Below are positions 1 to 64,000 of a DNA stretch of 64,000 nt, one piece after another. Position 1 is the first letter of the stretch. The number at the start of each line of letters is the position of its first letter. The notes below the pieces were generated by a model. That model did no database searches, was not told where the DNA came from, and saw nothing but the letters and a program-made list of their open reading frames with translations. This DNA is from Siphonodentalium dalli (taxonomy: Eukaryota > Mollusca > Scaphopoda > Gadilida > Siphonodentaliidae): the NCBI GenBank assembly GCA_032622095.1, contig CP136069.1, positions 120,642,126-120,706,125 of the forward strand. The letters are read 5' to 3'. A program made the position numbers and the translations under genes.

Positions 1-744
1 TTTGTTCTCAGTTGTTAGCAAAATATGCTTCTTGGCTTCAACTTAGCTGCACAATGTCGCATTGCAAAGAACATTGCACATGTGTTTCCTTTTATTTGCA
101 TAATTATGCTTTATATACATCACATGCATGACACATGCAATATTGGGTATGCATTCGTTGCTAATTATTGCATTGCGTGGAACAGTGGGACCATATTGTT
201 TTGCTTAATTATGCTTTCCGTGAACATGCATGGACACATGTACTATTTGGTCCACGTCACACTATTTCAACTAAAATATCTCTGACTCGGTGGTCTTCAC
301 CGTCGTGCATATACAGTACTAAACACGGTACTAAACGGAATGACCCAATTCTTAATATTCAAAACATAGACTTATCAATGGGGACAATACCCGCGTTTAT
401 CCAGAGATTATCGCACCACCCAGACTCGTGATACAAAGCTGTTGATTTTAGCCTGGATTGTTATACGTTTAATATTACTTTCCAAAAGTAAATAAGCTTC
501 AGCACCCCATGTTTCTTTTACGTTGATCCTTATTTGTTCAAGACGTTTGCTCTTCATAATTTAGCTCTGATAAAACTGATACATGCCAAACGAAAACAGT
601 CGCTTTTCTTTGATATATGTGAACCGTGTGCACATAGCTAGATACGTGCGAACTATCTCTAGGTACCAGTATACATGTATTTACATTACGATACCCCCGT
701 AACGATCCATGAGGGGATATATAGGAATAAGTGTGTCCGTCCGC
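1..744. other. Unannotated AT-rich sequence
   Basis: No supportable gene or repeat. Two short overlapping open frames on the plus strand have no recognisable domain and look like chance. Confidence 0.5.
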
Positions 745-1110
745 CTGGACGCAACTCTGTCCGAGCTTTCATTCCTACATTTTTGGTTATTTTATTTTAA
801 CTCTTAAAATTGGCACAGATATTTGGTACCAAGCATTGAAACCTGTGAACCGACGATTATGATGTTTATATGACACTTTTAGTAGGGTTATCCCCTTTTT
901 TGCGTTTAGAAAATGTTCGTCCGAGTTTGTATTCATGTTTCGGTCAATCTTTTAAAAGCTTGGCACTGATATTTAACGCTATGCGAACCTGTGCACCGGC
1001 GATTATGAGCTCGTTCGGCCATTTTTGAGTGGAGTTATTCCCCTTTTTTACTTAGACATTTTCGCAACATGCAGCATTTCGTCCGAGCTTGTATTCCTTT
1101 TGATTGTTTT
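745..1110. repeat. Degenerate ~160-bp tandem repeat, 2-3 units
   Basis: A phrase close to TCCGAGCTTGTATTCC recurs near 760, 920 and 1082, about 160 bases apart. Between the copies is shared text about a 'TTGGCAC(A/T)GATATTT' block and a 'GTTATTCCCCTTTTTT' block. This resembles short tandem dispersed repeats common in marine invertebrate genomes. It has no coding potential. Confidence 0.6.
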
Positions 1111-2337
1111 TTTTCTTTCGAAAAAGAAACAAATATGTCAATATGGCTGCCCTTAATGTAATCCAACTGTTCTGCAGGGGTATCCTTGGTCCCCATATCT
1201 AGTTCAGATTGAGAAAATTACCACTTATATGTGGATAACTGTCATCTGTTTGTGTTTGGGGTGACTCAGTATGCAAGATTTGTCGCTCACCGGGTCGCCA
1301 TAAGCCATCCATCAAAGCTGCTGTATCGATTCCAGATGATCTATAACTTTCAGTTTTTGTTATAATGATGATCACCCCGATAGTAGTACGTTACATCTTA
1401 ATTACAATGACTTTTGTACACATGTAGTTCACACAGTGAACGACTTACTAGTGAACAATCAATATTAAGGAAGCATTGAAATGTGTGTGTTGTTCCCAGA
1501 TTATGTATATGTTTAGGGCAAACATATACACTAATGTTATGAGAGAGTACAACTATATAGTCAGTTACGATCATCACATCCACTGACTTCAAGCATTGTG
1601 AATAAAAAGTCACCAAATTTCTAATTATTAGTCAATTATGGTGGGTTTTATATGATCACTATCTGATGATGTTTTCCACTGATAATATGAATTACCAAAA
1701 GAAGCCAAGCATATGCATTAACTTTAGAGGTAATCAATCTTTGGTAACTATGGATGTGAACAGACATACCAATATTAAACCTTTACTTGTTGTAGTACTC
1801 ATAACTAGTGTTTCCAAATAACCACTCTGATCACAACCATTGAAAGAATATTTGAAAGTTATTTTATCTATTGGTGCCACTAATTATCAATCGTAAATTT
1901 ATCTCAATGTTGTATATGCACCTAGCTAATTCTGAATAAATATGGCAATTGTTCATCTTCGCCGGTATAGCCTACATGTATATTATATTTGTTTGTTACC
2001 ACCGAGTGTGGTATCAGATAATGTTCTGCTGACTAAACACTAGCATTCTCTGAACTTGACCAATTGGCTCTTCAGCTGACATAATACTTGAGGATAGCAT
2101 GTGTCTTTCTCGAATTATGAGTGCTTGAGTATGTTCGTCTTTGGTGACACGGCCAAGTGTCATAGGGCTTCAGTATAATCAACGTAGCATGTTTAAATTA
2201 TGATCATGATCATTGTGGTCACACTAACAATGTTAGTCACTTAGATATTTTCGCAAGGATAAATATTTAATGATTTAAAAATAGATATTGATATAAAACA
2301 AAAAAATAATGACATTAAGAAGGACAATACCGGGTTA
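1111..2337. other. No feature seen
   Basis: AT-rich sequence without a convincing reading frame or repeat. A 72-codon minus-strand frame at 1398-1616 has no family resemblance. Confidence 0.5.
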
Positions 2338-2354
2338 CCCCCCCCCCCCCCCCC
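2338..2354. repeat. Poly-C tract (17)
   Basis: Uninterrupted run of 17 C. It is the first of about sixteen C or G runs of ten or more bases between here and 12.2 kb. Confidence 0.9.
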
Positions 2355-2514
2355 AAATCACTCTTTCACATAAAGATTAATAAATTTTTAATAAATGATA
2401 CATATAAAAATACTTGTAGTTCATCAAAATTATTTAAATTATTGTGTATTTTACCTTTGTCTGTTAGATTTTACGTGTTTTAGTCATCAATTGTGAACCG
2501 ACCAGAAAACGATG

Positions 2515-2625
2515 ATTTAATTTGGCCTAAGTTTTTTTTAATTTGGCCACAAAACATTTGGCTAAAGTTTTTTTCATTTGGCTAATAAAATTTTCATTTG
2601 GCTAAACTTTTGACTAAAGTTTTTT
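2515..2625. repeat. Short tandem repeat, TTTGGCTAAAGTTTTTT-like
   Basis: Five or six imperfect copies of a ~20-30-bp phrase containing TTTGGC(C/T)AA followed by a T run. The block is bordered on both sides by related 'GGTCC/GACC' words, which suggests a small inverted-repeat element. Confidence 0.6.
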
Positions 2626-2722
2626 TCGGTCCAGCGCGAACACTGAAGTCTAACATACATGTACGTACCATAAATAATGTCATTACCCCTCAAGATTAAG
2701 ATCAGAGTTGTGCAACAAACAG

Positions 2723-2990
2723 GTTTATTACACGCTTGTTCCCAGAAATACAGTGTATATTATTGCTGTTCCATATTTACAAATCCGCATGGAACGTACG
2801 TTCCATACGCGACGCGTCTCGTTGATGTAAAATGATGTACATGACGTTCGCCTCAACCATGAAACTGGTACTATTTAAATAAAAGAATAATCACGGATGA
2901 CAAACACGCCCTGTATGAGCCTAAATAAACCTTCTAATCCTGTATTTTTAATTCAAACGGATTCTACGACGCGAAGCGTGTAATAAACAC
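2723..2990. repeat. Outer inverted arms of a hairpin-bearing element
   Basis: The word GGTTTATTACACGCTT near 2722 is answered by its reverse complement, AAGCGTGTAATAAAC, near 2974-2988. The pair lies directly beside the stronger hairpin at 2987-3116, so the two may be parts of one inverted-repeat element. No target duplication was found. Confidence 0.45.
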
Positions 2991-3116
2991 AGAACGACCC
3001 GATGTGTAAATGGGTTTGTCGATACGGCACTCGTGCTGTCGCGGAAGGATAGAACTCGAGGCGCAAGCACTCGTGCCGTATCGACAAACCCATTTACACA
3101 TCGTGTCGTTCTGTGT
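2987..3116. repeat. Near-perfect long hairpin (about 52-bp arms)
   Basis: The left arm (2987-3038) and right arm (3065-3116) are reverse complements with very few mismatches, around a ~26-base loop. The arms begin ACACAGAACGAC and end GTCGTTCTGTGT. This is typical of a small foldback or MITE. It contains no reading frame. Confidence 0.85.
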
Positions 3117-3145
3117 ATATATGTTATATTCTGATGTTAATAATA

Positions 3146-3166
3146 AATTAATTAATTAATTAATTG
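3146..3166. repeat. AATT microsatellite
   Basis: About five tandem AATT units immediately downstream of the hairpin. Confidence 0.85.
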
Positions 3167-3812
3167 AGCAGGTGACACATCGGAGTGTCTTGCACAAACA
3201 GATGCCCGGACTCCATGTATCCAAGAATCACCAACTAAATACTAGTACAAGTGACATTTAACTTTTAAGAAATGTCATTTTTGCATGTGAGCCACTGGGT
3301 CCGAGGAACAACCTACGCAGTGCACAAGATGTAAGCTCAAATTCGATTTTGTTCGGTGTCTTCCAACGAATAAGTCATAGCATATCTGCTGAAAACACCT
3401 ATAAATGACTACGGTATCAGGCAAGGAAGTAATCAGCTCGAAGCACTGTATATTAGGCAGAGACCCCGAGCCAACAGAGAGTGCGAAATGAAAATCTAAA
3501 TCCTGAGTGGAGCTGGTACTGAAGAGGGGCAAGGGTGGTCATTTATGTACTTGCCTTACTTACTTGGTCTGCATCGGCACAAATCATGCTCCGTAACAGC
3601 ATGAGTAACTTGGGAAGTTAATTTCTAGTTTTGTGTTGAATAATCATATTATTAAATGATGCATGGGCATATCCTTTAAACTTAAATTTAAAAAATATGT
3701 ATTCAACATGCGCAAGACCCTTAACTTAGGTACTTATCGTGAAAGTGTGGTCTTTAGTAACTATTAAGGACAGGGCATAATTATGTTACCAACCAAGACC
3801 CCAAACTGAAAC
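3167..3812. other. No feature seen
   Basis: An 85-codon minus-strand frame lies at 3275-3532. It shows no recognisable motif or signal and I do not call it a gene. Confidence 0.5.
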
Positions 3813-3912
3813 NNNNNNNNNNNNNNNNNNNNNNNNNNNNNNNNNNNNNNNNNNNNNNNNNNNNNNNNNNNNNNNNNNNNNNNNNNNNNNNNNNNNNNNN
3901 NNNNNNNNNNNN
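3813..3912. other. Assembly gap, 100 N
   Basis: Exactly 100 N, the conventional length for a gap of unknown size. The sequence to its right is a tandem repeat, so the gap probably reflects a collapsed or unspanned array. Confidence 0.98.
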
Positions 3913-4275
3913 GCACGGCACACAAGTCATTCTAAATATCCACCCACCCCAATTCATTTCTCCACCCTTGACCGATTTAGGTTATATAAAAGGTGATGTA
4001 GGGTGCCCCCGGGCCCCAAGCCAGTCTAAATATTCACCTCTTTCACATCACCCGATTCAAAGTTGCCACCGCCCAGAGGCGATTAAATATAGAGCACCAA
4101 TGCCACTTCTCGAGTCCTCGACCGATTTAAGTCAAACGCAGGGTATTGTAGGATGGCCTCACGCCAATCTAAATATTCACCCCCATCCCGATCCAAAATT
4201 GCCACCGTCCAGAGAGGTTCAAATAGGGCACCCATGCCATGCATTTATCAGCCCCTTGACCGATTTAGGTACAAA
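3913..4275. repeat. ~140-150-bp tandem repeat at the gap edge
   Basis: ACCGATTTAGGT-like words recur near 3970, 4121 and 4260, and CTAAATATTCACC-like words near 3934, 4024 and 4168. This gives about two and a half diverged units. The array runs up to the gap and is probably truncated by it. An open frame of 104 codons here is a by-product of the repeat. Confidence 0.7.
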
Positions 4276-5575
4276 TATTTAAGCTTAATCGCAAATAAAA
4301 ATTAATATGCATTGATCCCCCCTGAATTAATTTTAAATGGCACAGGCCTAAACACAACACTAAAGTCTATATATAGGCCCACCATATGAGGGAAGCAAAC
4401 CCCCAGTAACCCCAAGATCCCTTTCATGACCATGAAAATGGTAAACATGTAGATCTGTGCAGGATATATGTCTCTTTTATAAAATACACTAGCTCTCTTG
4501 GATGGAGACACAAATTCTTGGGGACAGGGATGCACGCTATAGCCTTATACAAGTGAGGAGGGCTCTATATTTAATTTTTTTGTCCCTTTAACAGTTGAAA
4601 ACCATGGGGTGGGTCCGGTTTTGGTCGAGGAATAAAATTGCAATGAAAAAAAAAATCCATTCTCATCTTTTCTCATAGTTTATCATGGCTTTTTAAACTT
4701 ATTAATAAGAGACCTGCAGCCCCCCCCCCCCCTCCCGTACCCCCTCAGGCCTTCGGGGGATGCCTTTGGCATATCCTGCTGGGATACTACTCGCATCGAC
4801 AGTATATTTGTAGGAAAGCTACTCGCCACTCGCCTAGAATTATTTTAAGGGAGCCCCCCCCCCCCATTGCTCACCAGTGATTTCCCACATGGAGAGGACT
4901 GGAACTGTGTTTATTTAATCAAATTGATGGTGTTTTTACTTTACACATGCACATATTTTAACCTATTGCTAATAAGGGACACAACTATTCTGTTAAAGTG
5001 GGTATATTACCTTTATAACCATAAATCTTTGGGTTTTTAAAGGTTTTGACACTGGTTTTTGTTGGCATATTTTTCAGCCATGTGCTTTGTTTGTTTATTT
5101 TTTGTGGGTGTACGTGATCAGTGTTCTCTCAGTTCCAGTGCAGACACAATGAGAGACCCTTACCCTGCCAACAACACATTATTTACTAGAATTTACAAGA
5201 TTTTCATCAATTTTGGGGGTGGGTGTCCCATACCTGGGTGGAAAAAACTTACGCTCCCGGGGTGGTGGGTCCCCAAAACGGAAAAACAAAAAATTTCCAC
5301 ATTGTATCCGAAACTTTTTCCTGACCCCTGATCATACATGTATTAAAATGCACTGTACTAAAACAATTTTGGTTGGAATCGTTTCTATATTTCCATCTGT
5401 ACCCCCCCCCCCCCGTATAAACGACGAGGTGCCATAAGTTTATAACACAGAAGGTTGGATTAAATTTACTGCACCTAATATAGAAACAAATATTTACCCC
5501 ACCCCAACAGTACTTAATTCTATAGGATTAAGTACTATTGGGGTGGGTCAATTCTTGTACTGGGGACCTGTATTT
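4276..5575. other. Gene-poor stretch with poly-C tracts
   Basis: No gene is supportable. C runs lie at about 4720-4732, 4854-4865 and 5402-5414. Short frames crossing these tracts give Pro/Gly-rich peptides and are artefacts. A local inverted pair is visible near 5494-5545, where GGGGTGGG and CCCCACCCC words flank AGTACTTAATTCTATAGGAT. Confidence 0.5.
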
Positions 5576-7560
5576 AGGGGACGTGGCTAGAGTGTCTCCG
5601 TTCGGGGGGGGGGGTGTCCACCTTGGTGAATTTCCAACTGCAATTCCCCCTTGAATCAGAAGCAGACCACACAACACACAAGTCTTGCATAATTCCATTT
5701 ACACCCCCCCCCCACCCCCTTGCACCTCAGTACTCATATGGACCTAATATATCCTAGATATTCATAAACCATGGTTCTATATTCCCGGTATGAGAACATA
5801 AAGATATTCTCTAACCTGAAAAATTGCATAAATCCAAGAGACAAGAGACCAGGACACATCGGTAGAGACGGACTGGGCCAAAAAACCGGCCCGGGAAATT
5901 AATATAATACCGGCCCATTTGTTTGGGGGGGGGGGGGGCGTCCACAGTCCACCTTGGAAAATTCCAACTGCACCCCCCCCCCCCTTGAATCAGAATCAGA
6001 CCAAATACATATTTTTGCATAATTCCATTTGCACCCCCCCCCCCCCATTGAATCAGATGCAGACCAAATACATGTTTTTGCATAATTCCATATATGCACC
6101 TCTGGTCTAATATCCTATATATTCATAAACCATGGTTCTATATATTCCCGGTATGAGACCATTCAGATATTTTTACCTGAAAAATTGCATAAAATCTAAC
6201 ATCTAGCGGTCTAACTCCAGACAATGCACACGGCTACGGACAAGAGACCAGGACACACCGGGCTGTTCATGGTTGTTCGGCCCGGGGTGAGAACATTTTG
6301 AAAACTATACAAGAAAATCTCGAATCCGATAAACTAGACTGGCATCAACTGAAGCGTTCCTATTTTCTTGTAAATTTCAATTGGGGGAGGGGTGCGTAAG
6401 AATTTTTTTGGGATTTACAGCTGGGAGTTACCGTTAAAATCTCGAGATTAATGGGGTCTTTACGTGGTGTTATATGATGCCGACAAGTTCATTTAATGTC
6501 AAAATTACGATTAGCCAATTCGGCTGGTTAAACAACACATGTGGCGGCCCACGTCCGAAATTTTCCCGGTCTCCCGATCGGCCATTTATGTGAGAAGAGT
6601 ACCATCTTATTGGATACACGGCTGGTTAAACAACACATGTGGCGGCCCACGTCGGTTTCATTTGCGGCCCAAGTTGTGGTTGGGCGGCCCAACCACATAT
6701 ACCCCCCCCCCCCCCAAACCGTAAAAAAAACCCTCCGATTCTCGCTTGATAGAAAATCACGTGGAATCAAAAAATTTCCGGCCTCCGGCCCATCGGGAAA
6801 TTTCCCGGTCTCCCGATCGGCCAGTCCGCCTCTGCACATCGGGCTGACCATGGCAAATTCTCCAACTGATGACCATTTCAGTCCACAGGTTTGACCAAAT
6901 GTAGTAAAATATTGTTTTCCTAAACTAATTACCAGTTTTTTTATTGGCAACGGGGAAAGGACAATGACACACCGGGACGACCATGGTTCGGCGCAGACCC
7001 CCGGTGTGCGAAATTTTTTTTAATCTGAACAAGAAAATCGCAAAATCCTAGAATCTAGACTAACCTCAAGGCTTCCTAGAATGGAAATTTCAAACCTAAC
7101 ACCCCCCCACTTAGGTTGAAAATTTCCAACTGATGACAATTCCAATGACAATGTTGACCAAATGTATGACAATATTGTTTTCTCAAATTAACTAGCAGTT
7201 CTGACTGGCCACGGGGGAGAGACCAGGACACAAGCTTTTCAAGTGTTGGAAATTTCCAACATGTCACCCCCACCCCTAAGGTTGGAAAATTTCCAACTGA
7301 TGACCATTTCAGTCCAAAAGTTTGACCAAAAATAGGAAAATATGCAAATATTGGTCCAAAAACAATTAATTCCCCCCCAATAAATTGTTTGAAAATCAAA
7401 CTACAAGAACATTTTCAACCACCTATTGGTGTGAAATGTCCAACTATATACTGTTTTGGCAGGTATGAAATTTCCAACTGTTGACAATTTTGACCAAAGT
7501 TGGGGGTGGGGGGGGGGGGGGGGTGAGACACCCGCCTCCCCCAACCCCCCACCCTGTCGC
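5576..7560 (+). repeat. Dispersed repeat family A, long rearranged copy
   Basis: Starts with GGACGTGGCTAGAG. Contains repeated blocks such as 'TTGCATAATTCCATTT' and several 'GGAAATTTCCAAC' words, and ends near a G tract followed by GTGAGACACC. The same succession of blocks recurs at 50603-50997 and 52187-53262. The first block is repeated inside this copy (about 5576-5790 and 5925-6130). It is non-coding and of unknown type. Palindromic TTGGAAATTTCCAA words are prominent. Confidence 0.75.
6521..6653. repeat. 98-bp-spaced direct repeat
   Basis: The block beginning CGGCTGGTTAAACAACACAT occurs at 6521 and again at 6619, identical for about 35 bases. A shared TTTCCCGGTCTCCCGATCGG word is found here and near 6797, which indicates local duplication inside the family A copy. 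Confidence 0.8.
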
Positions 7561-8289
7561 CACGTCTATGCCTGTGTTCAGAAATCCATGCTTTCGTAAA
7601 TTACTTTGAACCCAGAAAGCACGTAAACAGTGACATGTCGACAAACACACATATTAATTAACACAGCGGCATAAAACCCCAAAAACGGCGCACGATACAA
7701 TTGGATTTTTGTCCAATCTGAGAAAGTAACAATTACAATGTGATGAATTGGCATTCTTCATGACCTTAGTACGTGACGCTGTCACACAAAGAGGACAGCG
7801 TTAAAATGACGTCACAACTGATCGAGTGCCACAAAATCAGAAAATGAATCTCTGGAAAGATTTTACATTCACGACGTCGCGGAAATGAAAAAATGACGTC
7901 ATAGCAGATCGAGTTTCACAAAATCAGAAAATAAGTCTGGAAGGATTTAACGTCAGAAGATGAAGCTGGACACACATTAGGCGGCGTCACGAAACTGATT
8001 TTCTGACGGCGAAATTGCTATGGTTGAAACCGGGGGGGGGGGGGGTGGTCATTCACCTTTTTTCCATACAGTAGGCCGGGTGGGTGGGTAGGCCGCGAAA
8101 AAAGTAACTTTTTCCCAAGTGGTCACAATTGTTTCCTCTTACAACATTTCTGCAATGTAATTGCCTCAAAATGTTCAGCATCATTGTATAGGCGTGTACT
8201 AGTATGACACTTAGGGCAGTGCTTAGGGGGTAGTGGCATGGATATAGGCAGGTATAGAAATCCATATTATGAACCAACTCTCAGGAATT
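7561..8289. other. Sparse region with an 87-bp direct repeat
   Basis: No gene seen. Two copies of a block containing the palindrome TGACGTCA (7807-7814 and 7894-7901), followed by GATCGAG and CACAAAATCAGAAAAT, are about 87 bases apart. A G14 tract lies at 8032-8045. Confidence 0.6.
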
Positions 8290-9854
8290 GGTTACGTAGC
8301 GTTTTTCCGAAGACCCCATATGTAACTCCGAAGGTCCGATTCTCCGAAGGTCAGATTCTCCGACGCCCCGATTCTCCGCAAGCCCATAACTCCGAAGTCC
8401 CGATTCTCCGAAATCCCATAACTCCGAAGACCCATAACTCCGAAAGCCCATAACTCCGAAGGCCTATAACTCCGAAAGCCCATAACTCCGAAGGCCTATA
8501 ACTCCGAACGCCCATAACTCCGAAGGTCTATAACTCCGAAGGGCCGATTCTCCGAAGGTCCGATTCTCCGAAGATCATGTTTTATCGCTTATTAAATAGT
8601 GTACAGTCCAGTGGCGGTGTCAATGGGGCCCATGTGTAACATGCGGCATGTGAAGAATCAAATGGTTCTACGAGTGACTTTTGGGGGTAAAAGGGTGGTC
8701 TAATACCGTTTGGAATTTCACAATTCTTAGAGTGTATTGATAAGTATGGAATGCGCGTATGGTTATATTTTGTATGGAACATGTACATGTAGATAATATA
8801 CCCCCCCCCCTGGAATCCGGCGTCCAGCTTCAAATTGACACTGGAATCCGGCATACGGGTCCAAAATGGGTGGAATCCGGCGTACGAAAAGGGGGGAAGG
8901 GGCCCCTCATATATTGGAAACGTTAACTATGTATTATAATAAGGTGATATATTACACCATCAGTAGTGTGCGACAAGCCTTAATTTTCCACAGAATGCTT
9001 AAATTTATGAAAGAAATACAATTATTTTGCCACAATGTACGTCTTAATACAATTAACATGATTAAAATGTGCACATCTGACTGCATTGGGGTGATTTGAT
9101 GCAATCAGGTTCATTTTATATATGAAAAAGGACAAGTTCTTCCCCGTTCACCCCTGTACATTTTACTCTGGCATCTCATGGGCCAACGTAATGTTATAGT
9201 ATATGGTGTATAGTCAGTGGCGGGCCAGGATTCCCATTTAGGTGGGGGGGGGGGGGGTAGGAAAATTTTGATGCCCCATGACGATTTCGGGCGTTTACAT
9301 GACATTGGACATGTTTTGGTAGGGGCCCATATTGTCTGAAATAGCAAGTAGAGGTTTAATAGGGGCAGTAGGAATTTTGGACCCCTTGGCTTCGCCACTG
9401 GACTGTACACTATTTAGTAAACGATAATACCCCCGATAAAACAAAATCTTCGGAGAATCGGACCTTCGGAGAATCGGACCTTCGGAGTTATGGGCCGTCG
9501 GAGAATCGGGCCTTCGGAGTTATAGATCTTCGGAGAATCGGCCCTTCGGAGTTATAGGTCTTCGGAGTTATAGGTCTTCGGAATATCGGCCCTTCGATGT
9601 TATGGGCGGTTCGCATCAACGTAGGCGCGCGACCGTTTTCTCCGTGTCGTTGTCGTCAGCACCGGTGGCAGAGTGACATCTAATGAAACGAGGCGATCGG
9701 ATCTTCGGAGTTATGGGCCGTCGGAGAATCGGATCTTCGGAGTTATGGGCCGTCGGAGAATCGGATCTTCGGAGTTATGGGCCGTCGGAGAATCGGGTCT
9801 TCGGAGTTGTTGGCCTTCCGTAGTAATAGGTCTTCGGAAAATCGGTCTGACACC
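8290..9854. mobile_element. Foldback-like element FB1 with minisatellite arms
   Basis: The left arm (8290-8577) is a tandem array of ~16-18-bp units of the types CTCCGAAGGCCCATAA and CTCCGAAGGTCCGATT. The right arm (9447-9854) is the same array in reverse complement. Inside the arms the inverted homology continues (8578-8627 against 9390-9446, including GTGTACAGTCCAGTGGCG). The element is bounded by CAGGAATT at 8282-8289 and at 9855-9862, an 8-bp target-site duplication, and both ends read GGT inward with TTTTCCGAAGACC shortly after. Long inverted arms made of tandem repeats define foldback elements. The ~760-bp core has no transposase, so it is non-autonomous. Frames translating as repeated RSYG/RRIG peptides are array artefacts. 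The right arm carries a ~100-bp non-repeat interruption (about 9600-9700). Confidence 0.8.
8812..8886. repeat. Three copies of a GGAATCCGGCGT word in the FB1 core
   Basis: TGGAATCCGGC recurs at about 8811, 8841 and 8871, roughly 30 bases apart, next to a C10 tract (8801-8810). Confidence 0.7.
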
Positions 9855-9862
9855 CAGGAATT

Positions 9863-12800
9863 CGCCTTTACATCCGATCACATTGCCATGTACCAATGCT
9901 ACTGGTTCCAGATGGAAATGGACAGTTATGTAGCGCATGAAAAAAGCTATTCATTTATAGCATTATTATTTACTCATTATACCTGATCAGACAGACATAA
10001 TTAGAGGAAAAAACATGAAAATATCATCATGCCAGAAATTATTGAATCCTATTTAAAGCAACATCCAGTGTTAAATCACTGTTAATTTTGATACAGTTTC
10101 CAAGTGATTACTGAAAATCAGTGGAAATTTGGGAAAATGTTCATATAACTTGTTTACAAGTCAATACTGACATGCATCCAATTAGTCTACAAAAACAAAC
10201 TGGACAATTAAATACTGGGTGTAGCTTTATACGAATTCTTATCTCAGACTGAAATTTATGTTTCATTCATTTTTTCATGTGGTTTTTCTCGATGTCGGAA
10301 TGAGTTAGAAGAACCAGAAACGGAAATATGGTAACTGTAATACTGGCCATCAAGCTTAAATGGTGTGACACTACATATACAGATTTGGAAGTAAAAAGGT
10401 GGTGGGTTTCCATGAAATTGGAAAAAATATTTTTTCCTTCAAATAGGGGGGGGGGTGTGGTACGTGGGTACCCAAGAGCCGGAAAATAAAGTTTTTTTCA
10501 GGCTACTTATGTAACTTTTTTTCGACCCCACCCCCACCCGGTTGAAACAGTATTTTCGCTCCATAAAGTTGAGGTCGCTTGAAGTGTGATATTCCGAGGA
10601 TTTCGAGAGTCCTATGGTCCGTTATTCCGAGGTTTCGATACCCAGAGTGTACATTTGTCCGAGGGTTTGATAGTCCGATGGTTCAACAGTCCGAGGATTC
10701 GATATTGATTGTTCGCGTTTTGTGTGAATGAAACATCTAGAAACATTTTCGAGGAAAAGTATTAAAAAAACATCGTATTTCGCAATTTGGACATTGCTGA
10801 ATCCGATTAGAGTGCATGTCAACCCGCTAAAAGAAGTAAATTGGTCCATTTCGTGAAATAAATTTGTGAAAATGTTGTCAAATCATCAGTTTTATAATGC
10901 AATACAAAAACTTGAGGAAATCAACATTGTGTCTCAAAATATGAGACTCAAATGGCTGTAATTTGTGATCACATTTCCCGTAGGTACGGGTACCGGTATC
11001 ATGCGTATACCGACGTTCAAATTTGGAGTCAGTTTCCGAAAAAATAGTAAAATCAAGTGACATACTATGGCATAAACCAATGTAAGGCTGTTTTTCAACA
11101 CTGAAGTATTGTGGGAGGAACGTTCAAATAGTTTTAGCCTACACATTAAAACACCTCAAAACCTTCTAGAATGGACCAAAATGTTTCAAAATGGCATTCT
11201 TGGAAATAAGTGAAGACTAATTAGGATTCAAACGACTATAAGTAGATCTTCAAAAAATTATTTGTTAATGCCTTTATAATTTGTTCAATCTTAAAAGGTA
11301 ATAAGAAAGACAGGGCATGTGAATATTCATTTATTGACTTACATGACCTGAAATATTGGACTTCGTCATCCGAGTTCTGTGTCAGACAAGTCTATGCATA
11401 CAGTGGAATACACATTTTGTTTGAGAATAACTGTTTCTTCTTTATCATAGATGCACAAATTAATCATTTGTTTGTATATAATCTGGTGAGGAAATTATTA
11501 AAACACTGGAAAAGCCCTTCGTTTAGGTTTAGTTTATTTTGTTAAATAATTGACCATAAAATACGGAATTTGGCTCATTCGGAGAAATTGAGGCTCCGAA
11601 ATCAGATAAACTCTAGTTTTTGAAAGTACAAAACTCGAAAAATACTTAACGAAATTGGCATGGTTGTCAGTTCTGGAATCAGGAAAGTAGACTTATAGAC
11701 ATGGCAAGCGTAGGACGTGTGAGTTTGAATTTTGTATATATTATTATCCCGGTAAATCCATAAATCGATAATTTGACCAAATGTCCCTAAATTTATTTCA
11801 CGAGTTTGATCGGTACTATTTTCACACAAACTGACTACGAAAATGTGTTTGGGTTGTAGGAAAAATTTACCACTACTAACAGCTGCTATTCGCATTTCTT
11901 ATCAGTACCGTATATATAGTATATATATAATATAATATATATTATGCGAAAGGTACCCATATCCCGTAACTTCGATCACATAACACATACTAACTTATAA
12001 TTATCACTATCAAATTCGTCTCCATGTATTCGTATTTCGTAGAGTAATTTGGCGAAACCTAACTCCCAATTAATACTAACAATCATAGGCCTATATATAC
12101 AATTCTGACGCTAGCATACGAATCAAACATATAAGTTGATGAATTTTCTTCAACTCAAGTCAGGGGGGGGGGGGGGCGTAAAAAAGTTGCGAGACATGGT
12201 GGTGTTTTTTTTACATTGCCATTTTTTTTACACCCACCCACCCTTTCTTGCATTTTTTTTCATAAAATTTTAGACACCCACCCCAAAACCCGAAAGCTTT
12301 GTTGGTCCCCTCTGTAAAAACGACCAACCGCTCTATATTGGTCCCTTCTTTGAAAGACCAAATTAAATGTTACTTCCGGTTTACAAACATGTGCAAGACA
12401 AATATTTTCTTAGCTGATAATTATGCGATAATCAGCAGTAATCAGCGATAATCTCAACTAAATTGAACTCTAAGCAATCAACAAAGGTAGAATATGATGT
12501 GATTATATTGGTAAATTTATAACCCAGACTAGTCATCTGTGTGAGTAGATGAACAATATGTTGAATCAGGGCCCTGGAATGACAACAAAAAATAACTAGG
12601 GCCAGTGTTAGGGCCTATAATTGAATAATAAATTACACAAAATTAAATTTATCTTTTTTTTTTCAGACATCAACCAGCATCAACTAGTAGGCCTAGAGCC
12701 TATAGTAATACAAAAAAGGAAAATGTGCATATGAACCAGTGTACGAATTAGCTTTTATGTATGCCTGCATGACCACCGACCCGACCTCGCATTACGACTT

Positions 12801-13330
12801 AGGACTATCACTAAAATAATGTTTAACCTTTTGAGTTTGAACGCGGATGGTCAATTTAGTGCCAAATCCATATACACGGATGTGCACTTTAGTGACATGA
12901 AACCGTGGAGACGAGGTCACAGTAAGCGTAACGTCATTGTGTTGGTGTAGGGAAGATAAATCCAATTTGGTCTTCTGTTTACAGTATACCGGCTGTACTC
13001 TTGATTTACTATGTTATGTCTACCTGTGTCTACTATATATTATTAACTATACATTATTCTGACAAATTATGAGAATAATAAATTTTAGTATACAAACACT
13101 GATACATATACGTATTTCATACATTACACTCAACTATCTGTATGAGTAAAGAGACTGTCATGAAGTATAAGAATTATTGTAATATTCTGTCATGAGTTGT
13201 TAGCTGATATTGTCAGACTGCATTAAGTTCACCCTACCCTAGAGCTATCTGAAGTATTTTTTTTTATTGAACTACACCGTGAACTAGACAATTTTCAATC
13301 TAAAAACTGCCAAGCAAGCTGAAACAGACA
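9863..13330. other. Gene-poor sequence
   Basis: No gene supportable. A degenerate minisatellite of the form TCCGAGG(N)TTCGATAG lies at about 10590-10705 and resembles a decayed foldback arm. G tracts lie at 10446-10455 and 12163-12176. An AT-rich palindromic stretch is at 11904-11945. Short frames of 60-97 codons show no motif. Confidence 0.5.
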
Positions 13331-13779
13331 CAATTGATGCGCGCAAAAAAAATCATTGAAAATTTTGGGACCCACCCCCACAATATTCACTATTTTTCCA
13401 TTTTATATCAACTTATGGTGGTAATTATAACAATATTGAATGTATTAGTGCTTCTCATATTGCAACAAGCCACAACATATAAACAAATGTTTAAAACAGT
13501 TGAAAATATGTCAATGAAAAAAAATGCAAAAAATGTGGTCAAAAACTGTTTCCGGCCTCACCTAACGTCTCGTAAAATAAATTCGGCCCCGCCCCCTGCT
13601 CAAGTAACTTAAAATTTCACCTTCTCGTCGTCTCATTGAAAAGGTATATTAGTGGAGCCCACAATAACAGAAGAATCTTTCACTTCCGGATTAAGGCACC
13701 AAACTTCTAACATATATTGTCCACAATATCCCTGATCATATTACAACTGGTTCCAGTTAAGTGGAACCCGTTAAATTCA

Positions 13780-14620
13780 AGATGGCGCCCAACATGGCCG
13801 CCGTTTTTTAGACAGGTCACTAAGTCAGTTTGATGCAACTTATAGTGAGACAATCTTGTCATATGTACACAAATGTATACAGTTTTGTAAAGATAAGATA
13901 AAAAGCCACCATTATAGGGTCAAATTGCAACTCACCGTCCAAGATGGCCGCCAAAATGGTAGCGGGAAGTGGAAAATTTGAATTTATTCTCTAATATCTT
14001 TATGCTGTTTGGTACTGGTTGAGAATTGTGCATTTATTTTGCATTGTTCATGTTAACTGACCATTGGAGTGGAGCAATGAAATGTGTCATTCATGGAGTC
14101 AGAAACCCTTCTGATCCTTAAAATTTTTTGCCAAAAATCACCATTGTGATTTCTAGTCATATTTCATCAAGAATGGGCAGAACTTTGCAATTTTAGTGAG
14201 GCATTCCATTTATTATGCATATTGCAACTGATTAGTACCAAAATTGTCACTTTGGCTCAAAATGGCTGCAAAAATGGCAGCCGAAAGTAGAAAATTTGAT
14301 TGTTTTGGTCTAATTTCTTTAAGATCAGTTTATGCTGTTTGGTACTGTTTGAGAATTGTGACTTCATTTTGTATTGTTCATGTTAACTGACCATTGGATC
14401 AATGACATATGTCATTCATGGAGTCAGACACCCTTCTGCTCCTTCAAAATTTTCATTTTACTGAAAGCGGTATAAAATGTTTAGTCATATTTTATCAAGG
14501 AATGGGCAGAACTGTGCAATTTTAGTGAAGCATTCCATTCCTTATGGATGTGCCAACACATTAGTACCAAAATTGTCACTTTTATTTAACAATGGCGGCC
14601 AAAATGTGGAAAATGGCAAT
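13780..14620. repeat. ~325-bp tandem repeat, about 2.5 units
   Basis: AATGGC(C/T)GC(C/A)AAAATGG words recur at about 13941, 14263 and 14594. Each is followed by shared text with 'ATGCTGTTTGGTACTG', 'GTTAACTGACCATTGGA', 'TCATTCATGGAGTCAGA' and 'GAATGGGCAGAACT'. Units are roughly 80-85% alike by eye. Non-coding. Confidence 0.8.
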
Positions 14621-14744
14621 ATTCCCCCGTGCTGTATGCATACAAGTTGTGGTTGATTACCAAAATTGACTAATCTGTCTGATACACCTAACAAGTTGAT
14701 TTTTCAAATATATCCAAAGCATTATTGTCCTCCGACAAAATAAT

Positions 14745-15305
14745 TTTCCGTCCGTTTGTCCGTCCGTCACACTTTTGGGTACCTCCATAGTGTAATCATC
14801 TCCTCCTACAAATTTCATCCCAGATATTTGAAACTTCAGAATATTGTTGGGAATGTTGCCCATATATTGCCATGTATATAGATGACGGAAAAAATATTTT
14901 TTGACGGAGTTATTAACCCTTTTCGACTGAGAACATTTCAACATTTGTTATAATTTTAAGTACGAGGATACCTCCATGGTGTAATTAACTCCTACAGTTT
15001 TCATCCTAGAGAATTGAAACTTCAGAATATTGTCCCCATATATTGAAGATGTGCAACATATATATAGATGACGGAAATATTATTTCTTGACAAGGTTATT
15101 AACCCTTTTCGACTTGGAAAATTTCAACATTTTTTATAATTTTCTGTATGAGGGTACCTTCATGTTGTAATCAACTTCTCCTACAGTTTTGATCGCAGAT
15201 ATTTGAAACTTCAGAGTATTATTACACACATATTGGAGATGTGCAACATGTATATAGATGACAGAGTTATTAAACATTTTCTACTTGGAAAATTTCAACA
15301 TTTAA
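14745..15305. repeat. ~190-bp tandem repeat, three units
   Basis: Three units contain, in order, 'GGTACCTCCATAGTGTAAT', 'TTGAAACTTCAGA', 'TATATAGATGACGGA', 'TTATTAACCCTTTTCGACT' and 'AATTTCAACATT'. Spacing is about 187 and 195 bp. The third unit lacks part of its centre. The array directly abuts the start of the 819-bp satellite. Confidence 0.85.
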
Positions 15306-18300
15306 ACAAAATTTGCCGCTTAGATATATATAAATATAAATATATATTTATATATCCGGCACCCCAACTGACCACTGTATAGATTTCATATATATTCATA
15401 ATTAACTGAAAAATGGATGCGGGGCTATTGCTAAACTATCTAGATAGTGCATGAGATAGCACAATTACACGCTGATATATTTAGTAGAATGGTGCAACCT
15501 GTTTCCAATTGAAAATGGTGTATAATAAATTATGTTGGTGGCCATGAATGGCAAAAGATTGTCAAATTTGAGGGATATTTGTCTTGTTGAGAAAACGGTA
15601 CCCCAACTGCCGCTTAGATATATATAAATATATATATATCCGGTACCCCAACTGACCACTATATAGATTGCAGTTTTTGCATTTGGGGTACCATATCTGT
15701 ATATATATGAAGGAGTGTGTGCTTTCGTTTTATTCCTGTATTACAAGTTCCTTGGGGTCTAGTAGACATGATACATTCATGTCGGGGTCATCATCCTCAA
15801 AGAATTCCAAAGAGAGGCTCCTTTAGAAATCAGTACCGCAACTGCCAAATATATATATATATATACAGCCGGTACCCCAACTGACCAGTATATAGGTTCA
15901 ATATATATATTCATAATTAACTGAAAAATGGAAGTGGGGCTATTGCGAAAATACCTAGATAGTGGAGATAGCACAATTACAAGCTGATATATTTAGTAGA
16001 ATGGTGCAACCTGTTTCCAATCGGAAATGGTGCATATACATTATGTTGGTGGCCATGAATGGCAAAAAATGGTCAAATTTGACAAAATTAATCACGGTCA
16101 CCATATCGGAGAGCTCAATCACGCGTTATTCAGTAACCACAACAAATAATTGCGTAATTTAACGCTAAATGGTGGAACTTGTTGGCTATATATCTGTTTT
16201 TTCCCAGAATTACTGACAAATTGGACCCAAACTACAACTTAAAACAGTCATTTACGCTATATAACAGCTGGTTGCCATGGATACAGAGACCCACATAGCC
16301 ATCCCAACTCGTAATAGGAACGATCTAGACCAAGAACATGTCCCATGTGCAGAAGGGATGTCATGTTACACCAGCGATATAGATTTACGGGATATTTGTC
16401 TTGTTGAGAAAACGGTACCCCAACTGCCGCCTGGATATATATAAATATATATATATCCGGTACCCCAACTGACCACTATATAGGTGGCAGTTTTGGCTGT
16501 TGGGGTACCATCTCTGTATATATATGAAGGAGTGTGTGCTTTCGTTTTATTCCTGTATTACAAGTTCCTTGGGGTCTAGTAGACATGATAGATTCATGTC
16601 GGGGTCATCATCCTCAAAGAATTCCAAAGAGAGGCTCCTTTAGAAATCAGTACCGCAATTGCCAAATATATATATATATATATACAGCCGGTACCCCAAC
16701 TGACCAGTATATAGGTTCAATATATATATTCATAATTAACTGAAAAATGGAAGTGGGGCTATTGCGAAAATACCTAGATATTGGAGATAGCACAATTACA
16801 AGCTGATATATTTAGTAGAATGGTGCAACCTGTTTCCAATCGGAAATGGTGCATATACATTATGTTGGTGGCCATGAATGGCAAAAAATGGTCAAATTTG
16901 ACAAAATTAATCACAGTCACCATATCGGAGAGCTCAATCACGCGTTATTCAGTAACCACAACAAATAATTGCGTAATTTAACGCTAAATGGCGGAACTTG
17001 TTGGCTATATATGTGTTTTTTTCCAGAATTACTGACAAATTGGACCCAAAATACAACTTAAAACAGTCATTTACGGTATATAACAGCTGGTTGCCATGGA
17101 TACAGAGACCCACATAGCCACCCCAACTCGTAATAGGAACGATCTAGACCAAGGACATGTCCCATGTGCAGAAGGGATGTTATGTTACACCAGCGATATA
17201 GATTTACGGGATATTTGTCTTGTTGAGAAAACGGTACCCCAACTGCCGCCTAGATATATATAAATATATATATATATCCGGTACCCCAACTGACCACTAT
17301 ATAGGTGGCAGTTTTGGCAGTTGGGGTACCATCTCTGTATATATATGAAGGAGTGTGTGCTTTCGTTTTATTCCTGTATTACAAGTTCCTTGGGGTCTAG
17401 TAGACATGATAGATTCATGTCGGGGTCATCATCCTCAAAGAATTCAAAAGAGAGGCTCCTTTAGAAATCAGTACCGCAACTGCCAAATATATATATATAT
17501 ATACAGCCGGTACCCCAACTGACCAGTATATAGGTTCAATATATATATTCATAATTAACTGAAAAATGGAAGTGGGGCTATTGCGAAAATACCTAGATAG
17601 TGGAGATAGCACAATTACAAGCTGATATATTTAGTAGAATGGTGCAACCTGTTTACAATCGGAAATGGTGCATATACATTATGTTGGTGGCCATGAATGG
17701 CAAAAAATGGTAAAATTTGACAAAATTAATCACGGTCACCATATCGGAGAGCTCAATCACGCGTTATTCAGTAACCACAACAAATAATTGCGTAATTTAA
17801 CGCTAAATGGTGGAACTTGTTGGCTATATATCTGTTTTTTCCCAGAATTACTGACAAATTGGACCCAAACTACAACTTAAAACAGTCATTTACGGTATAT
17901 AACAGCTGGTTGCCATGGATACAGAGACACACATAGCCATCCCAACTCGTAATAGGAACGATCTAGACCAAGAACATGTCCCATGTGCAGAAGGGATGTC
18001 ATGTTACACCAGCGATATAGATTTACGGGATATTTGTCTTGTTGAGAAAACGGTACCCCAACTGCCGCCTGGATATATATAAATATATATATATCCGGTA
18101 CCCCAACTGACCACTATATAGGTGGCAGTTTTGGCTGTTGGGGTACCATCTCTGTATATATATGAAGGAGTGTGTGCTTTCGTTTTATTCCTGTATTACA
18201 AGTTCCTTGGGGTCTAGTAGACATGATAGATTCATGTCGGGGTCATCATCCTCAAAGAATTCCAAAGAGAGGCTCCTTTAGAAATCAGTACCGCAATTGC

Positions 18301-20509
18301 CAAATATATATATATATATATACAGCCGGTACCCCAACTGACCAGTATATAGGTTCAATATATATATTCATAATTAACTGAAAAATGGAAGTGGGGCTAT
18401 TGCGAAAATACCTAGATATTGGAGATAGCACAATTACAAGCTGATATATTTAGTAGAATGGTGCAACCTGTTTCCAATCGGAAATGGTGCATATACATTA
18501 TGTTGGTGGCCATGAATGGCAAAAAATGGTCAAATTTGACAAAATTAATCACAGTCACCATATCGGAGAGCTCAATCACGCGTTATTCAGTAACCACAAC
18601 AAATAATTGCGTAATTTAACGGTAAATGGCGGAACTTGTTGGCTATATATGTGTTTTTTTCCAGAATTACTGACAAATTGGACCCAAAATACAACTTAAA
18701 ACAGTCATTTACGGTATATAACAGCTGGTTGCCATGGATACAGAGACCCACATAGCCACCCCAACTCGTAATAGGAACGATCTAGACCAAGGACATGTCC
18801 CATGTGCAGAAGGGATGTTATGTTACACAAGCGATATAGATTTACGGGATATTTGTCTTGTTGAGAAAACGGTACCCCAACTGCCGCCTAGATATATATA
18901 AATATATATATATCCGGTACCCCCAACTGACCACTATATAGGTGGCAGTTTTGGCAGTTGGGGTACCATCTCTGTATATATATGAAGGAGTGTGTGCTTT
19001 CGTTTTATTCCTGTATTACAAGTTCCTTGGGGTCTAGTAGACATGATAGATTCATGTCGGGGTCATCATCCTCAAAGAATTCAAAAGAGAGGCTCCTTTA
19101 TAAATCAGTACCGCAACTGCCAAATATATATATATATATATACAGCCGGTACCCCAACTGACCAGTATATAGGTTCAATATATATATTCATAATTAACTG
19201 AAAAATGGAAGTGGGGCTATTGCGAAAATACCTAGATAGTGGAGATAGCACAATTACAAGCTGATATATTTAGTAGAATGGTGCAACCTGTTTCCAATCG
19301 GAAATGGTGCATATACATTATGTTGGTGGCCATGAATGGCAAAAAATGGTAAAATTTGACAAAATTAATCACGGTCACAATATCGGAGAGCTCAATCACG
19401 CGTTATTCAGTAACCACAACAAATAATTGCGTAATTTAACGCTAAATGGTGGAACTTGTTGGCTATATATCTGTTTTTTCCCAGAATTACTGACAAATTG
19501 GACCCAAACTACAACTTAAAACAGTCATTTACGGTATATAACAGCTGGTTGCCATGGATACAGAGACCCACATAGCCATCCCAACTCGTAATAGGAACGA
19601 TCTAGATCAAGAACATGTCCCATGTGCAGAAGGGATGTCATGTTACACCAGCGATATAGATTTACGGGATATTTGTCTTGTTGAGAAAACGGTACCCCAA
19701 CTGCCGCCTGGATATATATAAATATATATATATCCGGTACCCCAACTGACCACTATATAGGTGGCAGTTTTGGCTGTTGGGGTACCATCTCTGTATATAT
19801 ATGAAGGAGTGTGTGCTTTCGTTTTATTCCTGTATTACAAGTTCCTTGGGGTCTAGTAGACATGATAGATTCATGTCGGGGTCATCATCCTCAAAGAATT
19901 CCAAAGAGAGGCTCCTTTAGAAATCAGTACCGCAATTGCCAAATATATATATATATATATACAGCCGGTACCCCAACTGACCAGTATATAGGTTCAATAT
20001 ATATATTCATAATTAACTGAAAAATGGAAGTGGGGCTATTGCGAAAATACCTAGATATTGGAGATAGCACAATTACAAGCTGATATATTTAGTAGAATGG
20101 TGCAACCTGTTTCCAATCGGAAATGGTGCATATACATTATGTTGGTGGCCATGAATGGCAAAAAATGGTCAAATTTGACAAAATTAATCACAGTCACCAT
20201 ATCGGAGAGCTCAATCACGCGTTATTCAGTAACCACAACAAATAATTGCGTAATTTAACGCTAAATGGCGGAACTTGTTGGCTATATATGTGTTTTTTTC
20301 CAGAATTACTGACAAATTGGACCCAAAATACAACTTAAAACAGTCATTTACGGTATATAACAGCTGGTTGCCATGGATACAGAGACCCACATAGCCACCC
20401 CAACTCGTAATAGGAACGATCTAGACCAAGGACATGTCCCATGTGCAGAAGGGATGTTATGTTACACCAGCGATATAGATTTACGGGATATTTGTCTTGT
20501 TGAGAAAAC

Positions 20510-20605
20510 GGTACCCCAACTGCCGCCTAGATATATATAAATATATATATATCCGGTACCCCAACTGACCACTATATAGGTGGCAGTTTTGGCAGTTGGG
20601 GTACC
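20510..20605. repeat. Inverted GGTACCCCAACTG module (representative monomer)
   Basis: Within each monomer GGTACCCCAACTGCC is followed by a TATATA-rich stretch, then by CCGGTACCCCAACTGACC and finally by the inverse GGCAGTTGGGGTACC, so the first and last words can pair. A second related module (GTACCGCAACTGCC, TA run, CCGGTACCCCAACTGACC) lies ~125 bp after the marker word. This gives about five copies of the same 13-mer, direct and inverted, per monomer. Confidence 0.85.
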
Positions 20606-22261
20606 ATCTCTGTATATATATGAAGGAGTGTGTGCTTTCGTTTTATTCCTGTATTACAAGTTCCTTGGGGTCTAGTAGACATGATAGATTCATGTCGGGG
20701 TCATCATCCTCAAAGAATTCAAAAGAGAGGCTCCTTTAGAAATCAGTACCGCAACTGCCAAATATATATATATATATACAGCCGGTACCCCAACTGACCA
20801 GTATATAGGTTCAATATATATATTCATAATTAACTGAAAAATGGAAGTGGGGCTATTGCGAAAATACCTAGATAGTGGAGATAGCACAATTACAAGCTGA
20901 TATATTTAGTAGAATGGTGCAACCTGTTTCCAATCGGAAATGGTGCATATACATTATGTTGGTGGCCATGAATGGCAAAAAATGGTAAAATTTGACAAAA
21001 TTAATCACGGTCACCATATCGGAGAGCTCAATCACGCGTTATTCAGTAACCACAACAAATAATTGCGTAATTTAACGCTAAATGGTGGAACTTGTTGGCT
21101 ATATATCTGTTTTTTCCCAGAATTACTGACAAATTGGACCCAAACTACAACTTAAAACAGTCATTTACGGTATATAACAGCTGGTTGCCATGGATACAGA
21201 GACCCACATAGCCATCCCAACTCGTAATAGGAACGATCTAGACCAAGAACATGTCCCATGTGCAGAAGGGATGTCATGTTACACCAGCGATATAGATTTA
21301 CGGGATATTTGTCTTGTTGAGAAAACGGTACCCCAACTGCCGCCTGGATATATATAAATATATATATATCCGGTACCCCAACTGACCACTATATAGGTGG
21401 CAGTTTTGGCTGTTGGGGTACCATCTCTGTATATATATGAAGGAGTGTGTGCTTTCGTTTTATTCCTGTATTACAAGCTCCTTGGGGTCTAGTAGACATG
21501 ATAGATTCATGTCGGGGTCATCATCCTCAAAGAATTCCAAAGAGAGGCTCCTTTATAAATCAGTACCGCAATTGCCAAATATATATATATATATATACAG
21601 CCGGTACCCCAACTGACCAGTATATAGGTTCAATATATATATTCATAATTAACTGAAAAATGGAAGTGGGGCTATTGCGAAAATACCTAGATAGTGGAGA
21701 TAGCACAATTACATGCTGATATATTTAGTAGAATGGTGCAACCTGTTTCCAATCGAAAATGGTGCATATATACATTATGTTGGTGGCCATGAATGGCACA
21801 AAATGGTCAAATTTGACAAAATTAATCACGGTCACCATATCGGAGAGCTCAATCACGCGTTATTCAGTAACCACAACAAATAATTGCGTAATTTAACGCT
21901 AAATGGTGGAACTTGTTGGCTATATATGTGTTTTTTTCCAGAATTACTGACAAATTGGACCCAAAATACAACTTAAAACAGTCATTTACGGTATATAACA
22001 GCTGGTTGCCATGGATACAGAGACCCACATAGCCACCCCAACTCGTAATAGGAACGATCTAGACCAAGAACATATCCCATGTGCAGAAGGGATGTTATGT
22101 TACACCAGCTATATAGATTTACGGGATATTTGTCTTGTTGAGAAAACGGTACCCCAACTGCCGCCTGGATATATATAAATATATATATATCCGGTACCCC
22201 AACTGACCACTACATAGGTGGCAGTTTTGGCTGTTGGGGTACCATCTCTGTATATATATGA

Positions 22262-22964
22262 AGGAGTGTGTGCTTTTGTTTTATTCCTGTATTACAAGTT
22301 CCTTGGGGTCTAGTAGACATGATAGATTCATGTCGGGGTCATCATCCTCCAAGAGTTCCAAGGAGAGGCTCCTTTAGAAATCAGTACCGAAACTGCCAAA
22401 TATATATATATATATACAGCCGGTACCCCAACTGACCAGTATATAGGTTCAATATATATATTCATAATTAACTGAAAAATGGAAGTGGCCATGAATGGCA
22501 AAAAATGGTCAAATTTGACAAAATTAATCACGGTCACCATATCGGAGAGCTCAATCACGCGTCATTCAGTAACCACAACAAATAATTGCGTAATTTAACG
22601 CTAAATGTAGGAACTTGTTGGCTATATATGTGTTTTTTTTCAGAATTACTGACAAATTGGACCCAAAATACAACTTAAAACAGTCATTTACGGTATATAA
22701 CAGCTGGTTGCCATGGATACAGAGACCCACATAGCCATCCCAACTCGTAATAGGAACGATCTAGACCAAGAACATGTCCCATGTGCAGAAGGGATGTCAT
22801 GTTACACCAGCGATATAGATTTACGGGATATTTGTCTTGTTGAGAAAACGGTACCCCAACTGCCGCCTGGATATATATAAATATATATATATCCGGTACC
22901 CCCAACTGACCACTATATAGGTGGCAGTTTTGGCTGTTGGGGTACCATCTCTGTATATATATGA
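22262..22964. repeat. Short (~702-bp) deletion monomer
   Basis: Lacks ~117 bp between GAAGTGG and CCATGAATGG. In full monomers GTGG occurs at both borders of the missing piece, which suggests deletion between short direct repeats. An equivalent monomer with the same breakpoint lies at 28698-29399. Confidence 0.9.
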
Positions 22965-25900
22965 AGGAGTGTGTGCTTTCGTTTTATTCCTGTATTACAA
23001 GTTCCTTGGGGTCTAGTAGACATGATAGATTCATGTCGGGGTCATCATCCTCAAAGAATTCCAAAGAGAGGCTCCTTTAGAAATCAGTACCGCAATTGCC
23101 AAATATATATATATATATATACAGCCGGTACCCCAACTGACCAGTATATAGGTTCAATATATATATTCATAATTAACTGAAAAATGGAAGTGGGGCTATT
23201 GCGAAAATACCTAGATATTGGAGATAGCACAATTACAAGCTGATATATTTAGTAGAATGGTGCAACCTGTTTCCAATCGGAAATGGTGCATATACATTAT
23301 GTTGGTGGCCATGAATGGCAAAAAATGGTCAAATTTGACAAAATTAATCACAGTCACCATATCGGAGAGCTCAATCACGCGTTATTCAGTAACCACAACA
23401 AATAATTGCGTAATTTAACGCTAAATGGCGGAACTTGTTGGCTATATATGTGTTTTTTTCCAGAATTACTGACAAATTGGACCCAAAATACAACTTAAAA
23501 CAGTCATTTACGGTATATAACAGCTGGTTGCCATGGATACAGAGACCCACATAGCCACCCCAACTCGTAATAGGAACGATCTAGACCAAGGACATGTCCC
23601 ATGTGCAGAAGGGATGTTATGTTACACCAGCGATATAGATTTACGGGATATTTGTCTTGTTGAGAAAACGGTACCCCAACTGCCGCCTAGATATATATAA
23701 ATATATATATATATCCGGTACCCCAACTGACCACTATATAGGTGGCAGTTTTGGCAGTTGGGGTACCATCTCTGTATATATATGAAGGAGTGTGTGCTTT
23801 CGTTTTATTCCTGTATTACAAGTTCCTTGGGGTCTAGTAGACATGATAGATTCATGTCGGGGTCATCATCCTCAAAGAATTCAAAAGAGAGGCTCCTTTA
23901 GAAATCAGTACCGCAACTGCCAAATATATATATATATATACAGCCGGTACCCCAACTGACCAGTATATAGGTTCAATATATATATTCATAATTAACTGAA
24001 AAATGGAAGTGGGGCTATTGCGAAAATACCTAGATAGTGGAGATAGCACAATTACAAGCTGATATATTTAGTAGAATGGTGCAACCTGTTTACAATCGGA
24101 AATGGTGCATATACATTATGTTGGTGGCCATGAATGGCAAAAAATGGTAAAATTTGACAAAATTAATCACGGTCACCATATCGGAGAGCTCAATCACGCG
24201 TTATTCAGTAACCACAACAAATAATTGCGTAATTTAACGCTAAATGGTGGAACTTGTTGGCTATATATCTGTTTTTTCCCAGAATTACTGACAAATTGGA
24301 CCCAAACTACAACTTAAAACAGTCATTTACGGTATATAACAGCTGGTTGCCATGGATACAGAGACACACATAGCCATCCCAACTCGTAATAGGAACGATC
24401 TAGACCAAGAACATGTCCCATGTGCAGAAGGGATGTCATGTTACACCAGCGATATAGATTTACGGGATATTTGTCTTGTTGAGAAAACGGTACCCCAACT
24501 GCCGCCTGGATATATATAAATATATATATATCCGGTACCCCAACTGACCACTATATAGGTGGCAGTTTTGGCTGTTGGGGTACCATCTCTGTATATATAT
24601 GAAGGAGTGTGTGCTTTCGTTTTATTCCTGTATTACAAGTTCCTTGGGGTCTAGTAGACATGATAGATTCATGTCGGGGTCATCATCCTCAAAGAATTCC
24701 AAAGAGAGGCTCCTTTAGAAATCAGTACCGCAATTGCCAAATATATATATATATATATACAGCCGGTACCCCAACTGACCAGTATATAGGTTCAATATAT
24801 ATATTCATAATTAACTGAAAAATGGAAGTGGGGCTATTGCGAAAATACCTAGATATTGGAGATAGCACAATTACAAGCTGATATATTTAGTAGAATGGTG
24901 CAACCTGTTTCCAATCGGAAATGGTGCATATACATTATGTTGGTGGCCATGAATGGCAAAAAATGGTCAAATTTGACAAAATTAATCACAGTCACCATAT
25001 CGGAGAGCTCAATCACGCGTTATTCAGTAACCACAACAAATAATTGCGTAATTTAACGGTAAATGGCGGAACTTGTTGGCTATATATGTGTTTTTTTCCA
25101 GAATTACTGACAAATTGGACCCAAAATACAACTTAAAACAGTCATTTACGGTATATAACAGCTGGTTGCCATGGATACAGAGACCCACATAGCCACCCCA
25201 ACTCGTAATAGGAACGATCTAGACCAAGGACATGTCCCATGTGCAGAAGGGATGTTATGTTACACAAGCGATATAGATTTACGGGATATTTGTCTTGTTG
25301 AGAAAACGGTACCCCAACTGCCGCCTAGATATATATAAATATATATATATCCGGTACCCCAACTGACCACTATATAGGTGGCAGTTTTGGCAGTTGGGGT
25401 ACCATCTCTGTATATATATGAAGGAGTGTGTGCTTTCGTTTTATTCCTGTATTACAAGTTCCTTGGGGTCTAGTAGACATGATAGATTCATGTCGGGGTC
25501 ATCATCCTCAAAGAATTCAAAAGAGAGGCTCCTTTATAAATCAGTACCGCAACTGCCAAATATATATATATATATATACAGCCGGTACCCCAACTGACCA
25601 GTATATAGGTTCAATATATATATTCATAATTAACTGAAAAATGGAAGTGGGGCTATTGCGAAAATACCTAGATAGTGGAGATAGCACAATTACAAGCTGA
25701 TATATTTAGTAGAATGGTGCAACCTGTTTCCAATCGGAAATGGTGCATATACATTATGTTGGTGGCCATGAATGGCAAAAAATGGTAAAATTTGACAAAA
25801 TTAATCACGGTCACAATATCGGAGAGCTCAATCACGCGTTATTCAGTAACCACAACAAATAATTGCGTAATTTAACGCTAAATGGTGGAACTTGTTGGCT

Positions 25901-28900
25901 ATATATCTGTTTTTTCCCAGAATTACTGACAAATTGGACCCAAACTACAACTTAAAACAGTCATTTACGGTATATAACAGCTGGTTGCCATGGATACAGA
26001 GACCCACATAGCCATCCCAACTCGTAATAGGAACGATCTAGATCAAGAACATGTCCCATGTGCAGAAGGGATGTCATGTTACACCAGCGATATAGATTTA
26101 CGGGATATTTGTCTTGTTGAGAAAACGGTACCCCAACTGCCGCCTGGATATATATAAATATATATATATCCGGTACCCCAACTGACCACTATATAGGTGG
26201 CAGTTTTGGCTGTTGGGGTACCATCTCTGTATATATATGAAGGAGTGTGTGCTTTCGTTTTATTCCTGTATTACAAGTTCCTTGGGGTCTAGTAGACATG
26301 ATAGATTCATGTCGGGGTCATCATCCTCAAAGAATTCCAAAGAGAGGCTCCTTTAGAAATCAGTACCGCAATTGCCAAATATATATATATATATATACAG
26401 CCGGTACCCCAACTGACCAGTATATAGGTTCAATATATATATTCATAATTAACTGAAAAATGGAAGTGGGGCTATTGCGAAAATACCTAGATATTGGAGA
26501 TAGCACAATTACAAGCTGATATATTTAGTAGAATGGTGCAACCTGTTTCCAATCGGAAATGGTGCATATACATTATGTTGGTGGCCATGAATGGCAAAAA
26601 ATGGTCAAATTTGACAAAATTAATCACAGTCACCATATCGGAGAGCTCAATCACGCGTTATTCAGTAACCACAACAAATAATTGCGTAATTTAACGCTAA
26701 ATGGCGGAACTTGTTGGCTATATATGTGTTTTTTTCCAGAATTACTGACAAATTGGACCCAAAATACAACTTAAAACAGTCATTTACGGTATATAACAGC
26801 TGGTTGCCATGGATACAGAGACCCACATAGCCACCCCAACTCGTAATAGGAACGATCTAGACCAAGGACATGTCCCATGTGCAGAAGGGATGTTATGTTA
26901 CACCAGCGATATAGATTTACGGGATATTTGTCTTGTTGAGAAAACGGTACCCCAACTGCCGCCTAGATATATATAAATATATATATATCCGGTACCCCAA
27001 CTGACCACTATATAGGTGGCAGTTTTGGCAGTTGGGGTACCATCTCTGTATATATATGAAGGAGTGTGTGCTTTCGTTTTATTCCTGTATTACAAGTTCC
27101 TTGGGGTCTAGTAGACATGATAGATTCATGTCGGGGTCATCATCCTCAAAGAATTCAAAAGAGAGGCTCCTTTAGAAATCAGTACCGCAACTGCCAAATA
27201 TATATATATATATACAGCCGGTACCCCAACTGACCAGTATATAGGTTCAATATATATATTCATAATTAACTGAAAAATGGAAGTGGGGCTATTGCGAAAA
27301 TACCTAGATAGTGGAGATAGCACAATTACAAGCTGATATATTTAGTAGAATGGTGCAACCTGTTTCCAATCGGAAATGGTGCATATACATTATGTTGGTG
27401 GCCATGAATGGCAAAAAATGGTAAAATTTGACAAAATTAATCACGGTCACCATATCGGAGAGCTCAATCACGCGTTATTCAGTAACCACAACAAATAATT
27501 GCGTAATTTAACGCTAAATGGTGGAACTTGTTGGCTATATATCTGTTTTTTCCCAGAATTACTGACAAATTGGACCCAAACTACAACTTAAAACAGTCAT
27601 TTACGGTATATAACAGCTGGTTGCCATGGATACAGAGACCCACATAGCCATCCCAACTCGTAATAGGAACGATCTAGACCAAGAACATGTCCCATGTGCA
27701 GAAGGGATGTCATGTTACACCAGCGATATAGATTTACGGGATATTTGTCTTGTTGAGAAAACGGTACCCCAACTGCCGCCTGGATATATATAAATATATA
27801 TATATCCGGTACCCCAACTGACCACTATATAGGTGGCAGTTTTGGCTGTTGGGGTACCATCTCTGTATATATATGAAGGAGTGTGTGCTTTCGTTTTATT
27901 CCTGTATTACAAGCTCCTTGGGGTCTAGTAGACATGATAGATTCATGTCGGGGTCATCATCCTCAAAGAATTCCAAAGAGAGGCTCCTTTATAAATCAGT
28001 ACCGCAATTGCCAAATATATATATATATATATACAGCCGGTACCCCAACTGACCAGTATATAGGTTCAATATATATATTCATAATTAACTGAAAAATGGA
28101 AGTGGGGCTATTGCGAAAATACCTAGATAGTGGAGATAGCACAATTACATGCTGATATATTTAGTAGAATGGTGCAACCTGTTTCCAATCGAAAATGGTG
28201 CATATATACATTATGTTGGTGGCCATGAATGGCACAAAATGGTCAAATTTGACAAAATTAATCACGGTCACCATATCGGAGAGCTCAATCACGCGTTATT
28301 CAGTAACCACAACAAATAATTGCGTAATTTAACGCTAAATGGTGGAACTTGTTGGCTATATATGTGTTTTTTTCCAGAATTACTGACAAATTGGACCCAA
28401 AATACAACTTAAAACAGTCATTTACGGTATATAACAGCTGGTTGCCATGGATACAGAGACCCACATAGCCACCCCAACTCGTAATAGGAACGATCTAGAC
28501 CAAGAACATATCCCATGTGCAGAAGGGATGTTATGTTACACCAGCTATATAGATTTACGGGATATTTGTCTTGTTGAGAAAACGGTACCCCAACTGCCGC
28601 CTGGATATATATAAATATATATATATCCGGTACCCCAACTGACCACTACATAGGTGGCAGTTTTGGCTGTTGGGGTACCATCTCTGTATATATATGAAGG
28701 AGTGTGTGCTTTTGTTTTATTCCTGTATTACAAGTTCCTTGGGGTCTAGTAGACATGATAGATTCATGTCGGGGTCATCATCCTCCAAGAGTTCCAAGGA
28801 GAGGCTCCTTTAGAAATCAGTACCGAAACTGCCAAATATATATATATATATACAGCCGGTACCCCAACTGACCAGTATATAGGTTCAATATATATATTCA

Positions 28901-29399
28901 TAATTAACTGAAAAATGGAAGTGGCCATGAATGGCAAAAAATGGTCAAATTTGACAAAATTAATCACGGTCACCATATCGGAGAGCTCAATCACGCGTCA
29001 TTCAGTAACCACAACAAATAATTGCGTAATTTAACGCTAAATGTAGGAACTTGTTGGCTATATATGTGTTTTTTTTCAGAATTACTGACAAATTGGACCC
29101 AAAATACAACTTAAAACAGTCATTTACGGTATATAACAGCTGGTTGCCATGGATACAGAGACCCACATAGCCACCCCAACTCGTAATAGGAACGATCTAG
29201 ACCAAGAACATGTCCCATGTGCAGAAGGGATGTTATGTTACACCAGCGATATAGATTTACGGGATATTTGTCTTGTTGAGAAAACGGTACCCCATCTGCC
29301 GCCTGGATATATATAAATATATATATATCCGGTACCCCAACTGACCACTATATAGGTGGCAGTTTTGGCTGTTGGGGTACCATCTCTGTATATATATGA
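22965..29399. repeat. Higher-order repeat unit, copy 2
   Basis: Nearly identical to copy 1 with the same variant order (short monomer at 28698, AAGCTCC at 27911). Small differences exist: copy 1 has five C in CCGGTACCCCCAACTG near 18916 where copy 2 has four near 25352. The two copies are therefore not a verbatim assembly duplication. Shared order ends near 29.15 kb; the next monomers carry different variants. Confidence 0.9.
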
Positions 29400-31819
29400 A
29401 GGAGTGTGTGCTTTCGTTTTATTCCTGTATTACAAGTTCCCTGGGGTCTAGTAGACATGATAGATTCATGTCGGGGTCATCATCCTCAAAGAATTCCAAA
29501 GAGAGGCTCCTTTAGAAATCAGTACCGCAACTGCCAAATATATATATATATATATACAGCCGGTACCTCAACTGACCAGTATATAGGTTCAATATATATA
29601 TTCATAATTAACTGAAAAATGGAAGTGGGGCTATTGCGAAAATACCTAGATAGTGGAGATAGCACAATTACAAGCTGATATATTTAGTAGAATGGTGCAA
29701 CCTGTTTCCAATCGGAAATGGTGCATATACATTATGTTGGTGGCCATGAATGGCAAAAAATGGTCAAATTTGACAAAATTAATCACAGTCACCATATCGG
29801 AGAGCTCAATCACGCGTTATTCAGTAACCACAACAAATAATTGCGTAATTTAACGCTAAATGGTGGAACTTGTTGGCTATATATGTGTTTTTTTCCAGAA
29901 TTACTGACAAATTGGACCCAAAATACAACTTAAAACAGTCATTTACGGTATATAACAGCTGGTTGCCATGGATACAGAGACCCACATAGCCACCCCAACT
30001 CGTAATAGGAACGATCTAGTCCAAGAACATGTCCCATGTGCAGAAGGGATGTTATGTTACACCAGCGATATAGATTTACGGGATATTTGTCTTGTTGAGA
30101 AAACGGTACCCCAACTGCCGCCTAGATATATATAAATATATATATATCCGGTACCCCAACTGACCACTATATAGGTGGCAGTTTTGGCTGTTGGGGTACC
30201 ATCTCTGTATATATATGAAGGAGTGTGTGCTTTCGTTTTATTCCTGTATTACAAGTTCCTTGGGGTCTAGTAGACATGATAGATTCATGTCGGGGTCATC
30301 ATCCTCAAAGAATTCCAAAGAGAGGCTCCTTTAGAAATCAGTACCGCAACTGCCAAATATATATATATATATACAGCCGGTACCCCAACGGACCAGTATA
30401 TAGGTTCAATATATATATTCATAATTAACTGAAAAATGGAAGTGGGGCTATTGCGAAAATATCTAGATAGTGGAGATAGCACAATTACAAGCTGATATAT
30501 TTAGTAGAATGGTGCAACCTGTTTCCAATCGGAAATGGTACATATAAATTATGTTGGTGGCCATGAATGGCAAAAAATGGTCAAATTTGACAAAATTAAT
30601 CACGGTCACCATATCGGAGAGCTCAATCACGCGTTATTCAGTAACCACAACAAATAATTGCGTAATTTAACGCTAAATGGTGGAACTTGTTGGCTATTTA
30701 TGTGTTTTTTTTTCCAGAATTACTAACAAATTGGACCCAAAATACAACTTAAAACAGTCATTTACGGAATATAACAGCTGGTTGCCATGGACACAGAGAC
30801 CCACGTAGCCACCCCAACTCGTAATAGGAACGATCTAGTCCAAGAACATGTCCCATGTGCAGAAGGGATGTTATGTTACACAAGCGATATAGATTTACGG
30901 GATATTTGTCTTGTTGAGAAAACGGTACCCCAACTGCCGCCTAGATATATATAAATATGTATATATATATCCGGTACCCCAACTGACCACTTTAAGGTGG
31001 CAGTTTTGGCAGTTGGGGTACCATCTCTGTATATATATGAAGGAGTGTGTGCTTTCGTTTTATTCCTGTATTACAAGTTCCTTGGGGTCTAGTAGACATG
31101 ATAGATTCATGTCGGGGTCATCATCCTCAAAGAGTTCCAAGGAGAGGCTCCTTTAGAAATCAGTACCGCAACTGCCAAATATATATATATATATATACAG
31201 CCGGTACCCCAACTGACCAGTATATAGGTTCAATATATATATTCATAATTAACTGAAAAATGGAAGTGGGGCTATTGCGAAAATACCTAGATAGTGGAGA
31301 TAGCACAATTACAAGCTGATATATTTAGTAGAATGGTGCAACCTGTTTCCAATCGGAAATGGTGCATATACATTATGTTGGTGGCCATGAATGGCAAAAA
31401 ATGGTCAAATTTGACAAAATTAATCACAGTCACCATATCGGAGAGCTCAATCACGCGTTATTCAGTAACCACAACAAATAATAGCGTAATTTAACGCTAA
31501 ATGGTGGAACTTGTTGGCTATATATGTGGTTTTTTTTCAGAATTACTGACAAATTGGACCCAAAATACAACTTAAAACAGTCATTTACGGTATATAACAG
31601 CTGGTTGCCATGGATACAGAGACCCACATAGCCACCCCAACTCGTAATAGGAACGATATAGTCCAAGAACATGTCCCATGTGCAGAAGGGATGTTATGTT
31701 GCACCAGCGATATAGATTTACGGGATATTTGTCTTGTTGAGAAAACGGTACCCCAACTGCCGCCTAGATATATATAAATATATATATATCCGGTACCCCA
31801 ACTGACCACTATATACGTG

Positions 31820-31872
31820 GCAGTTTTGGCAGTTGGGTACCGGCAGTTGGGGTACCGGCAGTTGGGGTACCA
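31820..31872. repeat. Tandem GGCAGTTGGGGTACC words at the array's right edge
   Basis: The inverse motif, normally single, is present three times in tandem with ~18-bp spacing just before the last degenerate monomer. Confidence 0.85.
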
Positions 31873-32144
31873 TCTCTGTATATATATGAAGGAGTGTGTG
31901 CTTTCGTGTTATTCCTGTATTACAAGTGCCTTGGGGTCTAGTAAACATGATACACACATTTCGGGGTCATCATCCTCAAACAATTCCAAAGAGAGGCTCC
32001 TTTAGAAATCGGTACCCCAACTGCCAGAAATATATATATATACAGCCGGTACCCCAACTGACCAGTATATACGTTTATATATATATATATATATATATAT
32101 AATGAATGGAACTGTAACACCATATAGACCTATGAGTATATTTA

Positions 32145-32590
32145 ATACACTCTTAAAACAATAGGTACTCTACTACTCTGGAGTACCTACGTAGGTACTA
32201 AGCTTTGTCCCAGGGAGTACCTAATTGTTGGTACTCTAGAGTACCTACTAAATATTTCGGTTTTCTGGAGTACCTATATATTTAGGTTCTCTGGAGTACC
32301 TATATATGTAGGTTCTCTGGAGTACCTATATTTAATTTCTGTGGTGTACCTGTCCGGGCATTATGCATATAATACCCACCCGTCTTTATGTCACCGATGC
32401 CATGACGAACACGATATGAAGTGCATAGAAATACACGCTTTCTTGACACGCCCATTATATTATCTGAAGTACCAAATATCGAGACAGGTACTCTGAAGTA
32501 TTTAGGTACTGTGCATAGTACCTAGCAATTTGGTACTTCAGAGAACCAAACATATAGGTACTATGCAGAGAACCTGCCCAGATACCAAGC
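32145..32590. repeat. Palindromic GGTACTCTGGAGTACC minisatellite with inverted halves
   Basis: The left half (32160-32350) has about seven CTGGAGTACCTA-type words ~30 bp apart. The right half (32465-32580) has the complementary GGTACTCTGAAGTA / GGTACTTCAGAGAACC words. Between them is ~110 bp of unrelated sequence. The layout resembles a small foldback element, but no target duplication was found. Confidence 0.65.
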
Positions 32591-32899
32591 ACTCGAAATT
32601 ACGAAAAGTGGCCGGCATCAAATTCAACAATGTGGCATGGTAGATTCCAAATGATGCTAGGGCGTTTAAACATCGAATTAAGTACAAAACCACATGGACT
32701 CCCTTGCATAGTGCTAAATGAAAGAATCCGAATTATACATGATTACTTTTATTAGTATAGAACCTTGATCGTGTTGTTGTACTTAATTCAAGGTTTAATA
32801 TCTCGATTTCAGGATTTCCCTGAACTACTCCCTGCATGTGGAGTAAAATTGGTCTGAATGTCTAAAATAATCGGCAAAATTTCTTAATTTGTATGCAAT

Positions 32900-34075
32900 A
32901 ATATTAAAGTAAACATTATAAATCAAACATCTTAAACAGGTCTGGATGAAACACCAATCGATCTAGAATAGCCGCTTGAACCGTGTAAATATAAATATAA
33001 ATCAGACATCTTCAACAGGTCTGGGTAAACCACCAATCGATCTATAATAACACGGTTGGGCTAAAATAGACCGATCGGTCTTTCACAGCCAGCATGCATG
33101 TGGGATAAGGGGAGCATACCTTTGCGATAAATCACAAAACACCTTTGCGATAACTCGCAAACCTTTACGATAAATCTCAAACATCTTTACGATAACTCTC
33201 AGACTGCGTACTGGGTGATTATATTTTGCGATTTATCGCAAAGATGTTTGAGATTTGTCGCAATTTTTTATTGGCGCTAATGGGCTCTGTAAACATAAAT
33301 CAGACATTTCCGTGACCTGTTGCCTGCACGTGGAGTAAAATTTGTCTGAAATAATCGTCCAAATTTCTTAATTTGTGTGTAAACATTATAAATCAGACAT
33401 CTTAAACAGGTCTGAATGAACAACCTATCAATCTATAATTGCCCGGTCGGGCTAAACTAGACCGATCGGTAATTCAAAGCCAGCATGCATGTGTGATGAG
33501 GAGAGCAAATCTTTGTGATAAATCGCAAAACGACTTTGCGAAAAATCACAAACACCTTTGCGATAAATCTCAAGCATCTTTACGATAACAATAAAACTAC
33601 TTGGTGATTATACTTTACAATTTATCGCAAACATGTTTGAGATTTATCACAAAGGTTTGTGATTTATTGCAGATATATTGTTATGCGTTGGCACTAATGG
33701 ACTTGAACCATATTAAACATAGTAAATCAGACATCTTAAACAGTTCTGGATGAACCACAAATCGATCTACATGTATAATAGCATGGTCGGGCTAAAATAG
33801 ACTGATCGGTCTTTTACAGCCAACGTGGGACACGGGTAGCAAACCAATACTTACAACAAAATTAATTATGATCCTTTTTGCAGGACACCATACAATTACT
33901 TACTGAGAATATTCAAAATAAACATACATGTATACAGATATTCAAACAAACAGATTCAAATTGTCAAGAAATTTAGAGTTCCCTCTCTTACAACAGTGAG
34001 CACTGTGCCAGGAAGACCGATCGGTCTATTTTATCCCGATCAGGCTATTATAGTTAATATGTGGTTCACTCAGAC
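32900..34075. repeat. Complex ~350-450-bp repeat with GCGATAAATCGC minisatellite
   Basis: The block 'AATCAGACATCTTAAACAG...CCAATCGATCTA...AGACCGATCGGTC' recurs at about 32920, 33000 (partial), 33390 and 33720, and in reverse orientation near 34010-34070. Between blocks are runs of TTTGCGATAAATCGCAAA-like palindromes (33120-33240 and 33510-33670). Non-coding. Confidence 0.75.
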
Positions 34076-35299
34076 CTCTCTTTATACCCATAATAAATTT
34101 CGCGTAAAAATATAGTATGTAATTGTCGTAGTTCCACGCTGCATTATGAGAATAAAGCCAAATTATGTTCCAGAACCTGTTGTACAGTATGTAAATAGCG
34201 TGCGATAAGCAAAATACTCAACAATGGGGAGACCTTTAACTTTGGTTAATTAAAACTGACACCATGTTGTTTCCGAAATACTGCTATAGCGCTCACTAGT
34301 CCTCGCCACAAGATTTTGGTGTTGAATAGGTCACCAGAATTATTATCACTCTCCCAAAAAAATCGCCATGGTGTTGAGTGTTTTGCTTATCGTACACTTC
34401 CAATGTGCTGTATCGGTATACAGGAAAACCATAGTCAGAAATGGTAACGCGCTCAAGATCATATATTATATACCCATGGTTGTAATTATAGAATATAAAA
34501 TATATTGGTTTCGCGAATGACCAACTCAGAATTCCGTTAAAATAACAATAACAACCAGCACATAATTAACGAACCGGCGACCGACTCGGCCGTCTCCGAC
34601 ACAACCATCAGTGGGCTGCAGAACGAAACATATCAATAAAAGTTTAAATAAAAAACTTACAAATTATCTTTTAAATTTCTTTTATTGGTAATTGACATAG
34701 CTTGTCACAAACCAAAAATAAACATTATTTACTTAATAATATAAAGGACAATAAACGAAATTGAAATTCCCAATAAGTACACATTTTACCGGACTCGGCC
34801 TCCTGGTCGCGCAGTTCGACTTTTAAACCGGAAAAAAAATTTATCTATAAATAAAATGCCCATAGGACTACAGCTATCAAGAAATTGCAGAACAGTATAC
34901 ACGCGGCGCGCGCTAATGAACAAATGCTAAGATAACACAAAGTGATTTATTTTATTTTATATTTTTATTTATATAAGTTATTTACACTATATACAATGAT
35001 GTCATACACATATTTATGCAATCAAACAAATAATATTAATAATTATAGTGACACCACATGTGCGGGGGTGGGGGTCCTTGTACACTCACCATTCACTCTC
35101 CTTGCACACCATACAGAATATGGATCAGTATTTATAAATAACATAATATACACAGAAAAAATATCTTCAACTGGCAAAAACATATATAGTAACATTCCGG
35201 TCTTTGTACACATATATAATTAAAACAAAAACATGTGTTGGATTGGTAGCTGTTTCCAGTTCCTTGTACTGAGGGTATCTGGGTTTTGTATCATAATTG
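34076..35299. other. No supported gene
   Basis: A plus-strand frame of 93 codons at 34942-35223 is rich in Ile, Tyr and Asn and has no recognisable domain. It lies just past the 3' end of LINE-A (which reads leftward) and could overlap the LINE's 3' untranslated sequence. Confidence 0.4.
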
Positions 35300-35697
35300 T
35301 TTTGAATGCCTTATTTCGCTATGGGTTTAACACTTTTGTCAAAGTTACCCATTCCTCTTGAAATCTCAACAGCCTATCGCCTCTCAATGCATTGATATTT
35401 TCTATATGAGATTGGCTTACTAATTCGTTCAAGAACGCTTTCAAAGATAGTTCAATGGGGTCGAATTTTGTTTTATAAATATAGTACTTTAATATAAATA
35501 AAATTATGTTTTTTATATTGGCGCTCTTTTCCGATGAAACGCCGAATAATATGCTACATTTTGTAAGTTGGATATCTAGTATGTTGGTGTTCATCCGGTG
35601 TTAGACTGTTTTTAAGAAGAGTGATACTATAGGACAGTCGAAGAAGATATGGGATATTGATTCTATCATTTGACATCTATTACAGTCACTATCGTTA
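35300..35697 (-). pseudogene. LINE-A (L1/Tx1-like) ORF2, C-terminal piece
   Basis: The minus strand encodes a Cys/His knuckle, DSDCNRC followed by SHIFFDCP, and then, after a stop, a segment beginning FGVSS and continuing NIILFILKYYI. This order is characteristic of the extreme C-terminus of L1/Tx1-clade LINE ORF2 proteins. The piece starts at the TTA that borders the 35698-38670 insert. It is the end of the same LINE as the pieces at 38671-40463 and 41787-43345. A stop separates the knuckle from the last ~90 codons, so it is dead. The 3' untranslated end is not visible with certainty. Confidence 0.75.
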
Positions 35698-35935
35698 GGG
35701 TGGATACACACATGCATGTAATCTCTGTAAATATCGTGTATTTGGCGTTTTACATGGATCATACACACCGTGTAATATGTGTCCGCTGACAACCCAATCA
35801 TTGCGACTGTGTTTGACCACAGTGAGTTAAACTCTGAACCGCCGAAGAGCCGTTGACTGGGACAAAGTCGTCAGGCCGCTTTAAATAATTATTAGCGCGA
35901 TAACTCAAATGGTCGACGTTCTGTTTAAATCAATA

Positions 35936-37714
35936 GAGACCTTTCGCAAAACTCACGTTTACGATTACGAATACGGTTAGGGTACTAGGTCACCAACATT
36001 TGTGTACTTTCTAATCGTTGTCGTATTTTACTATCCGCAATAACGGTTACGATTTCAAGTTTTCTAATAAGCTCAAATAACACCCGAAATTTATTTTCTG
36101 CAATATATCACTTTACTCCGTTCGAGACTGTATGTGTATATCATGTAAACCGTCCAGTTGTATTGAGCTACGACCTCGATATGCTGTTTAGATTGTCAAT
36201 CACTGTACTCGTCGTCGTGAATCACGCGCTTCCCGCGAAATGAGATCGCTATTCACAACGGATAGCCATCGCTGGCTGCGACAGAAAACTTTACAGTTAG
36301 AGGAGTGCACTATGAAACCAGTCGCCAAAAAGACATTTTATAGTGCGCGATGCATGAGGAGTTTTGAATGATTATTATGTGCAAGATAGTACACAATATA
36401 TAGTGAAATTCAACAATTATTTAATTAAACAACCGATGGTCGTGTCCTAACGTGTGCAGTTATAGAATGCCCCCCAGGAGAGCCTAAAGAATGGCATAAC
36501 CATATTAATGAAAAGTGAAAGATTTTGTGTTCTCTTCCCATTTCCCGAATTGAATAGTTCATTCAGTTTAATAATATTCGGTTTTCGGTAGAAGTTGGGT
36601 TTTATATATCTCTCGTATAGAGTCTGTAATGCAGGGCATTTAAAATTACATGGAATTCATAACCGATTTTAAAATTACATGGAATTCATAACCGAGTCCT
36701 AAGTTACATAAAGTACTCTGTCTAAGTAATCTGTACCTACCCTAAATCCCGATTCAACTGGTAAGTAGTAATTTCTGCTCCTGAACCGTAACTAAAAGAA
36801 TATTTGACACACCCACTGACATCACCAGAGCTCAGCAGTCTATGTCAGGTTTGTTATTTGCATTTATTTTTAATTTAAAAAACACGCACAAATGCGGCAT
36901 TTAAAGGTACTCAATCCGATTAGATGCCCCCATATCATCAGATTCCAACAACAATATTTTTTTGAAATGCCGCTTCTGTTATAAGAATCGAGTAATTGCT
37001 CAACATTAATGCTAACCACAGTCAACCATATTATAAAATTGCCCAAAACCTGTTATTTATCAACATTTTGTTCAACGAAATTTTGCCGGCTTGTCAAATA
37101 TCTGACAAAAAAGCAACTTGATGCACATCGCTTCTACCGTGTCGACTTTGTTTCGATTTGGTAGTAACAAATCAGAGGTGATGCACATCAGCGAGCTCAC
37201 AACCTTATGTCGGATTTCCTAAACCCAAAGAGGTGAAGCCGAAATTGAAATCAAATCGCGGACATGAAGGGGCTTGAACGATGGCGTCGTGGTTGATGTG
37301 AGGTCCAAATTCAGGAACCCCTCTTCCTCATCAGCATAACGTCTATCAGGTCATCTGTGCTAACAACGAACTGTATTTCCACCACATATGACCTGGCATT
37401 TATACCTGTGTATTGCCACAATATATCACGAGAATCCCGGGTCGTACCTTGTGACTGGTCGAATTATTGACAATATTAACAGGTCATGATTATCGCAATG
37501 TTGCAAATGAGACGATAAGTGAAGTATTCAGGGGCTGTATACCAAACACACGCTTTGAGTTGTAAAAGTGGTACGAAATAATGATCGTACGTGTTCGTCA
37601 AAACTCTTACGCGTAATCGTTTTGCGAAAGGACTTTTTGGCCATACGGATAGACTTACGACTACGAATAGCTGTCCGTATTCGTAATCGTAAACGTGAGG
37701 ATGCGAAAGGTCTC
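35936..37714. mobile_element. TA-flanked element nested in the PIF-like insert
   Basis: The ends begin GAGACCTTTCGCA; inverted similarity continues through CTCACGTTTACGATTACGAA for about 45 bp. TA dinucleotides flank both sides (35934-35935 and 37715-37716), as in Tc1/mariner-type insertions. Subterminal CGTAATCGT-type words are repeated near 37565-37660. No transposase is seen in 1779 bp, so it is a non-autonomous copy. The TA border is also compatible with a longer palindromic end (CAATAGAGACC), so the exact border is uncertain. Confidence 0.65.
36640..36694. repeat. 27-bp direct repeat, two copies
   Basis: TTAAAATTACATGGAATTCA followed by TAACCGA occurs twice in tandem inside the nested element. 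Confidence 0.85.
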
Positions 37715-38670
37715 TATTGTCAGTCTTCTATTGATGTTAATACCAGTGATGGCCTCTTCCCCAACGCAGGGGGGTATGACCACCAACATGCACGGGGAGC
37801 TATATTATCCCAGAAGCTACCGAAATCACCATTGCATATTTCCTCGACGGGGGTGTCAGTGCATCCAGCACCCTGAGTCCTGACACCCTGCTTTATAAAT
37901 ATCGTAGTCATGTCTGTCGTGTCTGTTTTCTACGAGTGATTAATCTAATATGCAGCAATTTATGCTATTCATATAATTATGAACATATTATACAGCTTTA
38001 AATTTGAATGCATGGTGTTGCTGTTTGTCTTCATTCGGCGAAAGGGTTGCCTAGCTACGAGTTCCCAACTACGCCACCTTTCCTCTCTTGTGTTATACTG
38101 TTATACATGTATACGCAGAATTTACAACTATAGAATATGTAAGTAAAACATTATATTGTAATTCTTGCCCAGATAATCCCGGCTGACACATTCAATTAAC
38201 TCCCATAGTTATTGGAAGCTTTCGAGAACCAGCCCCTCCCCCAATCATGGATTATGGTCGAAAATGTTATAATTAAAGCTTGTGACAGTTAGGAGCTTGT
38301 TCAACCTTTGGCTTGAGAAACATATATATAAATGGGGGGGGGGGGGTCACTCTTTTTAATTTCAACGCTGTACCTGCATTATATTTTTGCGCTATAATGA
38401 ATATTTGCAATCGAAATGAATTATAACTCGTGAAAAACAGCACATATATCAGACAAGAATTACTCATTTCGGCATCCATGCACGAAAGAAGACATGTTTA
38501 TGACTGGCCTGAAATTTCTTGATGGCAGTTTGTTTGATAATGGCTTATAACTACTCACTGGTGAAATTGACCTCTCGCGCGCAGGTGATTAATTTTGTCA
38601 ATTATTGGTGTGGCCATGTAAAATACATGCATTTTACATACAGACATTACATGCATGTGTGTATCCACCC

Positions 38671-40463
38671 TTAGTAATTTTCATCTTCTGCATGGAGTAA
38701 TTGTTTTGTCGCTAAAATTCTGGTATTTATGCGGAACTGGAACCATCCCAACCTGCTAACAGAAAGGGATTTAAACGGCACAGTGAATATATGTGTCCAT
38801 GGTACTTGAATATTGGTATATCCAAGTTCTAATCCCCATTTATGTATTGAGGAAGGTTTTGTCGTGTTATCAGATATGAGAATGTCATAAAAATCCTTGC
38901 AAACCCCGAATACTTTTTAGAAGCAATGACAACTGCCCGGGAAACAGGGGGCTTGGTTTTTTTTATAGTGTTTGGTCGAGAATTTGTGACAGCTTGATCA
39001 ACTGTTTGTTGATACTATGGATTGTAATGAAATGTGTCGATATATCATAAATTTCTTTCATCATAGCTACAGTTGGGAGTTCGTTGTTGTCTGAAATAAG
39101 ATCATTCACAAATATCACTCCTTTTTGCTTCCATTCCTGTTTATCAATTGAATGCTGGTTTACTTTAATATTATCGTTATTCCATATAGTATTTGAGTTT
39201 AGATATGAGTATTTACTGGGTAGCTTTTTGAGTAAATTTGTCCAAGCCGTTATGGCGTCACGCCAAAATAGGTGTATTACTGTACGCTTGATCGATGAGA
39301 TGTATTTTGTACCGTATGTGAGGAATAGTGGATCAGATAATATTTCGGGTGCGATACTTATCCACTTGGCGCGTTTTGTGGTTAATCTCCTGAGCCAGGT
39401 TATTTTTAGGGCTTCGATAAATTCTTTAATTTTTGTCATCTTTAGGCCGCCTTGTTGACAATGTTTACACATTTGTGAACGTTTAATTCGGTCTCGTTTG
39501 CCGTTCCAGGTGAACCTGAATAACATGGTAGTTAGTTCGTCAATAAAATTTTGGGCGGGGTTTGGCAGAGATTGGAATAGATGGACTAATTTTGGAATTA
39601 TGACAGATTTGATGATTACAATGCGATCTATAGTGGAGTCAAGGACCTGTGTTTCCATTTTTAAATTCCGGTTTTCAATTCGATAAGTTTGTTTCCAAAA
39701 TTGAGGTTATTCAGTTGCGATAAATCTGTGCTATATGTTATTTCCAGCAATTTGAATTGTTTTTTACACGAATATCGCAATTTACAATGGGTGCACCGTG
39801 ATTAGCTTTGCTTGCGCCTAACCAAGCAATCGACATTTTTCCAGGTTGGCTTTCAATCCTGACATATTTGCGAATGTGTCGAGAACATTCAAGCTTTCGT
39901 TAAGAGATTCTTCGTTGCCGTCCAAGATGAGTGTAGTGTCGTCAGCATATTGATTAATTTTATGTTCTGTACTGCCGAGGGTGATGCCTTTTATCTTTTT
40001 ATATTCCCTCACCATAATTGCAAGTATTTCTGCACAGAGGAGAAAATATACGGGGATACCGGGTCTCCTTGTCTACAGCCTCTCGATGGCTGGAAAAAAG
40101 GAGAAATTGTACCGTTAACGAGGACCGCCGATTGAATGTCTGTATAAAAAGTTTTTAGCCACCTTCTAATGGATTCTCCGAAGTTAAATTACAATAAGCA
40201 ATCGTCAATAAATGACCACGAAACAGTGTCGAATGCATTCTCAAAGTATATCAATAGCAACATGCCGGGTATATTTTGTACGTCAGTCTCGAGTAAGATG
40301 TCATATATTAAACATGTGTTGTCTCCGATGAAACTCCCTGATAGAAAACCGGTTTGATCTTCGTTAATTATGGTAGGTAGAACTGATTTGATCCTGTTAG
40401 CGATACAAGGGGATGCCAATGTATAAGATATATTGAGCAGAGATATTGGACGCCAGTTTTTAA
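38671..40463 (-). pseudogene. LINE-A ORF2, reverse transcriptase and connector
   Basis: Reading right to left on the minus strand: KNWRPISLLN at the TTAA border, then an L1-type RT with FENAFDTVSW (about 40230), GCRQGDPVSPYIF (about 40060), QYADDTTLIL (about 39950), then IIPKLVHLFQSLPNP and WNGKRDRIKRSQMCK (39500-39620), and finally FQFRINTRILATKQLL (about 38740) just before the PIF-like insert. RT copies LINE RNA at the nicked target. Decay is clear: a single-base loss after YIF (about 40045) shifts frame, and the connector at 39660-39820 is broken in several frames. The usual aspartate in the (I/V)DFEKAFD motif is Tyr (IYFENAFD). The longest intact frame is 231 codons (38963-39658). Confidence 0.9.
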
Positions 40464-41786
40464 CTCATTCAGTGCCAAGTTTCCTGGGGAAAACGCTGGC
40501 CAGGACCCATGTTTCCTGGGGGAAAAACAATAATTTACACTAGCTATATATTTAGTTTAATTATTAAATATTGGAAATAATTGAACTGACAGCAAGAATT
40601 GATATTATATAGGCCCTACTCACGAAGTTCTTTGACAATCCAATTTCGGTACTATATAGTCATCACAGGTCAAAAATTTCGTGTTGCCATGGCAACGAGT
40701 ACTTCAAATTAAGACCGATTGTGTGAAATTACAAATCTGTTTTATGTGACCATCTAACTAACCTATTCTGTGCAGTTTTATGCATTTATTTTGCTGGTGG
40801 AATAACATAGCATTATGTTATGGCAAAGATCGGAATTGGGGGCGGGGGTGATAAATGGGACCCTTCGAATTTTCTAAATGGGATGACGTTTAAAATAACC
40901 GATTTACTAGAGAAGCAGATGACAAAACAGAAAACAATTTGAAAATCAATCGCTTCCGTTCGGTAGGCCTACAGCAATCGTTCTATAAATGTGCGGCGTA
41001 TACTTCCAGTTCGTGTGATACACGTATCTACATGTACAGAGTCAATGAATCATTATTTTGGGCCATCGGAGTAACCCGGTGACAATTCTATCGAATTCAG
41101 CGTATCGAAAAACCTCTCACTACCAAATTTCAGTTCGATATATTAAACGATATAAGAGCAAGCTTACAGTTTTCTATAGTAATTTATCATCGTAATTTGG
41201 CGAACCACTTAAGGTACATAGTTTGATTGACGTAATGCGCACGTTGTCCAAATCATCGTTCCTCGATCGTTTGGTGTTAAACCAAGTGTTCGATGGATCA
41301 GGGAATGACCGACTTGATAGTAATCGCCCTTTACTCAATCGAAATTGGTTTCCAATTAACAGATCTGTACGGTGTATACGTTGACCTTTCAGAGTGTTTG
41401 AACTCTGCAAGACTTTAGTCACGCCCACAAAACACAATTTTTCACCACCTATATTTAGACGGCTCTATCTCCTGAATGCCTCAATGTACGGAGCTGCCCG
41501 ATACATCGTTTGAATGGAGATATCTTCGGCTCGGCCATGGTTTACAAGTTGAATATGCGCATGCGCATATAAACAGACCACCCGCCCAACCCCCCCAATG
41601 AAAATTATCACCAGGCATGACTTGTAATCTGCAGTGTTTTAAGCATGTACACCAATATTAAAACTGTGAGTTTTTCGCCCAGTAGAGCATGTTTTAAACG
41701 AGATATTCTGAGCGACGGATATATCCGTCGCCGGCACATGGATGGCGCTTTCGGGCGACGGATATCCGTCGCCGTCACTGAATGAG
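40464..41786. mobile_element. piggyBac-like insertion in LINE-A (non-autonomous)
   Basis: The 1323-bp element has ends beginning CTCATTCAGTG in inverted orientation and is flanked by TTAA at 40460-40463 and 41787-41790, the hallmark target of piggyBac transposons. Removing it with one TTAA rejoins the LINE frame exactly (PRMYL-KNWRPIS). Inside the right end is a palindrome-rich GGCGACGGATATATCCGTCG block. An 87-codon minus frame at 41174-41437 has no recognisable transposase motif, so the element is non-autonomous. Confidence 0.88.
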
Positions 41787-43345
41787 TTAAGGTACATCCT
41801 TGGTTTGTCCCCTTTGGGTATTAAAGTGATAATGCCCTGTTTTTGTGTGGTAGAAAGTTCCCCCTTTATGAGTGCATGATTAAGTGCATTAAGGACAAAA
41901 CTACTTAGATCGTTCCAGAAGATTTTGTAGAACTCAACTGTGTACCCATCAAGACCGGGTGACTTTCCGTTCTTCATTTTGTTCAATGCTTCAGTCAATT
42001 CGGGTAAAGTAATTTCGCCTTCAATGGAGCGGGATTGGGTTGGAGTAAGGGCAGGAACTCTAATATCAGATAATTTCGAAGTTGGGTTAATGTTCGTGTT
42101 TTGTGTGTAAAGTCTTTCACAGGATGTTTTGGTTTCTTTGATAATTTCGACCGATTCCGTGATTTTCTTATTATTACTGTCTCTTATCTCATTTATAGAT
42201 TTGGATAAGTGTTGTCGTTTTTCGAGATTTAAGAAGTATTTTGTCGGTTTTTCGCCTTCTTCAATATATTTAGCTTTTGTTCGTGTCATAATACCTTCTA
42301 TTTTATATTTCCTTATAGCCTGTAGTTTAATTTCTATGTCTTTCAAATCGTCTATCATTTTGTTCATAGATTGAGCATCCGATGTCGCGAGCTCTTGTTC
42401 TATTTCGACTTTTCTTTGTATTAATTTATCTTCGTCGCTAGATTTCTTTCTTTTCAAGCGAGAAGAATATTGAATTGTTTTTCCTCTGATGTCAAGTAAC
42501 AATGCGTCTAGGAATAAAGAGTCTGATATGGTAAAATTATTCGGTGCCAGACCGCCAATGGAGTTTGTTTTTTTATATCTTTGAATACTTTCAGTTATGG
42601 TATTCCTGACGATATTTTTATATTCTTCTCTGAAGTTCCAGAATCCGCGTCCTTGTTTGATGTTATTTACCTTAAGTTCTATATTAATTATCGAGTGATC
42701 TGTACGATAGCCCGGAAGTATGTCTAATGCATCAGAAACGAGATTAAGGCGGTCGGATGAGATCAGAAAAAAGTCAAGCCTTGCCATTTTTAATGGAGAT
42801 GTTCTGCGCCACGTATAACGTTTAGTTGTGGGATTTATAAGACGCCATGGATCGATTAAACCATATGTATGAGACATTGCCTCTTCTTCCGTTTTTGCTT
42901 GAGTATTATTGGTATGGAGATAGTTGTATGTGTCAAGTTTTTGGTCCTGAACTAGATTCCAATCACCGCATATTATTACCTGAGTGTTCCCAATGGAGGC
43001 AATTTCATCGTTGGGTCCGTAAATAACTGCTAGTGTAACGCGAATTTCCTCTAACGAGATATCCAAGAGAATATAGTTACCATTTTTATCTTGCATAGAA
43101 TTGTGTAATTCAAATTGAAACGTATTTCGAAACAAGACGGCCACGCCTCTGGACTGTGAGTTATAAGAAGATAATTTGCACTCAAACCCCCATTCGGATC
43201 TTATTATGTTCTCTTGGTCTTTCGTGAAGTGTGTGTCTTGAAGACAGTACATCGAACCATTAATAGACTTCACGTGGTCCAATACATCACGTCTTTCTTG
43301 CTCTGATTTAACCCTCGGCAGTTCAATGATATGATCTTAACGGTA
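41787..43345 (-). pseudogene. LINE-A ORF2, endonuclease and RT start
   Basis: A long minus frame (43282-41639, 547 codons) encodes an apurinic-type endonuclease domain: CLQDTH (residues 13-18), SRGVAVLF (44-51), ICGDWNL (104-110), RLDFFLIS (168-175) and TDHS (194-197). It is followed by a Lys/Glu-rich linker and the start of the L1-type RT (SPGLDGYTVEFYK, then LIPKGDKPRMYL). Upstream, IISLNCRGL is visible near 43325 but lies in another frame because of an indel near 43290, so the element begins at or before about 43345. The last ~50 codons of the frame read into the piggyBac-like insert. The endonuclease nicks target DNA for target-primed reverse transcription. The element belongs to the L1/Tx1 group. 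No ORF1 was seen upstream. Confidence 0.92.
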
Positions 43346-44449
43346 AACATTATTTGATTCGCGGTATCTGCGCCTCAACTTGGACCAAGCGGAACTGTTG
43401 TCGACACATTCTACACAATAAAGGCAGGTGTACATATATAGTAGGTTGATACATGTAAAATATAGGTTGATGTTACATAATGCATTAAATTTTGCAACAA
43501 AGAGAGTTTAATGTATTTAATATATGATCAAGTTTGGTACAGCGATAGTGAATAAATTATTTTCCATTCGCATCTATGAGTCAACTATGCGTCAATGTCA
43601 TTGCCTGATCACCAGAGCCATATAATGTAGAATTTCGCGAATATGGTTTCCAGTTATGGAAGAGGTTATTTCCTAGCAAAGCGGAAATGGCCGAATCGCT
43701 CAGAATGATAGCCACACATGTTTTGATAAGAACATGATGCATCTGGACATTGGAAATGGTCTACATGTTCATGTATGTACACAGCTAAGCTCTAATTGAC
43801 GCCCACCTTAACGACGTTGACCACCGATATCACCGCGTTGTTGTCGCTATTAACCATGATCAATCCTATCATGGCCGACCTTCGTACCGTTTTAAAATCA
43901 CCATTATAACCACCACAGAGTGAATATTTCTGGCATGGCTTGACGCTGCATTGATGATGCAGTTGCGAATGTCGGTCAGTGACCAACTTCTAATGTTGAT
44001 TAAACCGTAAACAAATTATTAATTGAAATATTGTTTTGTGTATAGTTAACACGGTGCATGGCGCTCACGAAAAGCTGGACTGGGTGTAAGGTGGCCATGT
44101 GAAAAATTAATGCGGAGTACAGTAGTCGCAAAACTATTATTAATAGTACTGTAGAAAGATTACCTGCGGTTGCCACATGTCAACCACTTGACCGTGGTTG
44201 AACGGCGGTATGGTATAACCGGTGTCATTAACGCCCTACAACCTTGTTAAAGGGGACGATTAATGGGTGTGCTACAACTGCCGTGTGTTCATGAATATTT
44301 AACGCATCTTTTTCACTGTTAAATTTAATGTTCTTTTCGTTTTTAAATTATTAGGAATACTGATGACTGATGGAAATTCACTGAATCAAACAACTATGCT
44401 AGATGCTTATCAAGGTAATCATGTGTGGATACAATTTAGAATTAGTATA
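43346..44449. other. No feature seen between the two LINEs
   Basis: About 1.1 kb with no convincing repeat or gene. It may contain 5' untranslated sequence of LINE-A, which cannot be recognised by eye. Confidence 0.45.
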
Positions 44450-44899
44450 AGATTTCATACATAATAAACAATAATAAACCACTAAAATATACCACTCCTG
44501 GTTATAAAAGTTTGCATGTGTTACTTTAAAAATGTTGTAGTTCGTATTAAGGGGGATAGCATTTGACCCAATCAGGAGTATGTGGCTGGACATGAATTTC
44601 TTTTCTATTTACATGAAGCATTCATTTCTGATTTGATTGTATCTTGGGCAGACTAATATGAATTGAACTGCACTTTCTATGTCACCACATGTACACTTGT
44701 TGCTTTCTCTTAAGTGATTTTCATAGAGGTCTATATTAAGGCTGCTGCATTTGTGTCGGAGTTGTGTATGAATAATTTGGGCTTTTCGATTTGAGAAAAA
44801 ATCTAAGTGAAACGTTCTTCTTACGTTGAGGCGCTCTCCTGCATCTAGTGGTGATTTAAATAATTCAAAGGATTATGCTGTTTTCAATTCAGGGCGATT
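44450..44899 (-). pseudogene. LINE-B C-terminal piece with zinc knuckle
   Basis: The minus strand reads RPELKTA, stop, SFELFKSPL, then FFSNRKAQIIHTQLRHKCSS, LNIDLYENHL, the knuckle KCTCGDIESAVQF...CPRY, and after another stop LLIGSNAIPLNTNYNIFK. This order (RNA-binding Cys motif after LRxxCSxLN) is typical of the C-terminus of Jockey/CR1-superfamily LINEs. It continues the frame of the piece at 45411 once the 511-bp MITE is removed. At least two stops make it inactive. Confidence 0.8.
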
Positions 44900-45410
44900 G
44901 GCTGCGGACACACGTATGACAGTAGCGATGGCATAGTAGGTGTGACAATTAATGATGGTGCAATTTTGGTGACAATTGGTCGTCATATTCCTGTGCCATA
45001 GCGAGACATGTCGCCCGCCGCACATTCGCGCAATGAGTCTCTTCCATGCTCTATCAGCGTCGATATCGACATCTCAATGATTTATCAAACCGAATGTCTA
45101 GTCGCTGTTGATCGTTACTCAACACGCAATGTGATATTTTTAATGCTAACACACAAGATAATTCTGGACGATCGGTCGTGCAATTTTATGTATCGTAGAT
45201 AATACAATGTGGCTAAACGTAATGAGTAGAGATCAACCTTGGTGAAACTCAATGGGTTAATTGGTCAGTCGACTCACTGTGCGAATATGCGGCGCGCGAC
45301 ACGACTCACTATGGCATATAAATTATGTTGACCAATTGTCACCAAACTCTACCATAATTAATTGTCACACCTACTATGCCATCGCTACTGTGGTACGTGT
45401 GTCCGCAGCC
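44900..45410. mobile_element. 511-bp MITE with ~80-bp inverted repeats, inserted in LINE-B
   Basis: Ends begin GGCTGCGGACACACGTA, and the inverted match continues through GTAGCGATGGCATAGTAGG and GTGACAATTAAT to about 80 bp. The flanks carry ATT at 44897-44899 and 45411-45413 (3-bp duplication, PIF/Harbinger-like). Deleting the element and one ATT restores LINE-B in frame on the minus strand (LWYDN-RPELKTA). No coding capacity. Confidence 0.88.
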
Positions 45411-46355
45411 ATTGTCGTACCATAATCTGGTTGCAGAGATGGCAGAAAATAGTCCATGTATGAAGATTGATCGGAACGAGGGGCCTTAGTGTGGTTTTCC
45501 TAAAGGGATATCTTTCTGCACCAGGGTTCTCATGGTTCACCATGTTATGTAGATACCGAGGAGATGATCTGTGGAACATTTTGTAAAATTGCTGCATTTT
45601 GATTTTTTGCGATTCCCAGCCAAGATCAGAGATTATATTATCTGTTCTAATATTTCGCGTTGCTCCTGAAACTCTTCTTGCCTCTTCATGTTGAATTTTT
45701 TTGAGACGGTCACTCAGTGTTTTGCCACAGTTGTCCCATACTGGTGCAGCATATTCTAATACTGGGCGGATAAAAGCAAAGTATACTTTTTGAAGGGTAT
45801 TTCTAGATAACACATGTTTATATTTCCTCATGAGGTTAATTCTTTTCCATGCCTTGTCAGTAATCTCATCAATGTGCGCAGTCCACGTACCATCAAACGT
45901 GACTCCAATATGTCTATGAGACTTTACTTCTTCAACAGTACTATTTGCCATTATAAGAGAGAGGTGGCTTGGGGGTTGTTGTTTACGGGAAATAAGAAGG
46001 GTTTCGGTTTTTAGTTCATTGAATGTAACAAGCCATTGAGTGGACAAATCCACCAGTCTAGAAATATCCATATTAATAAAATCGGCTGCTTAATCGGGTT
46101 CTTCTACGGTTAAAAACATAGGCGTGTCATCAGCAAACAGTCGAATATAACAAGAACGTGTTCTGATATATCATTGATGTAAATTAGAAAGAGGAGAGGT
46201 CCGAGTATATATCACTGAGGTACACCAGCTCTAACATTATTCCATTCTGTATTGTCATCTACAACCACTCTTTGCTGGCGATTTGATAAGTATGACTCAA
46301 AAAGTTTCAGCAAATTACCAGTTATGCCTATGTGTTCCATTCTGTAGATGTAATA
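45411..46355 (-). pseudogene. LINE-B reverse transcriptase, C-terminal half
   Basis: On the minus strand: MEHIGITGNLLKLFESYLSN, RQQRVVVDD, AGVPQ-stop-YILGPLLFLIYINDI, then in another frame LFADDTPMF (the catalytic box as FADD), then after a stop a 228-codon frame (46071-45385) with WLVTFNELKTETLLIS, HIGVTFDG, LEYAAPVWDNCGK and RRVSGATRN. These are RT and thumb/connector motifs of the CR1/Jockey superfamily. At least two stops and two frameshifts are present. It continues leftward into the piece at 44450-44899 after a MITE. Confidence 0.9.
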
Positions 46356-47692
46356 GGACTACATTTATTATTTTATAATTCACTCGCTCAATTAAACAGA
46401 ATTATAACGAAATTATATGTTATTATACAATGGTATTGCAGGGGTTAAACCACAAATGTTTTCTAGTAACAATTACACTAACACAGCATGCACATGTAAT
46501 GTGCAGTTTGGCTTTTTTGTATAATATGGACATAAACACTCATAGTAGTAATCACCCGTGCGTGAATTTTCGCGCCTTTGGTTTCCCGCGCTTACGCTAT
46601 TGATCTAGCATTTTCTTTTTATCTCAAAATTTGACTTTCTAAGTCAAAATTTTGACTTTATAAACTAAATTTTTTGACTTTTTATATCGAAATTTAGACT
46701 TTCAAACTCAAAATTTTGACTTTCAAACTCTAAATTTTGACTTTTTATCTAAAAAATTTGACTTTATAAACTCAAAATTTTTGATTTAAAAAAAGTCGAA
46801 ATTTCGAGATAAAAAGTCAAAATTTTGAGTTTGAAAGTCAAAATTTAGAGATAAAATGTTAAAATTTTGACTTGGTAAGTCAAAATTTAGAGATAAAAAG
46901 TCAAAATTTTGAGTTTATAAAGTCAAAATATTTACTTAGAAAGTCGAAATTTAGAGATAAAAAGTCAAAATTTTGAGTTTGAAAGTCAAACTTTCGAGAT
47001 AAAAAGTCAAAATTTTGAGTTAATAAAGTCAAAATATTTAGATAAAAAGTCAAAATTTTGACTTTATTTTTTTGCTACCATGTCCCGAATACGCTTCCGT
47101 AATTTCAGATTGTCACCAGCGGTTGACAAATTAAAGCAGTCCACGATCCACGTCCTGTTATATTTCCAGTTTTCAATACATATATAAATTATACTGGGAC
47201 CTATTTATACTCATAAAAGGCCTTTATCACACAAAATAAGGTAAATATTCCTTTTATTATCTTCCCAATCTTATAATGCCCCGTTTTACAGAATTCCCAT
47301 TTAAGTGATATTTGCAAATAGTAAATTCTAGTGATACCTTTAATATATTTCCCATGTGATGCATTTCTGCATTCCTATAATCAAGCTTTTAAAAGTTACT
47401 ATTCATGTCATTCATCAAATACATATCAGTTCTTATTTAAATCCGAAGTGTCAAGTAGTCTGATTTTATAATCTAATCTCTAAGTAAAATTGTCTATTCT
47501 TTTAAATTCATCCATATCACTTAATGTCTGTTCAATTTTATATTTCAGGGCTCGGTTTATTCTTCATACATGTATACACAATCATTCTGACGTATGCTTA
47601 TTCAACATATATATGTTATATCTTAACGACCAGCAGTGTTCGTGTTATTCGTGAAAGACCCACCGAGATCAAGCTCACCACAGGTGGAGTCC
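46356..47692. mobile_element. Insert of ~1.3 kb interrupting LINE-B
   Basis: LINE-B RT motifs break after HKGLLYE (at 47695) and resume at MEHIGITG (46340). The two borders have short inverted ends, TAGGACT (46354-46360) and AGTCCTA (47688-47694), consistent with a TA-flanked element, but the inverted match is only about 5-7 bp, and the rejoined frame is off by one base. It contains the AT-rich hairpin at 46612-47071. No transposase seen. Confidence 0.5.
46612..47071. repeat. Long AT-rich hairpin of AAAGTCAAAATTTTGAG repeats
   Basis: The left part (46612-46785) is built of TTTTGACTTT-type units. The right part (46790-47071) is built of the complementary AAAGTCAAAATTTTGAG / AGATAAAAAGTC units. 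Centre near 46790. It is a foldback of tandem ~12-30-bp units, with a right arm longer than the left. Non-coding. Confidence 0.85.
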
Positions 47693-47694
47693 TA

Positions 47695-49285
47695 TTTCAT
47701 AAAGGAGACCCTTATGCCAAACCTTATCAAAAGCTTTGCTAACATCACAAAATACACATCTAATTTCTTTACCTTAATCGAGAGAATCTGCAATATGATC
47801 GTAAATATCAGTAAGTTGGAATACAGTCGAATCACCTTTAACGAAGCCGGACTGAAATCTTGATATAAGTTAATTCGTTGTTAAAAACTCCCAAACCTTT
47901 TTATAAATACACTTCTCGAACACTTTGGACAAACAACTGAGCAACGAAACTGGTCTACAACATTTGACCGCTTCCAGACTTGGGGGGAAATGTGATTGTT
48001 CTAAGATTTTATTAAAACTTTTGGCTAAGGGTTAGCAAAGAGACTCCGAACAGTATTTCAGTGTTTTTGGACTAAAAAGATCTGGACCAGATGCCTTTGA
48101 TGGATTTACAGAATAAAGGGCCTCCTTTACATCTTCAGGGGTCAATTTGGTTGTTGATAGGTTAGGACGCCGAGCCAAGGATTAGCCGAGATGGAGGGAA
48201 CTGTTGCTGAATTTTCATTTACCGACGATATACCACAAAATTAGTTGTTAAAACATTCAGCTTTTTCTAGAGATGAAACCTGTATGTCATTACCATCCAA
48301 GATGGGGGGGGGGGGGTGTTTCACTACCACGTGAAAACATTAGTCGTTGTAGGGTATTCCACCAGGTGGACGTTTCACTGCTGTTGTTGAGAATGAGTTC
48401 TTGTTTCATGTTAAGATTTCACTTCGCTTGTCTTACTTCTGCAATTACTACATTTCTTTTGTTACGGTAATGTGACCAATCGGAATCAAGATTTGTGCGT
48501 TTAGCTTTTTTGTGAATTCTTCTCCGCTCCCTTATTAATTTATGGATGTTGCAGGTGAGCCACGGAGGATCAGTTGTGCGTATTGTTACGATCTTGTTTG
48601 GTATATATGAATGATTTCGTATGGTACAGTAGTTTTGCAGTTACGGAATTCGTCATGGAGTTAATGTTATCTCTATCAAGATCTTCTGAAGAGTTCCAGT
48701 CGTGAAAAGATTGATTCATGCTTTCACAATCAGCGAGATTATAGTTCCAAACAGTGCGTTTTAGTATACTTTTCGATCGGTTATTTCCGTATTTTAGAAT
48801 GACGTTTACTGGACAGTGATAATACTGTGATATCGTTTCATGTCAGCGTGGAAAGGATCTAGAACAGAACGGTCTGCGACTTTAGATTTTATGATCTGCT
48901 TGAAACCACATACGCTACTTAAGTTATGAATGTGACTTTCATTAAAGTCACCTGCTATTAGCATTTCAATTCCGTTATCGCGAGCACTATTGACAGATGT
49001 CTCGACATTGTGCCAAATCGACGCTGGGGAATTGGGTGCGCGATACAAACAGCCGACGAGAAGTCGTTTAGGGTGGGTTAACTCGACCCATGCGGATTCT
49101 ATGTTGGAATTATTTGAATCGTCACGATGTTTGAGGCTGATTGAGTCGCGAACAAATATAGCAACTCCCCCTCAAGTTTTGCCAACTCTATCATTTCTGA
49201 CCACTTAATTAAAGCCCTGCATGGTCAATTCTGAATTATCCACAGAAGAACTTAACCAAGTTTAAGTAAACATACACACGTCATA
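47695..49285 (-). pseudogene. LINE-B endonuclease, linker and RT N-terminal half
   Basis: On the minus strand, from 49285 leftward: VGKT-stop-GGVAIFVRDS, VGCLYRAPNSPASIW, LIAGDFNES (AP-endonuclease motifs), then VNVILKYGNNRSKS, DPPWLTCNIHKLIRERRRIH, then RT: SKASGPDLFSPKTL, RPVSLLSCLSKVFEK, FQSGFVKGDSTVFQLTDIYD and VFCDVSKAFDKVWHKGLLYE. The pattern is that of CR1/Jockey-type LINEs. The longest open piece is only 80 codons. Numerous stops and shifts are present, and part of the RT between VKCC and RPVS is deleted. The N-terminal start of the endonuclease is not recognisable. Confidence 0.9.
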
Positions 49286-49413
49286 TTCTGTAATTTCAGT
49301 ATATATTATATCTATTTTGTTACGTATACTTTGTGGGTTAAGCAAGATGGGACAAGCACTATCGTGCAGAATAGACCAGTATGTACAAAAGTTTCAATCG
49401 CCATGTCGATAGC
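49286..49413. repeat. Start of dispersed repeat family B
   Basis: From about 49330 the sequence matches the family B text (CACTATCGTGCAGAATAGAC, GTACAAAAGTTTCAATCGCC, GATAGCTTGAGCGGAAACGG) that recurs through 56.6 kb. Confidence 0.6.
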
Positions 49414-49803
49414 TTGAGCGGAAACGGCACTGTTAACACCTAACTTGCGGCCGGTTCCGTCATGTACGCAAATTCCAAAAAAAGGCACCGACCGCACCTC
49501 CCCTGGCTGACTGGCCACGGACATGGACATCATATCATGCAGCGAATACCCCTCTGCGTCCATTGGCGATCGGGCAAGTCGCTAGCTGTAGTGGAAGTGA
49601 ATAAATTGACCCATACGCTGCTGTCGAATTCACTATGTATCTACATAAAAACGCCGAATATAACACCCACCGACCGCACCGCCACCAGAGGATCGAGCGA
49701 GATTGTGCATGCATTATCGAGCAGAAAAGACCAGTATGTACCAAAGGTCCTATCCCAAAGTCGATAGCTTGATCGGAAACGGCACTATAAACCCTAACTT
49801 GCG

Positions 49804-50196
49804 CTGAAATGGTCATTTTCACCCCCTTTCATTCAGTTGGGTACCAGCTTTTTAAAACTTTCAGTTGGGTACCCAGCTTTTATAAAAATTTACATTTGGG
49901 TACCCAGCTTTATGAAACCAGTCGATCTGCAGTACCTATGTCCTATGCATACAATTCCTCTCCGCTATTATTTTCAAGCATCGTGACGAATTTACATCGT
50001 AATTCATATATAAATACGTATTCACACATTTAACAGGTTAATTTCGCAATCAAGTGACGACAATCACTAATTAAATCACGCTATGTGTGAGATTTCATAC
50101 CCAAATGTAAATTTTACAAAAGCTGGGTACCCAACTGAAAATTAATAAAAGCTGGGTACCCAACTGAAGGAAGGGGGTGACAGTGACAATTTCAGG
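49804..50196. mobile_element. Mutator-type MITE, 393 bp, copy 1
   Basis: Long inverted ends (about 100 bp): CTGAAAT, then GTCA, then CACCCCCTT, and subterminal CAGTTGGGTACC(C)AGCTTTT repeated two to three times per arm. It is inserted in a family B unit and bordered by CTAACTTGCG at 49794-49803 and at 50197-50206, a 9-10-bp duplication. The uninterrupted family B text (CTAACTTGCGGCCGGTTCC) at 49441 shows the empty site. Long TIRs and a 9-10-bp duplication point to the Mutator/MULE superfamily. Non-coding; short frames here are chance. Confidence 0.82.
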
Positions 50197-50602
50197 CTAA
50201 CTTGCGGCCGGTTCCGTCAGGTACGCAAAATCCAAAATGGCACCGACCGCACCTACCCTGGCTGCCTGACCACGGAAATGGATCATATCATGAAGCGAAT
50301 ACCCCAGCGTATCCATGGCCGATCAGGCAAGCCGATAGCTTAGCGGAAGTGAATAAATTGTATCATACGCTGCTGTCGAATTCGCAATGAATGTATGCAC
50401 AACGGGGACCGAACGTAATGGTGCATGCTTATCGTGCAGAGTACACCTGTATGTACCAAAGTTACAAACACCAAGTCGATAGCTTGAGCGGCCGTCAGGT
50501 ACGCAAAGTACATATCATGCAGCGAATACCCCTCTACATCCATATCCGATAAGGCAAGCCGATGGCTTAGCGGAAATTAATAAATAAACCCACACACGGC
50601 TC

Positions 50603-50997
50603 AGGGACGTGGCTAGAGGGTGTCCGTTGGGGTGTCCGCCTTGGGAAATTACAACTGCAGCCCCCTTGAATCGGAATCAGACCAAACACAAGTTTTGCAT
50701 AATTCCATTTGTACCCCCCATTGCACCTCAGCGCTCAGGCCTAATATCAAATATCTTCATAAACCTTGGTTCTATATTCCCGGCATGAGAACATTCAGAT
50801 ATTTTAACCTGAAATTTGCATAAATCCTAACATCTAGTGGTCTAACTCCAGACAAGTGCACACGGCTACGGACAAGAGACCAGGGCACACTGGGCCGACC
50901 AGTGTTGTTCGGCCTGGTGTGAGAACATTTTGAAAACGATACAAGAAAATCGCAAATCCTAGCATCTAGACTGGCCTCAACTGAAGCTTTCCTAGTG
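50603..50997 (+). repeat. Family A repeat, truncated copy
   Basis: Begins GGACGTGGCTAGAGGGTGTC and follows the order of the 5.6-kb copy (TTGCATAATTCCATTT, TTCTATATTCCCGGCATGAG, GACAAGAGACCAGG). It is cut at the duplication junction. Confidence 0.85.
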
Positions 50998-52581
50998 TTG
51001 AGCGGAAACGGCACTGTTAACACCTAACTTGCGGCCGGTTCCGTCATGTACGCAAATTCCAAAAAAAGGCACCGACCGCACCTCCCCTGGCTGACTGGCC
51101 ACGGACATGGACATCATATCATGCAGCGAATACCCCTCTGCGTCCATTGGCGATCGGGCAAGTCGCTAGCTGTAGCGGAAGTGAATAAATTGACCCATAC
51201 GCTGCTGTCGAATTCACTATGTATCTACATAAAAACGCCGAATATAACACCCACCGACCGCACCGCCACCAGAGGATCGAGCGAGATTGTGCATGCATTA
51301 TCGAGCAGAAAAGACCAGTATGTACCAAAGGTCCTATCCCAAAGTCGATAGCTTGATCGGAAACGGCACTATTAACCCTAACTTGCGCTGAAATGGTCAT
51401 TGTCACCCCCTTTCATTCAGTTGGGTACCAGCTTTTTAAAACTTTCAGTTGGGTACCCAGCTTTTATAAAAATTTACATTTGGGTACCCAGCTTGATGAA
51501 ACCAGTCGATCTGCAGTACCTATGTCCTATGCATACAATTCCTCTCCGCTATTATTTTCAAGCATCGTGACGAATTTACATCGTAATTCATATATAAATA
51601 CGTATTCACACATTTAACAGGTTAATTTCGCAATCAAGTGACGACAATCACTAATTAAATCACGCTATGTGTGAGATTTCATACCCAAATGTAAATTTTA
51701 CAAAAGCTGGGTACCCAACTGAAAATTAATAAAAGCTGGGTACCCAACTGAAGGAAGGGGGTGACAGTGACAATTTCAGGCTAACTTGCGGCCGGTTCCG
51801 TCAGGTACGCAAAATCCAAAATGGCACCGACCGCACCTACCCTGGCTGTCTGACCACGGAAATGGATCATATCATGAAGCGAATACCCCAGCGTATCCAT
51901 GGCCGATCAGGCAAGCCGATAGCTTAGCGGAAGTGAATAAATTGTATCATACGCTGCTGTCGAATTCGCAATGAATGTATGCACAACGGGGACCGAACGT
52001 AATGGGGCATGCTTATCGTGCAGAGTACACCTGTATGTACCAAAGTTACAAACACCAAGTCGATAGCTTGAGCGGCCGTCAGGTACGCAAAGTACATATC
52101 ATGCAGCGAATACCCCTCTGCATCCATATCCGATAAGGCAAGCCGATGGCTTAGCGGAAATGAATAAATGAACCCACACACGGCTCAGGGACGTGGCTAG
52201 AGGGTGTCCGTTGGGGTGTCCGCCTTGGGAAATTACAACTGCAGCCCCCTTGAATCGGAATCAGACCAAACACAAGTTTTGCATAATTCCATTTGTACCC
52301 CCCCATTGCACCTCAGCGCTCAGGCCTAATATCAATTATCTTCATAAACCTTGGTTCTATATTCCCGGCATGAGAACATTCAGATATTTTAACCTGAAAA
52401 TTGCATAAATCCTAACATCTAGTGGTCTAACTCCAGACAAGTGCACACGGCTACGGACAAGAGACCAGGGCACACTGGGCCGACCAGTGTTGTTCGGCCT
52501 GGTGTGAGAACATTTTGAAAACGATACAAGAAAATCGCAAATCCTAGCATCTAGACTGGCCGCAACTGAAGCTTTCCTAGT
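50998..52581. repeat. Tandem duplication, copy 2 (1584 bp)
   Basis: Begins at TTGAGCGG right after CTAGTG, i.e. a family A body joined abruptly to family B. At the other end (52580) the sequence after CTAGTGTTG continues into the rest of family A, so copy 2 retains the original right neighbour. The shared bases at the join (TTG) suggest unequal exchange or replication slippage at microhomology. Confidence 0.95.
51388..51780. mobile_element. Mutator-type MITE, 393 bp, copy 2
   Basis: Same element carried along by the 1584-bp tandem duplication, not an independent insertion: flanks and duplications are the same as in copy 1. It differs at a few bases (GGTCATTGTCACC here against GGTCATTTTCACC). 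Confidence 0.85.
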
Positions 52582-53262
52582 GTTGAAATTTCAAATCTCA
52601 TACTCCCCATCAGGTTGGAAAATTATACGATGACCATTTCAGTCCACAAGTTTGACCAGATGTAGTAAAATAATGTTTTGTTAAACTAATAACAGTTTTA
52701 TATTGGCCACGGGGGAGGGATAATGACACACCAGGCCGACTATGGTTCGACCTGGTGTGCGAAAATCGCAAAATTCTAGCATCTAGACTAGCATCAAGCC
52801 TTCCTAGAGTTGGAAATTTCAAACACTTAGGTTGAAAAATTTCCAACTGATGACAATTCCAATGACAATGTTGACCATATGTATGACAATATTGTTTTCT
52901 TAGATTAACTAGCAGTATTCGACTGGCCACGGAGGAGGGACCAGGACACAAGCTTTTCAAGTGTTGGACATTTCCAACCTTTCACCCCCCTAAGGTTGGA
53001 AAATTTCCAACTGATGACCATTTCAGTCCAAAAGTTTGACAAAAAAATAGGAAAATATGAAAATATTGGTCCAAAAACAATTACCCCCCCCCCCACCCCC
53101 CCCCCAATATATTGTTTGAAAATAAACTACAAGAACATTTTCAACCTATTGATGGTGTGAATTTTCCAACTAATGTTTTGGCAGGTATGAAATTTCCAAC
53201 TGTTGAAAATTTTGAACAAAGTTGGGCGGGGGGGGGTGAGACACCATCCAAACCCCCTGTCG
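52187..53262 (+). repeat. Family A repeat, full-length-like copy
   Basis: Same start as above and continues to a G tract and GTGAGACACC at 53262, giving a unit length of about 1.07 kb. TTGGAAAATTTCCAAC words recur every ~150-180 bp, so the family itself looks like a diverged internal tandem. Poly-C tracts lie at about 53084-53105. Confidence 0.8.
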
Positions 53263-53269
53263 CCATGTC

Positions 53270-53730
53270 TCTCACACTGCTGCTGAATTCGCTATGAATG
53301 TACGCAAAAACGCCGAAAATAACACCTGCCGACCGCACCGCCACCGGTGAACCGAGCGAGATGGCGCATACATTATCGTACACAATACACCTGCGTGTAC
53401 CAAAGTTCCATCCCCAAGTCGATAGCTTGAGTGAAAACGGCACTGTAAACCCCTAACTTGCGGACGGTTCCGTCAGGTACACAACATCCAAAACGGCACC
53501 GTGGGCGTTCAGACAAGTAGACACAACTGTCGAATTCGTGATGGATGTACGCAAAACCACAGAGAAAACACCCAACGATTGCACCGCTACCAGGGGACCG
53601 AACGAGATGTGGCATTCATTTTCTTGCAGAATATACATTTATGTACCAAAGTTCCAATCCTCAAGTCGATAGCTTCAGTGAAAACGGCACTATTAACCCC
53701 TAACATGCGGACGGTTTCGTTTGGTACAAA
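53270..53730 (+). repeat. Family B repeat units left of FB2
   Basis: Two partial units: CTGCTGAATTCGCTATGAATGTACGCAAAAACGCC-type text appears at 53280 and 53535 (shown here only in outline), each followed by CCGACCGCACCGCCACC or its variant, GTACCAAAGTTCCA, and GAAAACGGCACTNTNAACCCCTAAC. No coding potential is convincing. Confidence 0.75.
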
Positions 53731-55542
53731 GGGCGCAGGGCGTTTCGGCACGTGGACGTTTCGGCACCTGGTTTTCTGGACGTTTCGGCATCTGGATTTT
53801 CGGCACTTATTTCATTTTCTTTTCTTTTCATATATAATATTGTCTTTGATGTTGCATTTATATTTCGCCGTTTGTTGTGATTCGGTAGTACATACTGAAG
53901 CTTGTTTACACAGTCCAGTGGATGCGACATTGAAAGCAAATGTTCGCCGTGTGTTGTACGTCCTTTGGACCTTTGGTGGTTATCACTTTCCATAATAACT
54001 GAAGTATGTCAACCGATTGGGAGATAATGTCAGAGAGTTCTTTATCTTGGTGGCCTTTTATATGCACAATGGAGGAAACGGGTTTCCTCATATTAGTCAA
54101 TCAATCTCGATGCCAATGGCCCAGAATTTGATGTTATTAAGCAGTTTTTTACTCAACTCCTTGTTTGACTTTCTAAAAGGCTTTCTGGTTCACCTGCCAG
54201 TGCTTTACGCTGGCTATTTCTCAGTCATTCTAGGTGAGGGGACGCCTATCCCAACAGACATGTTACCTGGTCTGACAGCCACTTACCTATAATGGTTGCA
54301 CATATTATTGGGCCAGAGTAGGCACATAATTATACCCCACAACATCATGGCTTTTTTCTGTTCGGCAAAATTACATCCATACTGCATGGTTTAAAATGAA
54401 ATTGTCGTGCCGCATGATTAAGTAACATGTTTATTAACCAAGTTTATCACAATGTGATACCTTTACAGAAGAGCAGAGAATAATGTCCGAGATATATTTG
54501 AAAAATCAACTTTTGTACCACATATTGTGGACATTTTGCAAGTCAGCTTGAGTATATTTTTCTAAAATCAGTGTGACGCATCTAAGACGGATCAAAACAA
54601 TAAACACAAAAGATAGTTCAATTTTACTTTACTGTTTTCAAATAAACGCTCTTTATTGCTACCATATCAGGAATAGACATGGAACGCTCTTTTCTGGTCC
54701 TTGCCGTGCACATAGCTATTTGTTTGGGACCAAACACTAATGTTGTTTCAGTCAGCATATAACCAGAAGGGATACATTCATCACTTTCTGCGGAAGGTGC
54801 TTTCCTTGCCGTTTCTGCCAGCCGAGCAAATAACTCCGACTTTCGACTACCTCAGTGGCCTCGTCGATGCCAATTCAACTAAGCTCAAACAAGTCATGCG
54901 CTACGTCAGCGACCTTGGATAGACGGCCCAGTGTTCGACGTCAACTGCTGGAGTGTGTATATGTGTAGCGTCCGTATCAACAACGACGTTGAAGGATTGT
55001 ACAACGCACTGAACTCCAGAGTCTCCATCAGAGGTCAGGTGCCCTTTTATTTGCTGATTGAAGAGCTGTACCTTGATTGGAACTGTTATCCGAAGCGAAG
55101 ATTTTCCGAAACCAGCGAAGGACATCCAGCGAGACACAGGCGAAGTTGTTTGACTTATGGTTCCGTAACGCAGAGAGGCGCATCTATGCAACTTCACTCC
55201 TAGAAGCTAATGTCGGCTTGTATGTCCTCACCTAGAGACATTGTTCATAACATGTTGTGTTAATCCGATCAGCATTCTTTCTTTAGCATTGGATGACTTG
55301 TGCTCTTGATATGTTCACCATCGTTACCATTCGTTCCACCAAGTGTTCATTTTTGTTTTATCACATTTTATTGAAATAAAGAATAAAACAAAAAATGTAG
55401 TCTTCACTCATAATTTCGTTGGTCTGAAAATTAGCAGGCGCCGAAAAATCCAAAGTGCCGATAATTCAGGTGCCGAAACGTCCAGGTGCCGAACGGCAAC
55501 CACAGGGGCCGAAATGTCCACGTGTCGAAACGTCTAGCATTC
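53731..55542. mobile_element. Foldback-like element FB2 with MULE transposase remnant
   Basis: The left arm (53731-53812) contains four GACGTTTCGGCACCTGG-type units. The right arm (about 55432-55542) has the reverse complement, CCAGGTGCCGAAACGTCC. GGTACAAA flanks both sides (53723-53730 and 55543-55550), an 8-bp duplication in a family B target whose uninterrupted form reads TCAGGTACGCAAAATCC elsewhere. The ~1.6-kb core carries a MULE-type transposase fragment (54749-55200). In Drosophila the foldback FB-NOF elements are also Mutator-superfamily, so arm structure, duplication size and transposase type agree. The core left of 54740 has no recognised coding sequence. Confidence 0.8.
54749..55203 (+). 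pseudogene. MULE-type transposase, C-terminal fragment
   Basis: Plus strand: QSAYNQKGYIHHFLRKVLSL, PFLPAEQITPTFDYLSGLV, then after a one-base frameshift near 54915 WIDGPVFDVNCWSVY, SVRINNDVEGLYNALNSRV and GQVPFYLLIEELY. I recognise the phrases LPFLPAEHI...F and RTNNDVEGWHxxLN...PFYLLI as those of the C-terminal part of MULE-domain transposase-related proteins in invertebrates; a Glu follows NNDV as expected. The N-terminal catalytic part is not seen. It ends in a different, Arg/His-rich context at about 55203. A TTTCAG just before QSAYNQ may be an old splice acceptor. The fragment is inactive. Confidence 0.75.
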
Positions 55543-55550
55543 GGTACAAA

Positions 55551-55720
55551 ACATCCAAAACGGAACCGACCGCACTTCCCCGTGCTGCCTCACCACGTAA
55601 ATGGACATATCATGCAGCGAATACCCCTCTGCGTCCGTGGGCAATCGGACAAGTCGCTAGCTGGAGCGAAAGTGTGAATCAAATAGAAAAAAACTACAAA
55701 AGGCACCGACCCTTGCTGTC
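55551..55720 (+). repeat. Family B repeat unit, plus orientation
   Basis: Continues the family B target of FB2: ACCGACCGCACTTCCCCG, then ATATCATGCAGCGAATACCC, then CAAGTCGCTAGCTGGAGCG. Confidence 0.8.
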
Positions 55721-55909
55721 TGACAACGTAAATTGACCGATGAAAACATAAAATGATGAAGCACCAGTTTCAAGGACAATAATTCAAAAGCACATAACTG
55801 TTTATTGTGTCGAAGATGTTCCACGGAGACATTTCCTTATCAAGCATGCACAAATATGTTATAAAGCAACATGCTTCAAGTCACTATTTTTGTCCCGTGG
55901 GTAGTGACA

Positions 55910-56605
55910 TCAGCAGCACCAAATGGGTTAATGTATTCACTTTCGCTACAGCTAGCGACTTGCCCGATCGCAAATGGACGCAGAGTGTATTGGCTGCATC
56001 ATATGATGTCCATTGCCGTAGTCAGTCAGCCGGGGTGGTGCCTTTTTATTTTATTTTGCCCACCTGACGGAACCGTCGCAAGTTATGGGTTAACAGTGAC
56101 GTTTCCGCTTGAGCTGTCGACTTGGAGATTGGGACTTTGGTACATAAGGGTCTATTCTGCACAATAATGCATGCCCATCTCGCTTGGCCCCTGGTGCATG
56201 GTGGTGCGGTCGGCGGGTGTTATTTTCGAAATTTTTGCGTACATTCATAACGAATTCGACAGCAGCGAATATGTTAATTTATTCACTAACCGTTACAGCT
56301 AGCGACTTGCCCGATCGCCCATGGACGGACGCAGAGGGGTATTCTCCGCATAATATTTTATCCATTTCCGTGGTCAAGCAGCCAGGGGAGGTGCGGTCGG
56401 TGCCTTTTTGGATTTTGCATATCTGACGGAACCTGCCGCAAGTTAGTGGTTAACAGAACCGTTTCCACTCAAGCTATCTACTTGTGGATTGGAACTTTGG
56501 TACATACAGGTGTATTCTGCCTGATATTTCCTGCCCCATCTCGCTCGGGTCTCTGGAGAGGTGCGGTCTGGTGCGGTCGGTGCGGTCGGCCTTTAGTAGG
56601 GCCCA
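55910..56605 (-). repeat. Family B repeat units, minus orientation
   Basis: The reverse complement of family B appears twice: CGCTACAGCTAGCGACTTGC at 55945 and a related CGTTACAGCTAGCGACTTGC at 56290, each followed by a CGATCGC word, GGTGCCTTTTT, CTGACGGAACC and TTGGTACATA. Together with the plus-orientation copies to the left this forms a large inverted arrangement. Frames crossing it are chance. Confidence 0.85.
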
Positions 56606-57859
56606 TGTATACATATAACCAGATTTGCATTTATCATGCAGATTTGCATTTATCTGGCGAGGTCCAATTCGACTTGGAGCCAATCTGGCTTTTATTCAAA
56701 GCAGAAAAATAGGATGTACAAGCTCGTAGGGAGTAGGTCAAATTGTGTCCATATCACAATTCTAGTGCGTTTTATGCAATTCCTTAGCATAACTTAGAAT
56801 TTTTTTTTAAATCCCGACAGCGGAATCTATCAGAAACACATTTGTATTGAAATCACTGGCGTATATCCGTTGAAAATACGTGAAAATCAAACGAAACGAG
56901 GGGCGGTGATCACAAACAATGGCACATCGAGCTAGCAGTGCATGTCAACGAGGGCTATCAGTGTCGCATTCTTTTTACATGGTAAGTTATATGTGGGTAT
57001 ATATTGGTGGAGGTTTTATAAAGGGGTTAAACTACAAGGAATGACTCACCCCTCATCAAATAGCTAAACAATTGATCCAGAATGGTAAATATGTGGGTTT
57101 AAAATACGAAAGTTCGAAGGTTCAAATACGTCGATACTCAATGCTGGTGAAACATAAAAGTACCAATTTAGTCGAAATTATTGCAATATTTCCTTTGAAA
57201 CTCGTGATATATGAGAGTCAGTTCCATGTAAATTGGATGCAAATTAATTTTCTACATTTGAAAATTCGTCTGACATTGAACAAGTGTGTGGACATCCGTC
57301 CATGTATAACCCGAAATCCACGCAAACTATATATAACTCATTGATCTTTCGACACACAAACCCACCCAGTGATGACATACATACATCATTCCAACCATCC
57401 ATGCTTACATGCAATACTACATATACATACTGTAACGTATGATAGTAAACAAATATAAAACAAACTGTAGGGCCAACTCATATGAATGCTCATATATTGT
57501 TTGAATTCCATAATTTTGGGAAAAACAGAATGCACAGCACCCACATGCAACATTTGATGGAATAACTAGAGACATCATACCATTAATTAGAATGAGAACA
57601 TCTTGATAAAGTATGTACAATACCATGAAGTTATTCTAAGGGGCCAAGAGAAATGTCGCCAAGGTGCTACAATGTTCTATATTAGTCTAGATGGTGCTGA
57701 GGGGTAGGTGTCGCACATCGGGGAATTTGTGAGACCATCATTTTCTTATGGGAAAATTACTCTAGCTTTAGAATTCAGAGGGCGCCGAGCCGAAACAGGT
57801 GACAAACTATCGATTTTTGCTATGTTTCATAGTAGGCGAGCGGAAGTTAAAAAAAATTG
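56606..57859. other. No feature seen
   Basis: A 90-codon plus frame at 57072-57344 and a 69-codon minus frame at 57417-57626 have no recognisable motif. A direct repeat CAGATTTGCATTTATC is present at 56620-56660. Confidence 0.5.
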
Positions 57860-59470
57860 TCATATTTTTTCGAAAAGCACACCACGTTAGTCATATGACA
57901 AGCTCTGCTGTGGTGAATGGAAGTGGTGCGATTGGTTCGAAGTTCCGGTTTCCAAGGCAACGGAAGTTTTTTAAAGAGGAAAATGGGGAGAGCTGGTTTT
58001 CAACATCACCAAGCTGGTTGGAGTAAAGTTTGTTCGTACAAATGCATACTACTACTAATGGCCCACACAACTGGTTCATCTCAAACACATGCAAAGGTCA
58101 AGGTCGCCAGAAAAGGTCAAGATCATTGAGAAAATCACCCAAACCTCTTCATATGTTAATATGCGACTTTCTATTTCTGCCTATGTGATGTGATATTTTC
58201 ACAGATATGATCAACATTTATCCGAGACAAATTAACACACGAATACCCTAGTCAAAATAATATATCACATCATAGTGATTGCATGTTCCATACAATTTGA
58301 ATATGTTGGAGGCATTTTCAAATTAGGCTCCATTTGTTCATATTAGCAACTACCCCATTTCATCTAGGAAAAGAGGCAACTGACAGAAAACGTTTGTACC
58401 AACACGAACACGAAGCTGTAGTGATGGTCATATGTTTTTGAACAACTGAAGACATTAGCCTTATAATTAGGCTAAATCAAGTGCTCAAAAGTACTGCGAT
58501 TAACCTTAGCTTTGTGTTTCCATGGCAGCCGAAGACATTTTAAGAGGATAATGAAAATCAACAGTTTTATGACAGAATAACCTAGTTTGAGGGATATGTG
58601 TTCATGTAAATGCACATTGCTATCAATGGTCCATAAATGGGTACAGTTGGAATCCACGCAAGGGTCAAGGTCACATGATAAGATCCTGAAAATGTTCATA
58701 TGTGACATAACATTTCCGCCTATCTGTTAAGTGAAATTTTCACTGATACATGTATGAGCAACATTTATCCGACAGAAAGTAACCCTCGAATATTCCTTGT
58801 CAAAATAATTTATCACACCATAGTGATTGTTGTATGTATAGATGATGCATGTTCTGGTCAATTTGAATATGTTGAGCTTGTGGGCATTTTCAAATTAGGT
58901 TCATTTTCCCATGTTGGCAACTATTCATTTTCATATAGGAAATGTTTGTACCAAACACGCTTACTGTACATATGGGGTGGCAATATGTTTCGAACAACAC
59001 TAACCTGGTCTGAACTACATGTGTTCTTGTAAATGCAAATTACTATCAATGACCCACAAAATTGGTACACGTGGAACAAATACAATGATTAATTTCACGC
59101 CAAAGGTAAAGGTCATCGAGAAAATCACCCCAACATGTCCATATTTTAATATGCGACATAATAGTTTTGCTTATGTGATGTGATAATTTCATAGATAAGA
59201 TCAACTCTTATCCAACATAAATTAGCCCACGAGTAGCCTTGTTAAAGTAATGTAGCCTCATCACAGTAATTGCTTCTGGTAATTGATGCATGTTCCGGAC
59301 AATAAATAAACTAATCGAGGCATTGTAAAATTAGTTTCCATTTACCGATATTAGAAATTACCCCATAAAATCTAGCAAACGAGGCAGTAACATAAAAGGT
59401 CCGTATTGTCCACTGCACAGCTTAAATTATCATTCGAAAAGCACAAACCATTTAGCCTTTAGCTAGAAAT
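57860..59470. repeat. Diverged ~420-570-bp tandem repeat, three units
   Basis: The series 'TTCGAAAAGCACA', 'GTTTCCA(A/T)GG', 'TTGTAAATGCA'-type, 'CAAAGGTCAAGGTC', 'TATGTGATGTGATA', 'CAACATTTATCCGA', 'CAAAATAATTTATCACA' and 'GGCATTTTCAAATTAG' is repeated from about 57930, 58500 and 59000. The frames found inside are artefacts. Confidence 0.75.
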
Positions 59471-59674
59471 TTGCGTTTCTATGGAACCGGGACACTCACA
59501 ATCGCATTGGGTAAAATTAGCATGGACCCAAACATTCGATCTCACTGTGTTCTGGTCCCCTGGTATAGCATACGTGCAAATGGTAGCATTATGGTGTCAA
59601 ATTGGATGAGTTATCTTTGGACGTATACTTTTTTTGTATTGATTATTAAGCTTATATAACAATAGTAATGTTGA

Positions 59675-60260
59675 TCTAATATATATTTTGGAACTTCTGC
59701 ATGTCTGTTTGTTTGTTGTTTGTTTGTTAACTATGGCCGGGAAAACGGCCGGGCGGATTTAGCCCAAACTTCCTATCTAATGGTAAAATCACAGATGGAA
59801 TGTCATCGCACCGCTTCTGAGAACGTCAGAGCACTCATTCTCCAATCACCCACCACCGCAATGGGAAGTTCATGGGTTAATCGCTGATAGTTAAAGAGCG
59901 TTCGTATCCGCAGTGTCGTTGATAAAGAGCGTGTGTGTGTGTCAAGACATGATCGTGTTGTGTCTGTGTACAGACACGAGCGTGTTGTGCGATTCTGTGT
60001 TCGTACTTAGGGGTTCCTGGGAATGGGGGAGATTTTCATCGTGTCAGTTTTTCCGCCCGTGGTGACCTCCACCTTGAAACGGGTACCCACAAATGATCTA
60101 ATATATATTTTGGGACTTCTGTATGTTTGTTTGTCTGTTAGCTATGGCCGGGAAAACTGCTGGACGGATTTCGACGAAATTTGATACCTACAGGTATCAA
60201 AATGTTATCAAAATGGTCAATTCAAGGTCAAAGCCCGGACGAAGTCGGGTCACCTGCTAG
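59675..60260 (+). mobile_element. Helitron-like non-autonomous element with two 5' termini
   Basis: Two copies of a 5' end, TCTAATATATATTTTGG, occur at 59675 and 60097, both preceded by A and both followed within ~60 bp by CTATGGCCGGGAAAAC. The right end has a short GC stem (CCCGGAC, GAA, GTCGGG), eight bases, then CTAG at 60257-60260 followed by T. TC at the 5' end, a subterminal hairpin, CTAG at the 3' end and insertion between A and T are Helitron hallmarks. The second 5' end defines a 164-bp minimal element. No Rep/helicase sequence is present. Confidence 0.6.
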
Positions 60261-60615
60261 TGTTATATAAACGTGGTGATGTTGTACATGAGTGGCATAA
60301 TTATGTTGTTCAATAAAGGCTATATGATTATACAGGCTGTATAAGTATGTCTCGCCCGCACGCCAATAACGTTGCATGCGCATGGAGGGTCACTCTCACC
60401 CATGCACCCAAAACCACTGGTACACAGGGTATGCTATCGGCGATGACGCAGTTGTGTAAAATGTGCAGCCAATACGCCAAGGATTATATAGCAAACAATA
60501 TGTAATCGGGGTTCACGATTAGATGAATATTGACATATAATCGCGACCACAGGATGCACGCGATGTTTCCATTGAACATCAGAATATTGTATATCATATA
60601 TTCCCATATCCCATA
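60261..60615. other. No feature seen
   Basis: AT-rich spacer without recognisable repeats or genes. Confidence 0.5.
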
Positions 60616-61264
60616 AGGTGACACTCCACAGTTTCGAATGATCAGTAGGGGTGATTTTATAGATATAAAGTGCTAGTGGTTTCTGGCACCATTAATGTGG
60701 TATGTATATTAAGACAAGGTGGGATATGAATTTGTGTAAGTTTAGAAGGTGTTCTCGACTGATGAAAAAATTAAGTGCAAGTGACCTTGACCCCACCCAT
60801 AGACAGCAGTAGCGTTTTCTGCGAAACAGTGGCTCTAGATACTGGGTCAATTTTTTAGCACCCAAAATTTGTCATCTGCATTAAAAATTGATTTTATGGA
60901 AAATTTAACGGCGAAAGTTTGAAATTTTTTCACATTGATGTTGGAAGCCAGAGGCCTCTAAACCAACATAGGTGACCATGCTTGAAAAAATCTGGTATTC
61001 GTGCCTCTTGGGTATGAAAATTCAATATTTTGGTCATTTTTTGAATAAAAATCACATTTTCGATCAAAAGATCAAGGGCCATAACTCTTGATAGCCCATA
61101 TATTATGGAAATTATGTATCAAATTCTGAATGCCTATTCTGTACTAATTTCAGGCATATATATATTGTCTATATGGTTTGGGATCATAATCCAGATAAAT
61201 TTCAATGAATCTATGGGCCCCCTATTTATGGGCCCATACCTGTTGAAACTGTGGAGTGTCACCT
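60616..61264. mobile_element. 649-bp TA-flanked MITE, copy 1
   Basis: Perfect inverted ends AGGTGACACTCCACAGTTTC, flanked by TA on both sides (60614-60615 and 61265-61266), as for Tc1/mariner-type elements. No coding frame. Almost identical to the copy at 62089. Confidence 0.92.
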
Positions 61265-62088
61265 TAAAGACCAGCAAATAGCACCATTATCATCTGTCAA
61301 CTTGACATATATTTACATTGAAAATCATTTTTAGCAAATCTGCTCAGTTAGAAGGAACATTTTATGTTAAATACACCATTCTTTTATGGATATTCCAATA
61401 CAGGTGGCCTTTAGACATATAAATTGGTGGGGATATGTAGTCTTGGAGCAGGGGGGGGTGGTTCATGTGTATTGTTATTGATGATTTTTTAGATGATGGG
61501 TACTTCTTCATGACATCATGCTCCTTGAATCTTAGCTGAAAAGGCTGACATTGACATTACACAGTATACTAAAAGATTAGATATTCAGTCTTTCTTATTC
61601 ACAAGTGTGAAATATAATAATTCAGGTTTCCCTGGACATATTTCACTTGACAACATATTGTTCATGTGATGTCATAACCGTGTATAGCTTTCCCTTAATG
61701 CTAAATAAGACTTGGAATTGTTTAACCCATGGTTTTGGGAGAGTATTAAAGATAGTAGTTGCATGAAATATTATGTTTTATTTTGATATCTGAGGAAAAT
61801 ATGCATCTCATAATATATTTTATACAACATTTTATCATTTCAGACATTTTTCAAGCTATAAATGATGGTTGAATATATACATTTTGTCACTACGTCAAGC
61901 ATAACGTCACTGGGTTCTGAAAGACCCAAAAGAGGTGAAATCATGGGGGTGCATGTAAATCCCCACCCAATCTTGCTGCCTGTGATTGCAATAACGCATG
62001 GGGTGTAATATATCATTTTAAGCGGTATAATGCAGAGAATATGGAGGTGTGGTCCCTATTAAAGATTAGTGAAATTGCATTCCTCTTA
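61265..62088. other. Spacer between two MITE copies
   Basis: About 0.8 kb of AT-rich sequence with no supportable gene or repeat. Confidence 0.5.
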
Positions 62089-62737
62089 AGGTGACACTCC
62101 ACAGTTTCGAATGATCAGTAGGGGTGATTTTATAGATATAAAGTGCTAGTGGTTTCTGGCACCATTAATGTGGTATGTATATTAAGACAAGGTGGGATAT
62201 GAATTTGTGTAATTTTAGAAGGTGTTCTCGACTGATGAAAAAATTAAGTGCAAGTGACCTTGACCCCACCCATAGACAGCAGTAGCGTTTTCTGCGAAAC
62301 AGTGGCTCTAGATACTGGGTCAATTTTTTAGCACCCAAAATTTGTCATCTGCATTAAAAATTGATTTTCTGGAAAATTTAACGGCGAAAGTTTGAAATTT
62401 TTTCACATTGATGTTGGAAGCCAGAGGCCTCTAAACCAACATAGGTGACCATGCTTGAAAAAATCTGGTATTCGTGCCTCTTGGGTATGAAAATTCAATA
62501 TTTTGGTCATTTTTTGAATAAAAATCACATTTTCGATCAAAAGATCAAGGGCCATAACTCTTGATAGCCCATATATTATGGAAATTATGTATCAAATTCT
62601 GAATGCCTATTCTGTACTAATTTCAGGCATATATATATTGTCTATATGGTTTGGGATCATAATCCAGATAAATTTCAATGAATCTATGGGCCCCCTATTT
62701 ATGGGCCCATACCTGTTGAAACTGTGGAGTGTCACCT
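62089..62737. mobile_element. 649-bp TA-flanked MITE, copy 2
   Basis: Same length and ends as copy 1, with very few substitutions (for example TGTAATTTT against TGTAAGTTT, and TTTTCTGG against TTTTATGG). Left flank TA (62087-62088); right flank reads AA, probably a point change. Confidence 0.92.
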
Positions 62738-63002
62738 AATATGCCAACTATAGCGAATAATCGAGATATGAAATTCAACGAAAAAGCGAAATAGGAAAAT
62801 ACAGCGAAATAGCGGAATAAAAAAATGCAGCGAAATTTAGAAATAGGTAATTATTATTATTGACGAAATAACGGAGATATTTGAAGAAGAGTTTTTAACC
62901 AAATAACGGATATATTTGAAAAAGTGTTCTAAAGTGCGAAATTATTCTTATTAACGTAATAACGGAGATATTTGAAGAAGCGTTTTTAACGAAATAACGG
63001 AG
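62738..63002. repeat. AACGGAGATATTTGAAGAAG minisatellite
   Basis: From about 62855, units of ~38-45 bp with ATAACGGAGATATTTGAA(G/A)AAG and GTTTTTAAC recur three to four times. Before it, short AGCGAAATAG words recur. Confidence 0.75.

Positions 63003-63034
<32 letters not shown>
63003..63034. repeat. AAT microsatellite
   Basis: About ten tandem AAT units. Confidence 0.95.
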
Positions 63035-63619
63035 TTCACCAGAGTTGATAAATTGTGGAGTTGCAATTTCTCATACATTTCATTATTCATTATTTCATTA
63101 TTTCAATATTTCGTCAAAATATATTATTTATAGAGTTATCACCCTTCAGATTAAATATGATGATGTATACTCAATCGAAACCACCCGTGCCACCTGTGGT
63201 CCGATCATATGCCAATAGCCATCTAATCGTGAACCACGATTAACTATCTTTTGGTACTCACGTGTGCGTATTTGGTGAAAATATGTTACTGAAAGTCGAT
63301 TTTTTTAAGCTTGACAGATATATAGCTCTACCTATATGTGGTCGCATCTGATACTGATATAATCATATCCCAACTTTCTAAGTCTTAAATCGATCGCGTC
63401 AAATAAACACGTGGACTGATTAGAAGAACAGCCCGCGCCTGTACGAGTTTGTCAACAACATTACTCCCGGGCAGTCCATCTGAAATTATATTCGCAAAGG
63501 TAAGTATAGTTGAGCAAGCTATATTCGTTCCCACACCACCTGTTTCTGTTCCGATCTCTAGGAAATGTTATGCATGATTATATTGTTCCGATCGGTTTTT
63601 AGTCTATATAGCCTACATA
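63035..63619. other. No feature seen
   Basis: A 62-codon plus frame at 63055-63243 lacks any motif. GTTCCGATC words recur near 63549 and 63585. Confidence 0.5.
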
Positions 63620-63864
63620 CACTCTAAATCGCGTTGGGTAAATTTAACCCAATGTTGGGCAATGTTTTACTCAACACAGGGTAACAATTTACCCAATATT
63701 AACTTCCCTTCTGCTTTGGGCGATTTTTTTTTACCAAAGTGGTATATTGTTACCCTGCGTCGAGTAAAAACATTGTCCAACATTGGGTAAAATTTCAATA
63801 AAGTTCGCGTGGTGTTATTTGCACTATTGTGTTGGGTAGAATTTTACCCAACGTGATTTAGAGA
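63620..63864. mobile_element. 245-bp TA-flanked MITE with TTGGGTAAA inverted repeats
   Basis: The ends read C(A)CTCTAAATC and GATTTAGAG(A), extended by inverted CGTTGGGTAAA...TTTACCCAACG. TA flanks are at 63618-63619 and 63865-63866. The interior repeats AACCCAATGTTGGGCAA and TGTCCAACATTGGGTAA in opposite orientation. The form matches common Tc1/mariner-type MITEs. Confidence 0.75.
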
Positions 63865-63865
63865 T

Positions 63866-64000
63866 ATCCTCATAAATTTGGAGATATATTCAAATAGCTG
63901 AGTTGAATAGATCTCCAAATCTATTTAGAGAGCTCTTCAAATCGTTTAAATATTGAGGATTTTAAATCATTGGAAGATATCTCTAAATATTTGGAGATAT
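63866..64000. repeat. GGAGATAT-rich inverted words at window end
   Basis: AATTTGGAGATATATTC, GATCTCCAAATCT, AGATATCTCTAAATATTTGG and GGAGATAT alternate in both orientations. Probably the start of another palindromic repeat cut by the window end. Confidence 0.5.

Follow-up and report, generated by a model that had tools for sequence, protein, structure and literature searches.

A probable foldback Mutator-like element inserted with an 8-bp target duplication into a family-B repeat

Results

Within the window, i.e., the whole 64-kb stretch of DNA that was analysed, an insert of 1,812 bp (53731-55542) lies between exact 8-bp copies of GGTACAAA at 53723-53730 and 55543-55550 on the + strand and interrupts a family-B repeat, which continues on the same strand to the left (53274-53730) and to the right (55543-55674) of the insertion. 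The 8-bp target duplication at the element ends, as claimed in the earlier note, was confirmed: within ±25 bp of the insert ends, GGTACAAA and its own 7-bp sub-words are the only exact repeats of 7-12 bp, and the duplication abuts both ends. Among 20,000 random pairs of places, drawn outside the satellite array, approximately 6.3% shared 8 bp somewhere in the surrounding ±25 bp; this figure is slightly low, as a few skipped pairs near the window end were left in the denominator; at fixed placement, 17 out of 200,000 random pairs matched over 8 bp. Taken alone, the duplication of GGTACAAA is moderate evidence for insertion, and what decides for an insertion are the family-B copies that lack the insert.

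For this comparison the two flanks were joined into one sequence, in which a single surplus G separates them, and this sequence served as a BLAST query against the window. The search returned 13 pieces, comprising the two flanks themselves, seven pieces crossing the junction without the insert, and four one-sided pieces. The crossing pieces are located at 49402-49573, 50197-50305, 50998-51157, 51781-51889 and 53415-53501 on the plus strand and at 56484-56311 and 56124-55964 on the minus strand. Since two pairs among the seven stem from a tandem duplication of ~1,584 bp (1.58 kb; 99% identity), they represent about five independent empty sites, in agreement with the claim that the target is family B and that an empty site exists nearby. 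Each of the seven harbours a single diverged counterpart of the duplicated sequence at the junction, clearest at 53476 (GGTACACA) and poorest at 56124-55964, and a tandem copy was detected at none of these uninterrupted family-B places in the window. The comparison of empty and filled family-B copies, which had been named beforehand as a possible refutation, revealed no tandem GGTACAAA flank at the unfilled sites and supports a true insertion into family B. A target-site duplication together with an uninterrupted comparison site, as looked for in a foldback insertion, is present at 53731-55542.

Inverted arms of short tandem repeats, the second feature by which we assessed foldback character, are likewise found at both ends of the insert. 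On the left, a terminal 10-bp sequence (53731-53740, +) is followed by an arm (53741-53808, +) of three clear 16-bp CGTTTCGGCACCTGGA-type units and one partial unit with irregular spacers, in the order CGTTTCGGCACGTGGA, CGTTTCGGCACCTGG with spacer, CGTTTCGGCATCTGGA and the partial unit. On the right, five matched 16-bp units and one partial unit in inverted orientation (55435-55532, −) precede the right terminal 10 bp (55533-55542, −), and, read on the opposite strand, this end repeats the plan of the left one with more units. The two terminal 10-bp sequences are different and match each other poorly. Tandem Repeats Finder reported periods of 16 and 24 in the left arm and 16 in the right arm. 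When allowing up to two mismatches, TTTCGGCACCTGG matched nine times in the 64-kb window (0.75 expected), with eight of the matches within the arms, three on the + strand of the left and five on the − strand of the right, both sets pointing inward, and the ninth at 45513 outside of them. The arm-to-arm alignment score of 73 compares with a maximum of 27 among 300 dinucleotide shuffles. Of the inverted arms of ~17-bp units described earlier, the inverted tandem-unit architecture holds, and the unit length has to be corrected to 16 bp with irregular spacers. The arm pattern gave 0 matches each in viral contigs and in prokaryotic contigs, both collections without animal genomes.

The core between the arms falls into two parts. 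Its left half (53809-54742, +) encodes no recognisable protein in any frame (Pfam, six frames, 0 matches), and it is followed by TTGTTTCAG (54743-54751, +), a putative 3' splice site positioned just before a MULE-like stretch. In a six-frame reading, the + strand of this stretch comprises a first frame piece (SAYNQKGYIHHFLRKVLSLPFLPAEQITPTFDYLSGLV..., 54752-54919), running to a stop at 54920, and a second (PVFDVNCWSVYMCSVRINNDVEGLYNALNSRVSIRGQVPFYLLIEELY..., 54928-55200) with PVFDVNCW, RINNDVEG and PFYLLIEELY, in which 54991-54993 encodes a candidate for the third acidic residue, E. All core motifs named in the earlier note are indeed present but split over two frames, with LPFLPAEQITPTF in one and RINNDVEG and PFYLLIEELY in the other. 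The C-termini of invertebrate MULE transposases are much like this stretch, R-T-N-N-D-V-E-G-W-H surrounding the catalytic glutamate. In the core, the motif order reads LPFLPAEQI..TF / W..Y...R.NNDVEG / PFYLLI, and the succession of LPFLPAEQI, NNDVEG and PFYLLI is what we take to be the order in invertebrate MULE C-termini; the remnant has RINNDVEGLY, compared here with the C-terminal MULE consensus R-T-N-N-x-(V/I/L)-E-G-W-H. It is by this motif that both frame pieces are assigned to a putative MULE C-terminus. Downstream, two AATAAA polyadenylation-like signals (55375-55387, +, starting at 55375 and 55382) represent a weak signal, because the element holds four AATAAA in total, two of them further upstream. 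Together, TTGTTTCAG upstream and AATAAA downstream would suit a last exon, and on the basis of the motif and the anatomy the broken, out-of-frame end of the core resembles a terminal exon from a MULE transposase.

Pfam returned 0 families for the two remnant pieces and for six read-through frames of the element. Accordingly, the MULE domain (PF10551) gave 0 Pfam matches in 53731-55542, only the candidate E of the DDE triad is present, and neither the first two catalytic residues nor a zinc finger was found in the element. The combination of FLYWCH zinc finger and MULE domain that defines the Phantom subclass was likewise not detected, with no Pfam domain in six frames; the N-terminal part of the transposase may have been lost, and with it the FLYWCH domain. 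In most arthropod MULE clades described in section 3.2 of PMC13359780, 120-135 residues separate D2 from E, and since the preserved stretch starts ~80 codons before E, D2 would fall upstream of it. With neither the first two catalytic residues nor a zinc finger found, this copy therefore cannot make a working transposase.

Searches for relatives of the remnant gave no match in the PDB or in phages, and 0 matches to the remnant motif in prokaryotic contigs. In viral contigs, 22 stretches fit a pattern derived from the remnant peptide, of which 0 were confirmed, and two degenerate motif patterns hit 1 and 11 loci; one of these 12 (L001) gave no motif-bearing frame, and inspection by eye of the 11 open frames of the others (L002-L012) revealed no MULE transposase. 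For the record that contains L002, searching with PF10551 gave 0 matches; in the same search, 3 out of 14 control genomes gave a signal. Spellings of the remnant motif retrieved no paper from open-access full text. These blank searches say little, because the viral, phage, prokaryotic and PDB collections hold no animal genomes.

Two further foldback insertions with clear duplications are present in the window. The first (8290-9854) is flanked by 8-bp CAGGAATT at 8282-8289 and 9855-9862, carries arms of 16-bp CTCCGAAGGTCCGATA-type units with an arm score of 186 (shuffled maximum 31), and showed no transposase by Pfam in the three + frames scanned. Both this element and 53731-55542 have 16-bp units with TTCGG, and a grouping into one family was considered and rejected: none of eight comparisons between their arms stood clearly above the shuffles, and the best score was reached by 6 out of 200. 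The second (49804-50196) is a foldback element of ~393 bp with ~30-bp arm units, located inside a family-B copy and bordered on both sides by CTAACTTGCG (9-10 bp), at 49794 and 50197, with an arm score of 134 (26 shuffled). The ~1,584-bp tandem duplication made a second copy of 49794-50206 near 51378-51790 (99% identity). Five other inverted repeats, whose bounds were set by eye, were rejected as the same kind of insertion, with no suitable flanking duplication of 7-12 bp within ±25 bp: at 32160-32590, 44895-45415 and 33114-33265 no 7-12 bp repeat was found within this distance of the ends, at 33505-33672 the only match (8 bp) is located inside the arms, and at 60489-63257 the only match has 7 bp. 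One of these regions holds an inverted repeat of ~142 bp (44899-45039 and 45271-45411; 86% identity, 231-bp spacer), also lacking a 7-12 bp flanking duplication, and another holds a direct repeat of 651 bp (60614-61264 and 62087-62737; 99.7% identity).

Overall, the window has the appearance of a repeat-rich animal genome. Tandem units of ~819 bp form an array of ~16.5 kb (15566-32114), in which CAGTTGGGGTACC occurs 68 times on the two strands together. This motif is close to CAGTTGGGTACC, the arm motif of 49804-50196; in the comparison of the two, the score was reached by 3 out of 200 shuffles on one strand and by 47 out of 200 on the other, a result that is only suggestive. A dispersed repeat relates 5578-7514 to 50604-53236, with several collinear stretches in the same orientation and roughly 70-84% identity. 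On the − strand, 41639-43336 contains an open frame of 565 aa with a match to the endonuclease/exonuclease/phosphatase family just below the cutoff (E 4.3e-05; 23.8 bits, cutoff 24.5), which possibly derives from a non-LTR retrotransposon.

Discussion

Considering the exact duplication, the empty sites, the arm score, the order of the core motifs and the anatomy of published relatives, 53731-55542 is very probably a Mutator-like DNA transposon (MULE) of the foldback type, in a copy that is dead and has undergone internal deletion. The reading as a foldback element with a MULE remnant, as put forward in the earlier note, is thereby retained as the best one, with the qualification that no match in the collections searched (Pfam, PDB, phages, viral contigs) confirms the MULE identity. 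Speaking against it are also the undetected first two catalytic residues and zinc finger, the W to E spacing and the rarity of MULEs in animals, the latter two described below. The core remnant would derive from the terminal exon of a transposase encoded by the element itself, and the arm units presumably served as transposase-binding sites.

Foldback elements of comparable anatomy occur in several invertebrates. In the sea urchin, the TU elements are foldback elements with arms of ~15-bp tandem repeats and 8-bp duplications. One published counterpart is Muta1 of Aedes aegypti, an intact MULE of 3,198 bp that its authors class as a type 2 foldback element. Its duplications measure 8 or 9 bp, and its arms of 145 bp combine a terminal motif of 10 bp with nine 12-bp units, which are spaced 3-4 bp apart and so recur every 15-16 bp (PMC5225508). 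Our element shares with Muta1 the 8-bp duplication, the 10-bp terminus followed by short tandem units, the 15-16 bp period and the occurrence of internally altered copies, whereas Muta1 is active in yeast and 53731-55542, at 1,812 bp, is dead; the spacing from W to E is 14 residues in the remnant and 18 in Muta1 (W401, E419). Tm1 of root-knot nematodes, assigned to the Mutator/Foldback family and the Phantom subclass, generates 9-bp duplications, has arm units of 13-15 bp (~14 bp) and asymmetric 7-bp end motifs outside the inverted repeat, and retains in Tm1-A a predicted transposase of 496 aa with FLYWCH and MULE domains; one Tm1 copy contains a nested insertion (PMC3169594). Composite arms of variable unit number, asymmetric short termini, nested insertions, paralogous empty sites and decay are common to both, whereas our element differs in its 8-bp instead of 9-bp duplication, in its arm unit and in retaining no 496-aa transposase.

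FB4 of Drosophila, judged more likely a MULE than a TcMariner element, is a foldback element as well, but with 9-10 bp duplications and arms of ~700 bp, and the same source gives a median of 0 MULEs over 100 genomes, i.e., MULEs are rare in animals (PMC8277862). Minisatellites near one end are described for Rehavkus and some Phantom elements, both MULE-type, and Rehavkus carries a PHD finger, unlike the remnant (PMC6446971); 53731-55542 is too fragmentary for placement in a clade. The earlier note had further proposed an invertebrate lineage of foldback MULEs with minisatellite arms. This does not follow, as one decayed copy cannot show a lineage; moreover, elements of the proposed kind have been published before, and the lineage would fall into a known class.

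With regard to mechanism, the best-supported account is that a MULE transposase acts on the arm arrays and moves the element by cut and paste. A transposase from the ancestor of this copy or from another copy would bind the arrays of 16-bp sites in both arms, excise the element at its termini and insert it where a family-B repeat had been cut with an 8-bp stagger; filling of the gaps by host repair would then leave GGTACAAA on both sides. In Galileo, transposase-domain binding sites are located in the tandem repeats of the long arms (PMC3688188), and the Muta1 transposase mobilises derivative elements in yeast, for which the DDE triad is needed (PMC5225508); carried over by analogy, both would fit 53731-55542.

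Other readings of the insert have to be weighed against a foldback MULE. Target duplications of 8 bp are also made by hAT elements, and the arms might come from a foldback element outside the MULEs that likewise duplicates 8 bp (for instance hAT, or P-like of the Galileo sort), the MULE-like exon being a captured passenger or a nested insertion. The duplication itself lies within the 8-10 bp range given for MULEs in PMC5225508 and is not specific to them, and of the 1,812 bp only about one quarter is MULE-like. Galileo belongs to the P superfamily (PMC3688188), so foldback arms arose in several superfamilies, the authors of Tm1 state that foldback-like elements are not necessarily related (PMC3169594), and most Muta1 derivatives have variable internal sequence (PMC5225508). 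However, the MULE-like stretch and the arms share one duplicated site, as described for Tm1-A and Muta1. In addition, MULE arms commonly consist of short tandem units, and 10 out of 12 long-arm MULE families of Aedes aegypti have short subterminal tandem repeats (PMC5225508). We therefore regard an origin of the arms in another superfamily as unlikely. That the motif match is coincidental and the insert a non-coding foldback element would agree with the broken frame and with the lack of relatives in profile and sequence searches (Pfam, PDB, phages, viral contigs), but is highly improbable given several separate motifs in the order expected of invertebrate MULE transposases, behind a splice-acceptor-like site.

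Beyond the single insert, the host might harbour several families of foldback elements, possibly MULEs throughout, whose minisatellite arms are unrelated to one another (53731-55542, 8290-9854 and 49804-50196). Since CAGTTGGGGTACC, found all through the array of ~819-bp units, echoes the arm motif CAGTTGGGTACC, foldback arms may be seeding satellite DNA. Tetris of Drosophila virilis is a reported case of such seeding (PMC4079207); for the present host we consider the whole scenario unlikely.

In conclusion, while no new kind of element is established, the insertion scar at 53731-55542 is clean and neighbouring empty sites allow comparison; the foldback MULE-like element there joins others whose arms consist of short tandem units resembling binding sites.
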